A DNA stretch of 64,000 nt from an uncultured Fibrobacter sp. (lineage in GTDB: Bacteria > Fibrobacterota > Fibrobacteria > Fibrobacterales > Fibrobacteraceae). The position numbers were made by a program, and so were the translations under genes. The notes beneath the pieces are model-generated. The model was not told where the DNA came from, made no database searches, and saw only the letters and a program-made list of their open reading frames with translations. The stretch covers positions 62,001 through 126,000 of the forward strand of contig CAMJQW010000001.1 of assembly GCA_946408125.1 (NCBI GenBank), in the 5' to 3' direction. Below are positions 1-64,000 of this stretch, piece by piece; position 1 is the stretch's first letter; each line of letters begins with the position of its first letter.

Positions 1-243
1 TTCCTGCGGCTGGGGCTTGTTGTAGGCATCGCCGGTATTTTCGGGCTCGATGACGATGGTCCATACCTTGCCTTCGGTACGGTGATAGATAAAGAGGTTG
101 AACGCGATGAGTATGACCCCGACTATAATGCTCCACTTGTAGTTCTTCTTGGATAGGAGGAAAATCAGCAGGAGCACCAGCAGGATGGAGAGTGCTGCGA
201 AGTTATAGTGGGTGGGGTAGAATACTTTGAAAACGTCAATCAT
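1..243 (-). CDS. Membrane protein, N-terminal part (cut by window edge)
   Basis: The first 81 codons of a minus-strand gene that runs off the window. The protein starts MIDVFKVFYP and has two hydrophobic stretches, about residues 17-31 (leucine rich) and 38-50, separated by SKKNYKW. It then becomes polar and proline rich near the cut edge. This suggests a membrane-anchored protein with an exported or cytoplasmic tail. An AAAGG ribosome site lies just upstream of the ATG, and the gene begins 14 nt after the stop of the duplicated-domain gene at 258-941, so the two are probably one operon. I do not recognise the family, and the missing 3' part prevents a functional call. Confidence 0.7.
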   Translation of the reverse strand, partial: MIDVFKVFYPTHYNFAALSILLVLLLIFLLSKKNYKWSIIVGVILIAFNLFIYHRTEGKVWTIVIEPENTGDAYNKPQPQE

Positions 244-257
244 CTTTTATGCCTTTC

Positions 258-941
258 TTATTTTGCCTTCTTGGCAGCCTTCTGCTCGGCGATGAGCGGA
301 GCTACACTAAAGGTAATAACTTTTCCGTCGATTTTGCAAGCGGTACGGAAACTCTTCTTCGGGAGAGCGATTCCGTGGGAGGAAAGAGTGCCCATGAAGG
401 AGGCGTTCGCGTGGCTTGCGATGGTACGGACGTTGATGAAGCCCTTCTTGCTGAAGGTGAGCTTGAAGGTCTTCTTGTTCATGTCGTACTCGGCAATCAT
501 CGTATTGTTCTTTACGGTTTCGACGGCAGTGCAGCTGCGCTTGTCGAAAATGATGGTGCCGCGGCTGTCGATGGAGAGCATCGGGATGCCGGCGGAGTTA
601 CGGCAGGCGATGAGTTCCCATGCGCCCTTCTTCTTGGCGGGGGCCTTGCCGGTAAACACAAACTTGCTGCCTTCCTTGGTCATGGTGTATGCCCCGGTGA
701 TGATCTTGAGGCCGACGGCGTTCAGGGCACCCTTGAAATAGAGAAGGTAGCCGGTGCCGTTGGGCATGAACCTGAAGGAAGTAGTCTTGATGGACTTGCA
801 GGGCGTCACAGCGATGCGCTTGCCTTCCTTGTCGACTTCGATATCCGCATACGGGTTCTTGTCGAGTTTGAGTTCCTTGGCTACTTCTTCATTGAATCGG
901 ATGAAGCCACGGATGTCCATCTTGATTGTGAATTTTTCCAT
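258..941 (-). CDS. Hypothetical protein built from two similar halves
   Basis: A 227-residue protein starting MEKFTIKMDI. I prefer this start to one 18 codons upstream because GAGGTGT sits just before it. The halves look alike: residues about 1-98 and 110-215 each begin with a strand like DIRGFIRF or DSRGTIIF, continue with alternating hydrophobic strands, and end in a KFVFTG- or KVITFSV-type strand. The two parts are joined by a lysine/alanine-rich linker (APAKKKG), and the C-terminus is basic (AEQKAAKKAK). There is no signal peptide or membrane segment, so it is probably cytoplasmic. The SRG/IRG-strand pattern faintly recalls swapped-hairpin AbrB-like folds, but I cannot confirm this. It is followed by the membrane protein at 1-243, probably in one operon. 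Confidence 0.75.
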   Translation of the reverse strand: MEKFTIKMDIRGFIRFNEEVAKELKLDKNPYADIEVDKEGKRIAVTPCKSIKTTSFRFMPNGTGYLLYFKGALNAVGLKIITGAYTMTKEGSKFVFTGKAPAKKKGAWELIACRNSAGIPMLSIDSRGTIIFDKRSCTAVETVKNNTMIAEYDMNKKTFKLTFSKKGFINVRTIASHANASFMGTLSSHGIALPKKSFRTACKIDGKVITFSVAPLIAEQKAAKKAK

Positions 942-1129
942 ATACACCTCGTTTTGATTTTTTGTTGTTTTGTTGCTTTGGATATAAAGTAACAAATAAA
1001 AATCTGATTTGCAAGTTTATAAGAAAAAAAACCGAAGCGCTTGTTTGCATCGTATAAATTTGTCTATGAAGACTTTGTTTCGTACAACGTAATTCGCTAA
1101 CGATTCTAAACCCTTGTATTTAAAGGGGT
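942..1129. other. AT-rich intergenic region
   Basis: Low-GC spacer between two minus-strand genes. It should hold the promoter of the gene at 258-941; a TTTATAT box about 30 nt upstream of that start is the best candidate. An imperfect AAACCC/GGGTTT hairpin at 1108-1131 overlaps the stop codon of the neighbouring hydrolase-like gene and could be a weak terminator. No open frame with coding character is visible. Confidence 0.4.
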
Positions 1130-1909
1130 TTAAGGATGTTGTAGTATTTTTTTAATCAAATTTTGTAAGGTGAAATTTTCGCGATTTTCGACGTGAATTT
1201 GATGTAAATCACGTTCGGCCTTGTGATTCCTGTCACAAGAAATTTGGCTGTCTTTTAGCAGGAAAACCTTTGACGACTGGGCTTGCAGCCTATCGGTCGG
1301 TATTTTCTCTTTGGCGCGGATTAAAAATTTCGGGTAAAGGAACCTGTATTTTTCGGAAATGGCGTCGGCGATGCTCATGGCAGGATCAATGAGGATGAGC
1401 TTTTGGTTCCCGTCGAATTGTTCGGAGGCAAGTATTGCTCCGGTTCCGCGCCCTGCAAGGACTGAGGGCTTTTCTCCGTTCACTTGCCTTGCGCATTCGG
1501 CTATTTGGCGCGCATCGGGCTCGAAGTTTTCGGTAGATGGCGTTCCCTTGTTGTCGGCGGAGCCGCGGTAGTTGAAGGTGACGATGTCAATTCCGGGAAT
1601 TCCTTGGACTTCGGCCAGGAATTGGGCCGCATCCTCGTTTGCGTCGGGGTAGTAGAGCAGAGTGGGGGCCTGCGGGTCGCCGACGGCCCAGCCTCCGAGC
1701 ACAATCCCGTCCTCGAGCGAGCATGAAAGCGGGCGTGCGGTGTTCTTTATGGCTGCCTGTGCTTCTTTGTGCGTGATGGCCCGCGGGTAGGCATTCTGGC
1801 GTTCCGTAAGGGCGAGGTAGAAAACCATGCTTATATATATGAGAACGAGGGCTCCGGCGAGTCGGAGCGTGCGAAAACCGAAATTTTTGGCGGTTTGCTT
1901 CAAATTCAT
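1130..1909 (-). CDS. Membrane-anchored alpha/beta-hydrolase-like protein lacking the nucleophile serine
   Basis: A 259-residue protein with one N-terminal membrane segment (about residues 17-34) and an alpha/beta-hydrolase-like exported part. The oxyanion-side strand LLYYPDANED (84-93) and the FNYRGSADNKG loop (112-122) match this fold. The nucleophile elbow, expected as GxSxG, reads GRGTG at 153-157, so the catalytic serine is absent and the protein may be non-enzymatic. The acid-side strand KLILIDPAMS (170-179) is present. The start at 1909 is chosen because a TATATT -10 box ends 7 nt upstream, predicting a nearly leaderless mRNA. A longer frame upstream reads through a terminator hairpin and is unlikely. 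Confidence 0.75.
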   Translation of the reverse strand: MNLKQTAKNFGFRTLRLAGALVLIYISMVFYLALTERQNAYPRAITHKEAQAAIKNTARPLSCSLEDGIVLGGWAVGDPQAPTLLYYPDANEDAAQFLAEVQGIPGIDIVTFNYRGSADNKGTPSTENFEPDARQIAECARQVNGEKPSVLAGRGTGAILASEQFDGNQKLILIDPAMSIADAISEKYRFLYPKFLIRAKEKIPTDRLQAQSSKVFLLKDSQISCDRNHKAERDLHQIHVENRENFTLQNLIKKILQHP

Positions 1910-1916
1910 GCGTTTT

Positions 1917-1922
1917 AATATA
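1917..1922 (-). promoter_or_regulatory. -10 box of the hydrolase-like gene (near-leaderless)
   Basis: TATATT on the minus strand, 7 nt before the ATG at 1909. With normal -10 geometry transcription would begin at about 1910, one base before the start codon. No Shine-Dalgarno site is possible in that space. Confidence 0.5.
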
Positions 1923-1939
1923 GAATTTTGGCCTTGAGG

Positions 1940-1978
1940 GTATAAAAAGGACCTCCGGTGGAGTACATCCGGAGGTCC
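1940..1978 (-). terminator. Rho-independent-type hairpin upstream of the hydrolase gene
   Basis: A perfect 10-bp inverted repeat (1949-1958 with 1969-1978, arms GGACCTCCGG and CCGGAGGTCC) with a 10-nt loop. Read on the minus strand it is followed by five Ts. It lies upstream of the hydrolase-like gene, directly before that gene's -10 box, so it would end a transcript arriving from the right and insulate the promoter. An attenuator is the alternative. Confidence 0.55.
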
Positions 1979-2029
1979 GAGGGATGGGATTGGGTGTTCC
2001 CTAAAACTAGACAAAAAAAATGGAAAAAG

Positions 2030-2157
2030 ATCATTATTTTTTGTGTTTTTGGGTAAAAGTGTTCTCTGGATGTTCTCGAAGGGGCCGAATTATTAAGTTT
2101 TATGAGGTTTTCGTCACATTTTTACGCTTTGGGGCTTGTTCCCAAAAAAATAATGAT
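2030..2157. repeat. 13-bp inverted repeat upstream of the TIGR02147 regulator
   Basis: ATCATTATTTTTT at 2030-2042 is the exact reverse complement of the 13 bases at 2145-2157; 102 bp lie between them. The right arm ends 15 bp before the regulator's start codon. Both arms are AT rich, so chance is possible, but the placement fits operator half-sites or a looping element. Confidence 0.4.
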
Positions 2158-2172
2158 TTATTTTTAGATGTG

Positions 2173-3030
2173 ATGAACGTATACGCATATTACAACTACA
2201 GAAAATACCTGCAGGACTACTACGAGTACCGTAAGTCTGTCAAGCGCTATTTTTCCTACAGGTCCTTTGCGAAGAAGGCGGGGTATTCCTCGTCCGGGTT
2301 TTATCTGGATTTGATTCGTGGCCGTAAGTCCCTTACTCCGCAAATGGTTCCGAAGTTTATTGCCGCCCTTGGCCTCAATGAGCGCGAGGGTCGTTATTTC
2401 TCGTTGATGGTGGATTTCACGCACGCGACGACGGCCGCTTCCAAGCAGCAGATCTTTGACCAGATGTCCGCGTTGCTTCCGCGTACTATCAAGACGCTGA
2501 CCAAGAACCAGCAGGAATACTACAGCAAGTGGTACTACGTGGTGGTTCGCGAAGCCCTTGCTGTTCTGAACGTGAACGAGAAGAACATTCAGGAACTCGC
2601 TTTGTTCCTGAACCCGAAGATTACGCTTCCGCAGGCGAAGCAGTCCATCCAGCTTTTGCTTACGCTCGGCCTTATCGAGAAGGCCGAAGACGGATTCTAC
2701 CGCTCTGTGAACAAGGCGATTTCCAACGGGAGCGAAATTGCCCCGTTGTTCGTCCACCAGTTCCAGAAGCAGATGATTGACCTCGGCAAGAATGCCCTGG
2801 ATCATTACAGTACTGAACGCAGGAACGTGTCCTGCATGACGATGAGCGTCTCTGCTCAGGGTTTGGAGCGCATCATCAGCAAAATAGACCTTTTCCGCAA
2901 GGAAGTCGTGGATATCGTCCGCTCCGATGAGGGCGAATCCATGGTCTGTGAAATGAACATCCAGTTTTTCCCTTTGAGCAAGGAGAAGACGGCTTTGCCG
3001 CCTGAAACCGACAAGGAGGATGACCGATGA
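2173..3030 (+). CDS. TIGR02147/DUF4423-family regulator-like protein
   Basis: A 285-residue protein of the Fibrobacter paralogous family TIGR02147 (DUF4423 type). The family signature at the N-terminus is clear: YRKYLQDYYEYRK, then FSYRSFAKKAGYSSSGFYLDLIRGRKSL, which looks like a Cro/C1-type helix-turn-helix. The body is all-helical, with a second winged-helix-like part around 165-200 (LPQAKQSIQLLLTLGLIEK). I chose the ATG at 2173 because the family starts with this YxxYRxYL segment; GTG at 2170 is in frame and possible. The stop overlaps the next gene's start by 4 nt (ATGA), so the regulator and lipoprotein are probably translationally coupled. DNA binding is inferred from the fold; I know of no experimentally defined role for the family. 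Confidence 0.85.
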   Translation: MNVYAYYNYRKYLQDYYEYRKSVKRYFSYRSFAKKAGYSSSGFYLDLIRGRKSLTPQMVPKFIAALGLNEREGRYFSLMVDFTHATTAASKQQIFDQMSALLPRTIKTLTKNQQEYYSKWYYVVVREALAVLNVNEKNIQELALFLNPKITLPQAKQSIQLLLTLGLIEKAEDGFYRSVNKAISNGSEIAPLFVHQFQKQMIDLGKNALDHYSTERRNVSCMTMSVSAQGLERIISKIDLFRKEVVDIVRSDEGESMVCEMNIQFFPLSKEKTALPPETDKEDDR

Positions 3031-4445
3031 TGCGTTCTCTTGAAGTTTGCGGTATCGCCCTCGCTTTTGCCGGAGCGATGCTTACGGCTTGTTCGGATTC
3101 CTCCGATTCCTTTGCCGGAACCGTGACGGATACGGGCAATACCCTCGCGATGGTTCGGCCGGTTACCGGTGCGGTCGCCCTGTCTGACGGCAGGATGGCT
3201 GTGGGCGCTACGGTCCGTATGGCAATCGTTGAAGCTGGCGACTCCCTGCAGGGTATCCAGTACGTTGAGACGGTGACGGATACAAAGGGCCAGTTCACTT
3301 TCGATTCCTCGCTGTCTGACACCTTCCAGCTGGCCGTGATTGATACCGGTCGCCGTGAAGTTACCTATTTCCGTCAGACGACGGCTCTTTCCAAGGACCT
3401 CGAACAGATCAGTTTGAAGAAGGCCGCCGTGTTTACGGGCGTTCTCTACTACGAAGAGATGGGCGAACCGCCTGTTTCAGTCGGGTCCCATTTCAAGGTC
3501 TTCATGCCGGGTACGCCGTTCTTCCAGAGCGTCTTTGCTGCGGATTCCTTTACGATGCTCATTCCGGCGGGTAATTGGGACTTCGCGTTCTGCCCGGGTG
3601 ACCCGCAGATTATTTCGAAGCTCCAGGAAACCGGAGTTGCCGATAGCCTGATTTTCCGTTCCTGGACCATGAGTGACGCTGTAAAGGCGGGCGATACCCT
3701 GTTCGCAGGCCCGTTCATCTGGAGCCCGTTCGTGAAGGCCGATTCCCTGATTAAGGAAGAGGAGAAGATCCAGGAAAAGACCGCCCGCATCTCGGGCCGC
3801 GTGTACTGCAAGTCCGGCAAGGAATGCGCAGGCGTCGAGGTCCAGCTCATTACGGACCTGTATGGATTCGGATTCGTGGAGGGCGACAATACGGAATTTA
3901 CCCCCCAGACGGTGACGGACAGCATGGGTTACTGGTACCTGCCGGTTCCCGAAGAGGTGCCTTTCGACAGCTTCCGCGTCGAATTCCGCCGCCTGAACAA
4001 GGATTCCACCGTTTCCGAGGCTGGTTTGAGCCGCTATGTGAAGAAATCCGAGGTCAAGAACCTCAAGGATACGCTCAATATCGGCAAGAAGACGCTTGCC
4101 AGGCCTTCCGCCCTGCTTAGCGGGGTGACCCTGGTCATCGACAAGCGCGATACGAGCCAGTCGAACAACTGCATGGCCTATAGCGTGGTCGTGGGTATCA
4201 AGGGAACGTCCCACTTTATCAGGGGCGTGACCTGCAATATGTTCGAAATAGAGGAACTGCCTGCCGGAACGAACGATATCGTGCTCTATCCGGGCGACAC
4301 GAGGGTCATTTCCGCCCTCCAGGAACGTGATGCGCCTCTGAAGGACTATGTTACCGTAACTCATGTGGAATTGCCCGAAGATGAGGCTCTGAAGCAGCAG
4401 TGGATGACCTATACACCCCCTTCGGTGTCGACTTCTGCAAAATAA
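3027..4445 (+). CDS. Lipoprotein with carboxypeptidase-regulatory-like repeats
   Basis: A 472-residue lipoprotein with lipobox LTAC (Cys22), followed by a serine/aspartate-rich linker. It then carries immunoglobulin-like beta domains of the carboxypeptidase-regulatory type. One runs from about residue 44 (VTGAVALSDGRMAVGATVRM, then TDTKGQFTF). A second is at about 255-330 (ARISGRVYCKSGKECAGVEVQL, then DSMGYWYLPVP). The pattern 'variation of content, then DxxGxW/Fxx' is typical of these domains. There is no enzyme motif. It should sit in the outer membrane. It overlaps the TIGR02147 regulator by 4 nt, which suggests joint expression and possibly a regulator/surface-sensor pair. It ends 54 bp before tRNA-Gln. 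Confidence 0.8.
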   Translation: MMRSLEVCGIALAFAGAMLTACSDSSDSFAGTVTDTGNTLAMVRPVTGAVALSDGRMAVGATVRMAIVEAGDSLQGIQYVETVTDTKGQFTFDSSLSDTFQLAVIDTGRREVTYFRQTTALSKDLEQISLKKAAVFTGVLYYEEMGEPPVSVGSHFKVFMPGTPFFQSVFAADSFTMLIPAGNWDFAFCPGDPQIISKLQETGVADSLIFRSWTMSDAVKAGDTLFAGPFIWSPFVKADSLIKEEEKIQEKTARISGRVYCKSGKECAGVEVQLITDLYGFGFVEGDNTEFTPQTVTDSMGYWYLPVPEEVPFDSFRVEFRRLNKDSTVSEAGLSRYVKKSEVKNLKDTLNIGKKTLARPSALLSGVTLVIDKRDTSQSNNCMAYSVVVGIKGTSHFIRGVTCNMFEIEELPAGTNDIVLYPGDTRVISALQERDAPLKDYVTVTHVELPEDEALKQQWMTYTPPSVSTSAK

Positions 4446-4459
4446 TTCGGGGTTACCCC

Positions 4460-4488
4460 TTGCACAATTTTGAGTAATTTGCTAAAAT
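4460..4488 (+). promoter_or_regulatory. Promoter of tRNA-Gln
   Basis: TTGCAC (4460-4465), a 17-bp spacer, then TAAAAT (4483-4488). Predicted transcription start is about 4495, five bases before the mature tRNA. This is a clean housekeeping-type promoter and a useful calibration for others in the window. Confidence 0.75.
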
Positions 4489-4499
4489 TGTGCCCACAT

Positions 4500-4570
4500 T
4501 GAGCTATGGTGTAACGGTAGCACAACAGATTCTGACTCTGTTTGTCTAGGTTCGAATCCTGGTAGCTCAA
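4500..4570 (+). tRNA. tRNA-Gln (anticodon CTG)
   Basis: A complete cloverleaf. The acceptor arms TGAGCTA (4500-4506) and TAGCTCA (4563-4569) pair fully. The anticodon stem ACAGA/TCTGT encloses the loop TTCTGAC with anticodon CTG. The T loop contains GTTCGAATC. The discriminator base is A at 4570. CCA is not encoded. A terminator follows 8 nt later. Confidence 0.95.
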
Positions 4571-4578
4571 CGAAAATT

Positions 4579-4602
4579 CCCTGCTTACCGGCAGGGTTTT
4601 TT
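4579..4602 (+). terminator. Terminator after tRNA-Gln
   Basis: CCCTGC and GCAGGG pair around the 6-nt loop TTACCG, followed by six Ts (4597-4602). Confidence 0.85.
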
Positions 4603-4641
4603 GTTTGGTGCGAGCAACCCTAGCCACTAACCACTAATCAC

Positions 4642-4649
4642 TATATTTG
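4642..4649 (+). promoter_or_regulatory. TATATTTG -10 box, leaderless start of the RNA methyltransferase
   Basis: TATATTTG fits the FCB-group -10 consensus TAnnTTTG. The hexamer ends exactly 6 nt before the ATG at 4654, so the predicted first transcribed base is the A of the start codon. There is no ribosome binding site. Confidence 0.55.
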
Positions 4650-4653
4650 TGCT

Positions 4654-5412
4654 ATGGAATTCTTTGACTATTTCGAACAGGTCTACGGGGATCGCTGGCC
4701 CGCTCTGCTTGAAGCACTGAAGGGCGAGGGCAATGCGGTCCGGCTGCAGTTCGGGAAAACCCTCGAACCGTACTTTCTGGACGAGGCTTCGGTGTTCGCG
4801 GCGAAATTGCTCCCGGTGGAACCCGGCATGGATGTCCTCGACATGTGTGCCGCTCCCGGCGGAAAGACTTTGGTCCTTGCTTCCATGCTCCAGGGGGTAG
4901 GCTCCCTTCAGAGTAACGACCGTTCCCCGGATCGCCGCCTGCGCCTCCGGCATGTCATCGAGAATTCTCTCCCGCCGCAGTGGCGTTCCATCATAAACAT
5001 TACGGGCTATGACGGCGTCAAGTTCGGGCTTCACCGCAAGGAATCCTATGACCGCATCCTTTTGGATGCCCCTTGCTCGTCGGACCGCCATGTGCTCCAG
5101 TCCCCGACGCACCTTGCGGAATGGTCGGCCAAGAGGGTGAAACGGCTTTCCGTGGAGCAGGGCTCCCTGCTGGCGTCAGCGGTAGATGCCCTCAGGCCGG
5201 GTGGTGAAGTTGTTTATGGAACTTGCGCCCTGGCGCCGCTCGAAAATGATGCGGTTGTCGCGAAAATACTCAAAAAACGTCCTGCTATGGAAGTTGTTCG
5301 CCCGGATAATGTTCCCGAATGGGCGGAATGCACCGAATTTGGCTACCATGTGCTTCCCGATAGGGCGGGTGGATGTGGCCCCATTTATTGCGCAAGATTG
5401 CGTAAACGTTAA
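4654..5412 (+). CDS. NOP2/RsmB-family RNA cytosine-C5 methyltransferase
   Basis: A 252-residue SAM-dependent methyltransferase that should methylate C5 of a cytosine in rRNA or tRNA. The SAM-binding motif I is DMCAAPGGKT (63-72). Both family cysteines are present: Cys141 in the DAPCSS motif IV and Cys191 in the YGTCALAPLEND motif VI, one forming the covalent adduct and the other releasing it. The protein is shorter than RsmB or RsmF because the N-terminal NusB-like or PUA-like RNA-binding parts are missing, leaving essentially the catalytic domain, as in NSUN4-like proteins. The target base cannot be read from the sequence. The mRNA is predicted to be leaderless. Confidence 0.9.
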   Translation: MEFFDYFEQVYGDRWPALLEALKGEGNAVRLQFGKTLEPYFLDEASVFAAKLLPVEPGMDVLDMCAAPGGKTLVLASMLQGVGSLQSNDRSPDRRLRLRHVIENSLPPQWRSIINITGYDGVKFGLHRKESYDRILLDAPCSSDRHVLQSPTHLAEWSAKRVKRLSVEQGSLLASAVDALRPGGEVVYGTCALAPLENDAVVAKILKKRPAMEVVRPDNVPEWAECTEFGYHVLPDRAGGCGPIYCARLRKR

Positions 5413-5420
5413 TTTTTATA

Positions 5421-5428
5421 TATCTTTG
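5421..5428 (+). promoter_or_regulatory. TATCTTTG -10 box, leaderless start of the PEGA gene
   Basis: TATCTTTG matches TAnnTTTG. Six bases (TGGAAT) separate the hexamer from the ATG at 5433, so transcription is predicted to start at the A of the start codon. Confidence 0.5.
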
Positions 5429-5432
5429 GAAT

Positions 5433-6983
5433 ATGCTTAGACGAACTCTTTTCTTGTTGACGGCCTTGGCCCTGACGGGCGCTTGGGCCCAAGATGATTG
5501 GGACAATGTCCCGGCACAGGAATCTTCTGAACCACAAGCGCAGGAGACGGTAGTCGCCGATTCCGCGTCTGCATCCAGTTCGTCGGTAGAGGCTTCCGCT
5601 ACGGCAAGTTCCTCGAGCGTTGCTCCGGTATCCCGTGAGGTCCCTGTCCGCTATTGGGTCGCCGGGGATTCTGTTGAGCTCGAAGCTATTTTCGTGAAAA
5701 TTGAGAAAGATACGGTCTACCTGAAGGCTCCGACCGAAGCCGAGATGAAGAAGTTCGCCAAGCTGGAAGAGAAGGCGAATGTCGCTTTGCAGGAGAGCAA
5801 CGGCCAGGAAGTCGAAGAAGACGAAGACGAGGAAGTTGAAGTCAAGAAGGATACTGCCGAAATCATCATGACGGATGCGGTCAAGAATTCCATGGCCGAA
5901 GAGAGTGATTCCGCGAGGGCTGCCCGTGAAGCCGCGGAACAGCTGGCTCAGGATGCTTCGGATGACTTTGAAACCGCCTTGAAGAATGCAGAAATCGCGA
6001 AGGTCGAAGAAGAAATCCGCCAGCGCGAAATTCAGGACAGTATCGAGGCTGCCAACGCGAACCCGTTCATCAAGATTTTCAGGCTGAACCTGAAGCGCCT
6101 TTATAACCTCGAAGACAACGTGATGATTGACCTCTCGTTGTCCAATTACGTGGTTCCCGTGGTTGTCGAGGAAGAAGAACAAATTGAACTTTATCCTCCG
6201 GGAAATGCGAACCTTCTGGTCGTGTCGGCTCCGGCAGCCTGCTCGCTGTTCGTGAACGGTATTCCGCTCAAGCAGGTCGCTCCCGATACCATCAAGAATA
6301 TCAAGCCGGGCAAGTACACCATTTCTGTGATGCAGGTGCTCAAGGATGTGGAATGGTGGGGCTCCGCCGTTGTGAAAATTAACGCGGATAGCCTGAACAA
6401 GGTCGAGATCGCGGTCCAGCGCCCGTCGACAAGACTCACGCTCAATACCGACCCGGAAGCCGTAGAAGTGTTCATCGACGAGCAACCTACGGAAAACATT
6501 TTCCCGGACTATATCACGGACGTGGTGGTTGAAAATATCAAGCCGCAGCCGAGCGTGCAGCTGTATTTCCGCAAGGTCGGTTACCGCGACACGACTATCA
6601 CTACCGAAATCAGAGCGTACATGCCGAACCTCGTGAATGTCGAAATGACGCCGGTGCTCGACGACCTCGAATTCATCGAACAGCAGAACGCCTTCAACAA
6701 GGAACGTAGCCAGCGCCGCATTGGACGTGGCCTCTTGTGGGGCTCCATCGTTCCCTTCGTGGCTGGCGGCGTGATGTGGTTCTTGGCCGAACGCAACTGG
6801 AGCGATGCGGCCGACAAGAAGAAGGCTTACGAAAAGAGCGCCTTTGCAAGCGAAGATACCAAAAAGATGGTCAAGGACAATCACGACCTGAACAAGAGCG
6901 GCGATATCAAGGGCATAATTGCTGGCGGTTTGGGCGCCCTAGGCATAGGATTGCTGACCGCAGGTATCATACTTGCATTCTAG
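5433..6983 (+). CDS. Secreted PEGA-domain protein with C-terminal membrane segments
   Basis: A 516-residue exported protein. A signal peptide (about 1-19, cleaved after AWA) leads to a serine/glutamate-rich stretch and a very acidic segment (EVEEDEDEEVEV). A probable coiled coil runs at about 155-210. Two PEGA-type beta domains follow. The first is near 255-325 (NLLVVSAPAACSLFVNGIP, then KPGKYTISVM) and the second near 328-405 (TRLTLNTDPEAVEVFIDEQP, then FRKVGYRDTTITTEI). Two hydrophobic segments at about 432-450 and 495-515 end the chain, so the C-terminus is probably in the inner membrane. PEGA domains usually bind other envelope components; no catalytic site is visible. A TIGR02145 lipoprotein starts 30 nt downstream, probably in the same operon. 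Confidence 0.8.
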   Translation: MLRRTLFLLTALALTGAWAQDDWDNVPAQESSEPQAQETVVADSASASSSSVEASATASSSSVAPVSREVPVRYWVAGDSVELEAIFVKIEKDTVYLKAPTEAEMKKFAKLEEKANVALQESNGQEVEEDEDEEVEVKKDTAEIIMTDAVKNSMAEESDSARAAREAAEQLAQDASDDFETALKNAEIAKVEEEIRQREIQDSIEAANANPFIKIFRLNLKRLYNLEDNVMIDLSLSNYVVPVVVEEEEQIELYPPGNANLLVVSAPAACSLFVNGIPLKQVAPDTIKNIKPGKYTISVMQVLKDVEWWGSAVVKINADSLNKVEIAVQRPSTRLTLNTDPEAVEVFIDEQPTENIFPDYITDVVVENIKPQPSVQLYFRKVGYRDTTITTEIRAYMPNLVNVEMTPVLDDLEFIEQQNAFNKERSQRRIGRGLLWGSIVPFVAGGVMWFLAERNWSDAADKKKAYEKSAFASEDTKKMVKDNHDLNKSGDIKGIIAGGLGALGIGLLTAGIILAF

Positions 6984-7013
6984 TTTTTTACGATAAAAAA
7001 GGGAGGACCTCAA

Positions 7014-8834
7014 ATGAGGTTAAAAGCCGTATTAGGATTATTGTCTAGTGCCTTTTTGCTCGCGATGATGAACGCGTGTGGCGATGATTCATCTTCGGGC
7101 TTTGGGGGCGATGAACACGGGGACAAGCCGTATTGCGAGGTGCGGAGCACCAAGACTAGCGTAAAGCAGGAAATATTTGTCCCCAATACCATCTGGGGCG
7201 AAGTCAGTGTGACCTTTGAAGATGACCAGGTTGTTGCCAAGATGGTGGAAGAGTTCTACAATGGATACACCCTTGATAGGGATTCTGTCTGCGACGAACT
7301 TTCCAGGAAATATACGGTCGGGGTGCGGTCGTTCAGCTGTGACAAGGATGGTGCTTCGGTGACCATAAGGGGTGATGCTTCGAGAGCGGCTTCCTTGCAG
7401 GACATCATTGCCGAAATGAAGGAGGAATGCAACGAGCACGAGTATTCCTGGATTAATTCTTCCGGCAAGCAGGTGAAATCATCTTCGTCGTCGAAGGAGA
7501 ATTCTTCTAGCAGCGAAAAGTCTTCGTCTTCCAATGGCTCGTCTTCGAGCGCTCTGAAGGTAATTCCCAAGACCAAGATTGTGAGAGGGGATGTGTTCAA
7601 CGCCTTTACGGACGAACGCGATGGCAATGCGTACCGCGTTGTGCAGGTGGGCGATTATGTGTGGATGCTCGACAACCTCCGGTATGCCGGCGGCAAGGGC
7701 GGCAAGACTCTCGCTGGAAAAGTCTATTGCAGCGATTGTGGTGAAAAGGGGCGTCTGTACAACTATGCCGCGGCGATGGATAATTCGACATGCCTGAACA
7801 CCAGGTGCAATCGCAACGATGAGATTGTTCAGGGCGCCTGTCCTGATGGCTGGGTCCTCCCGCCGGATCGTGCGTGGAATGAACTTGAAGAAAATCTTGA
7901 CGAACCGGCCGAGTTTTTTGTCAATCCGATTGGCGAATGGTCCGATTACTGGGACAATGACGGTATTAGTCGCTACTGGTCGTCGACTGAAGATTCCGAT
8001 GCCGGTGCCAGGGAATACTATTACATGAATGGCAAAATTTCGAGCCAGGGCTATAGCAAGAGCATGGGGTATGCAATCCGATGCATTGCCGTGAAGGATG
8101 TCGTTCTCGATACCCTCGTGGAAGTGCCGGAATACAGTTCCTCTTCTACGGAGCGTTACAGTTCTAGCTATGGCTTGAGCTCCAGCTCCGCTCCGAGTGA
8201 AACGTCCGTTTCTTCTTCGTCAGTGGTGTCGTCCTCTTCGATCGATGAAGACTTTTTCTGGCGTAACGAAGCATGGGCTGCCCAGGATACCTTTATCGAT
8301 GCCCGTGACGGACAATCTTACCGCATGACCGAAGTTGACGGGATGATATGGATGGCCGAAAACCTGCGCTATCGTGATTCCTCGGAAACCCCCGTTCTTA
8401 AGGGCAAGACGTGGTGCATCGGTGCGAATGAGGAATTTTGCGAATACGGCGTTCTTTATACGTTTGATGCCGCCATGGCCGATGAAGGATGTGCGTCCGG
8501 AAAATCTTGCGGGGACAAGGGCGCCGAATACCGCGGGATTTGCCCGGAGGGCTGGCACATTCCGAGCGGAAGCGAATGGACGACTGCGTCGCAATGGCTT
8601 GTTCCGGGATCCCAGGAGCTTTTTGGTGCTGTCGCGACGGGAGAACATGGCAACGGCTCGAATAAGCTCGATCAATATGCTCGCTTCTGGTCTTCCAGAG
8701 AAGGAAACTCTTACAGCGGCGTAGAATGGTATGTGTCTTCAAAGGGCGGAGCTTTTGCTTCCCAGGATTATGACAAGAATTTCGGCTATGCCGTCCGTTG
8801 CGTGAAAAATGCAGAAAAGGACGAAGATAACTGA
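7014..8834 (+). CDS. Lipoprotein with two TIGR02145 domains and poly-serine linkers
   Basis: A 606-residue lipoprotein (lipobox MNAC, Cys22) with a good GGGAGG ribosome site. After an N-terminal domain of about 130 residues come two copies of the Fibrobacter major paralogous domain, near 194-360 and 420-600. Each shows the signature order: D.RDG..YR, then W.M(A/L).NLRY, then a Cys pair, CP.GW.(L/I)P, YWSST or FWSS, and GYA(I/V)RC. Serine-rich linkers precede each domain (about 154-185 and 375-410), as in fibrobacter surface proteins. The domain resembles the FGE-sulfatase/C-type-lectin-like group by general pattern, but no enzymatic role is known to me. Probably outer-membrane anchored. A strong terminator follows. 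Confidence 0.85.
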   Translation: MRLKAVLGLLSSAFLLAMMNACGDDSSSGFGGDEHGDKPYCEVRSTKTSVKQEIFVPNTIWGEVSVTFEDDQVVAKMVEEFYNGYTLDRDSVCDELSRKYTVGVRSFSCDKDGASVTIRGDASRAASLQDIIAEMKEECNEHEYSWINSSGKQVKSSSSSKENSSSSEKSSSSNGSSSSALKVIPKTKIVRGDVFNAFTDERDGNAYRVVQVGDYVWMLDNLRYAGGKGGKTLAGKVYCSDCGEKGRLYNYAAAMDNSTCLNTRCNRNDEIVQGACPDGWVLPPDRAWNELEENLDEPAEFFVNPIGEWSDYWDNDGISRYWSSTEDSDAGAREYYYMNGKISSQGYSKSMGYAIRCIAVKDVVLDTLVEVPEYSSSSTERYSSSYGLSSSSAPSETSVSSSSVVSSSSIDEDFFWRNEAWAAQDTFIDARDGQSYRMTEVDGMIWMAENLRYRDSSETPVLKGKTWCIGANEEFCEYGVLYTFDAAMADEGCASGKSCGDKGAEYRGICPEGWHIPSGSEWTTASQWLVPGSQELFGAVATGEHGNGSNKLDQYARFWSSREGNSYSGVEWYVSSKGGAFASQDYDKNFGYAVRCVKNAEKDEDN

Positions 8835-8857
8835 TATTTGAGTAAAAATTAGGCTTG

Positions 8858-8892
8858 CCTCCTGTGCGATTCCGCATAGGGGGTATTTTTTT
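8858..8892 (+). terminator. Terminator after the TIGR02145 lipoprotein
   Basis: An 11-bp stem (8858-8868 with 8873-8883, including two G-U pairs) with loop ATTC, followed by TATTTTTTT. Confidence 0.8.
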
Positions 8893-8916
8893 ATTGCGAA
8901 ACGGGGAAGGACAATT

Positions 8917-8922
8917 TAGATT
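8917..8922 (+). promoter_or_regulatory. TAGATT -10 box, leaderless start
   Basis: TAGATT ends exactly 6 nt before the ATG at 8929, so transcription is predicted to begin at the start codon. It follows directly on the terminator of the upstream gene. Confidence 0.45.
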
Positions 8923-8928
8923 AAGGGT

Positions 8929-9693
8929 ATGCGAAAAATACTGCTATTGCTCTTAATTTTGGGAATGTCGGCTTTCGCACAGGAAGAACCGAAAAAGGGA
9001 GAAACGTCGAAGAAACCCGGCGGCCTCCTGGATGCTCTCTACCCGGTTTCTCAAGATGAGGCCATCGCGAAGGGACGGATTCTTGGCGGTGCGACGCTTT
9101 CGCTGATTCAGGGAACCACAGATGGCGATGCGCTGAATATCCTTATCGGCGACATATATGAGGGCGAAGGATATACGTTTACGGCGGAGCTGTTCGGTGG
9201 ATATTTTATCCGTAATGCCATGGCGGTGGGTGCCCATGCGGGTTATTCCCGTACTTGGTTCGACATTGATTTTTCGCTCCTCGAAGACCTGATGGATCAT
9301 TCGGAGCATCGCAAGTATGTGAGCAACGGATTCTTTGTTCGGCCGTTCCTCAAGAATTACCTGAAGGTATTTGATTCCCGCTTCATCTATTTCTTCAACG
9401 AGACATCGATTGGCCTCGAGTATTCCTATGGAATTTCGCAGACGGATGACGGCGAGGATATGGACAAGTCCAGACACCGCAAGTGGTCTATTGATGTGGG
9501 ACTCAATCCCGGCCTTTGCATCATGGTGCTGAACCGCTTTGCCTTCGAGACTTCGGTGGGCTTGCTCGGCTTGAGCACGAGCATCATGGAAGTCGAGGAA
9601 AATGACGAGTCCCATAGTGAATTTGTGTACAATATCGTGAATTTTACGATTAATTTGTTGGCTCTCGATTTTTCGTTGGTCTACTTTTTCTAG
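8929..9693 (+). CDS. Outer-membrane beta-barrel-like protein
   Basis: A 254-residue exported protein with a clear signal peptide (MRKILLLLLILGMSAFA, cut before QEE). After a lysine-rich linker, alternating amphipathic strands continue to the end. The chain closes with LALDFSLVYFF, an aromatic-terminated strand typical of outer-membrane barrels. The size suggests an 8- to 10-stranded barrel. There are no catalytic motifs and I cannot name a family. The next gene, a lipoprotein, starts 9 nt downstream after a strong AGGAGG site, so the two are cotranscribed and may act together at the outer membrane. Confidence 0.75.
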   Translation: MRKILLLLLILGMSAFAQEEPKKGETSKKPGGLLDALYPVSQDEAIAKGRILGGATLSLIQGTTDGDALNILIGDIYEGEGYTFTAELFGGYFIRNAMAVGAHAGYSRTWFDIDFSLLEDLMDHSEHRKYVSNGFFVRPFLKNYLKVFDSRFIYFFNETSIGLEYSYGISQTDDGEDMDKSRHRKWSIDVGLNPGLCIMVLNRFAFETSVGLLGLSTSIMEVEENDESHSEFVYNIVNFTINLLALDFSLVYFF

Positions 9694-9702
9694 GAGGGCG
9701 GC

Positions 9703-11370
9703 ATGAGAATTTTGAAGTATTGTCTTGCGATTGCTTTCGTGCTTGCTGGCTGCTCGGCGGATTACGATACCTTCGGGGAGTCTGACTACAACAAGCTTGT
9801 GGATGTCGCTTTCGCGGAACAGGATGGCTCGGTGAGCGTCTATTCCGGCGAACACCGTATCAAGGTCAACTTGAAGGAACCCGAGAAGGGAAAGTCTACG
9901 TGGGAGTTCGTGACAATTGATTCTGTGGATATGAGCCACTTCGCGTCCCTGCATCTGGTGGAAAGCGCGCTGGACGAATTCCCGACGGATTCGGCGGCGT
10001 GTGATTCCCTGGCGCGTGCGGTCTCGTATTCGAAGAAGGAACTTGAGGTGGGCGACAGGGTCCGCATTCCCGAGAATAAGATTGTATACCTCCTAGTCGT
10101 TTCTGAAAGCGGAGAGCCTAGTATCTGGAAGGTGGAGTTTGTTATCCCGGAAGTCAAGAAGTCCAGCAGTTCCAAGACGTCGAGTTCCTCGAAGTCGGAA
10201 GGTTCCAGTTCTGCGAAATCGGAGGGTTCCTGCTCCAGCAAGGCGTCAAGTTCCAGTTCGGGCAAGGCGGAAAGTTCAAGTTCCGCGAAGAGCTCGGATT
10301 CTAACAAGGATGAATCGAGTAGTTCGGAGGGATCTACTTCGGTGGAGGTTCCTGTCATCAAGTCCCTGGAAATTGCGGGGAAGACCGCCGTGCTTGACAG
10401 TACGGGAGAAGGCGAAAATATCGCATACCATTTCCATGTGGATTCCCTTGAATTCCGCACGGATCTTTCGAATCTGGAAGTGACCGCTCTTGAACTATCC
10501 GAGGGCGCGTCCTGCGATATCGAGGTCGGCGAGGCTTACGATTTCAGCGACAACAAGAAGGTGGTCGTGAAAAACGGCGATGTCGAGCGCACCTATACGG
10601 TCAAGGCGGGCTATCAGCTCCCTGGATCGGATTTCGATAGCTGGAAGGGTGACAACATGTTGCCGGATTCCATCTGGGACAACGCGAATACGATTGTCAC
10701 GACTACGACGAAGTATTCGTCCGGAGGTGTCGTCGGTATCAAGATGGAAACGACCGTAGTGCTTACCAAGGTGGCGAGCGGCAGCACCTACACGGCGGAT
10801 TTCAATCCCAACGGGGTCGGTACGCTTTCGATGGCGAATGCGAGCACGTGGCCCGACGGCAACGAACTCATCAACTTCGGCAAGAAGTTCGCGGCCCGCC
10901 CGGAATATGTGGAATTTACGTTCGCCTACGAAGGCAAGGGCGACAGCTGCGACCTGTACGTGCTTCTTGAAAGCCGAACGGGCGACGAAAATCTGGATCG
11001 TGGTGCCGATGACGTGAATACGCTGGTGGCCTCTGCCTGGTACCGCTCCGAAACCGCCGACAATACGGGCCGCGAGAATCCTGATGTCGTGTATGTTTCC
11101 GAGAAGGATGCGAACGGCATGCGTACGGTACGCCTGAAGTTTGCGTACGGAAAGCCGCTGGAAGGCTCTCCCATCGAGCATTCGTCCGTCTTTGCGACGT
11201 CGCTGCAGTCCCGCGAGAAAAAGGCCATCGACAACTCGCTGGTGGAAGGGGATGGCTCGAATGGTGTGACCCATATCCGCGTCGTGATGGCGTCGAGCGC
11301 CGCCGGGAACTTCTATGAGGGAACCAAGGGTGCCCAGCTGATTGTAGACGGGATGCGCCTGGTGTATTAG
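9703..11370 (+). CDS. Lipoprotein with C-terminal PCMD-type carbohydrate domain
   Basis: A 555-residue lipoprotein (lipobox LAGC, Cys17). Two N-terminal beta domains surround a long poly-serine linker (about 150-215, SSS/SAKSEG repeats). The C-terminal part from about residue 303 matches the putative carbohydrate metabolism domain (PCMD): an F..W start (SDFDSWKGDNMLPDSIWDNAN), then a GTL..AN strand. It ends with the family-like HIRVVMASSAAGNFYEG and AQLIVDGMRLVY. PCMD proteins are found in polysaccharide-degrading FCB bacteria and are thought to bind or process glycans; catalytic residues are not established. It is in an operon with the barrel protein at 8929-9693. Confidence 0.75.
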   Translation: MRILKYCLAIAFVLAGCSADYDTFGESDYNKLVDVAFAEQDGSVSVYSGEHRIKVNLKEPEKGKSTWEFVTIDSVDMSHFASLHLVESALDEFPTDSAACDSLARAVSYSKKELEVGDRVRIPENKIVYLLVVSESGEPSIWKVEFVIPEVKKSSSSKTSSSSKSEGSSSAKSEGSCSSKASSSSSGKAESSSSAKSSDSNKDESSSSEGSTSVEVPVIKSLEIAGKTAVLDSTGEGENIAYHFHVDSLEFRTDLSNLEVTALELSEGASCDIEVGEAYDFSDNKKVVVKNGDVERTYTVKAGYQLPGSDFDSWKGDNMLPDSIWDNANTIVTTTTKYSSGGVVGIKMETTVVLTKVASGSTYTADFNPNGVGTLSMANASTWPDGNELINFGKKFAARPEYVEFTFAYEGKGDSCDLYVLLESRTGDENLDRGADDVNTLVASAWYRSETADNTGRENPDVVYVSEKDANGMRTVRLKFAYGKPLEGSPIEHSSVFATSLQSREKKAIDNSLVEGDGSNGVTHIRVVMASSAAGNFYEGTKGAQLIVDGMRLVY

Positions 11371-11390
11371 TTTCCGATTCCGGCTTTTGC

Positions 11391-11396
11391 TATATT
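11391..11396 (+). promoter_or_regulatory. -10 box of trxA-hisF-tldD
   Basis: TATATT followed by TC. Predicted transcription start is about 11403, giving a 19-nt leader that contains a normal GGAG site 8 nt before the trxA ATG. This is a conventional leader, unlike many neighbours. Confidence 0.5.
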
Positions 11397-11421
11397 TCTC
11401 GGCAAGAATTGGAGATTTACT

Positions 11422-11745
11422 ATGCCAGCAATTCACTTGACTGCAGAAAATTTTGACAAGGCGATTAGCTCCGGTCAGTTGGTTTTCGTTGATTTCTGGG
11501 CGACCTGGTGCCGTCCGTGCATGATGATGGGCCCGATCGTGGATGAACTTGCCGATGAATATGAAGGCAAGGCCATAATCGCAAAGATGGATGTGGATAG
11601 CGACGGCGCGAAGGATATCTGCGCCCGCTTCGGCATCACGAACATCCCCAATATGAAGCTGTTCAAGAATGGCGTCGAGGTGGGCAATGTGGTTGGCGCC
11701 GTTCCCAAGGCGACGGTCAAGACCGTCATCGACCGCAACCTGTAG
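11422..11745 (+). CDS. trxA: Thioredoxin
   Basis: A 107-residue thioredoxin, the small cytoplasmic dithiol-disulfide reductant. The active site is WCRPC (Cys30 and Cys33), with Arg instead of the more common Gly. The preceding FVDFWAT strand and the cis-proline region TNIPNMKLFKNG are canonical. There is no signal peptide. It is first gene of a tight trxA-hisF-tldD cluster; hisF starts 6 nt after its stop. The histidine gene link looks positional rather than functional. Confidence 0.95.
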   Translation: MPAIHLTAENFDKAISSGQLVFVDFWATWCRPCMMMGPIVDELADEYEGKAIIAKMDVDSDGAKDICARFGITNIPNMKLFKNGVEVGNVVGAVPKATVKTVIDRNL

Positions 11746-11751
11746 TCCCCG

Positions 11752-12543
11752 ATGCTTACAAAACGTCTTATTGTTTGTTTAGATGTTCGTGATCGCAAGG
11801 TCACGAAAGGCGTAAAGTTCAAGGGAAATATCGACATCGGCGACCCTGTGGAAATGGGTGCGCGCTACAGCGATGACGGTGTGGACGAACTTGTATTCTA
11901 CGATATTACGGCAAGCGCGGAAAACCGCCCTTGCGATATGGAAATGATCCGCCAGATTGCGAAGCGTGTGTTTATCCCGTTCGCGGTGGGTGGTGGCATA
12001 CGGAACCTCGACGATATGCACGAGGCTCTGTTGGCCGGTGCCGAGAAGGTGAGCGTCAATAGCCTCGCCGTTCTGCATCCGGAAATTATTGCCGATGGCG
12101 CGAAGGCCTTCGGACGTCAGTGTATTGTTCTTGGCATGGATGCGAAATTTGTCGGCATTTCGGACAAAATTCCGAGCGGCTACGAAGTCTTTATCCGTGG
12201 CGGCAGGCAGGCCATGGGCATTGATGCCGTGCAGTGGGCTAAGAAGGCCGAAGAATTGGGCGTAGGCGAAATTTGTCTGAATTCCATCGATGCCGATGGC
12301 GTAAAGCAGGGCTACGAGCTCAACATTACCGACATGATTGCGAAGGCGGTGCAGGTCCCCGTGATTGCGAGCGGTGGCGCCGGCACTCCCGAACATATTG
12401 TGGACCTTTTCCACAGGACTTCTGCCGATGCGGCGCTGGTGGCGTCGATGGTGCATTTTGGCGATTATACCGTGCCCCAGATTAAACGTGAGATGCTTGC
12501 GGCGGGAATTCCCGTGCGCAAGAATATGAAGGGCGAGGTCTAA
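11752..12543 (+). CDS. hisF: Imidazole glycerol phosphate synthase cyclase subunit HisF
   Basis: A 263-residue (beta/alpha)8 cyclase of histidine synthesis. With the glutaminase HisH it converts PRFAR plus ammonia to imidazole glycerol phosphate and AICAR. The start KRLIVCLDV carries catalytic Asp11, and the second catalytic acid Asp130 lies in VLGMDAKF. The phosphate-binding loops AVGGGIRN (78-85) and ASGGAGTPEH are intact. hisH is not adjacent. tldD follows after a single base. Confidence 0.95.
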   Translation: MLTKRLIVCLDVRDRKVTKGVKFKGNIDIGDPVEMGARYSDDGVDELVFYDITASAENRPCDMEMIRQIAKRVFIPFAVGGGIRNLDDMHEALLAGAEKVSVNSLAVLHPEIIADGAKAFGRQCIVLGMDAKFVGISDKIPSGYEVFIRGGRQAMGIDAVQWAKKAEELGVGEICLNSIDADGVKQGYELNITDMIAKAVQVPVIASGGAGTPEHIVDLFHRTSADAALVASMVHFGDYTVPQIKREMLAAGIPVRKNMKGEV

Positions 12544-12544
12544 G

Positions 12545-13933
12545 GTGCGCCCCGAGGTTGCCGTCAAGATTTTCGAGGCAGGCAAGTCTGCCGGAGCCGA
12601 TTTCGTAGAAATTTTTGAAGAAGAAACCCGCAGCTCGAGTCTTGGGCTCAAGGATCGTCAGATTGAAACGGCGACGGCGGGCACGGAATACGGCATAGGC
12701 GTACGCCTGCTTTACGGTACCGAGGTGCTTTACGGCTTCACGAGCGACGACAGCGAAGAGGCTTTGGTTAAGCTGGTGCGAACGCTCGCTTTTGGACGGA
12801 TTGCCAAGACGAGCGGCTCAAGCGTTCCGTTCGAATTCGCCCCCGAGAAGCGGGTGTGCGATTACAATCCTGCCGCGTTCAAGGACCCGCGCATCTTGGG
12901 ACAGGCGATAAAGCAGGATTTCTTGTTCCGCGCCGACGCTGCGGCTCGCGCGGTATCTTCAAAAGTGGCGCAGGTGGGCGTGAGCGTTACGGACAGCTGT
13001 TCTGCGATTACGCTCATGAACAGCGAAGGCCTGCACCTGGAAATGAGCCGCAGCCGCCTTCGCGTGAACGTGAATGTAACTGCGACGGATGGCTCCGAGC
13101 GCCTTACGACGCACGAAGCCCCCGGTGCGCTCGGCGGCTATGAACTCCTGGCGAAGTATTCTCCCGAAGCGCTTGCGACGGAATGTGCGGAACGCATTGT
13201 CCGCATGCTCGATGCCGGATACATCCAGGGCGGCCAGATGCCCGTGGTGATGGGCAACGGCTTTGGCGGTGTGATTTTCCATGAAGCCTGCGGGCACCCG
13301 CTCGAAACGGAATCCGTGCGTCGCGGGGCAAGCCCGTTCTGCGGTAAAATTGGCGAGGCGATTGGCCAGCCATGCCTCACGGCGATTGACGACGGCACGA
13401 TGGACGGTATGTGGGGAAGCCTCAAGTACGATGATGAGGGAACGCCCACGCAGAGGACCGTCCTGATTGAAAACGGCATCCTGAAGACTTACATGAGCGA
13501 CCGCGTGGGCGCCTCCGAGGTGGGAATTGCCCTTACGGGATCTGCCCGTCGTGAAAGCTACAAGTATGCGCCGGTGAGCCGCATGCGCAATACGTATATC
13601 GCTCCCGGTAAGGATACGCTCGATTCCATGATTGCGAGCGTGGACCTCGGGCTCTATGCGGCACGTATGGCCGGCGGTTCCGTGAACCCCGCGACTGGAG
13701 AATTCAACTTCGCGGTCGATGAAGGTTATGTTATCCGCAACGGCAAGATTTGCGAACCTGTCCGCGGAGCGACTCTCATAGGCAAGGGCCACGAGATTAT
13801 GCCGCGCATCAGCATGGTCGGGACCGATTTTGAGCAGGCCGCCGGCGTTTGCGGGGCCAGTTCGGGCCATGTTCCCGTGACGGTGGGCCAGCCGAGCATC
13901 AAGGTAGACCAGATTCTCGTCGGTGGACGATGA
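12545..13933 (+). CDS. tldD: Metalloprotease TldD
   Basis: A 462-residue TldD-type zinc protease, which with TldE degrades unfolded or modified peptides. The signature GFGGVIFHEACGHPLE contains the zinc motif HEACGH at 246-251, and the downstream glycine-rich VGTDFEQAAGVCGASSGHVPV segment is typical of the family. It starts with GTG at 12545, one base after the hisF stop, which indicates coupled translation. The partner tldE/pmbA is not in this window. A hairpin follows the stop. Confidence 0.93.
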   Translation: MRPEVAVKIFEAGKSAGADFVEIFEEETRSSSLGLKDRQIETATAGTEYGIGVRLLYGTEVLYGFTSDDSEEALVKLVRTLAFGRIAKTSGSSVPFEFAPEKRVCDYNPAAFKDPRILGQAIKQDFLFRADAAARAVSSKVAQVGVSVTDSCSAITLMNSEGLHLEMSRSRLRVNVNVTATDGSERLTTHEAPGALGGYELLAKYSPEALATECAERIVRMLDAGYIQGGQMPVVMGNGFGGVIFHEACGHPLETESVRRGASPFCGKIGEAIGQPCLTAIDDGTMDGMWGSLKYDDEGTPTQRTVLIENGILKTYMSDRVGASEVGIALTGSARRESYKYAPVSRMRNTYIAPGKDTLDSMIASVDLGLYAARMAGGSVNPATGEFNFAVDEGYVIRNGKICEPVRGATLIGKGHEIMPRISMVGTDFEQAAGVCGASSGHVPVTVGQPSIKVDQILVGGR

Positions 13934-13937
13934 AATA

Positions 13938-13970
13938 AACAACGGCACCCCGCGAGGAGATGCCGTTGTT
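13938..13970 (+). terminator. Hairpin after tldD
   Basis: A perfect 10-bp stem, AACAACGGCA with TGCCGTTGTT, and a 13-nt loop, just after the tldD stop. It lacks a proper T-run, so it may act as a weak or factor-assisted terminator or as a 3'-end stabiliser. Confidence 0.5.
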
Positions 13971-14236
13971 GGTGTATGGGATGTTTGGATTTATGTCTAT
14001 AAGATAAATTCCAAAGCCCCTGTGAGGGAGTATTACGGGGCACTTTCCATTGTAAAGCTTTACAACACTTACAACGTTTTCGGAATGCAACAAATGCCGT
14101 TTTTGGGCTAAAAAAGGCATTTTTGTAATCGGCGCTAGCCTCATTTTGAAATACGCAGGGGTGCAAAATGAAGGCGAAAAGGTAATTTTTTGAAACATAA
14201 CTCCCTTTTTGACGAAAAAACGGGGATATCTTGCCT
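13971..14236. other. clpB upstream regulatory region
   Basis: About 270 bp without a gene. It holds the perfect palindrome at 14050-14065, a hairpin AAATGCC/GGCATTT at 14092-14122 followed by TTG, and a CATTTTG/CAAAATG inverted repeat (14142-14148 and 14164-14170). All are upstream of the sigma-54 promoter. The unusual length for this compact genome suits an enhancer-containing region. Confidence 0.5.
14050..14065. promoter_or_regulatory. 16-bp perfect palindrome, candidate enhancer site
   Basis: TTGTAAAG followed immediately by CTTTACAA, with a further half-like TTACAAC just downstream. It lies about 185 bp upstream of the clpB sigma-54 promoter, a typical distance for a bacterial enhancer-binding protein. 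Confidence 0.5.
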
Positions 14237-14252
14237 TGGCACGGCCTTTGCA
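14237..14252 (+). promoter_or_regulatory. Sigma-54 (-24/-12) promoter of clpB
   Basis: TGGCAC, five bases, then TTGCA: a full match to the RpoN consensus, with GG at 14238-14239 and GC at 14250-14251. Predicted start is about 14263, leaving a 19-nt leader that contains AGAGAGG before the clpB ATG. Confidence 0.8.
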
Positions 14253-14281
14253 TATAAAAAGCGGTAAAAAAGAGAGGTTTT

Positions 14282-16834
14282 ATGTCCGATTTTAACAACG
14301 ATGCAGAAAAGGTGTTGGCCAAGGCGCAGAGCCTGCGCGACCGTTGTTCGCATTCCTACCTGGGTGCGGCTCATTTGGCCGTGGGTCTAGTCGAAGGCCC
14401 CGATGCCACCTTGAAGAAACTTTATAAATCCAAAGGCGCGAAGACGAACGAGCTCCGCGGCAAGCTGGAACCGTTCGTGCAGAAGATTCCCCGTATGGAA
14501 GGCGTGAACCCCGACGTGGAACCTGATAACGACTTGAACCGTATTTTGCGTGCCTCTGTGCAGGCGGCGCGTCAGGTGAACCGCATGGTGACCCCGGGCG
14601 ATATGCTCGTGGCCTTGATGAAGTTCTCGGGCGACCGTGGCCTTGCGAAGGTGTTCGAAGATGCGCTCGGTTCCGTGGAAGTCGTGGAAACCTGGCTGTC
14701 GGACCCGTTTGCGGGTGCCGCGAATGCCGAGGAACAGTCTCCGCTAAAATTGTACGGCCGTGAACTTGTGGAAATGGCTGCCGACGGAAAGCTTTCGCCG
14801 GTGATTGGCCGTGAAGAAGAAATCCGCCGCGTCATCTTGATCTTGAGCCGAAAGACGAAAAACAACCCGTGTCTGGTCGGAGAACCTGGCGTGGGTAAGA
14901 CTGCTATTGTCGAAGGGCTTGCCGAGCGAATCTATCGCGGCGATGTGCCTGACGCTTTGAAAGGCAAGAAGTTGTTCGCGCTGGATTTGTCTGCCTTGAT
15001 GGCGGGCGCAAAATACCGTGGCGATTTCGAAGAACGTTTGAAAGCTGTGCTGGATGCACTTGAAGAAGACGGCAACACCTTGCTGTTCATCGATGAAATC
15101 CACACCATCGTGGGTGCAGGCAAGACCGAAGGCTCCATGGACTTGGGCAACATGCTCAAGCCGAAACTCGCCCGTGGTGAGCTGCACTGCATCGGTGCGA
15201 CGACCACGCAGGAATACCGCAAGTACATCGAGAAGGATTCCGCCTTGGAACGCCGTTTCCAGCCCGTGCAGGTTGACGAGCCGAGCGAAGAGGAATCCAT
15301 TTCTATTCTGCGTGGCATCAAGGACGGTTTTGATGCGCACCACGGCGTGCGTCTGCACGATAACGCGCTCGTGGCGGCGGTGAAACTTTCGAACCGCTAC
15401 ATCAGCGACCGTTTCTTGCCGGACAAGGCCATCGACTTGATTGACGAGGCGGCAAGCCTTGTGAAGACGCAGATGGACACCGTGCCCGAAGCCTTGGATA
15501 CCTTGCAGCGTAAGGAACTCCAGATGAAAATCGAGGAGCAGGCCTTGGCGAAGGAAACCGACGACACCAGCGTAAAGCGCCTGAAAGAGTTGCGCGAAGA
15601 ACTCGCGACGACAGATGCTGCAGTCAAGCTGATGCAGGACCGCTGGCAGGAGAGGCGTGCGAAGAACGCCGAGTTGCAGGGCCTCAAGAAGTCCTTGCAG
15701 CAGGCGAAGGACGAGATGGAGCAGGCCGAAGCCCGCTACGACTTGAACCGCGCTGCCGAACTCAAGTACAACAAGATTGTGAACCTGGAAAAGGAAATCG
15801 CCGCGAAGACCGAAGAAATCAAGAAGTCCGCCAGCGACGGTGACCTGAGCGAAGAGGTGACCGAAGAGACGATTGCCCTCGTGGTGAGCCGCTGGACGGG
15901 AATTCCGGTGACGAAACTTTGCGAAGGCGAGAAGGCCAAGTTGTTGCACCTCGATGAACGCTTGCACGCCCGCGTGATTGGCCAGGACGAAGCCGTGGAA
16001 GCGGTTTCGGAAGCAATCTTGCGTAACCGTAGTGGCTTAAGCCGCGAGAATGCACCGATTGGTAGCTTCTTGTTCCTGGGCCCCACAGGTGTGGGCAAGA
16101 CGGAACTTGCGAAGGCGCTTGCCGTGGAACTGTTCGACGACGAGAATGCGCTCGTGCGTATCGACATGAGCGAATACATGGAAAAGCACAGCGTCAGCCG
16201 CTTGATCGGTGCGCCTCCGGGATACGTGGGCTACGAAGAAGGTGGCCAGCTGACCGAAGCCGTGCGTACGCATCCGTACTGCGTGATTCTGCTCGACGAA
16301 ATCGAGAAGGCTCACCCCGACGTGTTCAACACGCTGTTGCAGGTGCTTGACGACGGTCGTTTGACCGATGGCAAGGGCCGTACCGTGAACTTCAAGAACA
16401 CCTTGATTCTGATGACGTCGAACCTGGGCGCAGCTCATTTCCAGAACCGCGCGGGCGATGCAAAGCCTGTGACCTTGAAGGAAATCGAGCCGGAACTCCG
16501 TGGTTTCTTCCGTCCGGAATTCTTGAACCGTTTGGACGAAGTGCTGGTGTTCCAGAGCTTAACGAAACCGCAGATCAAGGACATCGTGAAGCTGAAATTC
16601 AAGGGACTCGCCGAACGTGCCGCCCGTCAGGATTTGCAGCTCACGCTGACCGATAAGGCACTTGAGGCGATTGCCGATGGAGCCTACCAGCCGGAATTCG
16701 GTGCACGTCCGATCCAGCGTTACCTGGAAAGGAACGTGGAACGCCCGCTGAGCCATGCAATCCTCGCCGGAGATGTGAGTTCGGCAAAGCCGGTGGTCAT
16801 CGACTACGACGGTACCGCATTTACGGTGAAGTAA
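14282..16834 (+). CDS. clpB: ATP-dependent disaggregase ClpB
   Basis: An 850-residue Hsp100 chaperone that, with DnaK, pulls proteins out of aggregates. Domain order is canonical: N-terminal Clp repeats (1-145), first AAA+ module with Walker A GEPGVGKT (200-207) and LLFIDEIHT Walker B, and a coiled-coil middle domain (about 410-525). The second AAA+ module has GPTGVGKT (600-607) and [11 protein letters not shown], followed by the C-terminal small domain. Nothing is missing. The promoter is sigma-54 type, not a heat-shock type seen elsewhere. It ends 4 bp from the convergent barrel protein, with no terminator between them. Confidence 0.97.
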
Positions 16835-16838
16835 AAAG

Positions 16839-17537
16839 CTACAGCGCTGTCATCACGTACAGGCCGATGCTCTTCTGGTCGTTGTTGTCTTCTTGCATGA
16901 CACCGATGTCGAAGTCCAGACGGACGCGTGTGGCACCGAGCGAGAGCTCTAGCTTCGGGATGATGTCAATCATGAAATCGTCCTGAAGGTTTCCCGCGCT
17001 TCCGGACATGCTGATTTCGGTCATGATCCGGAAGGCCTTTCCGAAATGAAGCGTGGGAATCATGCTGGTTGCAATCTTGACATATCCGTCTTGACCGGTA
17101 ACGCCGTCCAGGAAGCCGGCACGGAGTTCATAGAAACTCGAGAAACTCTTGGCGACATATTGCTCGAAGGCGTATGTGGCAACGATGGCGCTTCCGTTAT
17201 TGCGGTTGAGGCCGAAATAGCCGTCAATCTCGATAAACTTTCCGGGATTCAGCCTGTAGCGTCCGCCGATGTCGATGGACATCATCGAATGTTCCATCCG
17301 GTCGTATGTGAAGATGTCCATCTTTGCGCCGATATCGAAGTCCTTCGATACGGATCCGAGCATGTTTACCGGGAAAAGGACGTTGCTGCCGAACTCCGAA
17401 CGGAGGCCAACGCCTGCTCCGAATTTGGGGGCCGGCCTGCTGTCGGGCCCGAAGGTGTAGTGCATGTCCCAGATATGGTCAAGTGCGAAAGCGTTTATGG
17501 CGAAAGCGGCAATCAGGAGTGCGGCGAAGCGTTTCAT
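16839..17537 (-). CDS. Outer-membrane beta-barrel-like protein
   Basis: A 232-residue exported protein. The signal peptide is MKRFAALLIAAFAINAFA, cut before LDH. The mature part is a series of amphipathic strands with glycine/aromatic girdles (GAGVGLRSEFG, DIGGRYRLNPGKFIEIDGYFG, KLELSLGATRVRLDFDIGVM). It ends on the short strand KSIGLYVMTAL. I chose this start because it yields the signal peptide and is preceded by a TAAATT -10 box 8 nt upstream; longer upstream frames overlap hisC on the opposite strand. No specific family is recognised. It diverges from hisC. Confidence 0.75.
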   Translation of the reverse strand: MKRFAALLIAAFAINAFALDHIWDMHYTFGPDSRPAPKFGAGVGLRSEFGSNVLFPVNMLGSVSKDFDIGAKMDIFTYDRMEHSMMSIDIGGRYRLNPGKFIEIDGYFGLNRNNGSAIVATYAFEQYVAKSFSSFYELRAGFLDGVTGQDGYVKIATSMIPTLHFGKAFRIMTEISMSGSAGNLQDDFMIDIIPKLELSLGATRVRLDFDIGVMQEDNNDQKSIGLYVMTAL

Positions 17538-17545
17538 ATATGGTA

Positions 17546-17551
17546 AATTTA
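17546..17551 (-). promoter_or_regulatory. -10 box of the barrel protein (near-leaderless)
   Basis: TAAATT(TA) on the minus strand, 8 nt before the ATG at 17537. The predicted leader is about 2 nt. Confidence 0.4.
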
Positions 17552-17573
17552 AAATATTCGTGACGGAAAATGC

Positions 17574-17581
17574 TAGATTTG
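17574..17581 (+). promoter_or_regulatory. TAGATTTG -10 box of hisC-hisN
   Basis: TAGATTTG matches TAnnTTTG exactly. Predicted start is about 17586, giving a 15-nt leader with AGAGG before the hisC ATG. Confidence 0.55.
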
Positions 17582-17600
17582 GGAATGAAAAGAGGTTATT

Positions 17601-18692
17601 ATGATTGAACCGCGTCCAGAACTGTCTAAGCTTTCCGATTACGTTCCCGGAAAATCCATCGAGGAAATCCGCGAACAGTATGGTCTCAAGAAGATTGTAA
17701 AGTTGGCTTCCAACGAAAATCCGCTTGGTGCCTCCCCGAAGGCGGTCGAGGCGTTCCATAAGATTGCGGACAGCCTGCACTTGTACCCGCGCGGAGATGC
17801 TCCGACGCTTATCCGCTCCATCGCCCAGAAATATGGCGTGAAGACGGAACAGATTGTCGTCGGTAACGGCTCCGACGAGATTATCGACATGGTCGGCAAG
17901 GCATTTATCCGCCAGGGTGACAACTGCGTGGGCGTTACGCCGACTTTCTCGGTGTACAAGTTTACGACGCTTTCGAACGGAGCCGAGTTCATCGGCGTGG
18001 GCGAGGGCGATGCGAAGACTTCGCTTGATGACTTGGCGAAGGCCATCGACGACAAGACCCGCGTAGCTTTCATCTGCAACCCGAACAATCCGACGGGCAC
18101 GTACTACACCGAATCCGAAATTCGTGAATTCTTGAAGAAGGTCCCGCAGAATGTGCTGGTGTTCTTGGACGAAGCCTACTCGGAGTTCGCAACTGCTGCG
18201 GATTATCCGAACATGTTCTCGGCTTTGGATGAATACCCGAACCTTTTCATCAACAGGACGTTCAGCAAGATTTATGGGCTTGCCGGTTTGCGTGTCGGTT
18301 ATGCCATCGCCAGTACCGAAGTCGTGCGCCACCTCTGGAAGGTAAAGCCGCCGTTCGACGTGAACCAGGCTGCACAGGTGGCAGCAATTGCGGCTCTCGG
18401 CGATAAGGAACACGTGGAAGCGACCCGCAAGATGAACGCCGAGGGTGTCGAAGTCCTTACCCGCGAATTTGAAGCACTCGGTTTCAAGGTGCTCCCGACA
18501 CAGGCGAATTTTATTTGCATCAAGATCGGCGAACGCGCCCGTGAACTCGTCTCGTTCCTGGAAAGGAACGGCATGATTGTCCGCGGCCTCACAAGCTTCG
18601 GTATGCCGGAATACATCCGTGTCACTATTGGTAAGCCCGAGGAAAACGAGTTCCTCGTGATGCTTGTCAAGAAATGGAAAGCGGAGGCCTAA
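17601..18692 (+). CDS. hisC: Histidinol-phosphate aminotransferase
   Basis: A 363-residue fold-type I PLP aminotransferase that converts imidazole acetol phosphate plus glutamate to histidinol phosphate. The N-terminal KLASNENPLGAS motif, the cofactor-contacting CNPNNPTGT, and the Schiff-base lysine Lys223 in FSKIYGLAGLRVGY are all present. Length is normal for HisC. hisN begins 1 nt after the stop, so consecutive steps of histidine synthesis are coupled here while hisF is 5 kb away in another operon. Confidence 0.93.
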   Translation: MIEPRPELSKLSDYVPGKSIEEIREQYGLKKIVKLASNENPLGASPKAVEAFHKIADSLHLYPRGDAPTLIRSIAQKYGVKTEQIVVGNGSDEIIDMVGKAFIRQGDNCVGVTPTFSVYKFTTLSNGAEFIGVGEGDAKTSLDDLAKAIDDKTRVAFICNPNNPTGTYYTESEIREFLKKVPQNVLVFLDEAYSEFATAADYPNMFSALDEYPNLFINRTFSKIYGLAGLRVGYAIASTEVVRHLWKVKPPFDVNQAAQVAAIAALGDKEHVEATRKMNAEGVEVLTREFEALGFKVLPTQANFICIKIGERARELVSFLERNGMIVRGLTSFGMPEYIRVTIGKPEENEFLVMLVKKWKAEA

Positions 18693-18693
18693 G

Positions 18694-19503
18694 ATGTCCG
18701 CGACGGCAGAAAATCTGGAGTTCTTGAAAATCGCGCTCAAGACGGCGGAAATGGCTCAGGAAAATATCCTGAAGTTTTTCCAGACGGGAGTGGGCGTTGA
18801 GTGGAAAAAAGACAACACTCCGGTGACGATCGCCGACAAGAGCACGGAAGAACTGGCCCGCGAATTCTGGGCCAAGGAGACTCCGGGTTTCGGCGTGATT
18901 GGCGAGGAATTCGGAATCGAGAGCCCCGATGCGGAATACCAGTGGGTCATCGACCCGATTGACGGTACGAAAGCTTTCGTGCATGGCGTTCCCCTGTTCG
19001 GTACGCTCATTGCGCTCTACAAGAAGAACGTTCCCGTGTGTTCCCTTATCCGCATCCCGGCGATGAATACGGCTGTGTGGGCGGTGAATGGCGGCGGCGC
19101 CTTCTTGGATGGCCGATCCGTTCGCGTTTCGGACGTTTCGCAGTTGAACGAGGCGCTCGTGCTTTCGGGAACGGTCAACACGATGGAAGACAAGGGCTTT
19201 GGCGAAGGTTTCGCGAAGCTACGTCGCAGTGCTCGCCTGCATCGCGGTTGGGGCGACTGCTACGGCTATTACCTCGTGGCTGCGGGTCGCGCCGAAATCA
19301 TGGTGGATCCGGTTGTTTCCCTGTGGGACATCGCTCCGTATCCGCTGCTGTTCGCAGAAGCGGGCGGCAAGTTCAGTACCATCGATGGCAAGACGGAACT
19401 CTTTGGAGCTGACGGGAAGCCAACGGCCCCGATTTACGAAGGCTTCACGAGTGTCGCGACGAACGGCGCCTTGCACGATGTCGCGCTTGACTGCCTGAAG
19501 TAG
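18694..19503 (+). CDS. hisN: Histidinol-phosphatase, inositol monophosphatase type
   Basis: A 269-residue Mg-dependent phosphatase of the inositol monophosphatase family. Metal-binding motifs are VIGEEFG, WVIDPIDGTKAF and the C-terminal WDIAPYPLLFAEAGGK. Position directly behind hisC points to histidinol phosphate as substrate, so HisN is the likely name; a general inositol or CysQ-type activity is the alternative. I used the ATG at 18694, which follows the hisC stop with GGAGG (inside the hisC end) at good distance. It abuts the convergent comEC with no gap. Confidence 0.85.
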   Translation: MSATAENLEFLKIALKTAEMAQENILKFFQTGVGVEWKKDNTPVTIADKSTEELAREFWAKETPGFGVIGEEFGIESPDAEYQWVIDPIDGTKAFVHGVPLFGTLIALYKKNVPVCSLIRIPAMNTAVWAVNGGGAFLDGRSVRVSDVSQLNEALVLSGTVNTMEDKGFGEGFAKLRRSARLHRGWGDCYGYYLVAAGRAEIMVDPVVSLWDIAPYPLLFAEAGGKFSTIDGKTELFGADGKPTAPIYEGFTSVATNGALHDVALDCLK

Positions 19504-21843
19504 TTATTTCAGCATTGTTTCTACGGCGATAGAATCCTCCGAGAACGTTACGGTAACGGTTCCGCTTTTCGCCGTATTCAGGTACGGAATGTGAAGGGAA
19601 TCCAGGCGGGCGGTTACCTGCTTGTGCGGGTGGCGGAACCTGTTCTTGCGGCCGCTTGAAATCAAGGCGAGGCGCGGAGCGACTGCCGTCAGGAATGGCG
19701 GACTGCTCGATGTCTTGCTTCCGTGATGTCCTACCTTCAATACGTCGCTCTTCAGATAGGCGGTCGTCTTCAGAATTTCCTTCTCGCCGCCTTTGGTAAG
19801 GTCTCCTGTCAGTACCGCGGAATGCCCGAGCCCCTTTGCACGCAAGGTAATGCTTTCTTTGTTTGTCTCCCCGCAGATGCCTGGCCGCGGGTGGACTGCC
19901 TCTATCTCGAACAGGGATTCTTTCCACCGGAATCCGCGGTGGATGATCCTTATGGGAATGTCGCGTTCGCGGGATTCCCTCAAGACTTCTTGCCAATCGG
20001 GTTTCGGGGTATCCACGGCGCAATGGCTGATCCAGATTTCTTTTACGGGGAACATCTTGACGATGCTTCCGGAACCGCCGAAATGGTCCGCATCCGGATG
20101 CGAGACGACGAGAGCATCAAGCTGCCTGACGCCGATGTGGTGCAGGTACGGGACGATGATGTCCTTTCCGGAATCGCGACGATCGTTGGGACCCGCGTCT
20201 ACGAGGATGTGCTTGCCGGATGGAGTCGTAATCAGGATGCTGTCGCCTTGCCCGATATCGATGGCGGTGAGCGTCCATGTGGGATGCACGATTCTCGTGT
20301 AGCTGTCGATGCAGAACATCACCGAAAAGGCGAGGAGGCTGCAGAGTGCGTAGATTCTGGCTATCCGGTTCTTGCGTATGGATGGTAGAATCGAGAACAG
20401 GAATCCGGCGAAAAGCAATGCCGCCGGGGAGAAGGGGCCGACCGTAATGGAGGCTTCGGCGGAGTCGGAGAGCGTGCGCGTGAATAGCCCCGCGAGCCTC
20501 AAAAAGAAGCTGGCCGCATAACAGAAGTATTGCCTCAAGATGTCAAATGGCGAGAGTAGCGCGAAAAGTCCAGCCTGCATTCCCCAGGAGATGGCGGGAA
20601 CGACGATGATGTTCCCGAGCCAGGCGAAGGGCGAGAGCGTCTTGAAATGATGGATGAGGAATGGAGCGGTAGCGATGGTTGCGCAGAGGGTGACGTAGGT
20701 CGGGTTGATGACGAGATCCTGGAGTTTTCCCCATACGCGGCTCTTTTTGAGAAAGTCGGGAATGGCTCCCAACGGATTTTCCTTTGATCCGATGAGGATT
20801 CCTGCGGTTGCGGCGACGGAAAGCTGGAAACCCGGGTTCCACAGCTCATTCGGATTGGGAATCAGGATGAACAGCAGGGCTACGCCGAGGCTGTTGAACG
20901 TGTCGGCCGGACGTTGCAGCAATGCGCCGAGCTGCGGGACGGAGAACATCAGGACCGCCCTCCGGACGGCAGGCGAGGCACCGGTGACGGGCACGTAGAT
21001 GAACATGAGGATGATGGCTGCGATTCTTGCTGCCTTGTGGGGGAGCCTCGTCGCCTTGAGGAGTGTCATCAGCAGGCCCGCAAGCAACACGACATGGAAC
21101 CCGCTAATCGCCAGGACATGCACAAGTCCCGAACGCTGGAAATCGCTCCGGAGCGCTTCGGGGATGCCGCTGCGGTCGCCGGCCAACAGCCCGAGCAGGA
21201 GTCCTGTTTCGGAGGGCGTCAGGTAATCGTCGAAGCGGGACTTAATCCAGGTGCGGAACTTGAAAAAACTGCGTTCGGCCGTCCAGGCGCCGCGGCGGCT
21301 TTCCCAGTGCAGGAACTTGCCGTAGGCGGAAAGCCCTTGGCTTTTCAGCCATCCCTTCGTGTTGAATGCTCCCGGAACGGTCGGAGGCGTTACCGGGTAC
21401 CAGCTTGCTTCGTAACAGATGGAATCGCCCGGCAGGGGCAGGAATTCCAGATTCCTCTTTTCCGTGATTCTTACGCGGTGCGCGTACGGCTTGTCCGCCC
21501 GGACCAGGAACGCAGTCCCGTTTGCCCTCGGGAGGACGGCCTCGATTCTGCCGCAGCCCTTGCCGGGCGGTGGCGCCGGATCTTTTTCGGCAGGCATTCC
21601 TTCGTGGACCAGCATGCCGATGGTCATCGTGAGAACGATGAATACCTGCACGCTTTTCGGGAAAACCCGGAATGAAGCGAGGACTATCGCGAGGAGGAAC
21701 GGCGCATAATTCGGACAGTCCAGGCTTGCGTAAGTCGCCATGAGAGCCAACGCGCTCACGAACGCGGGCTTTCCTGCCAGCGGAACCAAAAGATCGCGCC
21801 ACGAGTTGGCGATATCGGATAGGAAATTTTTCTTCTGAGCCAT
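19504..21843 (-). CDS. comEC: ComEC/Rec2-type DNA uptake channel
   Basis: A 779-residue membrane protein of the ComEC/Rec2 family, which forms the inner-membrane channel for single-stranded DNA in natural transformation. The N-terminal half has membrane segments and an extracytoplasmic OB-like region. The competence core includes SGLVHVLAISGFHVVLLAGLL and PAVRRAVLMFSV. The C-terminal third is a metallo-beta-lactamase fold domain (from about residue 545): DIGQGDSILI, then VSHPDADHFGGS, and VGHHGSKTSSS. These retain the metal-ligand histidines and aspartates of a nuclease-like site. It appears intact, so transformation capacity is plausible. Partners such as comEA or type IV pilus genes are not in this window. 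Confidence 0.92.
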   Translation of the reverse strand: MAQKKNFLSDIANSWRDLLVPLAGKPAFVSALALMATYASLDCPNYAPFLLAIVLASFRVFPKSVQVFIVLTMTIGMLVHEGMPAEKDPAPPPGKGCGRIEAVLPRANGTAFLVRADKPYAHRVRITEKRNLEFLPLPGDSICYEASWYPVTPPTVPGAFNTKGWLKSQGLSAYGKFLHWESRRGAWTAERSFFKFRTWIKSRFDDYLTPSETGLLLGLLAGDRSGIPEALRSDFQRSGLVHVLAISGFHVVLLAGLLMTLLKATRLPHKAARIAAIILMFIYVPVTGASPAVRRAVLMFSVPQLGALLQRPADTFNSLGVALLFILIPNPNELWNPGFQLSVAATAGILIGSKENPLGAIPDFLKKSRVWGKLQDLVINPTYVTLCATIATAPFLIHHFKTLSPFAWLGNIIVVPAISWGMQAGLFALLSPFDILRQYFCYAASFFLRLAGLFTRTLSDSAEASITVGPFSPAALLFAGFLFSILPSIRKNRIARIYALCSLLAFSVMFCIDSYTRIVHPTWTLTAIDIGQGDSILITTPSGKHILVDAGPNDRRDSGKDIIVPYLHHIGVRQLDALVVSHPDADHFGGSGSIVKMFPVKEIWISHCAVDTPKPDWQEVLRESRERDIPIRIIHRGFRWKESLFEIEAVHPRPGICGETNKESITLRAKGLGHSAVLTGDLTKGGEKEILKTTAYLKSDVLKVGHHGSKTSSSPPFLTAVAPRLALISSGRKNRFRHPHKQVTARLDSLHIPYLNTAKSGTVTVTFSEDSIAVETMLK

Positions 21844-21907
21844 CTTTTTTATACCTTTGGTAAAGGGATTGGATCCCTATACTTATAAGACGGATTTTTG
21901 ACCGAAA

Positions 21908-23200
21908 ATGTGCCATGTCGAACTGAAAAAATTTTGTTGCTGGTTTTCGTTGCCGCTTTTGCTTCTTGCGGGGTGCTCCGAAGACCCTCCAGATCCGGAA
22001 TACACTGTTTTCCCGGACAATGAATATTTTTTTTCGTATGCGCCCAATGACATGGCGGCGAACGATTCCGTCTCGGCGAATTTGACGCACGGTGTCAAGC
22101 TTTCCGTGCATCCCAATGCGTCTTATGAGCTTTCGTTCAAGAAGGATCCGACCGTATCCGAGATTCCGATATTGCAGCTTTTCCACCTGTACCTCAATGA
22201 GGACAGTACCGCCTACTACGGCAAGAAAATCCGCACATTGGAACCGAAGGAAATCAATGGACGCTACGTCTACAATTTCATTTGCGAGGAACGTGATAAT
22301 GCGGAGTGGGCTACGTCCCTCTCTGTCGAGACTTCTTTTTACAGGGGACGCACGGATAGCGTGAGGTTTATCGGCTCCGGCGCTTACTCCGATCATTTTT
22401 CATTGAACCTGGTGGTGGTGGGAAAGCATACGCTGACATCGGATAGCGTCGATGTGGAAGGAATTGCCCAGAAGACGCTTGAAGCCTTCCGGAAGTATTA
22501 TACGAGCGTCCATATCGATACGATCTATATTCGCTATGCGGACAAGCATCCTACACTTGGAAAAAAATATCCGGCGAACGAACCCTGGCTGGCGGGAAAA
22601 TCTTCGGAAGACATGTTCCTTTACGAATTGGGCGGCTGGCCGGAAGATGGCGTGAGGGAAGCCCTCGATATAGTCTATGTCTATCGCATTGAACGGGAGA
22701 TGACGATTGGTTATGCGAGTCTTTTCAGCGGTAATCTCGGAGGGGGTGCGTTCAGTACGGTACTCGTCGGAAACTACGTGATGTCTTCCGAGGGAGCGAG
22801 GAGCGAACGCCTCTTGTCTTCGGGGGAAATCGTAGAGACGATCTTGCACGAGACGGGACATTTCTTCGGCTTGCGTCACACGACTTCGACGATGAATGAC
22901 TTTGCCGTGTCGCTCGATGCATCCATCATCGAGGATGGAATCGAGGATACTCCGTATTGCGAAGAGCTTCTCCGGCGCCGATTGTTGAAGGAACCCGTTG
23001 CGTCGGCTCCGCGCAGGCCTTTCATGCCGGCTGTCGGTTATGACCGGACCATTTGGGAGGCATCGGATTACGAAGTGATTTCGAACTGCCCGGATGTGAG
23101 GAATTTCATGTTCCCTGCTTCCTTGGATGACTATTTCGAGGGCTTCTCGGATCAACAGCTAGATTTGATCCGCAGGAACCTGATGCTATTCCCGCACTGA
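21908..23200 (+). CDS. Lipoprotein metzincin protease, M43-like
   Basis: A 430-residue lipoprotein (lipobox LAGC near residue 23) with a zinc protease site. The sequence HETGHFFGLRH at 314-324 fits the metzincin motif HExxHxxGxxH. A candidate Met-turn follows in NFMFPAS, then GFSDQQLDLIRRNLML, an order seen in pappalysin/cytophagalysin (M43) enzymes. The N-terminal 180 residues are a beta-rich domain of unknown role. The protein should be exposed at the outer membrane or cell surface, where it could process surface proteins or feed proteins. A TATACT box about 24 nt upstream of the ATG is the likely -10. The DUF4416 gene starts 1 nt after its stop. Confidence 0.85.
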   Translation: MCHVELKKFCCWFSLPLLLLAGCSEDPPDPEYTVFPDNEYFFSYAPNDMAANDSVSANLTHGVKLSVHPNASYELSFKKDPTVSEIPILQLFHLYLNEDSTAYYGKKIRTLEPKEINGRYVYNFICEERDNAEWATSLSVETSFYRGRTDSVRFIGSGAYSDHFSLNLVVVGKHTLTSDSVDVEGIAQKTLEAFRKYYTSVHIDTIYIRYADKHPTLGKKYPANEPWLAGKSSEDMFLYELGGWPEDGVREALDIVYVYRIEREMTIGYASLFSGNLGGGAFSTVLVGNYVMSSEGARSERLLSSGEIVETILHETGHFFGLRHTTSTMNDFAVSLDASIIEDGIEDTPYCEELLRRRLLKEPVASAPRRPFMPAVGYDRTIWEASDYEVISNCPDVRNFMFPASLDDYFEGFSDQQLDLIRRNLMLFPH

Positions 23201-23201
23201 T

Positions 23202-23741
23202 ATGAAACCTTCCAATTATTCCGAACCGGTTCAGCTGATTGCATTCGTCCTCCAGAAGGGGGCGGAGTGGAATCCCGATGTCTTGTCGGCGCTTGAAGGC
23301 ATGTGGGGCTCGATTCGCCACAAGGGAAAGCTTTTCTCTTTCGACAGGACTTCGTATTACGAACCCGAAATGGGAACGGAACTGTACCGCGGCGTAGTGA
23401 GTTTCGAGAAGTGCGTTCCGGCCGAGACAATCGCGCAGGAAAAAGCTCGGAGCAATGAACTGGAGCTTTCTTTTTCTGCGGATGGGAATCCGGACCATCG
23501 TGGCGTGAATATCGATGTGGGGTATATGGATTTGGACAAGGTCGTGCTCCCGAGTTACAAGCGCGGGCCTTTCAAGCTTTATGCGGGCGATGGCGTGTGG
23601 CTTGACATGCTCCTGACCTATTCGAAAGGGTTGTTCCATCCGACGGCTTGGGCCTTCGAGGATTTCAAGCGCAACCCGTACCAGCACGACCTGCAGCTGA
23701 TTCGGGAACGCTGGCGTAAGGCTTGTCGGAACAACCCGTAG
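23202..23741 (+). CDS. DUF4416 family protein
   Basis: A 179-residue cytoplasmic protein of the DUF4416 family. Family features seen are SFDRTSYYEPEMGTELYRGVVSFEK, NIDVGYMDLDKVVLPSYKRGPFKLYAGDGVW, and a C-terminal tryptophan/tyrosine motif (WAFEDFKRNPY) in place of the usual TYPDYR. Function is unknown. It is translationally linked to the metzincin lipoprotein upstream. Confidence 0.85.
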   Translation: MKPSNYSEPVQLIAFVLQKGAEWNPDVLSALEGMWGSIRHKGKLFSFDRTSYYEPEMGTELYRGVVSFEKCVPAETIAQEKARSNELELSFSADGNPDHRGVNIDVGYMDLDKVVLPSYKRGPFKLYAGDGVWLDMLLTYSKGLFHPTAWAFEDFKRNPYQHDLQLIRERWRKACRNNP

Positions 23742-23751
23742 GAAAGCCCAT

Positions 23752-23777
23752 AAAAAAAGCCCCGGTCGAGCCGGGGC
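23752..23777 (-). terminator. Shared terminator between convergent genes
   Basis: GCCCCGG/CCGGGGC stem with a 5-nt loop. On the minus strand it is followed by seven Ts and serves the LPP20-type gene; on the plus strand the tail is poorer. Confidence 0.8.
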
Positions 23778-23798
23778 GATTCTGTTTGTGGAAATCTA

Positions 23799-24350
23799 TT
23801 ACTGCGCGGCAGCGGCCTTGGCTGCTTCGTAGGCTTCGAATTCCTTGTTGGCGTCGCCGTATGCCTTGCTGGCGCGGAAGCGTGCCACGTCGGCCTGCTT
23901 GGCGGCAAGTTCAGCTTCGAAGGCTTCGCGGACGAGCTTCGGGTCCATCGCCATGATGGCATAGACCTTCACGCCGTTTTCCTTGGCTTCGGTCTTGATC
24001 TTGATGATGGTCGCACCGCGGATGGTGGTGGAAACCACGTTCTTCTTCACTTCTTCGAAGTGCTGGGTCAGCTCGGAACCGACTTCTTCGGCGTAGGCGC
24101 GGGTCAGGTTCTGGAGCTTGGATTCGAGTTCGCGGCCGATGTCGGTACGGGCGTTCAAGTCGGCCTTGTCATAGGCAACCTGTTCGTCCTGGGACTCGCC
24201 AATGCCGATGCCGGCAACGACACCCTTTTCGATGAGGGCAGTCTTTTCTTTCTGCATTTCGGCAAGAGCGTTTGCGGCCTTTTCTTGGGGGGTGCTGGCG
24301 CATCCGACAAAAAGGGCTGCAACAGCAAGAGCGGCAATTAGCTTTTTCAT
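23799..24350 (-). CDS. LPP20-family lipoprotein
   Basis: A 183-residue lipoprotein (lipobox FVGC, Cys17) of the LPP20 type. After a short helix it has the family core GVVAGIGIGESQDEQVAYDKADLNARTDIGRELESK, then an RGATIIKIKTEAKENGVKVYAIMAMDP strand and a long alanine-rich C-terminal helix. LPP20-like proteins include FlgP of Vibrio and similar outer-membrane lipoproteins, but no flagellar genes are present here. It diverges from a FecR lipoprotein operon whose products also look like envelope-assembly proteins. AAGGAG precedes the start. Confidence 0.85.
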   Translation of the reverse strand: MKKLIAALAVAALFVGCASTPQEKAANALAEMQKEKTALIEKGVVAGIGIGESQDEQVAYDKADLNARTDIGRELESKLQNLTRAYAEEVGSELTQHFEEVKKNVVSTTIRGATIIKIKTEAKENGVKVYAIMAMDPKLVREAFEAELAAKQADVARFRASKAYGDANKEFEAYEAAKAAAAQ

Positions 24351-24386
24351 ATTTTCTCCTTGGTCAGGGTTATAATTACAGATAAA

Positions 24387-24415
24387 AAACTACCATAAAA
24401 TCCTAGCAAAGTCAA
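24387..24415 (-). promoter_or_regulatory. Promoter of the LPP20-type gene
   Basis: On the minus strand: TTGACT (-35, 24410-24415), a 17-bp spacer, then TAGTTT (-10, 24387-24392). Confidence 0.65.
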
Positions 24416-24459
24416 GCGGTATTTGAAAAAAGTCAACTTTAATATGGGGGGATTGTATA

Positions 24460-24465
24460 TATATT
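24460..24465 (+). promoter_or_regulatory. -10 box of the FecR lipoprotein operon (near-leaderless)
   Basis: TATATT, nine bases before the ATG at 24475. The predicted leader is about 3 nt with no ribosome site. The intergenic region is divergent with the LPP20-type gene. Confidence 0.45.
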
Positions 24466-24474
24466 TAGTGAAGT

Positions 24475-26037
24475 ATGAAAAAAACGATGAACTTACTATG
24501 GCTATCGGCATTGTTGTCGCTGGCCCTTGTCGCTTGTAAAGACGAACCCAAGCCGCAGACCCTTGCGAAGGACGGACCTGCAGCTTCGGAAACGGTTGCT
24601 GAGGAATTGCCTGCCAAGACGCTTATCAGGGCGAAGGTCCGCAAGTCTCTGGGCGAAGCCGATTTCACTCGCGGGACTGTCGAAAAGTGGAAGCATGTAA
24701 GCGTCGGACAACGCATTATCGAGAAGGACCGCATCCGCACGGCGATCGAATCCGAAGTGGTTCTAGGGGTGGAGGACGGTTCCTCTCTCTGGATTACCGA
24801 GAATTCGGATGTGACGCTCACTGCCGAGATGTTTAATGCCATGAACCGCAAGGTGTCGGTGATGATCAAGAAAGGCCGCGTCCATTTCGATGTCCAGAAG
24901 CAGAAGGATGGCGACGGCATCGAGTTCAAGACGGGAACGGCCGTGGCCGCCATTCGTGGAACGGCGGGCTTCGTGGGCGAAGTCGGTGGGAAGATGGTCG
25001 CCTCTTTGAAAGAAGGTCGCGTGGAAGTGACTGACAAGAACGGCAAGACGGCCATGATTGTCAAGAACCAGACGGTCCTCGTGGACGACAAGAAGGGCGT
25101 GGTAAAACTCGACCTCCAGGCATCCGGTTCGCAGGCCCTTTCGAAAGTTTTGGATTCCCTCGTCAAATCCGCGCCTGAAGCGGACGTAGCACGAGAATTG
25201 GCTGTCGTGCTCAAGAAGTTTGATGCGGGCTACAAGGAACGCCGTAACGCATTTGAGAAAAGCCTGAAGTTCCAGGCGTCTGCGCTCCCGCCGGAAATCT
25301 ATTTCCCGAACGTGACGCTACAGGCCCGCGTGAATCCGGGTGTCATCGTGACCGTGCTCGGCGAGACGGATACGGTCGGTGCGAACGGAGTATACCAGCG
25401 CGTGTTTGAATGGGCTGAGGATGCTTACGGTACCAAGCGCTTCTTCGCAAACTGCAGCGATGGTGACGTAGAAATCCCGTGCTTCATGTGGACGACCGAA
25501 TACGTGCCTGCCGCTCCGGCAGAACCTGCCGCGGATACGGCTGTTCAGGAAAATGCCGAGGCAGAAAAGAATATCGCGCAGAAGAAGGATGCTTCGGCGA
25601 AGCCGGCCGAAGAAAAGCCTGCGGAAGCGGCTAAGGATTTGAACCTTTCGGTCAAGTTCGCGGGTTCCGGTACTGAAAAAGTTCATAACCCGACGGAACA
25701 GTATTCTGCCCGCCTGAGGGTGTCGCTTGGAGGCATTTCTGCTTCCGATCTCGGGCAGCTGAAATCCATCGTGCTGAAGCGTGGCGGACAAGTCGTAGAA
25801 ACTGTTGCCGCGAATGCGATGACATCGCTGAATTATGATTTCAGGCAATCCATCGAGCGTAACAAGATTGCTCATTTCGAGGTGGAAGTCACTCTCAAGA
25901 ATGGCAAGGTGTTCAAGGCGAACAAGACCTACGAAGTTTACTGCAACCCGCGTAACCACGTGGGCGGCGAAGATGCCGTCGGACTCGACGAAGAATACGA
26001 ACAGCTCAAGTCCCGTGGAATGTTGAAGGAAGAATAG
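24475..26037 (+). CDS. FecR-domain lipoprotein
   Basis: A 520-residue lipoprotein (lipobox LVAC, Cys21). A FecR-type domain spans about 55-190, with VGQRIIEKDRIRTAIESEVVLGVEDGSSLWITENS and the hallmark FKTGTAVAAIRGTAGFVGE, followed by a strand series ending VKNQTVLVDDK. A helical segment, a beta domain and an alanine/glutamate-rich linker (about 340-385) follow, then a C-terminal immunoglobulin-like domain. FecR normally relays a signal from a TonB receptor to a sigma factor; neither is nearby, and here the protein is outer-membrane anchored instead of inner-membrane. It shares the FKTGTA.AAIRGT motif and C-terminal domain style with the FecR protein at 46953-48980. It heads a three-gene operon. 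Confidence 0.85.
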   Translation: MKKTMNLLWLSALLSLALVACKDEPKPQTLAKDGPAASETVAEELPAKTLIRAKVRKSLGEADFTRGTVEKWKHVSVGQRIIEKDRIRTAIESEVVLGVEDGSSLWITENSDVTLTAEMFNAMNRKVSVMIKKGRVHFDVQKQKDGDGIEFKTGTAVAAIRGTAGFVGEVGGKMVASLKEGRVEVTDKNGKTAMIVKNQTVLVDDKKGVVKLDLQASGSQALSKVLDSLVKSAPEADVARELAVVLKKFDAGYKERRNAFEKSLKFQASALPPEIYFPNVTLQARVNPGVIVTVLGETDTVGANGVYQRVFEWAEDAYGTKRFFANCSDGDVEIPCFMWTTEYVPAAPAEPAADTAVQENAEAEKNIAQKKDASAKPAEEKPAEAAKDLNLSVKFAGSGTEKVHNPTEQYSARLRVSLGGISASDLGQLKSIVLKRGGQVVETVAANAMTSLNYDFRQSIERNKIAHFEVEVTLKNGKVFKANKTYEVYCNPRNHVGGEDAVGLDEEYEQLKSRGMLKEE

Positions 26038-26073
26038 CGGGGTTGAACCTCAAGGATTTATAAGGAGAAATAC

Positions 26074-27036
26074 ATGAAGAACGCAATTGCTTTGGCCGCC
26101 ACGGTGCTTTTGTTCGCTGGTTGTGCATCGAATCCGCCGGTGGATAACGAGCCGGCCCGCGCCCGTGCCCATGCCGCCTACGATGCGGCTGACGAGGAAT
26201 TCGGTGAAAAGCCGACTCCGAGACAGTCTGTGAAAAAGCAGGAAGAGGGTCCTGCCGTCATCGCGGTGTCCAACGCAACGTTCAAGTCGCGCCCGACAGT
26301 GCTCGTGGCTCCTGCGATGGGGAAGGGCGAGGCCCCGAATATCGAGGTCATCCGTAAGAACCCGCTCGCAAAGACTGCCATGGAAGTCATCAACGCCTAC
26401 CTCACGAGCCGCGATTACAGCGTCATCGGGCTTGAAAGTCAGGCGCAGCTCGATGAAGTTGTCCAGCTCCAGTCGGACATCGCCGGAAACGACGAAGACC
26501 TTGCTTATGTGGCGGGCCTTTCCGTGGGTGCCGACATCAACGTTACTTTTGCCGGAAGTGTCCAGATTGAAGATCTGGTCATTGACTTGAATGCGACCGA
26601 AGCCTCTACGGCAAACCTCCTTGCGAGTGAATCCGTGCGTTTCAAGAAGGAAGATGGCGAAAGCCAGCGTGCCTGGGTCCAGAGGGCCGTGCAGGAAGCG
26701 ATCGTGAAGCTCGAGAACAAGGTGCGTGACCGCTTGGCTAAGGATTTGGAAAAGGGCGTGCAGTACAAGGTGGTTGCGCACCTGACGGGGGAATTCACCG
26801 ATGAACAGGCCGAGAACATCTCGAACATGGTTTCTTCGCAGATCCGCAAGAAGTTCAACAAGATGCAAGTCATCTCGATGAGCCGCAATACATACGACCT
26901 GCTAGTGTATGCGGATCCCGACACCTATGACGATGCGCAGATGGTGTACGACGTATTCGTGGAAGGGCTGGACGGACTTGCAAAGGTGCGCAAGCAGAAC
27001 ATCACCAAGAAACTGATTATCCTGGAAATACAGTAG
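26074..27036 (+). CDS. Lipoprotein of an envelope operon, unknown family
   Basis: A 320-residue lipoprotein (lipobox FAGC, Cys17) with an AAGGAG site. The N-terminal third is low complexity (alanine/arginine/glutamate). The rest alternates helices and strands: PTVLVAPAMGKG, then AKTAMEVINAYLTSRDYSVIGLESQAQLDE, and GLSVGADINVTFAGSVQIED. This resembles CsgG/FlgO-type nucleotide-free Rossmann-like lipoproteins by pattern only. The C-terminal part YKVVAHLTGEFTDEQAENIS, then YDLLVYADPDTYDDAQMVYDVF is of unknown type. It is sandwiched between the FecR lipoprotein and the periplasmic protein at 27038, with a single base before the latter's ATG. Confidence 0.7.
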   Translation: MKNAIALAATVLLFAGCASNPPVDNEPARARAHAAYDAADEEFGEKPTPRQSVKKQEEGPAVIAVSNATFKSRPTVLVAPAMGKGEAPNIEVIRKNPLAKTAMEVINAYLTSRDYSVIGLESQAQLDEVVQLQSDIAGNDEDLAYVAGLSVGADINVTFAGSVQIEDLVIDLNATEASTANLLASESVRFKKEDGESQRAWVQRAVQEAIVKLENKVRDRLAKDLEKGVQYKVVAHLTGEFTDEQAENISNMVSSQIRKKFNKMQVISMSRNTYDLLVYADPDTYDDAQMVYDVFVEGLDGLAKVRKQNITKKLIILEIQ

Positions 27037-27037
27037 T

Positions 27038-28210
27038 ATGAAACGACTCGCCTTTGCCTTGCTCCTTGTCTTTTGCGCCTATGCGTCAGCAGGCATGCTG
27101 AGCTATACGGCGTTTTCGAAGAAGTCCCAGAAGGATGCCGACCAGCTCGCTTTGGACGGGCTTGCCAAGCAGCTCCGTTCCAAGGTGGAATCGGAATTCG
27201 CGGTGACTAAAACCGAGGATGCCGAAGGAAACATCTCGGAGACGGTCTTGAGCAAGAAGAAGGTGTCGACGAACATCGTCATCAAGGGAGCGAAGATTAC
27301 GGCCGGCCCCAAGCAGGACGGCAAGTTCACGTCTACCGCGACGGTCGATACGGACCAGATGGCATCGAAGATTCTCGTGGACCTCTCGGCGATCAACGAC
27401 AGGATGAAGGAGCTGGACAAGATTATCCGTGCCGATATTTTGAACGGCGATTACCGCAAGATGACGCTCGACATGACCGATCTTGAAAAGCAGGCGGACG
27501 AGTATAGCCTAAATCTCGAAAACCTCTCTTGCCTGCAGAAGATTCCGCCGGAACTCAAGCTGGAGTCGACCATCGGTAAGTTGATGGAATTTGTGGTAGG
27601 CAATATGGCCGCCTTGAAGATGGAGACGGACCTCACGAGTGAAGCCCTGATGGTGACGATTACCGATGTGGCAGGTCCGGTAGAGTATTTCCCGATAGCG
27701 CTTACGCAGGACAACAAGGACCTGGCGCACGAAAAGACGAATGCGGAAGGTGTAGTCGTGTTCCCGCTTACGCAGGTGAAGAAGAAAAAGCCGAGTGGCG
27801 AGGTGACGGTGCATGCCGATTTGAAATTCAAGTATGTGCGCAAGTCGGATTTCATCACGCAGACGGTGAGCTACAGCAGCGAAAAGAGCGCCTGCACGTA
27901 CCGTCTCGTATGTGACGGCCCTACGGAAGCGTGTGCCGCGATGGGCAAGTATTTGAACGATGCGGGCATCCCGACGCTCGACAAGAACGGACTTCCCCCG
28001 CTGACCGTGAAGATGACGACCAGCGACAAGATGAATTCCAACAAGAGCCTCTGCACATCGCGTTTGACCGCCGTGATGCAGGCGGGCAAGGCCCAGCTGA
28101 CGATTGACGCCCAGGGCGTCGGTCGCGATCGCGATGCCGCCCAGGTGAAGGCGGTGACTAAGCTCAACGCGACGAAGATTTACGATACGTTCGGCAAGGC
28201 CTGCAAGTAG
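27038..28210 (+). CDS. Periplasmic protein with LPP20/FlgT-like N-terminus
   Basis: A 390-residue exported protein with a type I signal peptide (about 1-18, cleaved after ASA). The segment KSQKDADQLALDGLAKQLRSKVESEF with a following KVSTNIVIKGAKITAG resembles the repeated helix-strand unit of LPP20 and FlgT proteins. A middle helical region (about 120-180) leads to an EALMVTITDVAGPVEYFPIAL Ig-like domain (about 200-290). A C-terminal domain with several cysteines (CTYRLVCDGPTEACAAMGKYLNDAG) could form disulfides in the periplasm. It is last gene of the FecR lipoprotein operon. No function is established. Confidence 0.7.
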   Translation: MKRLAFALLLVFCAYASAGMLSYTAFSKKSQKDADQLALDGLAKQLRSKVESEFAVTKTEDAEGNISETVLSKKKVSTNIVIKGAKITAGPKQDGKFTSTATVDTDQMASKILVDLSAINDRMKELDKIIRADILNGDYRKMTLDMTDLEKQADEYSLNLENLSCLQKIPPELKLESTIGKLMEFVVGNMAALKMETDLTSEALMVTITDVAGPVEYFPIALTQDNKDLAHEKTNAEGVVVFPLTQVKKKKPSGEVTVHADLKFKYVRKSDFITQTVSYSSEKSACTYRLVCDGPTEACAAMGKYLNDAGIPTLDKNGLPPLTVKMTTSDKMNSNKSLCTSRLTAVMQAGKAQLTIDAQGVGRDRDAAQVKAVTKLNATKIYDTFGKACK

Positions 28211-28220
28211 GCTTTGCGGG

Positions 28221-28946
28221 TTAGAGAAGCTTCCCGAGGGCCACGATGGCGGCTGTGCGGGCGCGTAGACGCGTGTTGCCGAGCTTCATCAGTTCGACCT
28301 TTCCGGCAGTAAATTTTTTAGCAAGTTCGATTTCGCGAGGCGAGAAACCGCCTTCGGGGCCGATGAGTATTGTGACCGGCTTTGTGCTTCCTGTAGCTAC
28401 GCGGGAGGAAATGGTGGGCAGGGAATCGTCCCCGTCGATGTCGCAGAGGATGATGTCACCATTGTATGCTTCCAGCCAGCGGTCGAATTCGACGGGGCCT
28501 TCGATCCTCGTGAGCCACGGCTTCTTGGACTGCTTGAGGCTGACGAGGCTCTTGAGTTCCGAGCGGCGGACAGTCTTGTGCAGGTCGGAGTTCTTGGGTT
28601 CCTGGGAATAGTCGGTGCGCAGGAAGGTAATGCTGTCCAGTTCCGTCTGGGCCGCATGGAAGACGACTTCTTCCAGCGCGTCGTCCTTTAGACATCCGAT
28701 AGCGAGATTTAACAGCGGCCGGGGCATGGGGGCGTCTTCGACGGAGTCAATATGGACGGTGCATGCCCTGGAATCGGCCTTCACGACGCTCGCGTCGGCG
28801 TAATGACCCTTGCCGTCACAGAGCTGCAGGACGTCTCCGGCCACGGCACGGCATACGCGGATGGCGTGGTTGCTCTCGGTTTCGTCGAGCTCGGTATCGC
28901 CTACGGCGATGAGTGGGCAGTAAAAGCGACTGTCAGGCGTTTTCAT
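28221..28946 (-). CDS. rsmE: 16S rRNA m3U1498 methyltransferase RsmE
   Basis: A 241-residue SPOUT-class methyltransferase that methylates N3 of U1498 in 16S rRNA. An N-terminal PUA-like part (SNHAIRVCRAVAGDVLQLCDGKG) precedes the knotted SAM-binding domain, with IGPEGGFSPREIELA and LGNTRLRARTAAIVALG. The last motif usually reads LRTETA; here Arg-Ala replaces Glu-Thr, a conservative family variant. It is transcribed divergently from the HAD gene through overlapping promoters, both predicted leaderless. Confidence 0.9.
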   Translation of the reverse strand: MKTPDSRFYCPLIAVGDTELDETESNHAIRVCRAVAGDVLQLCDGKGHYADASVVKADSRACTVHIDSVEDAPMPRPLLNLAIGCLKDDALEEVVFHAAQTELDSITFLRTDYSQEPKNSDLHKTVRRSELKSLVSLKQSKKPWLTRIEGPVEFDRWLEAYNGDIILCDIDGDDSLPTISSRVATGSTKPVTILIGPEGGFSPREIELAKKFTAGKVELMKLGNTRLRARTAAIVALGKLL

Positions 28947-28950
28947 GTTT

Positions 28951-28958
28951 CAAAAATA
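28951..28958 (-). promoter_or_regulatory. TATTTTTG -10 box, leaderless start of rsmE
   Basis: TATTTTTG matches TAnnTTTG on the minus strand. Exactly 6 nt (TGAAAC) separate the hexamer from the ATG at 28946. Confidence 0.5.
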
Positions 28959-28969
28959 AAAAAATATGC

Positions 28970-28975
28970 TATATT
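28970..28975 (+). promoter_or_regulatory. -10 box of the HAD gene (near-leaderless GTG)
   Basis: TATATT, 7 nt before the GTG at 28983. It lies only 12 bp from the opposing rsmE -10 box, so the two promoters probably exclude each other. Confidence 0.5.
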
Positions 28976-28982
28976 CATCCAT

Positions 28983-29771
28983 GTGAGTTGTCCTGTTAAA
29001 GTTGTTGTTTTTGATTTGGACGGAACCCTTTATCTGAGCGGCCGTCCGTATCCGAAGGCCGTGAAGACCGTAAATGAAGTGGCTAAACGCGTTCCGGTCT
29101 ACTACCTCAGCAACAATACGAGCAAGTCGCCGGTCTTTTATGAAAACCGGCTGAAGGTCATGGGGCTCCCGCTCCGTGACGACGCCATCATTTCGGCCCT
29201 TTACCTTTCCTTGGAAGCGATTCACGAAAAGGGAATCAAGAACGTATTTTTCTTTGCGAATCCGGAAGTGTTCGAATGGTTTGCCGCACAGGACCCGAGC
29301 CTCAATTTACATCCTTCCGTAGCCGATACGGAACTCGTGCTCGTTGCTTACCATAACAGCTTTGATTACCGCGAACTTTGTGAACTCAGTTTCCGCGTGC
29401 AGCGTGGAATTCCTTTCTGGGTGACACATACGGATTTCGTCTGCCCCGATGCGAACGGTCCCGTGCCGGACATCGGAAGCTTCATGGCGTTACTCAAGAC
29501 TGCGTACGGCGTGGAACCGGAGCGTAGCTTCGGCAAGCCGAATTCGGCCATGCTTTCGAACCTGCTAAAAAAATATAAGCCGGAAGAAATTCTTTTCGTA
29601 GGTGACCGGCTCTATACGGATTTTGAACTTGCGAAACGCGCCGGTTGCAGGTTTGTACTGCCGTTGTGCGGCGAGACCAAGCGTGCCGACGTAGAGAAGC
29701 TTGACGTGAAGCCCGAACTTGTGGTGGATATGGTCAGTGACATCGATTTCGGCAAGTTCCTTGACGGGTAA
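28983..29771 (+). CDS. HAD-superfamily phosphatase, NagD-like (class IIA)
   Basis: A 262-residue HAD hydrolase. Motif I is VVVFDLDGTLYL, with nucleophile Asp11 and general acid Asp13. Motif II lies in YYLSNNTSKSP, the class IIA style, and motif III/IV is GKPNSAMLSNLLKKY followed by LFVGDRLYTDFELAKRAGC. The cap domain is of the NagD/phosphoglycolate type. Substrate is probably a small phosphate ester and cannot be set from the sequence. The start is GTG at 28983: the ATG two bases earlier is followed at once by TGA, and no other start fits the promoter. Confidence 0.88.
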   Translation: MSCPVKVVVFDLDGTLYLSGRPYPKAVKTVNEVAKRVPVYYLSNNTSKSPVFYENRLKVMGLPLRDDAIISALYLSLEAIHEKGIKNVFFFANPEVFEWFAAQDPSLNLHPSVADTELVLVAYHNSFDYRELCELSFRVQRGIPFWVTHTDFVCPDANGPVPDIGSFMALLKTAYGVEPERSFGKPNSAMLSNLLKKYKPEEILFVGDRLYTDFELAKRAGCRFVLPLCGETKRADVEKLDVKPELVVDMVSDIDFGKFLDG

Positions 29772-29802
29772 AATTTCTATAATAGGAGAAAATGGAGCCA
29801 AT

Positions 29803-30786
29803 ATGAAAAATCTTTTCAAGCTTTCGATGCCTTTCGCTTTTGCGGCTGCAGGAATGCTCGTTGCCTGTGGCGATGACAGCAGCAGTGCCGAGGAACCCGT
29901 ATCCGAGATCGTGGATCTGAAGGCACCCTTCGAAATCATCGTCAATAAGGCCAAGTACTCCTACAACTCTAAGGACTCGTCCTTCATCAAGAAGGAACCT
30001 GTCTGCAAGGAAGGCTCGCTTGGAAACCTGGTATGGAAGGCTTCGGACGAAGAACAGGATACGCTTTACGCCTACATCAACAAATCGACAATCAAGCTCC
30101 TTGACGGTGAAGATCTGTTGGGCAAGTTTACTTTCGATGGTTCCAAGTTCCCTGTAGGTTTGTGGATGGATCCCGACTATGCGAGCAAGAGTTTCCAGAA
30201 TGCGGTTCGCTTGACTTCGGACAATATGTACCAGGAAGTTTTCCGCTATGACGGCAACTGCTTCCTGAAGGACTACTATACGGCAGGATTCCTCAAGGAT
30301 AACGAATCCCTGGAAGAAGCGGATGACGTGCTGACCTCTTTCTACATGCGTTTCAGGGCCCCGAATGATACTCTGAATGAAGCCGAAATGCTCCGGAATA
30401 TCCGCGTTCCCGATTGCGACGTGATTTACCTCTACGATGATCTTGTGAAAATTACCGTGAGCGACTTTACTCCGCATTCCGGCAAGCTTGCCGTGAATTA
30501 CGGTGACAAGACCTGCAACATCAATTTCGAATTCCGTTACGCTTACAACGAAGCTGATTGCAAGGCCGCCTTTGCCGATTGGGAAGACGACAAGCATGCC
30601 GACGATACGTTCCGCTTCGAAGATTACTGGAGAGACGTGACCTATGATGATTACTGCATCGAGGAACTGATTCTCGCGATGAAGAAGGCCGAAGGCATTC
30701 CGCTGAAGAAGGAAGCCGGCGACGCTGATCTCGCGAAGGACTTCGCCCGCATGGTTACCAACCTTGTTTCCGGCGGCATCAAGTAA
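29803..30786 (+). CDS. Lipoprotein, unknown function
   Basis: A 327-residue lipoprotein (lipobox LVAC, Cys22) followed by a GDDSSSAEE linker. The mature part is mixed alpha/beta, rich in aromatic and acidic residues, with several cysteines (KEPVCKEG, DGNCFLKDYY, VPDCDVIYLYDD, DKTCNINF) that could form disulfides. The start at 29803 gives a clean signal peptide and has GGAG upstream. No family is recognised. It is 31 nt downstream of the HAD gene, possibly in the same transcript, and is closed by a strong terminator. Confidence 0.75.
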   Translation: MKNLFKLSMPFAFAAAGMLVACGDDSSSAEEPVSEIVDLKAPFEIIVNKAKYSYNSKDSSFIKKEPVCKEGSLGNLVWKASDEEQDTLYAYINKSTIKLLDGEDLLGKFTFDGSKFPVGLWMDPDYASKSFQNAVRLTSDNMYQEVFRYDGNCFLKDYYTAGFLKDNESLEEADDVLTSFYMRFRAPNDTLNEAEMLRNIRVPDCDVIYLYDDLVKITVSDFTPHSGKLAVNYGDKTCNINFEFRYAYNEADCKAAFADWEDDKHADDTFRFEDYWRDVTYDDYCIEELILAMKKAEGIPLKKEAGDADLAKDFARMVTNLVSGGIK

Positions 30787-30816
30787 TCGCAAATAACGAA
30801 TTTCAATAAAGCGAAA

Positions 30817-30839
30817 GCCCTCCGTGAAGGAGGGCTTTT
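30817..30839 (+). terminator. Terminator after the lipoprotein
   Basis: GCCCTCC/GGAGGGC stem with loop GTGAA, then TTTTCGTTTT. The A-rich left side means it could also serve the convergent YfhO-type gene. Confidence 0.8.
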
Positions 30840-30856
30840 CGTTTTGCGTTGCGCTT

Positions 30857-30888
30857 GAATTCCCGCGAACGAGAATTCTCGCGAACGA
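30857..30888. repeat. 16-bp tandem duplication
   Basis: GAATTCCCGCGAACGA at 30857-30872 is followed directly by GAATTCTCGCGAACGA at 30873-30888, one mismatch. It lies between the terminator and the stop of the YfhO-type gene and is probably slippage debris. Confidence 0.7.
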
Positions 30889-30892
30889 GGAA

Positions 30893-33670
30893 TTATGCCT
30901 TGCGCTTGCGGATGGCCGCGAATGCGGCGAGTGCGATCAGCAGGATTCCCGCGATGAGCGAGACTTTTGCGCAGGCGTGGAGCGGCTTGCTTCTGTATTC
31001 CATGCGGACTTCGGATTTGCCCTTGGGAATTTCGACGGCGCGGAGCGTTCCGAATGCCTTGTAGACTTTCGCGGGAGCGCCGTTGACGGTTGCTGTCCAA
31101 TAGGGATGGTAGTTGCCCGCGACAACCATGAATCCTGCGCGGTCGCTTTCGACATTGAATACCTGCGTATCCATCTTGGGGCTTTCGACAAGCTTCGCGA
31201 ATCCCTGGATGGGTCCTTCGGCGGCGACGCTTCCTTTGCCGTCGAAGGACGGCGCTTCGGAGAGGATCACCTTTTCGCGGTAGAAGAACTTGCCCGGTTC
31301 GTCAGCATATTCAGATACGGGAGCCTGAGCGACAGCGGCATTATTTGTTGCGGCACTATCTGCCGTGGCAGTACTATCTGTTGCTGCGGTGGACGAATCG
31401 GCAACCGACTCGACTACGGGCTCGGCCGCTTTCGGCTTGCGGATGGCCGCTTGCGTCTGGAGGGTCCTGATGGCGGCATCGTCATCCATCACGACGGCTT
31501 CGCCGTACAGGTAAGCTTCGCCCATGGCCGTCTGGATAGGCATGAACGTGGTTCCCTGACGGCCATCGAAGATGATGGCGCCGATGTTCATGAGATCGAG
31601 GAACGGGTGTGCCGCTTCGGGATCATTGACGTTTATCAGGTAGTTTTCGTTCTGCTGTCCGCCGCGGAACTTGCGGTAGGTGGCAAGTTCGTTGTCGTGA
31701 ATGCCTGCCGCATTGCGCATGTGGTATTGCGGGAATACGTTTCCGGCCAGCGCGGGAGCCCTGGAAAGCGAGAGAACGCGCGGGGTATTGATGGAATCGC
31801 CCTTGAACGGAGCCTTGATGGCGGCTACGATGGGATTGGCCGGCTGGATGTAATCCTTTTCGGCTACATTCTGGATGAATGCTCCGTTGATGAAGAAGAG
31901 TTCTATTCCTGCGGCGAGGGCGAGGATGCCCACCTTCGCGGGGGTTGCTCCCTTCCACTTGAAAACAGCGAAGGTGGCAGCCATGATTACGAGGATCAAG
32001 ATGAATCCGGGAATGACCTTGCCTGCGGTCGCGTTCATCGTGACTACGTCAAGCGGCTTGAAGTAAGGCGCCGTAACGGGATCGTTCAGCAGGTTCTGCC
32101 CGCTCATCAGGAACAGCCCGATAAAGACGGCCCCGACGAGGATGCAGGCTTGTGCGACCCGGGGTGTCCCGGGGAGCTTCTGCGTAATCGAATCAATAAA
32201 GTTTGCCATGTTAAGGGGCTTGCCCTGATCATCGACGCTCATGATGCCGAGGCAGGCAATCGCGTAGAGGATGGTGACCACGAGACCGAAAGCACCCGTG
32301 AAGAGTGTCCAGTTGTAGCGGGCGACTACACCGAGCAAAAGCAGGATGGCGAACATGAACGCACCGTGCATCAGCGCGCGATGTTCCTTGACCGCGTTGG
32401 CGCCATTGTCGGCGAGACTTTTCACGACAGGAGCGGCCATCATCACGAGCAGGAGCGGCAACCAGAACATCGACATTCCGGGAGCGCGGAAACTCTTGGC
32501 GCCGGGAAGGATGTTGTACCACACCTTGAACAGCGGAGAGTGTACGCCCATGCCGTAGCTGAGCGCAACGACGGCTCCGAGTGCCCAGAAGCAGGCCCAA
32601 CGACGCTTGCCCGGGAGGAACAGACAGAGGAATCCGAGGAACGTGAGGAGCGCGCCCGCGTTATTGTGGTCCAGCTTGAAGCTGTTGTGGCCCCAGTAGA
32701 ACGGACTTCCTTGGGCTCCCGCTTCCTTCATGGCGCGGTATTCCTGCATATCGATGTTGACGAAGGAACTGCCGTTGAGGTTGTTAGTCTTTTCGTCCTG
32801 TTCGTAGACGTCGACGCCGATGAATCCGGGCAGGAGCATCTGCATCAATTCTTCCTGATGCAGACACCAGCTGGTGGCGTGGCCGTAATTGGTGTGGTCG
32901 TCTTCGCCACGCACGGATTGCGTCGTGGTGTAGAGGTAAGACGGAACAACCTGGAAACAGCTGATGGCAAGTCCGAAGGCGAGGCCCGCAGCGGCAAGCC
33001 CGATGCGCCTGCCGCGCGTCTTGAGTCCATCGCAGTGGAACGCGACTTCGTACAGGACGTAGAATCCGGCGCCCCAGAGGAACAGGTAGGTGAGCTGCAG
33101 GTGGCTTCCGAGAATCATCCAGGCGATGCTGAGCGCAAGGACGACCATATAGGGAATGCTTGCTTCGCGTACGATTTTCCGGATGGCGAGCAGGGCGAGC
33201 GGCGCGATGGCGAAAACCATCATCTTTCCGTCGTGACCGCCGTAGATATAGGTGAAATATTCCGGTGAGAAAGCATAGAGGAATCCGAGCAGCGCGCCCC
33301 ACCAGCGGTTTCCGGTAAGGTTCCAGGCAAGGAGCATCGCGCTCATGAAGGCGACCCAAATCGTCAAGATGAACTTGATGCCCACGGCGCGGGCAGGGTC
33401 GGTCAGGAACTGGACGGAAACGAGCGGGTGATAGGCATCGGCGAAAAGGGCGTCGATGGTCGGTACGCCGCCGAGACGGCTGTCGTCCCATTCCGTGAGG
33501 ATTACGTCTTGGGCGCGGAGGATGCGGCTGCCGATACCGTTCAGCTGGTCGCTATTGAGCATCAGCTGATTCGAATCGAAGGCGAATTCGCGGAAGACGG
33601 TTAAAAGAAGGGCCATGAACACGATTGACATGGCCGCGAAAAAGACGGATTTCTTATTTAAAAAGTTCAT
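30893..33670 (-). CDS. YfhO-family polytopic membrane protein
   Basis: A 925-residue membrane protein with about a dozen transmembrane segments and a large exported C-terminal domain (about 640-890), closed by a final membrane segment and a basic tail. The arrangement and motifs near the N-terminus (WDDSRLGGVPTIDALFADAYHP, then YAFSPEYFTYIYGGHDGKM) fit the YfhO family, GT-C-like enzymes linked to transfer of sugars from lipid carriers onto cell-wall polymers or proteins. The exported loop carries a long alanine/threonine/serine tract (about 735-790), probably a linker. It follows the 36-residue membrane peptide gene, with 23 nt between them. Confidence 0.85.
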   Translation of the reverse strand: MNFLNKKSVFFAAMSIVFMALLLTVFREFAFDSNQLMLNSDQLNGIGSRILRAQDVILTEWDDSRLGGVPTIDALFADAYHPLVSVQFLTDPARAVGIKFILTIWVAFMSAMLLAWNLTGNRWWGALLGFLYAFSPEYFTYIYGGHDGKMMVFAIAPLALLAIRKIVREASIPYMVVLALSIAWMILGSHLQLTYLFLWGAGFYVLYEVAFHCDGLKTRGRRIGLAAAGLAFGLAISCFQVVPSYLYTTTQSVRGEDDHTNYGHATSWCLHQEELMQMLLPGFIGVDVYEQDEKTNNLNGSSFVNIDMQEYRAMKEAGAQGSPFYWGHNSFKLDHNNAGALLTFLGFLCLFLPGKRRWACFWALGAVVALSYGMGVHSPLFKVWYNILPGAKSFRAPGMSMFWLPLLLVMMAAPVVKSLADNGANAVKEHRALMHGAFMFAILLLLGVVARYNWTLFTGAFGLVVTILYAIACLGIMSVDDQGKPLNMANFIDSITQKLPGTPRVAQACILVGAVFIGLFLMSGQNLLNDPVTAPYFKPLDVVTMNATAGKVIPGFILILVIMAATFAVFKWKGATPAKVGILALAAGIELFFINGAFIQNVAEKDYIQPANPIVAAIKAPFKGDSINTPRVLSLSRAPALAGNVFPQYHMRNAAGIHDNELATYRKFRGGQQNENYLINVNDPEAAHPFLDLMNIGAIIFDGRQGTTFMPIQTAMGEAYLYGEAVVMDDDAAIRTLQTQAAIRKPKAAEPVVESVADSSTAATDSTATADSAATNNAAVAQAPVSEYADEPGKFFYREKVILSEAPSFDGKGSVAAEGPIQGFAKLVESPKMDTQVFNVESDRAGFMVVAGNYHPYWTATVNGAPAKVYKAFGTLRAVEIPKGKSEVRMEYRSKPLHACAKVSLIAGILLIALAAFAAIRKRKA

Positions 33671-33693
33671 GCTTTCAAACGTGGAATCAAAAA

Positions 33694-33804
33694 TTAGTCA
33701 AGGGTGTTTTCGTCGACCTTGTTGTACTTGACGAGACTGTAGATACCGAATGCGGAGATGATGCAGACGGCAGCGATGACGACGTACTTGATGAATTTAG
33801 CCAT
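33694..33804 (-). CDS. 36-residue single-pass membrane peptide
   Basis: A short frame MAKFIKYVVIAAVCIISAFG, then IYSLVKYNKVDENTLD, preceded by AAGGAG at ideal distance. One hydrophobic helix (about 6-25) with a positive N-terminus predicts an inner-membrane peptide with the C-terminus outside. It lies between the ArsR-methyltransferase gene (33 nt upstream) and the YfhO-type gene (23 nt downstream), all on the same strand, so it is probably part of one operon and may assist the YfhO-type protein. Confidence 0.65.
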   Translation of the reverse strand: MAKFIKYVVIAAVCIISAFGIYSLVKYNKVDENTLD

Positions 33805-33836
33805 GGTTGTCTCCTTGGTTTTCTGTTCCTTTAAAA

Positions 33837-34769
33837 TTATTCCTTGACCATAATCATGCAGATGACGGGCAGTTTCTTGTCCACCGCGTTTTCGCTCGGG
33901 ATGATTTCGCTGCTGACAATCTTGCAGTTGAATTCCTTCACGAAGAATTCGAGCTGATTGCGGTCGAAGCCGAGCCAGATGTGCCCGTGGGTCGTGCGGA
34001 AGGATTCTTCCTTGTGCTGGGCGAGGTCGAGCAGCGCGAGGGTGCCACCGGGTTTCAGGATGCGGATGGCTTCCTTGAGGGCGAGTCTCGGGTCGGTAGC
34101 GTGGTGCAGGACCTGGCTCATCAATACGAGGTCGGCATAGTTGGCGGGAAGTCCCGTCTTGATCATGTCGGCCACTTTCGGCGTGATGTTCTTGATGCCC
34201 TTCTGCTTCAGGATTTTCTGGAGCCCGCCGATGACCTTGGGGTCGTAATCCAGCGAGATGACGTTCTTGCAACGGTTCGCAAGCATCAGGGAGAGGTCGC
34301 CGCCTTCGCCGCATCCGATGTCCACGGCGGTTTCGAACGGGACCATCAGGCGGCTGAACAGGCTGATTTGAGCCTTGAGACTTCCGCCGGCCTGGTCAAG
34401 CTTGTGGATCTGGCCCTTGGTCTTGTCGGTGCGTTCCTGGAGCACCTGCTCTGCACGGCAAGAAAGGATGTCCTTGTCTTCGAGAACTCCGTATGCGTCC
34501 CGGATGACGGAAAGTACGCGTGCGCTCATCAGTAAATCTTCGCTCAGGCGGTAGTATGCCTTGATTCCGTCGCGGCGGTCCTTGAGGAGCCCGCAGGCCG
34601 AAAGCTTGGCCAAATGGCGGCTGGCATTGCTCTGGTGAATGTCCAGGATGTCCTTGATTTCGTTGACGGTAAATTCCGCCTGGTCCAGGAGCATCAAAAT
34701 CTTGAGACGCATCTCGTCGGAGATGGCGCCGAACAAATCCATCGTAGGGGTTATCGGTTCGCGGGTCAT
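33837..34769 (-). CDS. ArsR-type regulator fused to a SAM-dependent methyltransferase domain
   Basis: A 310-residue two-domain protein. Residues about 10-90 are an ArsR/SmtB winged helix (FTVNEIKDILDIHQSNASRHLAKLSACGLLKDRRDG) without the cysteine metal site of ArsR. From about 140, a class I methyltransferase fold follows, with motif I AVDIGCGEGGD, the acidic loop LDYDPKVIGG, and the post-motif region LVLMSQVLHHATDPRLALKEAIRILKPGG. This architecture is that of SahR-type regulators, where the methyltransferase-like domain senses S-adenosylhomocysteine to control the methionine cycle. No methionine gene is adjacent, so an active methyltransferase is an alternative. GGAG precedes the ATG. Confidence 0.8.
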   Translation of the reverse strand: MTREPITPTMDLFGAISDEMRLKILMLLDQAEFTVNEIKDILDIHQSNASRHLAKLSACGLLKDRRDGIKAYYRLSEDLLMSARVLSVIRDAYGVLEDKDILSCRAEQVLQERTDKTKGQIHKLDQAGGSLKAQISLFSRLMVPFETAVDIGCGEGGDLSLMLANRCKNVISLDYDPKVIGGLQKILKQKGIKNITPKVADMIKTGLPANYADLVLMSQVLHHATDPRLALKEAIRILKPGGTLALLDLAQHKEESFRTTHGHIWLGFDRNQLEFFVKEFNCKIVSSEIIPSENAVDKKLPVICMIMVKE

Positions 34770-34788
34770 ACTCCATTAATATAATTAT

Positions 34789-34796
34789 TAATTTTT
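34789..34796 (+). promoter_or_regulatory. TAATTTTT -10 box, leaderless GTG start of the PAP2 gene
   Basis: TAATTT followed by exactly 6 nt (TTTGCC) and the GTG at 34801. There is no ribosome site. A TATAAT 9 bp further up is an alternative -10. Confidence 0.4.
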
Positions 34797-34800
34797 TGCC

Positions 34801-35631
34801 GTGCCCTTTAATCCAGTCAAAAAAAGCCTCCGTGCGGGATTATTTCTAGCGTTGTCCGTGTTCTGTGCTACGTCGTATGCGCAGGTCGAGGATAGCCGGC
34901 ATTACGAGCTGTCCTGGCGTCGGGATATGCCCCTGACATTCTTTGCCGCCTTTGCGAGCGTGTACGGAAACTACCGCTATTCGCAGACGGGAGTTCCTGC
35001 CGAAGAGGACGTGTTCTTGCAATCAAGACTGCTTCCGTGGGATAGGCCTGTCGCGGGCCGTTACAACGAGACTGCAGACAAAGTAAGCGATTGGGCAGTG
35101 GTGCTGGGAATCACTCCGTTGGCCCTGGCCGGCTATTCATGGTATGGCGGAGATGCCTCGGGAAAAGATTTTGCGGCGTACACGCTGATGTTTGCGCAGG
35201 CAATCGCCTTGCAGAGCGGTTTTAATTTGCTGATCCGCTCGACGCAGCTGTGGCCACGCCCGTACATATACGCGACCGAAGGCGAAGGTGCCGAAAAGGC
35301 GCGCGAAGCACGTGGAGAAGCCTACGGGAGTTTCTTTAGCGGGCACACGTCCGCGGCATTCACGATAGCCGTCTTCACGGGAGAATGGTTCAGCGAGGTA
35401 TATCCTGCTTCTCCTTATAGGGGCATCGTGTGGGCAAGCTCGCTTTCTGCCGCGGGAATGGTCGGTGCCTTGCGCATTGCCGCGGGCAAGCATTATCCGT
35501 CGGACGTTATTGTCGGAGCCCTTGTCGGGACTGGAATCAGCTTGTCCGTCATTCGCCTGCACCGCGTGAAAAACGAAAGGGTCTCGCTTATCGCGGGACC
35601 CAATACTCTTGGCATATCAGTCCGCTTCTAG
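34801..35631 (+). CDS. PAP2-family phosphatase, exported
   Basis: A 276-residue membrane-associated phosphatase of the PAP2 superfamily, acting on lipid or isoprenoid phosphates or similar esters. A signal peptide (about 1-27, ending SYA) is present. The three active-site motifs are RSTQLWPRP (Arg replacing the usual Lys of KxxxxxxRP), FSGHTSAA with the catalytic histidine, and RIAAGKHYPSD with the nucleophilic histidine and its aspartate. Several hydrophobic helices surround them. The GTG start at 34801 suits a predicted leaderless mRNA. It diverges from the ArsR-methyltransferase gene. Confidence 0.85.
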   Translation: MPFNPVKKSLRAGLFLALSVFCATSYAQVEDSRHYELSWRRDMPLTFFAAFASVYGNYRYSQTGVPAEEDVFLQSRLLPWDRPVAGRYNETADKVSDWAVVLGITPLALAGYSWYGGDASGKDFAAYTLMFAQAIALQSGFNLLIRSTQLWPRPYIYATEGEGAEKAREARGEAYGSFFSGHTSAAFTIAVFTGEWFSEVYPASPYRGIVWASSLSAAGMVGALRIAAGKHYPSDVIVGALVGTGISLSVIRLHRVKNERVSLIAGPNTLGISVRF

Positions 35632-35646
35632 CGGAACATTAAGCGC

Positions 35647-36693
35647 TTACTTGATTGTAGAGGTGAGACGGAAGGCGAGGCCCACGTCGGTCATCTCGTT
35701 TTCGCTGTACACGCTGAACTGCAGCTTGGAAGATCCGACCTTCTTCACCCATGCGACGGTCCATGCCCAGTCGTCATAGGTCTGCTCGGTAACCTGGTAG
35801 AGGTTGTCGCGCCTGTTGATGTATTCCCATTCCACCATGAGGTTGCTCATGAGGGTGTTGAGAATTCCTGCACTCGGAGCGAAGTCGAGGCCGAGGTAGA
35901 ACGGCTGGTAGTATTCACCGGGCTTGTAGTACTTGGATTCAGGTGCGATGTAGTTCTTGGCATCCGGATCGAGTTCGTCATCTTCCTGGGTGTAGACGCA
36001 GGCGTATTCACCGTAAACGCGGAATGCGGGTACCAGGTTGTAGCTGGCGTAGGCCGCAATGCGGTGGGTGAGGTAAGCGGAGTTCTGCACGACGTCGACC
36101 GCATTGCTGCGGTAGGCAACCTTCATTTCGAGCGGGAAGGTGAACTTCATGTCGTCTTCGACGCGGACGTAGCCCTGGTTGGCGTTGCCGTCTTTCGCGG
36201 CGACCATGACGTTCAGGGAGTTCAATCCGTGGATCCAGCCGAGCTCGAGGGCGTTGTGGCTGTAGTCACGCATCCACAGGCCGCGCTTGGTCAGGTCCTT
36301 GTCGACATAGGTACCGTAGTGGGTGGACTGGGACCAGTCTGTCTTCCAGCGACCGATCTTCAGGTTCATCTTGTCGTTTTCGCCAAGGACCCACTTGTAG
36401 TTGACCCAGTAGAGGTCTGCGAGGATCTTGTCAAATTTCTTGCCTTCGATGGTGTTGCCGAATTCCGGGGCGAAGATGCGGAGCATGATCGTTCCGTCGA
36501 GGTTTTCGCTCTTGTACTGTCCACCGACGTTGGCTCTGATCCAGCCGCTGCTGAAGTTGTTGTCTTCGTCAGCGATGGACTTGGTGACCTGTGTCTGGAC
36601 GTTGCCCTTGAGGGCGAAGTCTCCGTCGGCGGCATAGGAGGCACAGACCATGCCTGCAAGAATCAATGCACCAGCTACTTTTGACAGATTCAT
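35647..36693 (-). CDS. Porin-like outer-membrane protein
   Basis: A 348-residue exported protein. Signal peptide MNLSKVAGALILAGMVCASYA is followed by ADGDFALKG. The mature chain is a run of amphipathic strands (GWIRANVGGQYKSENLDGTIMLRIFAPEFG, LADLYWVNYKWVLGENDKMNLKIGRWKTDW), in the style of porins that begin with such a strand pair. It ends VGLAFRLTSTIK, without the classical terminal phenylalanine. It is a plausible solute pore. The -10 box at 36728-36735 overlaps the end of the CAP-domain gene upstream. Confidence 0.75.
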   Translation of the reverse strand: MNLSKVAGALILAGMVCASYAADGDFALKGNVQTQVTKSIADEDNNFSSGWIRANVGGQYKSENLDGTIMLRIFAPEFGNTIEGKKFDKILADLYWVNYKWVLGENDKMNLKIGRWKTDWSQSTHYGTYVDKDLTKRGLWMRDYSHNALELGWIHGLNSLNVMVAAKDGNANQGYVRVEDDMKFTFPLEMKVAYRSNAVDVVQNSAYLTHRIAAYASYNLVPAFRVYGEYACVYTQEDDELDPDAKNYIAPESKYYKPGEYYQPFYLGLDFAPSAGILNTLMSNLMVEWEYINRRDNLYQVTEQTYDDWAWTVAWVKKVGSSKLQFSVYSENEMTDVGLAFRLTSTIK

Positions 36694-36727
36694 TTTTTCC
36701 CCTGCTTTTGTAGGTTATTTGTTATGT

Positions 36728-36735
36728 CAAATATA
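36728..36735 (-). promoter_or_regulatory. TATATTTG -10 box of the porin-like gene
   Basis: An exact TATATTTG on the minus strand. Predicted start is about 36723, giving a 30-nt leader. The likely -35 region falls inside the 3' end of the CAP-domain gene. Confidence 0.5.
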
Positions 36736-36741
36736 CAAACA

Positions 36742-37590
36742 TTAGAAGAAATTTACATTCAGCCAGCCCTTCTTACCATCGGAACTGGTGGCAAAACCGC
36801 ATGCGACTGTCTTGTATTTCGTATTCCGCATGTTCAGGTAATGCCCGATATAGGAGTAATCATCGTCTTTTGCGGGGTCCCTTTCGCCGCTCTCGACGAG
36901 TTTTTTCTCGTCCCACATCATCTGGAGGTAGCGCTTGGCAATGCCGACCGTGTCGATGGTTGCGGATAGGCTTACGTTCGGACCCGTGTTCTGGGCCCAT
37001 TCGCCACAGTCGCCGAAGTGTCCGTGGGGAGAATTCTCCTTGAGGTCATCTGCGGCCTGCTTGTCGGTGCATGCCTGCTTTTCGTCTGCGGCCAGGGTCA
37101 GCGGTTGGGCCCCTTCGGTCTTGCGGTACTCGTTGATGATGTCCAGACACTGGTCGCGCCATCCCTTGCCTTCAGCCGAACCGGAAGATTCAGCGCTGCT
37201 GGATTCGGGTTTTGCTTCGGAGCTCGATGACTTTGCACTGCTGGATTCAGGCTTCGCTTCGGAACTCGAAGACTTTGCGTTGCTGGTGGAATCAATGTCA
37301 TCCTTTGCCCATGTGGTATCGTACTTTACTTCGATAGTATCTGTGATTGTCTTGGAACTGGATGACTTGCTCTCGCTGGATTCTCCCTTCGTTTTGGAAC
37401 TCGAGGATTTTTCGTCGCTGGAGGAATCCACGTCGGTGGAATCATCGGCAAGGCCTTCAGGAATCGGGACGGAAAATTCCCCGTGGCTTACGTTGGTGGT
37501 GCCGGAACCGTCGTCGGAGCAGGCGCTCAGGTAGAACGCCAGCGCGGTTGCCGTGATGGCTACAGATATTTTGCAAATGGCAGATTTCAT
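36742..37590 (-). CDS. CAP/SCP-domain lipoprotein with poly-serine linker
   Basis: A 282-residue lipoprotein (lipobox LSAC, Cys24). Residues about 50-145 form a serine/lysine/glutamate-rich linker with repeated SSSEAKPESSS units. The C-terminal 135 residues are a CAP (CRISP/antigen 5/PR-1) domain: CLDIINEYRKTEGAQPLTLAADEKQACTD, then the HGHFGDCGEWAQN cavity motif, YLQMMWDEKK, and YIGHYLNMRNTKYKTVACGFA. The two histidines and acids of the CAP cavity seem present. Bacterial CAP proteins are exported; their activity is poorly defined. It lies immediately downstream of a TIGR02145 gene (12 nt). Confidence 0.85.
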   Translation of the reverse strand: MKSAICKISVAITATALAFYLSACSDDGSGTTNVSHGEFSVPIPEGLADDSTDVDSSSDEKSSSSKTKGESSESKSSSSKTITDTIEVKYDTTWAKDDIDSTSNAKSSSSEAKPESSSAKSSSSEAKPESSSAESSGSAEGKGWRDQCLDIINEYRKTEGAQPLTLAADEKQACTDKQAADDLKENSPHGHFGDCGEWAQNTGPNVSLSATIDTVGIAKRYLQMMWDEKKLVESGERDPAKDDDYSYIGHYLNMRNTKYKTVACGFATSSDGKKGWLNVNFF

Positions 37591-37602
37591 ATTATGTCCT
37601 TC

Positions 37603-38589
37603 TTATTCCAATTCTGCGACGCACCTGACGTAGAGGCCCTTCTGGACGCTTTCGTCGGTGCGGTTGATATTCTTGCCGGTCCGTCTGAACTCCCAGGAAC
37701 GACCCGTATTCTTCATGATGGACGTGGCAGACCAGTAGTGACCCGTATTCGATTCGGGACAGTATTCGTCCCAGTCCCTGCATCCGCCGACACCCATGTT
37801 GTCCCAGTCGACCTTTTCCCGCTGGAAGTCGCGCCATTCGCCATCATCGGGCAGGTGCCATCCGGGAGGGCATGCCTTCTTCGCTTCGCCGTGGGTGTAG
37901 AACCTTCCGTATTTCTTGCAGAAGAGCGTGTCTTCCAAGAAGCATTGCTTGGCTGTTTGCAGGCTGAACTTGAGGTTCGATGTCATCCAGAGCTTTCCGG
38001 CCTTTTCTTCGACCTTGTATTTCTTGCCGTCTCGCGTGTCCGTCATGATCATGTCGTTCCTGGACACGTTCTTTTCGGCATACAGGTCGCGTTCGCTCAC
38101 GCAGCGGATGGGTACGAGGGCCGATGGCGGAAGGTTCACCTGTTTCACGTTTCCGCGCTTGAGGTCGAACATCATGGCCTGGGTTTCGTATCCGGCGACG
38201 GCGAAGTAGGCGACATCCTTGTTCTTGATTTTCTTGCTGCCTTCCTTCTCGAAGTAACCGCGTGTCTTTCCGGCGAAGTTTTTCACGTTGGGAGTTTTGC
38301 GCGGACCCATGAAGCGGTCCTTCTTGATCTCTTCCCATTCCGTGATGGTCGGGACGTGCGTTCCTTCGGGGCACATGGACTGCCAAATCTTGCTCGGGTA
38401 GTATGCGGATTTTCCGTTTATCTGTGCTTCGGGAGCTTTGAAAGCGAGGTCGCTCGTGAACCAGTTCAACTTTCCACTGGGCATTACATTGTAGTTACGA
38501 CTGTCGCGGGAATCGGCGATGTTGGTAGCAAAAGAAAAATTTGAAAAAATGAAACAGGCCACAGCCAAACGGCCTAATACGCTAGACAT
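37603..38589 (-). CDS. Exported protein with two TIGR02145-type domains
   Basis: A 328-residue exported protein. Its N-terminal segment MSSVLGRLAVACFIFSNFSFA looks like a signal peptide, and since the cysteine is not in a lipobox, it is probably periplasmic or secreted. Residues about 25-165 form a divergent TIGR02145 domain (RDSRNYNV, MCPEGTHVPTITEWEEI, LVPIRC), and about 175-325 a typical one (TDTRDGKKYKVEEKAGKLWMTSNL, ACPPGWHLPDDGEW, HYWSATS, GLYVRCV). There are no serine linkers, unlike the two lipoprotein paralogues in this window. It is probably in an operon with the CAP-domain lipoprotein. Confidence 0.82.
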   Translation of the reverse strand: MSSVLGRLAVACFIFSNFSFATNIADSRDSRNYNVMPSGKLNWFTSDLAFKAPEAQINGKSAYYPSKIWQSMCPEGTHVPTITEWEEIKKDRFMGPRKTPNVKNFAGKTRGYFEKEGSKKIKNKDVAYFAVAGYETQAMMFDLKRGNVKQVNLPPSALVPIRCVSERDLYAEKNVSRNDMIMTDTRDGKKYKVEEKAGKLWMTSNLKFSLQTAKQCFLEDTLFCKKYGRFYTHGEAKKACPPGWHLPDDGEWRDFQREKVDWDNMGVGGCRDWDEYCPESNTGHYWSATSIMKNTGRSWEFRRTGKNINRTDESVQKGLYVRCVAELE

Positions 38590-38630
38590 TCACAACCTCG
38601 GTCAATGTTATAAGAATTGTTTATACATTC

Positions 38631-38638
38631 CAAATATA
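38631..38638 (-). promoter_or_regulatory. TATATTTG -10 box of the TIGR02145/CAP pair
   Basis: An exact TATATTTG on the minus strand. Predicted start is about 38626, giving a leader of about 37 nt. Confidence 0.5.
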
Positions 38639-38721
38639 CAACCAAAAAACGTGATGTGGGAAGTCTTTGTCTTTTTTCGCAAAAAAAATGTTTTTTACAC
38701 GTTTTTTTGTGAAATTTCGTT

Positions 38722-38727
38722 TATATT
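38722..38727 (+). promoter_or_regulatory. TATATT -10 box, leaderless start of the phosphoesterase
   Basis: TATATT followed by exactly 6 nt (TCGTTC) and the ATG at 38734. The predicted first base is the start codon A. Confidence 0.5.
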
Positions 38728-38733
38728 TCGTTC

Positions 38734-39726
38734 ATGTTCCCATCCATAGACTTTATCGGCGATATCCACGGGCATTACGAGGAGCTGCGTCTGCTGCTCA
38801 CGAAGCTCGGTTATGTGGAATCGCAGGGGAGCTTCCGCTATCCGGGACGTACGCGTACCGTGGTGTTTCTCGGAGACTACATCGACCGCGGGAACCAGGC
38901 GCGCGATGTGGTGAACCTGGTGCGGGCCATGCGCGATTCCGGGGATGCGGTTGCCCTGATGGGAAATCATGAATTCAATGCGCTTTGCTTTTGGCACCTG
39001 AATGGAGCGGGAGGTGCGCACGTCATTCACTGCATCCCTGGCGGTTACCTGCGCGAACATTCCTTCAACAAGGTGGCGATACACGCGAAGACGGTCGAAT
39101 GCTACAAGGGCCGCAAGGAAGAATTCCGCGAGATGCTGGAATTCTTCAGGACGTTGCCGTTCTACCTGGAAACGGACCTGTTCCGCGCCCAACACGCCTG
39201 CTTTGACCATGGCGCGGCTGCGAAGCTCGATGCCGAGGGAATACACAGTTTTGCTGACGGAAATTTCGACGATCTGATTGCGCGTGCGAACGACCAGTTC
39301 AACGAGTATGACGATTCGCTCTTCGATCCGATAAACTTTTTCTTGAAGGGCCCTGAGATGGACCTGCCTGACGGGATAACTTTCCGCGATAGCGAGAATG
39401 TCTTGCGCAAGCGGGCGAGGATCCGGTGGTGGATTGACCCGAAAGGCAAAACCTTGCGAGAACTCGCGTTCCAGCCGGGAGTGGAGCTGCCGGCCTGCAA
39501 GGCTCCCGCGGACATATGCGGGCATGATTTCTATGGCGAAGATGAACGACCCGTGTTCTTTGGCCATTATTGGCTTACGGGAATGCCTCAGCTGATCCGC
39601 CATAACGTATGCTGCCTCGATTACAGTGTTGCGGGCTACCGTGGTGACGGGCGTCTTGTCGCTTACCGCTTCGACGGAGAACAGCGCCTGGACGAAAGCA
39701 AGTTCGTGTGGGTGGAGGCAATATAA
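38734..39726 (+). CDS. PPP-type calcineurin-like phosphoesterase
   Basis: A 330-residue metallophosphoesterase of the PPP type (protein phosphatase or diadenosine tetraphosphatase-like). Metal-site motifs are GDIHG (9-13), GDYIDRG (47-53) and GNHE (77-80), with a later histidine in FFGHYWL. A central insertion of about 120 residues (roughly 110-230) is larger than in the Ap4A hydrolases. Substrate is not decidable. Its stop is 2 nt before the ResB-CcsA start, so the genes are probably cotranscribed. Confidence 0.85.
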   Translation: MFPSIDFIGDIHGHYEELRLLLTKLGYVESQGSFRYPGRTRTVVFLGDYIDRGNQARDVVNLVRAMRDSGDAVALMGNHEFNALCFWHLNGAGGAHVIHCIPGGYLREHSFNKVAIHAKTVECYKGRKEEFREMLEFFRTLPFYLETDLFRAQHACFDHGAAAKLDAEGIHSFADGNFDDLIARANDQFNEYDDSLFDPINFFLKGPEMDLPDGITFRDSENVLRKRARIRWWIDPKGKTLRELAFQPGVELPACKAPADICGHDFYGEDERPVFFGHYWLTGMPQLIRHNVCCLDYSVAGYRGDGRLVAYRFDGEQRLDESKFVWVEAI

Positions 39727-39728
39727 AG

Positions 39729-41852
39729 ATGTCGTCGCTGAAGGTGACGGTGGCGATTCTCGTCGCGTTCCTGATCCTCACGTTTTGGGGAACCTTGGCG
39801 CAGGCGAATGCGGAAGCGGCCGGATTGTCGGCGTCGTTTGCCGCGGACCGTTTCTTCGACAGCTATTTCATTTGGGTGCTGGGCGTGGTTCCGCTGCCCG
39901 CGTTCAAGTGTGTTGCACTGTTTGCTTGCGTGAACCTCGTTGCCTCCATGATTTTCCGCATCCCGCGTGGTTGGAAAAATGCGGGACTCTTTTTGATGCA
40001 CACGGCACTTTTGGTTTTGCTGGTTGGCAGTCTGGTCGGGAGTGCCGTCAAGAGCGAATACAACGGCTATGGAGTAGCAGAGCATGGGCAGACGGTTCAG
40101 AACTTGAAGTTCTTTGTGGTAGATGATAGCCTCGGCTTGAATCCGGTTGACGGAATTCCCGCACAGGGCGGCTGGCCTTATTACGTTCAATACCGCGGGA
40201 ATGTGGAAACGTCTCCTGGCAGGAGCGTGGAGATGTACAAGGCGTATTACGACCCGTTCCATTTCGTCCCGTATGCGTTCATGGCTCTGTTCCTGGTGGG
40301 TGCGGCGTTCCATTATGTAGTGAAGGTGCGTCGCGGAAAGGGGCGGAAGTCTTGTGCGGCAAAAGTGCTGCCCCTTTTGGTTTTGGCGGCGACGCTCCTT
40401 CCGGTAAACACGCACGCGTCCGAACGGCCAACGACCATTTGGGATGGCCTACGTGCGGATTCGCCTGTTTATGTGGATTCCGCGGTGCGTCCGTTCGATT
40501 CGTTTGCCCGCGGATTCCTCGATGATCTGAACGGTCGCACCACGTACAAGTGCAAGGATGGCGAGGGATGCGATGGAAAGCTTTCTGCGGGAGATGTCGT
40601 CCGGCAAATCCTGATGTCTCCGGAAAAGGCAAGCCGTCTTGCGCTGTTCAAGGTCCTGCGCGAAGATGTTTTGGAAGCGTTGCGCTTGCCGCCGCAGGAA
40701 CGTTACGTGAGCTATGCGGAACTCGAAAAATCCAGGGACTTGCTGCAACTCTATGCGAGCCGCGACGACAAGCACCCGGCGACAGCGGAAATGCGCCGGC
40801 TCTACGGGAATGTATTGCTGTATGAATCGGTCGTGAACCGTACCGCTTTTTCTCTTATCGGGAAGGGAACGGACGCCGTAGATTCCGGGCGTCTTTCGGC
40901 GGAAGTGACCTGCCACTGGATGAATCTTGCCTTGTGGGCGTTTGTTGTTGCGTTTATTGCCTGCCTGCTTGCGTCGCTGAATATGATTTTCAAGATGCGA
41001 AAACTCGATGTTGTAGCGAATGTGGCGTGTGTCGCGGTGTCGGGAATTCTTGTTGTTCTTTTTGCGTTGCGCAGCTACGTTGCCGCCCGCGTTCCGCTTT
41101 CAAGCCTATACGAAATCGTGTTGCTCGTGGCGATGATGTTGATGGCGTTTGAGTCCGGGGCGTTTTTCCTGTGCAAGCGCCGGACATACACGCTCATGGT
41201 TCCCGTGACGCTTATGGCGACGCTATTGCTGTTCTTTGCGAAGTTCGTGCTGGAGCCGGGAGATACGTTCAGGCCAATCCCCGCCGTGCTGAATTCTTCG
41301 GTGTTCCTCACGATTCACGTGTTCACGATTGCGCTCGGCTTTGCGGGAATGATTCTTTCGGGTGTCGTGGCACATGTGGCGCTGTTCCGTTCTCGCGGGC
41401 AGCTAGTCGATTCGGGCGCTTCTTTAAAACAGGACTGCGCGGACTCTCCGCTCGATTCTCTCCTCTACGCGACACTCGTATTCGGGGCGGTCTTTACGAT
41501 CATCGGCACGCTCCTTGGAGGCGTATGGGCCGATTGTGCGTGGGGACGTTTCTGGGGATTTGACCCGAAGGAATGTGGGGCGCTGTTCGTAATCCTCTGG
41601 GCGATGCTCCTGTTGCATCTGCGTGCGGGCCGTATGGTCAGTAAACGTGTCTTTGCCTTGCTCAGCTGCTTCAACGTGATTGTCACGTTCCTCTGCTGGT
41701 TCGGCGTGAATCTGCTCGGGGTCGGTCTACACAGCTACGGATTCCAAAGCGGAACTGCAGCATGGCTCGGTGCGTTCGTCGCCGCCGACGTTCTGCTTAT
41801 CTGCTATTCTTGGCGCGGATGGCAAGCCTTATGCCGTCGGCGGCGCTCGTGA
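39729..41852 (+). CDS. ResB/CcsA fused cytochrome c maturation protein
   Basis: A 707-residue membrane protein joining the two halves of the system II cytochrome c synthase. The N-terminal part (about 1-240) has ResB-like spacing of membrane helices around a short exported segment. A hydrophilic region (about 225-390) follows. The C-terminal half is CcsA: SLYEIVLLVAMM, a histidine helix FLTIHVFTIALGFAGM, the WWD-type heme motif WGRFWGFDPKECGAL, then LLHLRAG and the final LLGVGLHSYGF with its histidine. All heme-handling residues I would expect are present. The start at 39729 follows the phosphoesterase by 2 nt; an upstream ATG would overlap it. The 3' end overlaps the convergent FAD dehydrogenase by 56 bp. 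Confidence 0.85.
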   Translation: MSSLKVTVAILVAFLILTFWGTLAQANAEAAGLSASFAADRFFDSYFIWVLGVVPLPAFKCVALFACVNLVASMIFRIPRGWKNAGLFLMHTALLVLLVGSLVGSAVKSEYNGYGVAEHGQTVQNLKFFVVDDSLGLNPVDGIPAQGGWPYYVQYRGNVETSPGRSVEMYKAYYDPFHFVPYAFMALFLVGAAFHYVVKVRRGKGRKSCAAKVLPLLVLAATLLPVNTHASERPTTIWDGLRADSPVYVDSAVRPFDSFARGFLDDLNGRTTYKCKDGEGCDGKLSAGDVVRQILMSPEKASRLALFKVLREDVLEALRLPPQERYVSYAELEKSRDLLQLYASRDDKHPATAEMRRLYGNVLLYESVVNRTAFSLIGKGTDAVDSGRLSAEVTCHWMNLALWAFVVAFIACLLASLNMIFKMRKLDVVANVACVAVSGILVVLFALRSYVAARVPLSSLYEIVLLVAMMLMAFESGAFFLCKRRTYTLMVPVTLMATLLLFFAKFVLEPGDTFRPIPAVLNSSVFLTIHVFTIALGFAGMILSGVVAHVALFRSRGQLVDSGASLKQDCADSPLDSLLYATLVFGAVFTIIGTLLGGVWADCAWGRFWGFDPKECGALFVILWAMLLLHLRAGRMVSKRVFALLSCFNVIVTFLCWFGVNLLGVGLHSYGFQSGTAAWLGAFVAADVLLICYSWRGWQALCRRRRS

Positions 41853-43404
41853 CGATGCCGCCTGAATAGCCCGCGCCCTCGCCGAGCACAAAAAGACCCT
41901 TCGTATTGACGCTTTCGAGCGTATCGTTGTTGCGCGTAATGCGTACCGGGGAACTCGTGCGCGTCTCGGGCGCGACGATGAGCCCCTGCTCGATGAATCC
42001 CGGAATCTTGCGGTCGAAATTCTGGAATCCTTCCGCGAGGGAACTGCAGATTTTCTTGTCGAGCCAGTCCCAGATATTGCTTGGCACAAGTCCGCAAGGG
42101 TACGTGGACTTGGGTAGGTTCTTGTCGGCGCGGTGGGCGAGGAAAGCCTTGATGGTCTGTGCGGGTGCCGCGTAATTCTTTCCGCCGACATCGAAGGCGT
42201 CACGTTCCGTCTTGCGCTGGAAATCGAGTCCGCCGAACGTGGTGCCGCTCGCCTCGACGGGCACGACGATGGCGCCGTTTGCGGTGTGCCCGTTTCGGCG
42301 GCTGTAGCTCATGCCGTTGGTGGCTAGCGTACCGGGCTCGGAGGCGCAAGGTACCAGCACGCCGCCCGGGCACATGCAGAAGCTGTAGGCGCTGCTTGTC
42401 TTGCCAAGCGTCGGCGTGGCGAGGAAATATTCGGCGGCTCCCGTGAGGCGGGTGTCGACATCCTTGCCGAGCTGACGCATGTCTATGAGCATTTGCGGGT
42501 GTTCTACGCGTACGCCCATCGCAAAAGCCTTGCTTTCGAGCGTGACTCCGCGTGCTGCGAGAAGTTCGTATATGCCGCGTGCGGAATGCCCGGTGGCGAG
42601 CACGAGCGCTTCGCATTCTTGCCAATGCGTTGCGCTTTCCATTGCCGGATTCCGGGTGTCGCGAACCTTGATGGCGCAAATGCGCCCGTCCTTAATTTCG
42701 ATATCTTCGAGCGCGGTATAGAAATGGATCTTTCCGCCGAGCCGAGCGATTTCGGCGCGGATTTTCCGGAGCATCAATACGAGCCTGTCAGTGCCGATAT
42801 GCGGTTTGGCGAAGGTGACGACGCTCTCGTCGACACCGAATTCCACCATGTCGCGCAGGACGGTTTCGCTGTAGATGTTGCGGCTGCGCGTATTGAGCTT
42901 GCCGTCACTGAATGCGCCGGCCCCGCCTTCGCCGAACAGGACGTTGGAATGCTCGTTGAAGATTCTGTCGGCGAAGAACCTGCGGATGTCGCGGAATCGT
43001 TCCTCGACGGGTTTGCCCTGCTCGTAAAGGTCCACGCTGAATCCGCGACGCAGCAGGTGGAGGCTTGCCCACAAGCCTGCGGGGCCCGCACCGATGACGT
43101 CCACGTGGCTTGCCATCGGGACGCTTCCCGTAAGCGGGTCGCTTTCGAGCGACTCGCGTTCCCTTGACGCCTCGATAAGCCCGCGCGCCGCGTTTCCCGT
43201 AGCACGCAGGGGAGATTCCACGTCGAATATGACGTTGTAGCTCCAGTGCGGATCGCCCTTGCGCCGGCTATCCAGCGCGAAGCGCTCGACTTCGAGATTG
43301 AAAATCTTTTCCGGGTGCAAACGCAACGTCTTGGCCAGGGCCTCGCGGACCCGGCCTTTTTCGCGCAACGCTACGGGCAGTTCCCTGTAACGATAGGTGA
43401 GCAT
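41797..43404 (-). CDS. FAD-dependent dehydrogenase, COG2509 type
   Basis: A 535-residue flavoprotein of the uncharacterised NAD(FAD)-dependent dehydrogenase group (COG2509). An N-terminal ferredoxin-like/RNA-binding-like region (1-90) precedes the FAD site VDVIGAGPAGLWAS. Family motifs follow: NEHSNVLFGEGGAGAFSDGKL, LATGHSARGIYELL, and SFCMCPGGVLVPCASEPG, with a cysteine pair typical of the group. The C-terminal FAD motif is GLFVLGEGAGYSGGIVTSAADG. Substrate is unknown. It is last in a three-gene minus-strand operon: its ATG is 3 nt after the stop of the 1182-residue envelope protein. Confidence 0.88.
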   Translation of the reverse strand: MLTYRYRELPVALREKGRVREALAKTLRLHPEKIFNLEVERFALDSRRKGDPHWSYNVIFDVESPLRATGNAARGLIEASRERESLESDPLTGSVPMASHVDVIGAGPAGLWASLHLLRRGFSVDLYEQGKPVEERFRDIRRFFADRIFNEHSNVLFGEGGAGAFSDGKLNTRSRNIYSETVLRDMVEFGVDESVVTFAKPHIGTDRLVLMLRKIRAEIARLGGKIHFYTALEDIEIKDGRICAIKVRDTRNPAMESATHWQECEALVLATGHSARGIYELLAARGVTLESKAFAMGVRVEHPQMLIDMRQLGKDVDTRLTGAAEYFLATPTLGKTSSAYSFCMCPGGVLVPCASEPGTLATNGMSYSRRNGHTANGAIVVPVEASGTTFGGLDFQRKTERDAFDVGGKNYAAPAQTIKAFLAHRADKNLPKSTYPCGLVPSNIWDWLDKKICSSLAEGFQNFDRKIPGFIEQGLIVAPETRTSSPVRITRNNDTLESVNTKGLFVLGEGAGYSGGIVTSAADGIRLAIRAKNSR

Positions 43405-43407
43405 CGG

Positions 43408-46400
43408 CTAGAAGATGTAATTCAGCTGGACACCGCCGAAGATATCGCGGTATTCGCTCGACAGGTCGTCCGGACGGTAGTATCCCGCGGCACCGAAATT
43501 CCAGACGCTGTAGAAACGCTTGGTGTGGTTGACACGCAGGCTCACGTTTCCGAGCAGGTCGGTTTCGGATTCGTCGAATTCCTCGTCGCCTTCTTCCCAG
43601 TCCGTAGTCATGTAGCGGAATTCGCCACCCAGGTTCAGTACCAGGAAGTTCTTCAGGAACGGAATCTCGAATTCGTCGCTGATGGAGATTTCGGCTTCGT
43701 CCATGTTGTCGCGATTGTAGCTCTTGAATCTCGGGACGACCGTGAACCTGTTCTGGATATTCTTGTAAGACGTTGTCGCCGACAGCGGGTAGCTGTGTTC
43801 GAAGTAGTCGGAACCGCCGAAGTAGTATCCGAGCTTCGCCCAGGTGGTATCGTCAAGTTCGTAGTCCTCGACAAGGTCGTTCTTCAGGAACTGCGAACCG
43901 TCCAGACGGAACGTCCAGCGGCCATCCAGCTTGAATGTCGTGTTGAATGCCTTCACGCTGACGCCCGCGAACAGGGAGTGCTTGAAAATCCTTTCCTGGA
44001 ACTTGCTGGCGAGATAAGTTTCACTGTACAGGCCATTGTATTCGGCCCAGCGGGCGGAATCGACTTCGGTCGTATCGCCGTCATATACCACCTTCGAAGT
44101 GGCGCGGCCCTTGCGGGCGCTGAACCAGCTGTCGTTGAAGATGCCGTCTTCGAGCCTGAAGTCGCCATGCAGCTGGTACGGGCGGTATTGCTTCTGGTAC
44201 TGGAAGTTGTAACCGGCGTTGATGGTGATGTTCTTGTTGACATCGAACCTCTGGTCGGTACCCATGTTCTGGGTGTACTTGGTACGGTCGATATCCAGTT
44301 CGTGATTGTCGAACCAGGTGCTGTTCCCGCTGGAGAACAGACCGTCACGCGTGCCTTCGCTGAGACCGAACAGGTTGATCTTGTTCCCGTTGGCGGCGTT
44401 CTCGATATTGAGTTCGTACGATACGCCCAGATTCCAGAAGGGGAAGATTTCCTGGTCGAGTCGTGCGATGAATTGGCGGTAGTCCGAAAGCTGGTCGTCG
44501 GAGCCGGCGCTGTAGAAGTTTTCGCCGACGTACTTCAACTGGCCGTAAATGTGCGTCTTATAGATGTTCCAGTTGAGCGATGCGTTCAGGGCGAAGTTCT
44601 GACTATCCCAGCTTTGACCCAGGATGCGGTCGTCGTCGCGGTTGCTCTCGCTCTTCTTCTGGACCTTCTTCGCTTCCTTGATGAGCGTGCGCAAGGAATC
44701 CTTCATTTCGGAATCGCGGAGAGCGCTGTTCTCGCTAAAGATTTCGACAAGCTCGCTGTGGCTCAGGGTGTTGATCCTGTCGCTGTTCTGGAGAAGCGAG
44801 CGGATTTTGGAGAAGGAAGCAATGCTCAGGCCCGCATCGGAGAATACCTTGTTGATGGCTCTTTCGCGGTAGACGTCGGTCGTGTCGGCGCGCCCGATGG
44901 CGATCTGTCCGTTCAGCTCGATATCACCCGGGAAGAACAGCCAGTTTCCGTCGGCGTACATGGTAAATGCGTCAATCATCGGGTCGGCGGTCGTGTAGCG
45001 GCTCGACGCGCCGTCGCGGAACAGCGGATCCACCAGCTCGTCGCTTGCGTAGATGGCTCCGACCTTCGCATCAAACCTGCGGACGGGAGCCCACTTGAAA
45101 GAACCGCCGTAGGCGAGGCGCTGCGCCTGGGCGGTGCCGTCTTCGATGTAATCCTTGTAGATGTAGGGGTGACGGTCGCCGGGGACCATACTCCTCTGCG
45201 CTTCGCCGAAGAATCCGTTCATCTCGAACAGAGGCTTGTCGGCGTTGTTCTTGAGGAGCGTGAGCGTGTAGTCGACACCGAACAGCGGAAGGCTCGACAT
45301 GTAGATTTCGCCGCCCGTCTTTTCGTGGTCGCCGAGAATCAGCTGGCTATGCGCGTCCTTGTAGGAGAGCGTTACCGGGTTCGGCGAGAAGTGGTTCCAC
45401 GAGTCGGCCGTGATGTCCGTGTTGAATTCGATGGTCTTGCCGTCGCTCGACTGCATGTAAAGGTAGGCGGCAAGTTCCGCACCGAAACCGGGTACCTGGA
45501 AAATATTCTTGTACCTCTGGCCGTTAGAAATCGTGTCGTTGCCGATAACCTGTTCGCCGCTGCGGTTGGTGCGTGTCCTGACGTAGTGGTAGTTTCCGCC
45601 GAGCATCACGTTTCCGAGAATCGTCCAGGTCGCCTTGGCCGTGTCTTCCGCCGCCTTTGTTTCTTTGGCTTCGCGGGTAAGCACTCCGATTTTGTCGGCG
45701 GGCTTGAACGGCCGGCTATCCACTCCAGGAATCACGGGGTTCGGCGGGAGCGTCGAAAGGAGCTCGATGGATGCGCTTCCGAAGTCCTTGTCGTTGCCGC
45801 TCACGCTGCCGATGACGGATTCGTCCATGATGTCGATGCCCGCGGCACCGACCTTGTTGCCTTCGACTTTGGAGTTATGGAAGTAGAACAGGTTGTTCTC
45901 CTTGCCGATGACGCCGTATTCGTTGGACTTGAGGTTGCTTCCGAGAACCGTGGTGTAGGCGAGTTCCGAGTTGAGGAGCGCGAAGTTGTTGTCGTGGAAA
46001 TCGATGCGGTCCGCGGTAACGGTCGCATAGTTACCCGCGTGCAGGGCGACACCCTTGTTGTTTGCGAATTCGCATGCGGTGAGGTTGGCTTCACCGTCGC
46101 GCACGTAGACGCCGCGCGAGGTTGTGTTCGAGATGGTGGATGCCTGGAGGTTCAGGTTACCCTTCTCGATGGCGATGCCGACTTCCGCTCCGGAGATGTT
46201 CGCTCCGTAAATGTTGAAATCGTTTTCACCCGTGAGGTAGATGCCTTTCCAGGTACCGTCCGCGGCGCGCATGGTGACGGGGGCGTCGGCGGTTCCGGAA
46301 ATCGTCAGGGAGCCGTTGTTGACATACAGGCCCGTACCGGGTTTGAACTGGAGGGTTACGCCAGCCTGGATAAAGAGGGACTTGCCGCTTTCGATGGTTG

Positions 46401-46956
46401 CGTCGCCGGTCACGACATAGGGAGATTTGTCGACGGACAGGATTCCCTGGAGGAAACCGCTAATTTCGTTTCCGCTGACCGTTTCCGCAGGGGCGGGAGC
46501 TGCCGCTTCCTGTACCGCAGGTTCCTGCTTGGCTTCTGCTGCCACAGCGGGCTGGGGAGCCGGTTTAGCCGGCGCGGGTTGCGCCGCCGCAGGTTGCGGA
46601 GCCGGTTGAGCAGGCGCAGGTTGCGCCGCAGCGGGCTGCGGAGCCGGTTGAGCCGGTGCGGGTTGCGCCGCAGCGGGCTGAGGAGCCGTTTGGGCAGGCG
46701 CGGGTTGCGCCGCAGCGGGCTGGGGAGCCGGTTGAGCAGGCGCGGGTTGCGCCGCGGCGGGCTGGGGAGCCGGTTGAGCAGGCGCGGGTTGCGCCGCAGC
46801 GGGCTGGGGAGCCGGTTGAGCAGGCGCGGGTTGCGCCGCCGTGGGCTGGGGTGCCGGTTGGGCGGGCGCGGGTTGCGCCGGTGCTGCCTGTTGCGCTATG
46901 GCGAAGGTCGCTGCGAGGGCTATGGTAGAAATGGAGATTTTGTAAGGATGCTTCAT
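43408..46956 (-). CDS. Large envelope protein: Ala-Pro-Gln repeats, beta-helix, C-terminal barrel-like region
   Basis: A 1182-residue exported protein. Signal peptide (1-21, ending FAIA); then a repeat region to about residue 140 made of seven 14-residue units of QPAAAQPAPAQPAP type. Residues about 165-420 look like a right-handed parallel beta-helix: GVTLQFKPGTGLYVNNGSL, GVYVRDGEANLTACEFANNKG, YGVIGKENNLFYFHNSKVEGN. The rest (about 450-1182) is strand-rich with aromatic girdles, ending GGVQLNYIF, as expected of a large outer-membrane barrel. The repeat region could span the periplasm or peptidoglycan. Gene order with an upstream FecR protein (4-nt overlap) suggests coupled assembly or regulation. 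Confidence 0.75.
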   Translation of the reverse strand: MKHPYKISISTIALAATFAIAQQAAPAQPAPAQPAPQPTAAQPAPAQPAPQPAAAQPAPAQPAPQPAAAQPAPAQPAPQPAAAQPAPAQTAPQPAAAQPAPAQPAPQPAAAQPAPAQPAPQPAAAQPAPAKPAPQPAVAAEAKQEPAVQEAAAPAPAETVSGNEISGFLQGILSVDKSPYVVTGDATIESGKSLFIQAGVTLQFKPGTGLYVNNGSLTISGTADAPVTMRAADGTWKGIYLTGENDFNIYGANISGAEVGIAIEKGNLNLQASTISNTTSRGVYVRDGEANLTACEFANNKGVALHAGNYATVTADRIDFHDNNFALLNSELAYTTVLGSNLKSNEYGVIGKENNLFYFHNSKVEGNKVGAAGIDIMDESVIGSVSGNDKDFGSASIELLSTLPPNPVIPGVDSRPFKPADKIGVLTREAKETKAAEDTAKATWTILGNVMLGGNYHYVRTRTNRSGEQVIGNDTISNGQRYKNIFQVPGFGAELAAYLYMQSSDGKTIEFNTDITADSWNHFSPNPVTLSYKDAHSQLILGDHEKTGGEIYMSSLPLFGVDYTLTLLKNNADKPLFEMNGFFGEAQRSMVPGDRHPYIYKDYIEDGTAQAQRLAYGGSFKWAPVRRFDAKVGAIYASDELVDPLFRDGASSRYTTADPMIDAFTMYADGNWLFFPGDIELNGQIAIGRADTTDVYRERAINKVFSDAGLSIASFSKIRSLLQNSDRINTLSHSELVEIFSENSALRDSEMKDSLRTLIKEAKKVQKKSESNRDDDRILGQSWDSQNFALNASLNWNIYKTHIYGQLKYVGENFYSAGSDDQLSDYRQFIARLDQEIFPFWNLGVSYELNIENAANGNKINLFGLSEGTRDGLFSSGNSTWFDNHELDIDRTKYTQNMGTDQRFDVNKNITINAGYNFQYQKQYRPYQLHGDFRLEDGIFNDSWFSARKGRATSKVVYDGDTTEVDSARWAEYNGLYSETYLASKFQERIFKHSLFAGVSVKAFNTTFKLDGRWTFRLDGSQFLKNDLVEDYELDDTTWAKLGYYFGGSDYFEHSYPLSATTSYKNIQNRFTVVPRFKSYNRDNMDEAEISISDEFEIPFLKNFLVLNLGGEFRYMTTDWEEGDEEFDESETDLLGNVSLRVNHTKRFYSVWNFGAAGYYRPDDLSSEYRDIFGGVQLNYIF
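46555..46848 (-). repeat. 42-bp tandem repeat, seven copies (Ala-Pro-Gln coding)
   Basis: Seven in-frame copies of a 14-codon unit (residues 37-134 of the 1182-residue protein), each QP(A/T)AAQPAPAQPAP with three single substitutions among the copies. Partial units flank it. The period is a multiple of three, so copy-number change would keep the frame. Confidence 0.9.
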
Positions 46957-48980
46957 TTGCGGCCCTCGCTATTGGATGCCTTGTAGTTGAAGGTCATGCT
47001 GTTCTCGAGAATCTTTCCGTTGTACAGTTTGACCTTTACCTTGAACGTTGTCTTTGCCCCGTATTCTATGGAGACGGGTACGCTGAAGTCGAGCGCGTCG
47101 ATGGACTTGTTCGCGTTAGTCCTGTGGAAGACGTTGCCGGGCTTTCCTTCTTGCGTAACCGTAATACTTTCAATCTGGGTAAAGTCGTTGCCCTTCATGT
47201 TGTGGACCTTGATAAGGAGCGTCTCGTGCAGGGAGTCGTCGTATTTCGGAGGAGCCTTGGGGATGCGCTTGGGTTTCGTTGTGAAGGGGGTCCTGTGCCC
47301 GTTGATGCTCACGTAGGCCGAGGCGTTCTTGTCGTAGCAGGCGATGGTCTTTGATGCAAATCCCTTGTTGCCGGCCTGGTCGGCGATGGAAAGCTCGTAG
47401 GTGTGGTTCCCGCTGGAAAGCTGGAAGCGCCCGTCGTCGTTCCCGTTGATCGAGACCTTCTTGATGAATTCCTTGTCCTTGAAAATGGAAAGTTCCGCGA
47501 CATCGTTTTCGTTGTTCGCGATTTCATAGGTCGCCATGCACTTCTGCGTGGAGGCGCTGAGGACCAACCTCGGCGAGATCGTGTTGATGGCCCTGCATTT
47601 TTTGCTCACGGTTACCGGGATGGTTTCGGATTTTGAAGTCCCGCTGGGGAACGAGGCCTTCACGACCACGGTGGTCGTGTTCCAGTTCTTCGTGACGTCC
47701 TTGATGGGGACGATGTGCGAGAATGTCCTGATGGAGCCGGGGATGCTCAGCTGCTTGGAGACGTTGCCTGCGGTGATGTTGATGTCGATGGTCTGGTCTT
47801 CGCCGAATTCGGGGCCGGTAATGGTGCCGTTGATGGTGAGCGACCCGTTCTGGCAGACTTCGCCCGCATTCGAGGTGACCTGGATGTCCGGCACGTCGGT
47901 GTTCATGGAATCGAGTTCCGCGTTCACGAGGTTTGCCCTATTGGCGGAATCGATGGCCGCGTTGAAGTAGAACATCTTCGCGTTGCCGCAGTCGAACTGC
48001 ACGGTGGCGTTCTTCATGTCGGCGGGGATGGCGTTTGCGGGAATGCCGAGTTTCGCCGCTTCGGCTGTGATGTCGACTGTGTCTATGCAGGAAATGTCGA
48101 AGCGCTTCTCGCCGATGAAGCTCGGTTCCCAGTCAATCTTGTAGTCGACCTTGGCTGCTTTTTCGACGGCAAGCTCACCGTTCACGAAGATGGACTTATG
48201 GGCTTGCGCACAGGAAATACCAAGGACGACGGAATTTGTGGAAACGGTGTCCGCGAGAGGCTTTACGGTGCACTTTCCGGCAGCGACCTTGGCCTTCTTG
48301 ACGTTCTCGAAGACCTTGCTCAAGCTGTCGGTCAGGTTCTGGAGGGCTTTCTCGTCACCCTTGTCGATGAGGTCGATAATCTTGTTGACGGCGTCCTTGT
48401 TGGATACGAACGACGATTTCAGCTTTGCGAACTTGCAGGACTTGGAATAGGCGACCAGCATCTCGCCGGCCTGGATGGAGCCCTTCTCGCCGCACTTGTT
48501 CTCGGCGTCCAGGGTACCCGTGTTGAGTCCGAACAGGGAGTTTCCGCCCTTGGTCTGGGCGACGATGCCGTCCGTACCGCGGATGGCGGCCGTGGCGGTT
48601 CCGGTCTTGAACTGGAGCTTGCTGTTGCCCTTCTGCTTTTGGGCATTGAATCGGACCTTGCCCTGCTTGATTTCCGTCATTGCGGTCTGAACGCCGTTGG
48701 CGGAATTGAGATTCGTGAATTCTACGAGGGAGTTTTCTTCGACGGAAACGGTACTTCCATCGGGGAGGGCGACGATGACCTGTGCCTCGATGCCCGTGCG
48801 GATTTTGTCTTTTTCGCGGACCTTGCCGCCGGTCTTGGCGTCAGTTTCCTTGCCCTTGGTGTCGATTATCTTGCGTTCGTCACCGATGGCGAAGCGGATC
48901 TTGCCTGCGGCGGCCATGGGGTAGGACACCAGCCCGGCGAGGATTACGGCCAATACCTTGAAATTTCGCGAAAATGACAT
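46953..48980 (-). CDS. FecR-domain exported protein
   Basis: A 675-residue exported protein. Signal peptide (about 1-25, cleaved near AAAG) precedes a FecR-type domain at about 27-190: GGKVREKDKIRTGIEAQVIVALPDGSTVSVEENSLVEF, then FKTGTATAAIRGTDGIVAQ. It is followed by a helical part and several immunoglobulin-like beta domains with paired cysteines (about 240-640). Unlike the FecR protein at 24475 it has no lipobox. It also has no inner-membrane anchor or sigma-factor partner, so classical cell-surface signalling is unlikely. The gene overlaps the next by 4 nt. GAGGGAC precedes the ATG. Confidence 0.82.
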   Translation of the reverse strand: MSFSRNFKVLAVILAGLVSYPMAAAGKIRFAIGDERKIIDTKGKETDAKTGGKVREKDKIRTGIEAQVIVALPDGSTVSVEENSLVEFTNLNSANGVQTAMTEIKQGKVRFNAQKQKGNSKLQFKTGTATAAIRGTDGIVAQTKGGNSLFGLNTGTLDAENKCGEKGSIQAGEMLVAYSKSCKFAKLKSSFVSNKDAVNKIIDLIDKGDEKALQNLTDSLSKVFENVKKAKVAAGKCTVKPLADTVSTNSVVLGISCAQAHKSIFVNGELAVEKAAKVDYKIDWEPSFIGEKRFDISCIDTVDITAEAAKLGIPANAIPADMKNATVQFDCGNAKMFYFNAAIDSANRANLVNAELDSMNTDVPDIQVTSNAGEVCQNGSLTINGTITGPEFGEDQTIDINITAGNVSKQLSIPGSIRTFSHIVPIKDVTKNWNTTTVVVKASFPSGTSKSETIPVTVSKKCRAINTISPRLVLSASTQKCMATYEIANNENDVAELSIFKDKEFIKKVSINGNDDGRFQLSSGNHTYELSIADQAGNKGFASKTIACYDKNASAYVSINGHRTPFTTKPKRIPKAPPKYDDSLHETLLIKVHNMKGNDFTQIESITVTQEGKPGNVFHRTNANKSIDALDFSVPVSIEYGAKTTFKVKVKLYNGKILENSMTFNYKASNSEGRK

Positions 48981-49098
48981 ATTGTCCCTCGTTCGATATG
49001 TAAACCGTTATAAATATATGTTTTATTTATCGCAATCAAAAGAAAAATGTATCTTTTAACAAGAAATCGGGCTTTTATCCCCAAAGGACGCAAAAACT

Positions 49099-49383
49099 AT
49101 GGAAATAGAAGAACTGACCGTCGCCTACAGCGACGAAGACTCCGGCGAAGAAGTCATCAAGGAACTGGGCAAGGAAATCCTCTCGAAGGGAGCGTGGCCG
49201 ACCGTCATGTTCCTGTACCAGGAAAGGGATCCGAAGACGGGCGAGTTTACCGAACCCAAGGTGTCGCTGCGCCGCTACCGCAAGATGCAGGGCATGTTCA
49301 AGCCCCAGGGCAAGTTCAAGATTACCGGCAAGGCCCAGGCCGAGGCCATCATGGAAGTCCTCAAGAAGTGGTATAACATTTAA
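49099..49383 (+). CDS. Small conserved protein, possibly PC4/ssDNA-binding-like
   Basis: A 94-residue cytoplasmic protein. Acidic N-terminus (MEIEELTVAYSDEDSGEE), a short helix, then strands WPTVMFLYQERDPKTGEFTEPKVSLRRYRKMQGMFKPQGKFKI and a C-terminal helix. The 'K.SLR.Y....G.FKPQGKFKI' pattern resembles PC4/p15-like nucleic-acid-binding proteins; this is only a pattern match. AAAGGA precedes the ATG and ybeY starts with a 1-nt overlap at its stop, so it is in one operon with ybeY and the CorC-type gene. Confidence 0.7.
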   Translation: MEIEELTVAYSDEDSGEEVIKELGKEILSKGAWPTVMFLYQERDPKTGEFTEPKVSLRRYRKMQGMFKPQGKFKITGKAQAEAIMEVLKKWYNI

Positions 49384-49865
49384 TGCCTGACCCTGCTAGT
49401 CGAAAACGTAAGTACAACATCGAGTTCCTTTGCGAGGGGGACATCGAGGCTTTCCCGTACAAGGATAAGTTCGAAAAGATGGCTCGCAAGCTCCTTGCCG
49501 AAGAGGGCAAGGAAAAGGACGTGAACATCGTCCTCTGCACCGACGATTTCGTGCGCACCATGAACCGCGACTACCGCGGGCTCGACAAGGTGACCGACGT
49601 GCTCTCGTTCGAATGGAAGAACGAGCTGGGCGTCGAGATTCCCGAAGACGAGGCCATGCTCGGCGAAATCTACATCGCCCGCGAACAGGTTCGCCGCCAG
49701 GCTCCCGAATACGGGAACACCTTCTACGCCGAACTCAAACGCGTAATCGTGCACGGACTCCTGCACCTTTCCGGCTACGACCACATCAAGGCGGCTGACC
49801 GCAAGGTGATGCGCAAGCGCGAATGTGAATTCCTGGGTCTTGACCCGTACAAGGAGAAGGCCTGA
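49383..49865 (+). CDS. ybeY: Endoribonuclease YbeY
   Basis: A 160-residue metal-dependent RNase for 16S rRNA 3'-end maturation and ribosome quality control. The zinc motif HGLLHLSGYDH gives His124, His128 and His134. The family strand NRDYRGLDKVTDVLSFEW is intact. It is preceded by the small conserved gene and followed by a CorC/HlyC-type gene, a common bacterial neighbour of ybeY; phoH is not in the window. Confidence 0.93.
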   Translation: MPDPASRKRKYNIEFLCEGDIEAFPYKDKFEKMARKLLAEEGKEKDVNIVLCTDDFVRTMNRDYRGLDKVTDVLSFEWKNELGVEIPEDEAMLGEIYIAREQVRRQAPEYGNTFYAELKRVIVHGLLHLSGYDHIKAADRKVMRKRECEFLGLDPYKEKA

Positions 49866-51190
49866 TGGAGAATAACGAAACCCTTTTGATAGTCGTGCTG
49901 TGCCTGCTGTTGCTCTCGTCGGCGATTTTCTCGGCGACCAAGTGCGCGTTCAGCCTGATTTACTCGAAGCGCGATTCCAAGGACCGTGACGACCGCGAAG
50001 AGAAGATTGCCGATATCGTCAAGTGGCGCGGTTTCAACGAGTGCGTGTCCATCGGCCGCATCTTCGGAAACGTGGGTGCCGGATTGCTCGGGTTCTTTAT
50101 GCTCGAGAATTCTTCGTGTGCCTACGTGCAGCAGCACCCTTACATATCGCTTGCCGTGTATGCGGTTGTCGCATGCGTCGTCATCTACATCGTGAGCGTG
50201 TTCATCCCGTACCTGGTCGCGAACCTCAAACCAGATACTTTGTCTGTAATCCTCGTGCCGCTATTCCGCATAATTCGGCTTCCGTTCATCCCCGTGGCCA
50301 AGGTTTGCCACGTGCTGTTCGTCAAGCTGCTCGAACTGTTCGGTTACGATTCTAAGCTGAGCTTCCTTTCCGAAGAAATGCGTGACGCCGTGCAGGCGGA
50401 CCTTTCGGATACGGGCGACGGCGAGGAGGAAGGCCTCGAAAAAGAAGAACAGCAGATGATTCTGAACATCTTCGACTTCGTGGAGACTCCCGTACGCGAA
50501 ATCATGACGCCCCGCGTGGACATGTGCGCCGTGGATGTCGAGACGCCTGTCGAGGAACTGGTGAAGGTGCTGAACAGCGAGCGCCATTCCCGCCTGCCCG
50601 TATACAAGGACACGATGGACAACATCGTGGGTATCCTTTCGAACCGCGACTTCTTGGAATGGTACACCGAGCATGGCGACGAGCCTTTCGACATCATGAA
50701 GATCGTGATGCCGCCGGTGTTCGTGCCCTACCACAAGAAGATTGACGACCTCTTGACGGAACTCCGCAAGACGGGTAACCAGCTCGCCATCGTGGTGGAC
50801 GAGTACGGCGGAACGGCCGGCCTCGTGACGCTCGAGGACATTTTGGAAGAAATCGTCGGCGAAATCAAGGACGAGGACGATGACGACGAGGAAGACGACG
50901 TCCAGAAACTCAAGGACGGCCGTTACATCCTCGACCCGCTCATGACGCTATCCGACCTGGAAGATGAACTGGAAGTGGAACTCACTCCGCCCGAAGGCTC
51001 GCATGTGGAAACTCTCTCCGGGCTAATCCAGGCGACCCTCGGCGTGATCCCGTCTCCGGGCGCCGAAGTCAAGATCCAGGGGTACACCTTCCGCGTGCTC
51101 AAGATGGACGGCACCCGCATGGAGAAGGTCATGATGATTCTCCCGCCGGGCAAGGACTCCACGAAGACCGGCGCCTTCCAGAAAGTTTAA
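49865..51190 (+). CDS. CorC/CNNM-type membrane protein (DUF21 plus CBS domains)
   Basis: A 441-residue inner-membrane protein of the hemolysin-C/CorC (CNNM) family, thought to take part in Mg or Co transport. An N-terminal DUF21 domain holds membrane segments (about 8-25, 80-100, 105-125, 140-160). A CBS pair follows at about 215-335, starting [15 protein letters not shown] with the [18 protein letters not shown] ending. A C-terminal CorC_HlyC domain at about 345-435 closes the protein ([23 protein letters not shown]). A run of aspartate/glutamate ([10 protein letters not shown]) lies between CBS and CorC_HlyC. Start overlaps the ybeY stop by 1 nt. Confidence 0.9.
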
Positions 51191-51232
51191 TTGCGTTTTA
51201 GCGTTCTTATGTGAGCAATAAGCGCCTCGTAT

Positions 51233-51256
51233 TAACGAGGCGTGTTTGCGAGAGCA
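51233..51256 (+). terminator. Terminator after the ybeY operon
   Basis: CGCCTCGT/ACGAGGCG with loop ATTA, then TGTTTG. The T-run is poor. Confidence 0.6.
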
Positions 51257-51314
51257 AAATCCTTACCGGAGGTTTGATTGCCGATGAATGGATTTTGCGG
51301 TCTTATGGAGAAGA

Positions 51315-51333
51315 CCCCCGTTCATCACGGGGG
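51315..51333 (-). terminator. Terminator hairpin after rnpB
   Basis: CCCCCGT/ACGGGGG with a 5-nt loop, 12 nt beyond the mature rnpB 3' end. On the minus strand it is followed by TCTTCT, a weak tail. Confidence 0.55.
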
Positions 51334-51344
51334 CCTTCATTTTA

Positions 51345-51713
51345 GGGTAGTTATAAGCCGGGTTCTGTACCCCTTGCGGGGCGATGACCATCTCTCTGGA
51401 CGAATCGTTACCGACCGCCTCAAGCGACCTACCCGGATATCCAGCTGGCACGGGCCGCACCAGGTTCTTGCGAACGGAATCCTGCTTGGTCTTGCACCGG
51501 ATGAGGTTTACCATGCCATCCCTGTCACCAGGAATGCGGTGAGCTCTTACCTCGCCATTTCACCCTTACCGGACACAGGCCGAAACCCATGCCTGGCGGT
51601 TTGCTTTCTGTTGCACTTTCTGTCGCGTTTCCGCGCCTGGACGTTATCCAGCATCCTGCCCTGTGGTGCCCGGACTTTCCTCCAGCATTGCTGCCGGCGG
51701 CCATCCGCCACCC
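51345..51713 (-). ncRNA. rnpB: RNase P RNA, bacterial class A
   Basis: The catalytic RNA that matures tRNA 5' ends. On the minus strand the 5' conserved GAGGAAAGTCCGGGC (CR-I) lies near 51680, and the 3' conserved ACAGAACCCGGCTTAT (CR-V) near 51352-51367. The P1 stem can be closed by GGGTGG (51708-51713) with CTACCC (51345-51350), which sets the ends. The length, about 369 nt, is normal. A TAAATTTG -10 box just upstream predicts a start at 51714, matching the P1-based end within one base. Confidence 0.92.
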
Positions 51714-51718
51714 GCGAA

Positions 51719-51726
51719 CAAATTTA
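51719..51726 (-). promoter_or_regulatory. TAAATTTG -10 box of rnpB
   Basis: An exact TAnnTTTG. A TTTCCA with a 17-bp spacer may be the -35. Predicted start at 51714 agrees with the RNA's structural 5' end. Confidence 0.65.
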
Positions 51727-51758
51727 GAAAAAAAGAGAACGAATGGAAAGAGCGCTTT

Positions 51759-52433
51759 CTATTGTTTTTGGTTGATGGAATCGTTAATCCATTCCCCGTA
51801 CGGGTCGATTTCGTTAATGAAATGGTGCTTCTCGTCGCATACCCATGATTCGCTGTGGATTTCGGTACCAGTGATGGAAATGTTTTTTTCTGTGATTGAG
51901 TTGTCCGTGTCGGCTATCAGAAACATGACTATGGGTCCTGTAGCATCAACGACGCAGTTTGCTCCCGGATATATGACAATCATGCTTATTTTATTGTCTT
52001 CTATTTTGTCGAGGACTAAAATTTGCGGAGATTCTGCCATATATGTGGTGACCGCATAGAATTTTACTTCCGCGGCCTCTGACGAAAATTTGTTGTTCAA
52101 TAACGGAGCTGCCTGGGGGAAACATTCTGCGATATTTTCTTTGGAGATAGGCTTTATGGGGATTAATTCTTCGTCTTCGTTGTACGATACCATGGCGGAT
52201 TCGCATTTTGAAGAAAGACTTGCGTTGTAGGCCATGACATGGCTATCGAACCCGATTCCCTTTTCGACAGAAGCGGTAAACGGGGCAAGAAACTTTGAGA
52301 AGGTCGGAAGCTCTGTCGCAGTTGAAGATGCGGAGGGCGTATTGACGGAAGAATCATCGTCATCGAAGCATGCGCAGACCATTAATGCGCCCGTCAAGAG
52401 TATTGATGCGCAAATGAGGTTGTGGCGTTTCAT
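51759..52433 (-). CDS. Lipoprotein, unknown function, AT-rich
   Basis: A 224-residue lipoprotein (lipobox VCAC, Cys22) followed by a short FDDDDSS linker. The mature chain is mixed alpha/beta with four further cysteines (SSKCES, AECFPQ, ANCVVD, SWVCDE). The C-terminus is FINEIDPYGEWINDSINQKQ. No family is recognised. The gene and the 200 bp upstream are noticeably more AT rich than the neighbourhood, with frequent TTT and ATT codons, so it may be a recent arrival. GGAGG precedes the ATG, and a short open frame with coding character ends right at that ribosome site. Confidence 0.75.
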   Translation of the reverse strand: MKRHNLICASILLTGALMVCACFDDDDSSVNTPSASSTATELPTFSKFLAPFTASVEKGIGFDSHVMAYNASLSSKCESAMVSYNEDEELIPIKPISKENIAECFPQAAPLLNNKFSSEAAEVKFYAVTTYMAESPQILVLDKIEDNKISMIVIYPGANCVVDATGPIVMFLIADTDNSITEKNISITGTEIHSESWVCDEKHHFINEIDPYGEWINDSINQKQ

Positions 52434-52442
52434 TTTGACCTC

Positions 52443-52577
52443 CTATAGGTCGTTCCAAAAATTATAGCCCAAGATAACATCGTCGTCGCCAGAATTGGCA
52501 TACCTTAAAATTTCTTTACCACTGTAAAAAATATAATCAAAAAAAAGAGAGTAATTTTTTTTTGCAAATAAGTGGTG
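52443..52577 (-). pseudogene. Possible 3' remnant of a gene upstream of the lipoprotein
   Basis: An open stretch of 44 codons without a start codon, bounded upstream by TAG. It ends ...ANSGDDDVILGYNFWNDL followed by TAG, 9 bp before the lipoprotein ATG and overlapping its ribosome site, as in an operon. The composition (aspartate/aromatic mix) looks protein-like, whereas the 5' part runs through A/T tracts. It may be the tail of a lost gene. The evidence is modest. Confidence 0.3.
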
Positions 52578-52634
52578 CTATTGTCGTGACTACTTGCTCG
52601 AATAGCTTCAAAATTTTTTTATATTGGGAAAATT
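52578..52634. other. Short AT-rich spacer with the Omp85-like promoter
   Basis: Contains TTGCTC at 52594-52599 and the TATATT box at 52620. Nothing else is seen. Confidence 0.4.
52620..52625 (+). promoter_or_regulatory. TATATT -10 box of the Omp85-like gene (near-leaderless GTG)
   Basis: TATATT followed by GG, nine bases before the GTG at 52635. The predicted leader is 3 nt. Confidence 0.45.
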
Positions 52635-54395
52635 GTGAAATTTAGTCTTGTTAAAGTTTTTTGCATTTTTTCGTTTTTTTTTGCTGGGACGGCTTTTTCT
52701 CAACAACCGGCTGAATCTGCCGTAGATTCTTCCGCCGTGTTCCGTGTGGATGAAATCCGCTACGACATCGGGGATGTGTTCGACGATTCCCGTGTGCATA
52801 CCCGCTACGACAAACTGGCCTACGATTTTTTGAACTGGGTGCATATCGAGACCCGTGAGCATACCGTCCGCAAGCTGCTCCTGTTCAACGAGGGCGACTA
52901 CGTGAACCTCGACCTGATGCTCGAATCGGAACGCTTTTTGCGCGACCAGCGCTTTTTGAGCGACGCGAGCATTATCGTGGTGCAGGATAGCGGCAAGAAC
53001 ATCGCGAACGTGCACACGAGCGACAACTGGACCTTGACGGTCCCGGTCAGCTTCGGATTTTCGGGAAGCGAGTGGACGTACGACAACCTGAACTGGGGAA
53101 TCGGCGTACAGGAAAGCAACTTCCTCGGGCTGGGGCAACTGCTGGGCTTCTACTTCGGCCACGATGAATTCCGTGATATGTGGCAGGTGGAATACGGCGC
53201 CCCGCACTTCTTGCTGCGCTACAACCACCTGGACTTCCTGTACAGCTACAACACCGACGGCTACCTCGCGAGCTGGAAGATGTACCGCCCCTTCCTGAGC
53301 AGGAGCGTGAACCAGTGGGCGTATACGATTGCTGGCCTCAAGAACCAGCGCTTCGCCTATTTCTACGGAAGCGGAGACATGCCTCCGGGAGCGGTGACCT
53401 ACTCTACCGACAAGCCGCTCGATTCCCTGAACCTGCAGGAATATAACGGTGACAAGACGGTCGAATTCATGAAGGTCGAGGACTATATCGACGACTCGCT
53501 TTCCTTCCATCTCGGGCGTTCCTTCGGCGGGACGCAACGCAAGATTTACTTGGCGGGAACGTACGACTACCGGAGAATGACTGCACGTGAAGGCAAGCTC
53601 TTCCGCTACCTGTTTACCGACGGCGAAGACGCGTACGCCATCGATTCCGCTTCCGCCTGGAACGAGTGGCTGCCGGAACGCAAGGATTCCCGCGTGGGTG
53701 CCTATGTCGAGTATTCGAACCTCCGCTACGAGAAAATCAGGAACTACCATAACGCGAAGTGGACCGAGGACGTGGACAAGGGCTGGAAACTCAAGGCCCA
53801 GATTTCCAAGAACTACGAGCAGCTCGGTGCCGCCGACAACGATATCCGTTTGGACTTCTGGACGAACCTCTACCTGGGACGCCGCCACCATCACCTGAAC
53901 CTCTCGACGCAGACGTACTTCTACCTGGATCACGGCGAGCGCAGGGACTTCTTCGGGAAGGTCTTCGGCGAGTACATCTTCCACCCGAGCAACATGCTTT
54001 CTACGGCGGTCAAGGGCCAGGTCGACGTCTTTGACGACGCGCGGTACGGCTACCAGCTTTCGCTGGGCGGCTCGGAGGGCTTTGCCGGATTCCCGACCGG
54101 ATTCTATACGGGCCAGGCGCGCGTGTACGGCAATATCGAACAGCGCTGGTTCCCGGATTTCGAAATCCTGACGCTCGTGCCCGTGTTTGTCGGCTTCGCG
54201 AGCGTGGGCGAGACCGCGTGGGACCTGATGGACATTAACCGCGAAGACTTGATTTATGTGCTTGGCCTGGGGGCCCGCTTTGTGCAGACCAAGTCCATCA
54301 GCCGCCTCGTGAACAAGATCGATGTGAGTTTCCCGATGAACGGGGCGCGCAAACACGAACCTCATTTTTCCATCACGACGACATATTCGTTGTAG
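52635..54395 (+). CDS. Omp85/BamA-like outer-membrane protein with one POTRA-like domain
   Basis: A 586-residue exported protein; signal peptide about 1-22 (ending AFS). Residues about 48-125 resemble a POTRA domain (HTVRKLLLFNEGDYVNLDLMLESERFLRDQRFLSDASIIVVQDSGKNIANVHTSDNWTLTVP), the 'N-terminal hairpin, two helices, final strand' of Omp85 proteins. The rest is a long series of strands (NLNWGIGVQESNFLGLGQLLGFYFG) closing in HFSITTTYSL, consistent with a 16-stranded barrel. With one POTRA it is smaller than BamA and more like TamA-type or TpsB-type relatives; its substrate is unknown. GTG start with a near-leaderless promoter. A small membrane protein follows 12 nt downstream. Confidence 0.8.
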   Translation: MKFSLVKVFCIFSFFFAGTAFSQQPAESAVDSSAVFRVDEIRYDIGDVFDDSRVHTRYDKLAYDFLNWVHIETREHTVRKLLLFNEGDYVNLDLMLESERFLRDQRFLSDASIIVVQDSGKNIANVHTSDNWTLTVPVSFGFSGSEWTYDNLNWGIGVQESNFLGLGQLLGFYFGHDEFRDMWQVEYGAPHFLLRYNHLDFLYSYNTDGYLASWKMYRPFLSRSVNQWAYTIAGLKNQRFAYFYGSGDMPPGAVTYSTDKPLDSLNLQEYNGDKTVEFMKVEDYIDDSLSFHLGRSFGGTQRKIYLAGTYDYRRMTAREGKLFRYLFTDGEDAYAIDSASAWNEWLPERKDSRVGAYVEYSNLRYEKIRNYHNAKWTEDVDKGWKLKAQISKNYEQLGAADNDIRLDFWTNLYLGRRHHHLNLSTQTYFYLDHGERRDFFGKVFGEYIFHPSNMLSTAVKGQVDVFDDARYGYQLSLGGSEGFAGFPTGFYTGQARVYGNIEQRWFPDFEILTLVPVFVGFASVGETAWDLMDINREDLIYVLGLGARFVQTKSISRLVNKIDVSFPMNGARKHEPHFSITTTYSL

Positions 54396-54407
54396 CAGGA
54401 GTTACGT

Positions 54408-54749
54408 ATGAATGGAACGGACGAAGAACGCCGGAAGTTGAAGCAGAAGAAGTTCCGCCGTTTCAAGAACGCTGTCTTGCGGATGGAAATCATCATCGGC
54501 TTCATGGCGATTATCGCGGGCATTGTCGTGACTGCGATGGTGTGGGGCGAAGGCTTTTTCCCGGGCGCCTTGATGATGGTCCTTACCGGATGCATCAACA
54601 TATTCCTGGCGTTCAAGGAACTGGTGGACCCGACGGACCACGTTTTGCATTGGCAGGCCGTGTTTTTCCTGATTGTGCGCCGCGCGATGTTCTTCTTGAA
54701 CGTGGTGTTGCTCGCGCTTGTGGTCGGGACGTTTACGAATCTTCTTTAA
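54408..54749 (+). CDS. Small membrane protein, three transmembrane helices
   Basis: A 113-residue protein. A basic N-terminus (DEERRKLKQKKFRRFKN) is followed by hydrophobic segments at about 26-45, 50-68 and 87-110, so the N-terminus is likely cytoplasmic. No family is recognised. It is 12 nt downstream of the Omp85-like gene with AGGAG nearby, so probably cotranscribed with it, and is ended by a strong terminator. Confidence 0.75.
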   Translation: MNGTDEERRKLKQKKFRRFKNAVLRMEIIIGFMAIIAGIVVTAMVWGEGFFPGALMMVLTGCINIFLAFKELVDPTDHVLHWQAVFFLIVRRAMFFLNVVLLALVVGTFTNLL

Positions 54750-54759
54750 ATTATTGTTA

Positions 54760-54786
54760 AGTGGGTGTGAAAGCCCGCTTTTTTTT
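54760..54786 (+). terminator. Terminator after the small membrane protein
   Basis: AGTGGG pairs with CCCGCT (one G-T) around an 8-nt loop, followed by a run of seven Ts. Confidence 0.75.
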
Positions 54787-54792
54787 GCGGGA

Positions 54793-56859
54793 TTAATGCA
54801 CGCCGTCCGCGTTCACGACGGGCTTTTCGTCGTACCACGCCTGGATTTTTTCGATGGCCGCTTCCGTGAACGCGGTGCGGTCCTTCAGCAGGTGGTCCGC
54901 GGTTTCGAGCGTCTGGCTGATGAGTTCCTGGTCGGCAATCCAGTCGAACCAGCGGAACACCCACGCGCCGCTCTGCTCGTTGCCTTCGAGATTGCCGGCG
55001 CCTCGCGTCTGCAGGTCGAGTTCCGCGATTTCAAAACCGTCTTCGGTGGCGGAGAATTTCGAGAGGCGTTCCATGCTCGCTTCGGCGGCATCGCCTTCGG
55101 GTATCATCAAGAAGCACCACGCCTGGGCATTGCCGCGGCCGACGCGGCCGCGCAGCTGGTGCAGCTGCGCGAGGCCGAAGCGGTCTGGCTGGTCGATGAC
55201 CATCAGGTTCGCGGCGGGCACATTCACGCCCACCTCGATGACGGTCGTCGCCACGAGAATCTGGATTTTGCCCGCCGCGAACTGCGCGATGATTTCATCG
55301 CGCTCCGCTTCGGCCATCTGACCGTGAACTCCCGCGACCTTGAGCGGTGCTTTCACACCCGCTGAACCGACAAATGCCCTTAATTCTTCGACAATCTCGT
55401 CGACGCTCCGCGTGCCGCCTTCTTCGTCGCTGTCGACGCGGCTTGCAATCCAGTAGCAGAGGTTCCCGTTTGCGGCTTCGTTACAGATAAACTTCTTCAT
55501 GTCGTCGCGCTTGGCGGCGTTCACGAGTCGAGTCTTGATGGGCTTGCGTCCGGCAGGCTTGTCCTTGATGCTGATGACTTTCAGGTCGCCGTAGAGAGTC
55601 ATGGCGAGGCTTCGCGGGATAGGGGTAGCGCTCATCACGAGCATGTCCGGGTAGTTGCCTTTTGCAAGCAGGGCTTCGCGTTGCGCCACGCCGAAGCGGT
55701 GCTGTTCGTCGATGATGACGAACCCGAGGTTCGCGAAACATACGTCCTTGCTGAATAGCGCGTGCGTACCGATGACCACGTTCACGAGTCCCATCTGCAT
55801 TTCGCCGAGGATGATTTTCCTTTCGGCGGGGGAGGTGGCTCCGACCAGCAGCTGGACGTGGAAACCCGCGGCTTCCAGGAACGACTTGAGGTTCTTGTAG
55901 TGTTGCCTTGCGAGAATGTCTGTCGGTACCATCAGGGCGCACTGTTCGCCCGCTCCGCAGACGGCCATCATCGCAAGCATCGCGACGACGGTCTTTCCGC
56001 ATCCGACGTCCCCCTGCAAGAGCGCGTGGAACTGTTTTTTCCCGTTGAGTCCCGTGATGATCTGGTCGAGTGCTGCCGATTGCCCCTGGGTGAGTTTGAA
56101 GGGGAGTTTGGCTCGTGCTGCCATCACGGTCCCGAGGTCTATCTGGCGTTCGTGTCCGCGCAGCTTCTGGTTCTCGCGACGCTTGACCATGCGCAGGCAG
56201 AAAGGCAGCAGTTCCAGCACCTTCATCTCGCGCTTCGCCTTGTATATCGATGGGAAGTCGGTGGGCATGTGCAGCGTCTTCAGGTTTTCCATGACGGGGC
56301 TGAAGTGCAGGTAGTCCGTGAGTTCGCGGGGGCATAGTCCCGGCAGCGAGAGTCCGGGGAACTTGAAAATCGTCTTGTAGAGGTTGCGGAAGAACTTCTG
56401 CTCCATCCGGGATTCGCGGCATGCCTCGCTGATGGAATAGACGGGCTGGATGCAGCCGCTGAATTCCTCGCCGTCGTCGAAAGGTTGCATTTCGGGGTGC
56501 GTCATCTGGAGTCCGCGGTAGTCGCCGACCTGGCCTACCACGAGCCAGCGCGTATCGTTCTTGATGCGCTTCGCCCAGTAGCTTGTGCCCTGGAAGAACA
56601 GCAGCTGGATGGAACCCGTGCCGTCGGAAAGGGTTGCCACAAACCGCGAACGCCTGCCGCGGACGACTCCGGAACGCGAGATGGTGCCGATGATTACGGC
56701 CTTTTCGCCCGGACGGCAGTCGCCGATGCGGGTGACTTTTGTCTGGTCCACGTAGTTGCGGGGGATGTTGTAAAGCAGGTCGGCGATGGAGTTCAAGCCC
56801 GCCTTGCGCAGGGCCTCGATTCTCTTGGGTCCGAGTCCGGGAAGCTGGGAAATGTCCAT
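54793..56859 (-). CDS. recG: ATP-dependent DNA helicase RecG
   Basis: A 688-residue branch-migration helicase. The N-terminal wedge/OB region begins with a helix-hairpin-helix-like PGLGPKRIEALRKAG and contains VIIGTISRSGVVRGRRSRFVATLSDG. Helicase motif I is LLQGDVGCGKT, motif II the RecG-typical DEQHRFGVAQRE, motif III VMSATPIPRSLAMTLYGDL, and motif VI QLRGRVGRG. The C-terminal TRG hairpin (ELDLQTRGAGNLEGNEQSG) is present. Length is normal. It follows the MCE-domain gene on the same strand with 24 nt between. Confidence 0.95.
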   Translation of the reverse strand: MDISQLPGLGPKRIEALRKAGLNSIADLLYNIPRNYVDQTKVTRIGDCRPGEKAVIIGTISRSGVVRGRRSRFVATLSDGTGSIQLLFFQGTSYWAKRIKNDTRWLVVGQVGDYRGLQMTHPEMQPFDDGEEFSGCIQPVYSISEACRESRMEQKFFRNLYKTIFKFPGLSLPGLCPRELTDYLHFSPVMENLKTLHMPTDFPSIYKAKREMKVLELLPFCLRMVKRRENQKLRGHERQIDLGTVMAARAKLPFKLTQGQSAALDQIITGLNGKKQFHALLQGDVGCGKTVVAMLAMMAVCGAGEQCALMVPTDILARQHYKNLKSFLEAAGFHVQLLVGATSPAERKIILGEMQMGLVNVVIGTHALFSKDVCFANLGFVIIDEQHRFGVAQREALLAKGNYPDMLVMSATPIPRSLAMTLYGDLKVISIKDKPAGRKPIKTRLVNAAKRDDMKKFICNEAANGNLCYWIASRVDSDEEGGTRSVDEIVEELRAFVGSAGVKAPLKVAGVHGQMAEAERDEIIAQFAAGKIQILVATTVIEVGVNVPAANLMVIDQPDRFGLAQLHQLRGRVGRGNAQAWCFLMIPEGDAAEASMERLSKFSATEDGFEIAELDLQTRGAGNLEGNEQSGAWVFRWFDWIADQELISQTLETADHLLKDRTAFTEAAIEKIQAWYDEKPVVNADGVH

Positions 56860-56883
56860 TCTCTGAGGCTTCTGTTTCGGAGG

Positions 56884-57915
56884 TTATTCGTCGCCCGGTG
56901 CTTCGGCGCGGATGGGCCCGCCGGGAAGGCTTTCACCCTTCTCGGCGCGTGCTTTCGCCTTCGCCCGGGCGGTCTTCCCGATGAGGTTCGTGTTCTTCCA
57001 GGTGATCAGCTTGACGGGGTTGCCGTTCTCGTCGTAGACCTTGATGCCCTTCGTGTCGATGGCGGCGACCAGCTTGTTCAGCTTGACGATGAGGTTGTTG
57101 ATCTTGTCGATGGCGTCGCGTGACCCGAGCAACTTGTCCATGGCAGGGGATTGCTCAATGGAAACGATGGTCTCGTTGATTTTCGCGGTACCGTCGGCGA
57201 GGGTCTTGATGACGTCCTGCGTCTGGGTGAGTTTCCCGCTGATGCCGGTCGCGGCCGCGTTGATGGCGGTGTCCGCCTGGAGCGTGGCGTCTACGAGCGT
57301 GTGGCCCGCGTCCTGGACCTGGTTGAAGAAAGTCCTCATCTTGGGCTGCATGGAACTGAGGGTGCGGTCGACATTTTCGAGCAGGTCTTCCACGCTGCCG
57401 ATGACTTCTTCGTATTTCTGCTGGGCGGAAGCGTGGGTGGAATCGCCGTTCGCGATGAGCATCACCACCTCGCGGACGTTCATGATCTGCTTGCTCACGT
57501 CTTCCATGAGCCGGAGCGCTTCCGCGATGCCCGGTTCGAAATGGCCCTGGTGCACGTGGTCCTCGGGAAGGACTTTCCCGGTCTTGGACGGGATGATTTC
57601 GAGCCTTCTCTGGCCCATCAGGGCGTAGTTGATGTTGTTGAATTCCGTCCCCTCGCGTATGACGATGGGGTTGTCGAAGCGGATCTGCACGCGGGAACGG
57701 TTCCCGAGCCAGGTGACCTTGCCGATGGTGCCTACGCGGTAGCCGCGGACCACGACCTCGTCCTCGGGTTGGAGCGTTCCGAGCTCCTCAAAATCGACGA
57801 TGGCCGTGTGCGGGACCTCCTGGTGGGCCTCGTACATGCCGTAGGCCACCCCGGCGAAGATGCCGAAGAGCGAAACTAGCGAAATGTAGCCGATGGCCCG
57901 GTCAGAGAGCTTCAT
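56884..57915 (-). CDS. MCE/MlaD-domain protein
   Basis: A 343-residue single-pass membrane protein. The N-terminal helix (about 8-28, GYISLVSLFGIFAGVAYGMYEA) anchors it in the inner membrane. An MCE domain (about 35-120, VDFEELGTLQPEDEVVVRGYRVGTIGKVTWLGNRSRVQIRFDNPIVIREG) and a long coiled coil (about 125-280) follow. This is the architecture of MlaD-type lipid-transport subunits. The permease and ATPase partners (MlaE, MlaF) are not adjacent. The start at 57915 is the first that gives the membrane anchor in frame; earlier frames read over the rpsF promoter. Confidence 0.9.
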   Translation of the reverse strand: MKLSDRAIGYISLVSLFGIFAGVAYGMYEAHQEVPHTAIVDFEELGTLQPEDEVVVRGYRVGTIGKVTWLGNRSRVQIRFDNPIVIREGTEFNNINYALMGQRRLEIIPSKTGKVLPEDHVHQGHFEPGIAEALRLMEDVSKQIMNVREVVMLIANGDSTHASAQQKYEEVIGSVEDLLENVDRTLSSMQPKMRTFFNQVQDAGHTLVDATLQADTAINAAATGISGKLTQTQDVIKTLADGTAKINETIVSIEQSPAMDKLLGSRDAIDKINNLIVKLNKLVAAIDTKGIKVYDENGNPVKLITWKNTNLIGKTARAKAKARAEKGESLPGGPIRAEAPGDE

Positions 57916-57918
57916 ATC

Positions 57919-57947
57919 TTGAAAATTAGTAAAATTTTTCCTATATT
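57919..57947 (+). promoter_or_regulatory. Promoter of rpsF-rpsR-rplI
   Basis: TTGAAA (57919-57924), 17-bp spacer, TATATT(TG) at 57942-57949: an ideal arrangement for a ribosomal operon. Predicted start is about 57954, leaving a 69-nt structured leader. Confidence 0.8.
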
Positions 57948-57953
57948 TGCCGC

Positions 57954-58022
57954 ACCGGTCATGTACCGGAACCCTCCCGGGGCCAATGTCGGTTCCCGGG
58001 CGATAGACCAAAGGGACTCATT
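57954..58022 (+). promoter_or_regulatory. Structured rpsF leader, candidate S6:S18 autoregulatory element
   Basis: The 69-nt leader folds into CCGGT/ACCGG (57955-57959 with 57965-57969) and a second stem GGAACC/GGTTCC (57968-57973 with 57991-57996) around a CCCGGG-containing loop. The S6:S18 complex of many bacteria binds a CCG-containing motif in its own rpsF leader; a CCG is present, but I cannot match the full consensus by eye. Confidence 0.4.
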
Positions 58023-58394
58023 ATGAGACAATACGAAACGATGGTTATCATCGACGCTATGATCTCTGACGACGCCATCAAGGCCGAAGTCGAGAACATC
58101 GGTGCCATGATCACCAACGGCGGCGGTGAAATTCTCCGTCGCGACGACTGGGGCAAGCGCAAGCTCGCCTACTCCATCAACAAGCGCCAGCACGGCTACT
58201 ATGTGATTTTCTACTACAAGGCTGAAGCCTCTGTGGTGGCAAACATGGAAGCTGCCCTCAAGCTGAACGAGAACGCCCTCCGTTGGATGACCCTCGCTGA
58301 TTATCCGATGAGCGAAATCGTCTACAACCAGGATATGGCTCAGTCTACCGAGGAAATCATCCCGGTCGACGCAGAAGAAGGGGAGGCTGAATAA
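58023..58394 (+). CDS. rpsF: Ribosomal protein bS6
   Basis: A 123-residue S6 of the 30S platform, binding the central domain of 16S rRNA with S18. The [20 protein letters not shown] start, the [33 protein letters not shown] core and acidic C-terminal tail (DAEEGEAE) are typical. First gene of the operon; its stop overlaps the rpsR start by 1 nt. Confidence 0.97.
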
Positions 58395-58645
58395 TGGCTT
58401 TTGAAGATAAGAAGCAGGCTCCGCGTATCCGCCGCAAGAAGACTTGCTGGTTCACGGAAAACAATGTCAAGTTCATTGACTACAAGGACGAGAAGACTCT
58501 CCGTCGCTTCATCTCTGAACGTGGCAAGATTATTCCCCGTCGCATCTCCGGCACTTCCGCCAAGTACCAGCGTATGCTGAACGAGGCTATCAAGCGTGCC
58601 CGCCAGATGGCGATTCTCCCGTTCGTTTCGGACAGCATGCGCTAA
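58394..58645 (+). CDS. rpsR: Ribosomal protein bS18
   Basis: An 83-residue S18, the S6 partner on the 30S platform. It keeps [65 protein letters not shown], with a single cysteine, so it is of the zinc-independent form. No single-stranded DNA binding gene lies between S6 and S18, unlike the rpsF-ssb-rpsR order in Firmicutes. Confidence 0.97.
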
Positions 58646-58659
58646 GGAGGAACTAGACT

Positions 58660-59106
58660 ATGGAAATTATTCTTAAGGCCAATGTTCCCCACTTGGGCAA
58701 GATGCTCGACGTCGTGAAGGTTAAGGACGGCTTTGCCCGTAACTACCTCTTCCCGCGTAAGCTCGCCGTCCGTGCGACCAAGGAAGCCAAGGCTCAGATC
58801 GAAAGCAACCGCGCCGCCCTCGAAGCCCAGTTCCAGAAGGAACTCGCTGCTGCCGGCGATGTCGCTGCCAAGCTTTCCCAGGTTTCCGTCAACCTCGAAC
58901 GCCGCGTCGTGGAAGGCGAACGCCTCTACGGTTCCGTGACTGCCGCCGACATTGCCGACGCAATCACCAAGGCTGGCGTCAAGGTGACCCGCGCCCAGGT
59001 CGATCTCGCAGAACCCATCAAGCAGCTCGGTGTCTACACCGTGACTATCAAGGTGTTCAGCGATGTTGAAGCCCAGGTCAAGGTCTGGGTTGTTGCTGAG
59101 AAGTAA
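58660..59106 (+). CDS. rplI: Ribosomal protein bL9
   Basis: A 148-residue L9. N-terminal 23S-binding domain (MEIILKANVPHLGKMLDVVKVKDGFARNYLFPRKLAVRAT) with the conserved GDVV-type loop replaced by GKML, long connecting helix (about 42-75), and C-terminal domain. Normal length. AAGGAGG precedes the ATG. Last gene of the operon, followed by a strong terminator. Confidence 0.96.
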   Translation: MEIILKANVPHLGKMLDVVKVKDGFARNYLFPRKLAVRATKEAKAQIESNRAALEAQFQKELAAAGDVAAKLSQVSVNLERRVVEGERLYGSVTAADIADAITKAGVKVTRAQVDLAEPIKQLGVYTVTIKVFSDVEAQVKVWVVAEK

Positions 59107-59129
59107 CAAGCCGAAGACAAACTTGAAAA

Positions 59130-59159
59130 GGCCGCTCCTGAGGGGGCGGTCCTTTTTTT
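59130..59159 (+). terminator. Terminator of the ribosomal operon
   Basis: GGCCGCTCC with a GGGGCGGTCC partner around TGAG, followed by seven Ts. Confidence 0.85.
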
Positions 59160-59173
59160 ATCTGCAGAATGAA

Positions 59174-59204
59174 AAAAGAGGTGCCCGTGTGGGACACCTC
59201 TTTT
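59174..59204. repeat. Long perfect hairpin between rplI and valS
   Basis: AAAAGAGGTG/CACCTCTTTT, a perfect 10-bp stem with an 11-nt loop. Each arm ends in A or T runs, so it can act as a bidirectional terminator, in addition to the one at 59130. Confidence 0.65.
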
Positions 59205-59287
59205 GAACTTGTATGAACGTCATTGCGCAAGCGCATGACTACGCGGCTCGGAAATACAAACTTATTTGCATTTCTCTCGCCTTGGTC

Positions 59288-59313
59288 GTCATTCCGGCCT
59301 TGAGCCGGAATCT
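59288..59313. repeat. Palindromic intergenic repeat, copy A
   Basis: GTCATTCCGGC...GCCGGAATCT: a 'GTCAT-TCC...GGA-ATCT' palindrome next to the valS stop codon. The shell matches copy B at 62096-62120 upstream of valS, with a different stem filling. This resembles dispersed 'TCATTCC...GGAATC' hairpin repeats seen in many bacteria. Confidence 0.7.
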
Positions 59314-59316
59314 AGA

Positions 59317-62064
59317 TTACTTCAATTCCTTCAGCGCAGCTTCGTTCTTCGCGATAATGTCTTGCTGAGTAGCGAGCTTGGTGCGTTCGGCGTTCACGAC
59401 GGCTTCGGGAGCGCCGCTGACGAACTTCTGGTTCGCGAGCTTGCGTTCGATAGAAGCGGCGAATGCCTTGGCCTTCTCGATTTCCTTTTCCAGGCGGGCG
59501 ATTTCTGCAGCCGGGTCGAGGATACCTTCGAGCGGGATGTAGAGTTCGCCACCGGGCACCACGGCGCTGGCGCTGAACTTCGGCTTGGCGGCCTTCACGG
59601 CGACGCTCAGGTCAGAAAGACCCGAAAGCTCGGTGATGATTGCCATGCAGTCCTTCACGCTGGCTTCCGTTGCGGCGTCATCGACGCTCACCACGGCGCT
59701 GAGCTTGGTGGCGGGGCTCACGTTGTAGCGGCCACGCACGCCACGCACGCTTTCCACCACGGCGAATGCCTGGTCGAATGCGGCTTCGATCTTCGCGTCG
59801 ATGAGCGATTCGTCGGCCTTGGGCCATGCGCGGCTGATCACCATTTCGCTGCCCTGGAACAGGATGCTGTTGAGTTCTTCGGTAATGAACGGCATCACCG
59901 GGTGGAGCAGGTCAAGCACGTTCTTCAGCACGTAGCTGAGGATAGCCATGGCGTTCTTCTTTTCGGCGGTGAGCGTCTCGCTGTTGATCACGGCCTTCTT
60001 GATTTCAAGATAGCTGGAGCACACGTCGTCCCACACGAAGCGGTACAGGAACCCGGCGAGTTCGGCGAAGTGGTATTCTTCGAGCATGCGGGTGGCGTCC
60101 TTGATGGTCGTCTGCAGGCGGCTCAGAATCCACTTGTCTTCGAGCGCGAACAAGTTCTTGTCCATCGGGAGCTCGGCGGCGAGAGCGCCGGCCTGTTCGA
60201 GCTGCGGGTAAAGGAAGCGGCAGGCGTTCCACAGCTTGTTGCTGAAGTTACGGCCGATTTCGAACTTTTCGCTGGTGTTGATTTCGCGGCCATCCGGCTG
60301 CTTTTCCTTCTTCACCGGCAGGCGCACGTCCTGGTTGTCGGTGCAAAGGCTTGCCATCACGAAGCGCAGAGCGTCGGTACCGTACTTTTCTTCGATATCC
60401 ATCGGGTCCACGCCGTTGCCCTTGGACTTGCTCATGGTCTGGCCATTGCCGTCCAGAATCTTCGGGTGGATGTACACCGTGTGGAACGGAACCGTGCCCA
60501 TGTTTTCCTGGCTGAAGAGCACCATGCGGGCGACCCACAGCGTAATGATGTCGCGGCTCGTCACGAGCACGCTGGTGGGGTAGTAGCGCTTGAGCGTGTC
60601 GGTGTTTTCCGGCCAGCCCATCGTGGAGTGCGGCCACAAGCCACTGGAGAACCACGTGTCGAGCACGTCTTCTTCCTGCTTGAGCACGCGGCCCGGAACA
60701 GCGTCTTCCTTGAGGTCTTCTTCCTGGCTGCACACGAGGTAGCCGCCGTTTTCGGCCTTGTAGAAGTAGATGTCGTCGCGGCCGGCAAATGCGGCCTTCA
60801 GTTCGTCTTCGCTAGCGTCGGTGTGCCAGATAGGAATGCGGTGGCCCCACCAGAGCTGACGGCTGATGCACCAGTCGCGCTTTTCGGCGAGCCAGTCCAG
60901 ATACTTGTTGGCGTAACGTTCGGGGATAATCTTGATTTCGCCCGACTTCACGGCGTTCATCGCGTTTTCGGCGAGCACATCCATCTTCACGAACCACTGG
61001 TCGCTGAGGTACGGCTCGATCACGGTCTTGGAACGGTCGGAGTGGCCCACCTGCATCTCGTGGTCTTCCACCTTGATGAGGAGTCCGAGTTCCTCGAGAC
61101 CTGCCACCACGGCGTCGCGGGCGGCCTGGCCCTTGAGACCCTGGAACTTGCCGGCATTCTCGTTCAGGCTGCCGTCATCGTTCATGATGTTGATCATCGG
61201 GAGCTTGTGGCGCAGGCCCGTTGCATAGTCGTTCGGGTCATGGGCCGGAGTCACCTTCACGGAACCCGTACCGAAGTCCTTGTCCACGAGGATGGCGTCG
61301 GCAATCACCGGGATTTCGCGGTCAACGAACGGCACCTTCAGGGTCTTGCCGATGAAGTGCGCGTAGCGTTCGTCGTTGGGGTGCACGGCGAGGGCCGTAT
61401 CGCCCATGATCGTCTCCGGGCGGGTCGTAGAGACGGGGATGAATCCCGAACCGTCGGCCAGAGGATACTTGAACGTCCAGAAGTGGCCCTTCACGGTCTC
61501 GTAGTAGATTTCGTCGTCGGCGACGGCGGTCTGGAGCTTGGTATCCCAGTTCACCAGGCGCTTGCCGCGGTAGATGAGGCCCTTCTTGAACAGGTTGAAG
61601 AAGGCGTGACGCACGGCCTTAGCGCAGACCGGGTCGAGCGTGAAGCGCTGGCGGCTCCAGTCGCAGCTGACGCCGAGGCTCTTGAGCTGTTTCGTGATGC
61701 GGGCTTCGTATTCGTCCTTCCATTTCCAGATGCGTTCCACCAGGGCGTCGCGGCCAATGTCGTGGCGGGTCTTGTGTTCGTCCTGGAAAAGGCGCTTTTC
61801 GACGACTGCCTGCGTGGCGATACCCGCGTGGTCCGTACCCGGAATCCACAGCGTGTCGCGGCCCGTCTTACGGCGGTAGCGTACCAAAATGTCCTGGAGC
61901 GTATCGTTGAGCGCGTGTCCCAGATGGAGTGCGCCGGTAACGTTCGGGGGCGGAATCACGACCGAGAACGGTTCGCCCTTTCCGCTGGGTGCAAAACTGT
62001 TTTTTTCTGCCCAGGCGCTATGCCAACGGGCTTCCACATCTTTAGCGTTATAACGAGTTTCCAT
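59317..62064 (-). CDS. valS: Valyl-tRNA synthetase
   Basis: A 915-residue class I aminoacyl-tRNA synthetase. HIGH-type motif GALHLGHAL with PPPNVT before it, the CP1 editing domain (about 190-340, STTRPETIMGDTALAVHPND), the KMSKS-type TMSKSKGNG, anticodon-binding helices, and a C-terminal coiled coil (about 850-915, IARLEKEIEKAKAFAASIERKLANQ). Length is normal. I start at 62064: it gives the usual ME(T)RYNAKDVEARWHSAW beginning, and a TAAATTTG box 10 nt upstream predicts a 4-nt leader. A longer frame would pass through that promoter. Confidence 0.97.
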   Translation of the reverse strand: METRYNAKDVEARWHSAWAEKNSFAPSGKGEPFSVVIPPPNVTGALHLGHALNDTLQDILVRYRRKTGRDTLWIPGTDHAGIATQAVVEKRLFQDEHKTRHDIGRDALVERIWKWKDEYEARITKQLKSLGVSCDWSRQRFTLDPVCAKAVRHAFFNLFKKGLIYRGKRLVNWDTKLQTAVADDEIYYETVKGHFWTFKYPLADGSGFIPVSTTRPETIMGDTALAVHPNDERYAHFIGKTLKVPFVDREIPVIADAILVDKDFGTGSVKVTPAHDPNDYATGLRHKLPMINIMNDDGSLNENAGKFQGLKGQAARDAVVAGLEELGLLIKVEDHEMQVGHSDRSKTVIEPYLSDQWFVKMDVLAENAMNAVKSGEIKIIPERYANKYLDWLAEKRDWCISRQLWWGHRIPIWHTDASEDELKAAFAGRDDIYFYKAENGGYLVCSQEEDLKEDAVPGRVLKQEEDVLDTWFSSGLWPHSTMGWPENTDTLKRYYPTSVLVTSRDIITLWVARMVLFSQENMGTVPFHTVYIHPKILDGNGQTMSKSKGNGVDPMDIEEKYGTDALRFVMASLCTDNQDVRLPVKKEKQPDGREINTSEKFEIGRNFSNKLWNACRFLYPQLEQAGALAAELPMDKNLFALEDKWILSRLQTTIKDATRMLEEYHFAELAGFLYRFVWDDVCSSYLEIKKAVINSETLTAEKKNAMAILSYVLKNVLDLLHPVMPFITEELNSILFQGSEMVISRAWPKADESLIDAKIEAAFDQAFAVVESVRGVRGRYNVSPATKLSAVVSVDDAATEASVKDCMAIITELSGLSDLSVAVKAAKPKFSASAVVPGGELYIPLEGILDPAAEIARLEKEIEKAKAFAASIERKLANQKFVSGAPEAVVNAERTKLATQQDIIAKNEAALKELK

Positions 62065-62072
62065 AGTGGGCA

Positions 62073-62080
62073 CAAATTTA
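62073..62080 (-). promoter_or_regulatory. TAAATTTG -10 box of valS (near-leaderless)
   Basis: Exact TAnnTTTG on the minus strand, identical to the rnpB box. Hexamer to ATG is 10 nt, so the predicted leader is about 4 nt. Confidence 0.55.
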
Positions 62081-62095
62081 GAAAAAATGCAGATT

Positions 62096-62120
62096 GTCAT
62101 CCCCGCGTAGGCGGGGATCT
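62096..62120. repeat. Palindromic intergenic repeat, copy B
   Basis: GTCATCCCCGC...GCGGGGATCT. It shares GTCAT(T/C)CC...GG(A/G)ATCT with copy A at 59288-59313 and the same orientation. It lies between the valS promoter and the end of the TIGR02145 lipoprotein gene. Confidence 0.7.
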
Positions 62121-62174
62121 CCTTTGTTTTTTTCGAAAAAACGGGCTAAAACAGAGGTGATCCGGCGTCGCGCA

Positions 62175-63668
62175 TTATAGTTTTTTTACGCAACGAACGT
62201 TTTCGGCCTGTGTCGAATCGATGCTCCAGCTACTGCCGTCAAAATAGTGGTAGTTGACATTTAATGCAAAGTTGGAACCGATAATGCCACCCTCAATGTT
62301 CAAACCGTCCCACTCGGGCCTATAAATAGAAGGCTTTGTTTCGTGGATGCCCCCGTATACGAAGCTAAGCCCGGTAGTGTTCTGGTGGTTGTACATTTCA
62401 TGGTTTGTGTCGTAGCCGATAACTTTTGCATAAATGGTGGTTGAGGGACTATTGCCGCCGATTACGGCTCTGAACTCTGATACGCTAGGCAGACGCCAGC
62501 CATCGGGACAGATGCCCTGGATGTTTTCATCGTAGTCTGTAGGCTTTTTGCCATTTCTGGCTTGAGCTGCGGTATATAAACGTCCATAAAGATCGCAGTA
62601 CATGGAATCGTTTTCGAAGCAGACGGAACCTTCGGAGGCGTAGTTCAAGTGTTCGGCCATCCAGACAAGGGTGTCGATGACGATAGTCTTGTAGAATTGA
62701 TTGTCGCGAGGATCCTGGAAAATGCCGTATTCCTTTTCGGGGTTGAGCCAAACCCAGGAGTATTTGTAGATACTGTCTGTTGTTATGCTATACAGCTGCT
62801 GGTCCCTGCAGACATAAGTGCCGCTGTCGTATTTGCGCCCCCTGCAAAGGGGATGGACTGTACTGTTCTGGCAGAAATGGGTGCGGTTGTTGTAGGCGAC
62901 GGAGCCACAACTAGAAATGTTGCTAAGGCAGCGGACTGAAAGCTTTGTATCCGGTTCTGCATTCAGGAAGCAGGCGCTATCGGTGGACTGGCTACAGCGG
63001 TATTTAGATGTGGGATAAGGGTTGATTTTCAACATCATCCCCGTGCTGTACCTATGATAATCGTGGGTGGTTGTCCAGAAGTTTTCGTCGGTACCGCCGT
63101 CACCGCTATCGATGGGTATTGCGTTAAATCCAAATTCATCTGTGCCGTTCCAATCCCCAAGTTCGCCGTTAGGCCACCCCGAAGTGCTTTTGAGGGCCTT
63201 GGCTGCCACGGCGAATCCACCCACAAAGTCTACGAGTTCCTGGAATTCCTCCATGCTGGGCAGGTGGAAGTTTTCGGGGCATACCTTTTGGGCGTCATCG
63301 AAGACGTAGATAAGGCTGTCGGCAAAGTGGAGATTTTCTGCCATCCAGGTTTGGTCGCCGATTTTAACGAGCTTGTAGCTTTTCCCGTCGCGGGAATCCG
63401 TAAAGGAGTCCTTTGGTTCCTGGAGTACGGAAGATTCCGAGGAAACAATACTGCTTGATGAACTTGTAGAGGACGTGTCTGTAGAAGAAATCCCGGCGCT
63501 GGAAGATGTCGGGTTGACCCCGGAACTAAGAGTTGCCGGTTCATTGCCGCTAGAAACATTGTCAACGTTGTCAATGTTGTCAACATCATCTGCGCTGCTT
63601 CCGTTGTCTCCGCACGCTGCAATCATGGCAGCAATGCTCAATGTCGTCAAAAGAGAGAATTTTTTCAT
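62175..63668 (-). CDS. Lipoprotein with two TIGR02145 domains and a poly-serine linker
   Basis: A 497-residue lipoprotein (lipobox IAAC, Cys19) with a DVDNIDNVDNV stretch and a serine/threonine linker (about 45-82). Two TIGR02145 domains follow. The first (about 85-260) has DSRDGKSYKLVKIGDQTWMAENLHF and CPENFHLPSMEEF. The second (about 325-497) has DPRDNQFYKTIVIDTLVWMAEHLNY, CPDGWRLPSVSEFRAVIGG, and the ending VRCVKKL. The start at 63668 gives a proper signal sequence; frames beginning upstream pass through the promoter. Paralogue of the genes at 7014 and 37603. Confidence 0.85.
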   Translation of the reverse strand: MKKFSLLTTLSIAAMIAACGDNGSSADDVDNIDNVDNVSSGNEPATLSSGVNPTSSSAGISSTDTSSTSSSSSIVSSESSVLQEPKDSFTDSRDGKSYKLVKIGDQTWMAENLHFADSLIYVFDDAQKVCPENFHLPSMEEFQELVDFVGGFAVAAKALKSTSGWPNGELGDWNGTDEFGFNAIPIDSGDGGTDENFWTTTHDYHRYSTGMMLKINPYPTSKYRCSQSTDSACFLNAEPDTKLSVRCLSNISSCGSVAYNNRTHFCQNSTVHPLCRGRKYDSGTYVCRDQQLYSITTDSIYKYSWVWLNPEKEYGIFQDPRDNQFYKTIVIDTLVWMAEHLNYASEGSVCFENDSMYCDLYGRLYTAAQARNGKKPTDYDENIQGICPDGWRLPSVSEFRAVIGGNSPSTTIYAKVIGYDTNHEMYNHQNTTGLSFVYGGIHETKPSIYRPEWDGLNIEGGIIGSNFALNVNYHYFDGSSWSIDSTQAENVRCVKKL

Positions 63669-63677
63669 ATGAAAAAA

Positions 63678-63718
63678 AATATAGCCCTTTTTGCCGATTC
63701 CGGCTAAGTTGAAACTTA
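63678..63718 (-). promoter_or_regulatory. Promoter with overlapping palindrome, TIGR02145 lipoprotein
   Basis: TATATT (63678-63683) is nine bases before the ATG, giving a predicted 3-nt leader. The -35 position overlaps a 14-bp palindrome, TAAGTT-GA-AACTTA (63705-63718), a possible operator. Confidence 0.4.
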
Positions 63719-63763
63719 TCCGATGCACAATAATTGTTGTTTTATGACACTTATTGTACTAGA

Positions 63764-64000
63764 CTATTTCACCAACGGATAATACGCCCCGCGAGCGGCC
63801 TTGCTCGGAACATTACGGCCCTTGAGGTCGGTGGTGCGGGCTTTGCCGAGGTTGCTTGCGTCCTTGCCCGCGGCGTTTTTGCCCGGGTTAAAAATGCGCG
63901 CCCCCGCGATGGCTGTGGTTCCGTTCTCGTCAACGAGCCCTTCGATGACATCTGCGCTCCCGTCGAGACTTGCCTTGTAGGGAATGGTCGCGTCTTTCAG
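63764..64000 (-). CDS. C-terminal end of an exported protein (cut by window edge)
   Basis: The last 78 codons of a minus-strand gene. The segment is ...ADVIEGLVDENGTTAIAGARIF, then a basic alanine/lysine-rich stretch, and the end TTDLKGRNVPSKAARGAYYPLVK. The 'DLKGR...(R)GAYY' ending resembles the C-terminal 'D.xGR....GxYxxx' segments of fibrobacter and other FCB secreted proteins that act as sorting or anchoring tails. With so little sequence the enzyme or binding role cannot be told. Confidence 0.6.
   Translation of the reverse strand: MKDATIPYKASLDGSADVIEGLVDENGTTAIAGARIFNPGKNAAGKDASNLGKARTTDLKGRNVPSKAARGAYYPLVK

Follow-up and report, generated by a model that had tools for sequence, protein, structure and literature searches.

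The window, a stretch of 64,000 nt from the draft genome of an uncultured Fibrobacter sp. (2.49 Mb, 98 contigs, 81% complete), reads TATATTTGTGCTATG at positions 4642–4656, where a TATATT hexamer stands immediately upstream of a gene for an RsmB/F-like rRNA methyltransferase (rsmF-like). The first-pass annotation had reported such hexamers, without a Shine–Dalgarno (SD) site, at thirteen start codons and had taken them for −10 boxes of leaderless or near-leaderless mRNAs. All 13 start codons are present together with their boxes, at gaps of 6 to 10 nt. The predicted elements, with those of two stable RNA genes, are as follows:

1917–1922, minus strand: −10 box TATATT, 7 nt before the ATG at 1909; the gene itself is uncertain
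4483–4488, plus strand: −10-like TAAAAT(TG), 11 nt before the mature 5′ end of tRNA-Gln at 4500
4642–4647, plus strand: −10 box TATATT(TG), 6 nt before the ATG at 4654
4654–5412, plus strand: predicted leaderless gene, RsmB/F-like rRNA methyltransferase (Pfam PF01189)
5421–5426, plus strand: −10 box TATCTT(TG), 6 nt before the ATG at 5433
8917–8922, plus strand: −10 box TAGATT, 6 nt before the ATG at 8929; the N-terminus resembles a signal peptide
17546–17551, minus strand: box TAAATT, 8 nt before the ATG at 17537; near-leaderless (predicted)
24460–24465, plus strand: box TATATT, 9 nt before the ATG at 24475, FecR-domain protein (Pfam); near-leaderless (predicted)
28953–28958, minus strand: −10 box TATTTT(TG), 6 nt before the ATG of rsmE (28221–28946, minus; Pfam)
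28970–28975, plus strand: −10 box TATATT, 7 nt before the GTG at 28983, HAD-type hydrolase (Pfam), divergent from rsmE
34789–34794, plus strand: −10 box TAATTT, 6 nt before the GTG at 34801, PAP2 phosphatase (Pfam)
38722–38727, plus strand: −10 box TATATT, 6 nt before the ATG at 38734, metallophosphatase (Pfam)
51721–51726, minus strand: −10 box TAAATT(TG), 6 nt before the Rfam 5′ end of rnpB (51340–51714, minus)
52620–52625, plus strand: box TATATT, 9 nt before the GTG at 52635; near-leaderless (predicted)
62075–62080, minus strand: box TAAATT(TG), 10 nt before the ATG at 62064 (valS, valyl-tRNA synthetase; Pfam); predicted leader of about 3 nt
63678–63683, minus strand: box TATATT, 9 nt (overlapping TATTTT at 7 nt) before the ATG at 63668, Fib_succ_major protein (Pfam)

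The claim that SD sites are missing needs a small correction at 8929, 24475 and 63668, each of which has an SD-like word of 4–5 nt nearby. Since the words at 8929 and 63668 lie upstream of the box, they would be outside the predicted mRNA. The gene at 1909 (minus) is the least certain of the set because its ORF was not scored as coding and gave no Pfam hit. At rnpB and tRNA-Gln the same box lies, as had been proposed, at a fitting distance (6 and 11 nt) before the RNA 5′ ends. The start codons of rsmE and the divergent HAD hydrolase gene are only 36 bp apart (28947–28982), and this spacer contains one −10 box per strand, a compact arrangement that leaderless starts would make possible.

Spacing statistics were obtained from 828 kb of the same genome, sampled in stretches. 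Gene calling with a coding-potential model blind to upstream motifs yielded 633 genes, 603 of which entered the TAnnTT test; start codons were predicted by a home-made caller, except those fixed by orthologues. Here n is the number of nt between hexamer and start codon, and dinucleotide shuffles served as the null model for TAnnTT counts. The genome-wide distance plot proposed with the first-pass annotation gave a sharp peak: TAnnTT was found at n = 6/7 in 61 of 603 genes versus 8.6 ± 2.8 in shuffled sequence (z = 18.5), and the motif is thus clearly commoner at n = 6–7 than in shuffles. Against a background of 6.0 per position, we counted 32 occurrences at n = 6 (p about 1e-13) and 29 at n = 7 (p about 1e-11), followed by 10 at n = 8 (p 0.08), 13 at n = 9 (p 0.009) and 5 at n = 10 (not significant). 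These counts make the 6–7-nt class solid and the 8–10-nt class marginal. The exact word TATATT stood 6 nt before 12 starts and 7 nt before 15, and was never found at any of the positions 0–5 nt; a second, broad hump lay about 23–40 nt before starts, where leadered promoters belong. The peak was reproduced in a second Fibrobacter genome (G005; 24 of 275 genes, 5.2 expected) and in a different family of the same class (16 of 144, 1.1 expected). Treated by the same method, E. coli gave no spacing peak, and Deinococcus radiodurans MP1, a known leaderless species, gave a TAnnnT peak at n = 6–7 with a pyrimidine at −1 in 9 of 9 cases. A megablast search of the promoter against E. coli returned no match.

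The base preceding the start codon was a pyrimidine in 58 of the 61 box genes, compared with 58% elsewhere (97% at n = 6, 93% at n = 7, about 50% at n = 8–9). An initiator should look like this if transcription begins (+1) at the A of AUG, and leadered promoters independently show a pyrimidine–purine step 6–7 nt after the hexamer. Stable RNA genes pointed the same way. Among 21 tRNA genes of this genome and G005, 16 carry a strict box that precedes the mature end by 10–21 nt. Many of these boxes read TATATTTGG, and many of the genes have a TTGACA-like −35 a further 16–18 nt upstream (mean 4.4 of 6 matches). The presence of the same box, often with such a −35, before tRNA genes identifies it as a −10 of the sigma-70 type. 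At leaderless mRNA promoters TTGACA matched no better than at random positions (mean 2.59 versus 2.75 of 6), and a TTGACA-like −35 was absent from leadered mRNA promoters too, unlike tRNA promoters; stable-RNA and mRNA promoters therefore appear to form two classes. Alignment of the leaderless boxes gave the consensus TTTTC-TAtaTTt without a −35 consensus. T and A at positions 3–4 and T at position 7 were enriched, which bears out the assignment to the FCB-group −10 (the −10/−7 box TAnnTTTG). The adjoining T-rich tract may act like an extended −10.

The box was found at 29 of 148 starts whose upstream neighbour is on the opposite strand (20%) versus 4 of 182 operon-internal starts (2%; p 1e-7). 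A signal for translation would be expected at either kind of start, so the preference for the beginnings of transcription units argues against that function. The excess over background corresponds to 8–9% of all genes: 16% for genes with an opposite-strand upstream neighbour, 12% for codirectional genes separated by 15–39 bp and 2% for tightly packed operon genes. The description of the pattern as widespread is accordingly right in that it extends through the genome, but it concerns a minority of genes. ATG is the start codon of 54 of 57 leaderless-class genes. A preference of the box for very short divergent spacers was only slight (22–25% under 150 bp, 11–17% above), and leaderless genes did not differ clearly from others in second-codon enrichment, AT-richness of the 5′ coding region or presence of signal peptides.

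Four-nucleotide SD words were present in 12 of 61 box genes, close to chance (about 15%), versus 321 of 542 others (Fisher p 3e-9). Overall, 54% of genes and 67% of operon-internal genes have such words, which is not the general SD loss of the Bacteroidota type. Two relatives in the phylum have an intact anti-SD sequence, CCTCCTTT, in their 16S genes; the draft genome itself contains no 16S gene. The intact anti-SD and the SD words of most other genes, beside chance-level SD in the box class, support the earlier proposal that two initiation modes coexist.

Four of the genes were compared across the genus. For rsmE, TAnnTT at 6–7 nt and a −1 pyrimidine were present in 30 of 30 orthologues (64–100% protein identity), and the DNA upstream of the box is largely different among them. 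Gene 5433 has the box at 6–7 nt in all 11 orthologues with an alignable N-terminus. TAnnTT or TAnnTC was found at 6–7 nt in 18 of 30 metallophosphatase (38734) orthologues and in 16 of 30 orthologues of the rsmF-like gene (4654); in all 30 of the latter the start codon is aligned. The rsmF-like protein shows 72–89% identity to counterparts in numerous named Fibrobacter genomes, with many rumen and gut MAGs among them, which marks the source of the window as a Fibrobacter. Since about half of the orthologues lack the box in two of the four genes, it is not obligatory for every gene. By eye, the start codon of several box-less metallophosphatase orthologues overlaps the stop codon of an apparent upstream gene, which suggests that these genes have become part of an operon. 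The SD-like words seen where orthologues lack the box are partly upstream coding sequence and were excluded from the evidence.

Two further observations were made in these genomes. Arrays of heptanucleotides (among them AACCACT, GGTAGAC, ATGAATG and ACACATT) are a recurrent feature of intergenic DNA in Fibrobacter and in a related family, for example at 4616–4643 of the window and at L204 1–54 and 14717–14767, L261 16204–16245 and L268 4014–4039; period-7 arrays between genes number 19 in 200 kb from family f3 versus 1 in 199 kb of G040. In several rsmF-like orthologues the array reaches right to the −10 box. The product of valS (59317–62064; also G020:C31 and G055:C1), valyl-tRNA synthetase, is 98–99% identical across many Fibrobacter species, and the RsmE and rsmF-like proteins of those same species are mostly 67–89% identical. 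Extra partial copies of the C-terminal part of valS occur in several genomes, in two cases about 1–3 kb from the full gene. This pattern points to horizontal exchange, or else to an element that integrates at the valS 3′ end.

Across the phylum we counted TAnnTTT with Y at −1 before ATG over whole genomes and compared the spacing of 6 nt with a single control spacing of 11 nt. The ratio was 2.9-fold in Fibrobacter (25 genomes tallied), 2.1 in other genera of the same family and near 1.1 in some of its low-GC genera. Family f2 gave 19 (96 versus 5); at 65% GC its gene calls are unreliable, and pattern counts alone were used. Ratios were 3.7 and 2.4 in family f3, 1.3 in f4 and 0.8 in f5 (1–2 genomes each in f4 and f5), and 0.8–1.4 in other classes of the phylum. 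The leaderless signal is thus strong in three of the families that make up the class; beyond these it is weak or absent.

What the sequence statistics show is the box itself, its exact spacing, the initiator base, chance-level SD, the link to unit starts, conservation and the limits of the clade. In all likelihood, the housekeeping sigma factor uses the boxes as −10 elements, placed for leaderless and near-leaderless mRNAs, which would be read without SD pairing beside SD-leadered genes. The sigma factor would recognize the FCB-type box (T-rich/TTTTC-TAnnTT(TG)), and RNA polymerase would take the first base of the start codon, A (or G), as +1. With the box 6–7 nt away, the mRNA would begin at the start codon, with neither leader nor ribosome-binding site; with 8–10 nt, it would carry a leader of about 1–3 nt. 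Translation would then proceed without SD pairing, most other genes retaining SD leaders. We infer that transcription in the cell starts at the site set by the box and that translation is driven by recognition of a 5′-terminal AUG, as known from other bacteria. For n = 6–7 the leaderless reading is supported by spacing, −1 pyrimidine, context, SD level, tRNA boxes and conservation; the missing −35 consensus and the box-less orthologues of two genes count against it. For the 8–10-nt sites it is weaker, as these lack the −1 pyrimidine as a group; leaders of about 1–3 nt are the more likely reading there.

That the AT-rich box is instead a translation element, such as the S1 or A/U-rich standby sites for ribosomes in Bacteroidota, with transcription starting further upstream, would agree with the AT-rich non-canonical ribosome-binding sites described for FCB genomes (PMC9581028). 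It is very unlikely, given that the box is almost absent from operon-internal starts (4 of 182), which need translation signals too, that this word also stands before tRNA genes and rnpB, and that the spacing is exact to 1–2 nt with a −1 base constrained like an initiator and normal SD elsewhere. The modest number of genes in the window taken alone and the 8–10-nt sites, which rise only weakly above background, would favour chance AT-rich words in AT-rich upstream regions, and single sites at 8–10 nt may be of this kind. For n = 6–7 chance is refuted by the z value of 18.5, the sharp two-position peak and its reproduction in G005 and a second family, by whole-genome counts of 98 versus 19 for the two spacings and by the conservation at rsmE (30 of 30), and as a general explanation it is exceedingly improbable.

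Alternatively, the abutting promoter could be minor or condition-specific, and a stronger one upstream could yield the leadered mRNA that is translated. A second TAnnTT does lie further upstream at some sites (e.g. 5433, 28946 and 17537), and the SD-like words at 8929 and 63668 precede the box. Against this stand SD words at chance level across the class and very short divergent spacers, such as the 36-bp one shared by rsmE and the HAD gene, which leave little room for two leadered promoters; we consider it unlikely. A bolder extension of the leaderless reading would make this initiation a selected, clade-specific second mode of Fibrobacteria, with two rRNA methyltransferase genes, rsmE (30 of 30) and the rsmF-like gene (16 of 30), kept leaderless because the enzymes they encode modify the decoding region of the 16S rRNA, so that ribosome state and leaderless translation would be coupled by feedback. 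We regard this as quite improbable.

Leaderless bacterial genes have been described before as TA-led genes (Zheng et al. 2011, PMC3160421), which share with the Fibrobacter set a TAnnnT about 12 bp before the start, read as a −10, the absence of SD and coexistence with SD-led genes. In that work the TA-led signal was found in 1 of 37 Bacteroidetes/Chlorobi genomes (2.4%), whereas here about 8–9% of genes carry TAnnTT(TG). The −10 motifs adjacent to ORFs in Deinococcus-Thermus are equal in anatomy and spacing but experimentally proven and involve about 30% of ORFs in Deinococcota (PMC12340547); the Fibrobacter cases are fewer and predicted from sequence. Bacteroidota promoters of sigma-A (sigma-ABfr) have the same −10/−7 box TAnnTTTG at −12 to −5 (PMC9723704, PMC7366714), and mapped starts in Flavobacterium psychrophilum place it at a geometry equal to n = 6 (PMC9723704). 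Leaderless mRNAs are rare there (5.5% in F. psychrophilum; leaders under 10 nt, 3.7% in B. thetaiotaomicron; PMC9723704, PMC7366714), and SD is lost in Bacteroidota but kept in Fibrobacter; Fibrobacteres SD logos have been reported as weak but detectable (PMC3155529). "Fibrobact" had no match in the main texts of PMC3160421, PMC12340547 and PMC5397173, and the domain-wide Fig. S7 of PMC12340547 may include Fibrobacterota. A partial literature search, in which survey figures and supplementary tables may cover the phylum, found no description of the leaderless mode in the Fibrobacter group and no paper joining Fibrobacter succinogenes with transcription start sites. What is new in Fibrobacterota is the extent, the type of box and the limits of the clade; the phenomenon of TA-led genes is already known.

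Fibrobacter species are major rumen cellulose degraders. With about a tenth of genes predicted to lack a leader, the boxes would correct the annotation of gene starts and promoters and would show genetic engineers which promoters need no ribosome-binding site. They would also matter for drugs whose action on leaderless mRNAs differs from that on leadered ones (PMC9581028). Fibrobacteria would thus offer a clade in which leaderless and SD-led initiation coexist, in which the box is gained or lost between orthologues, and in which the phylogenetic boundary runs inside one phylum.
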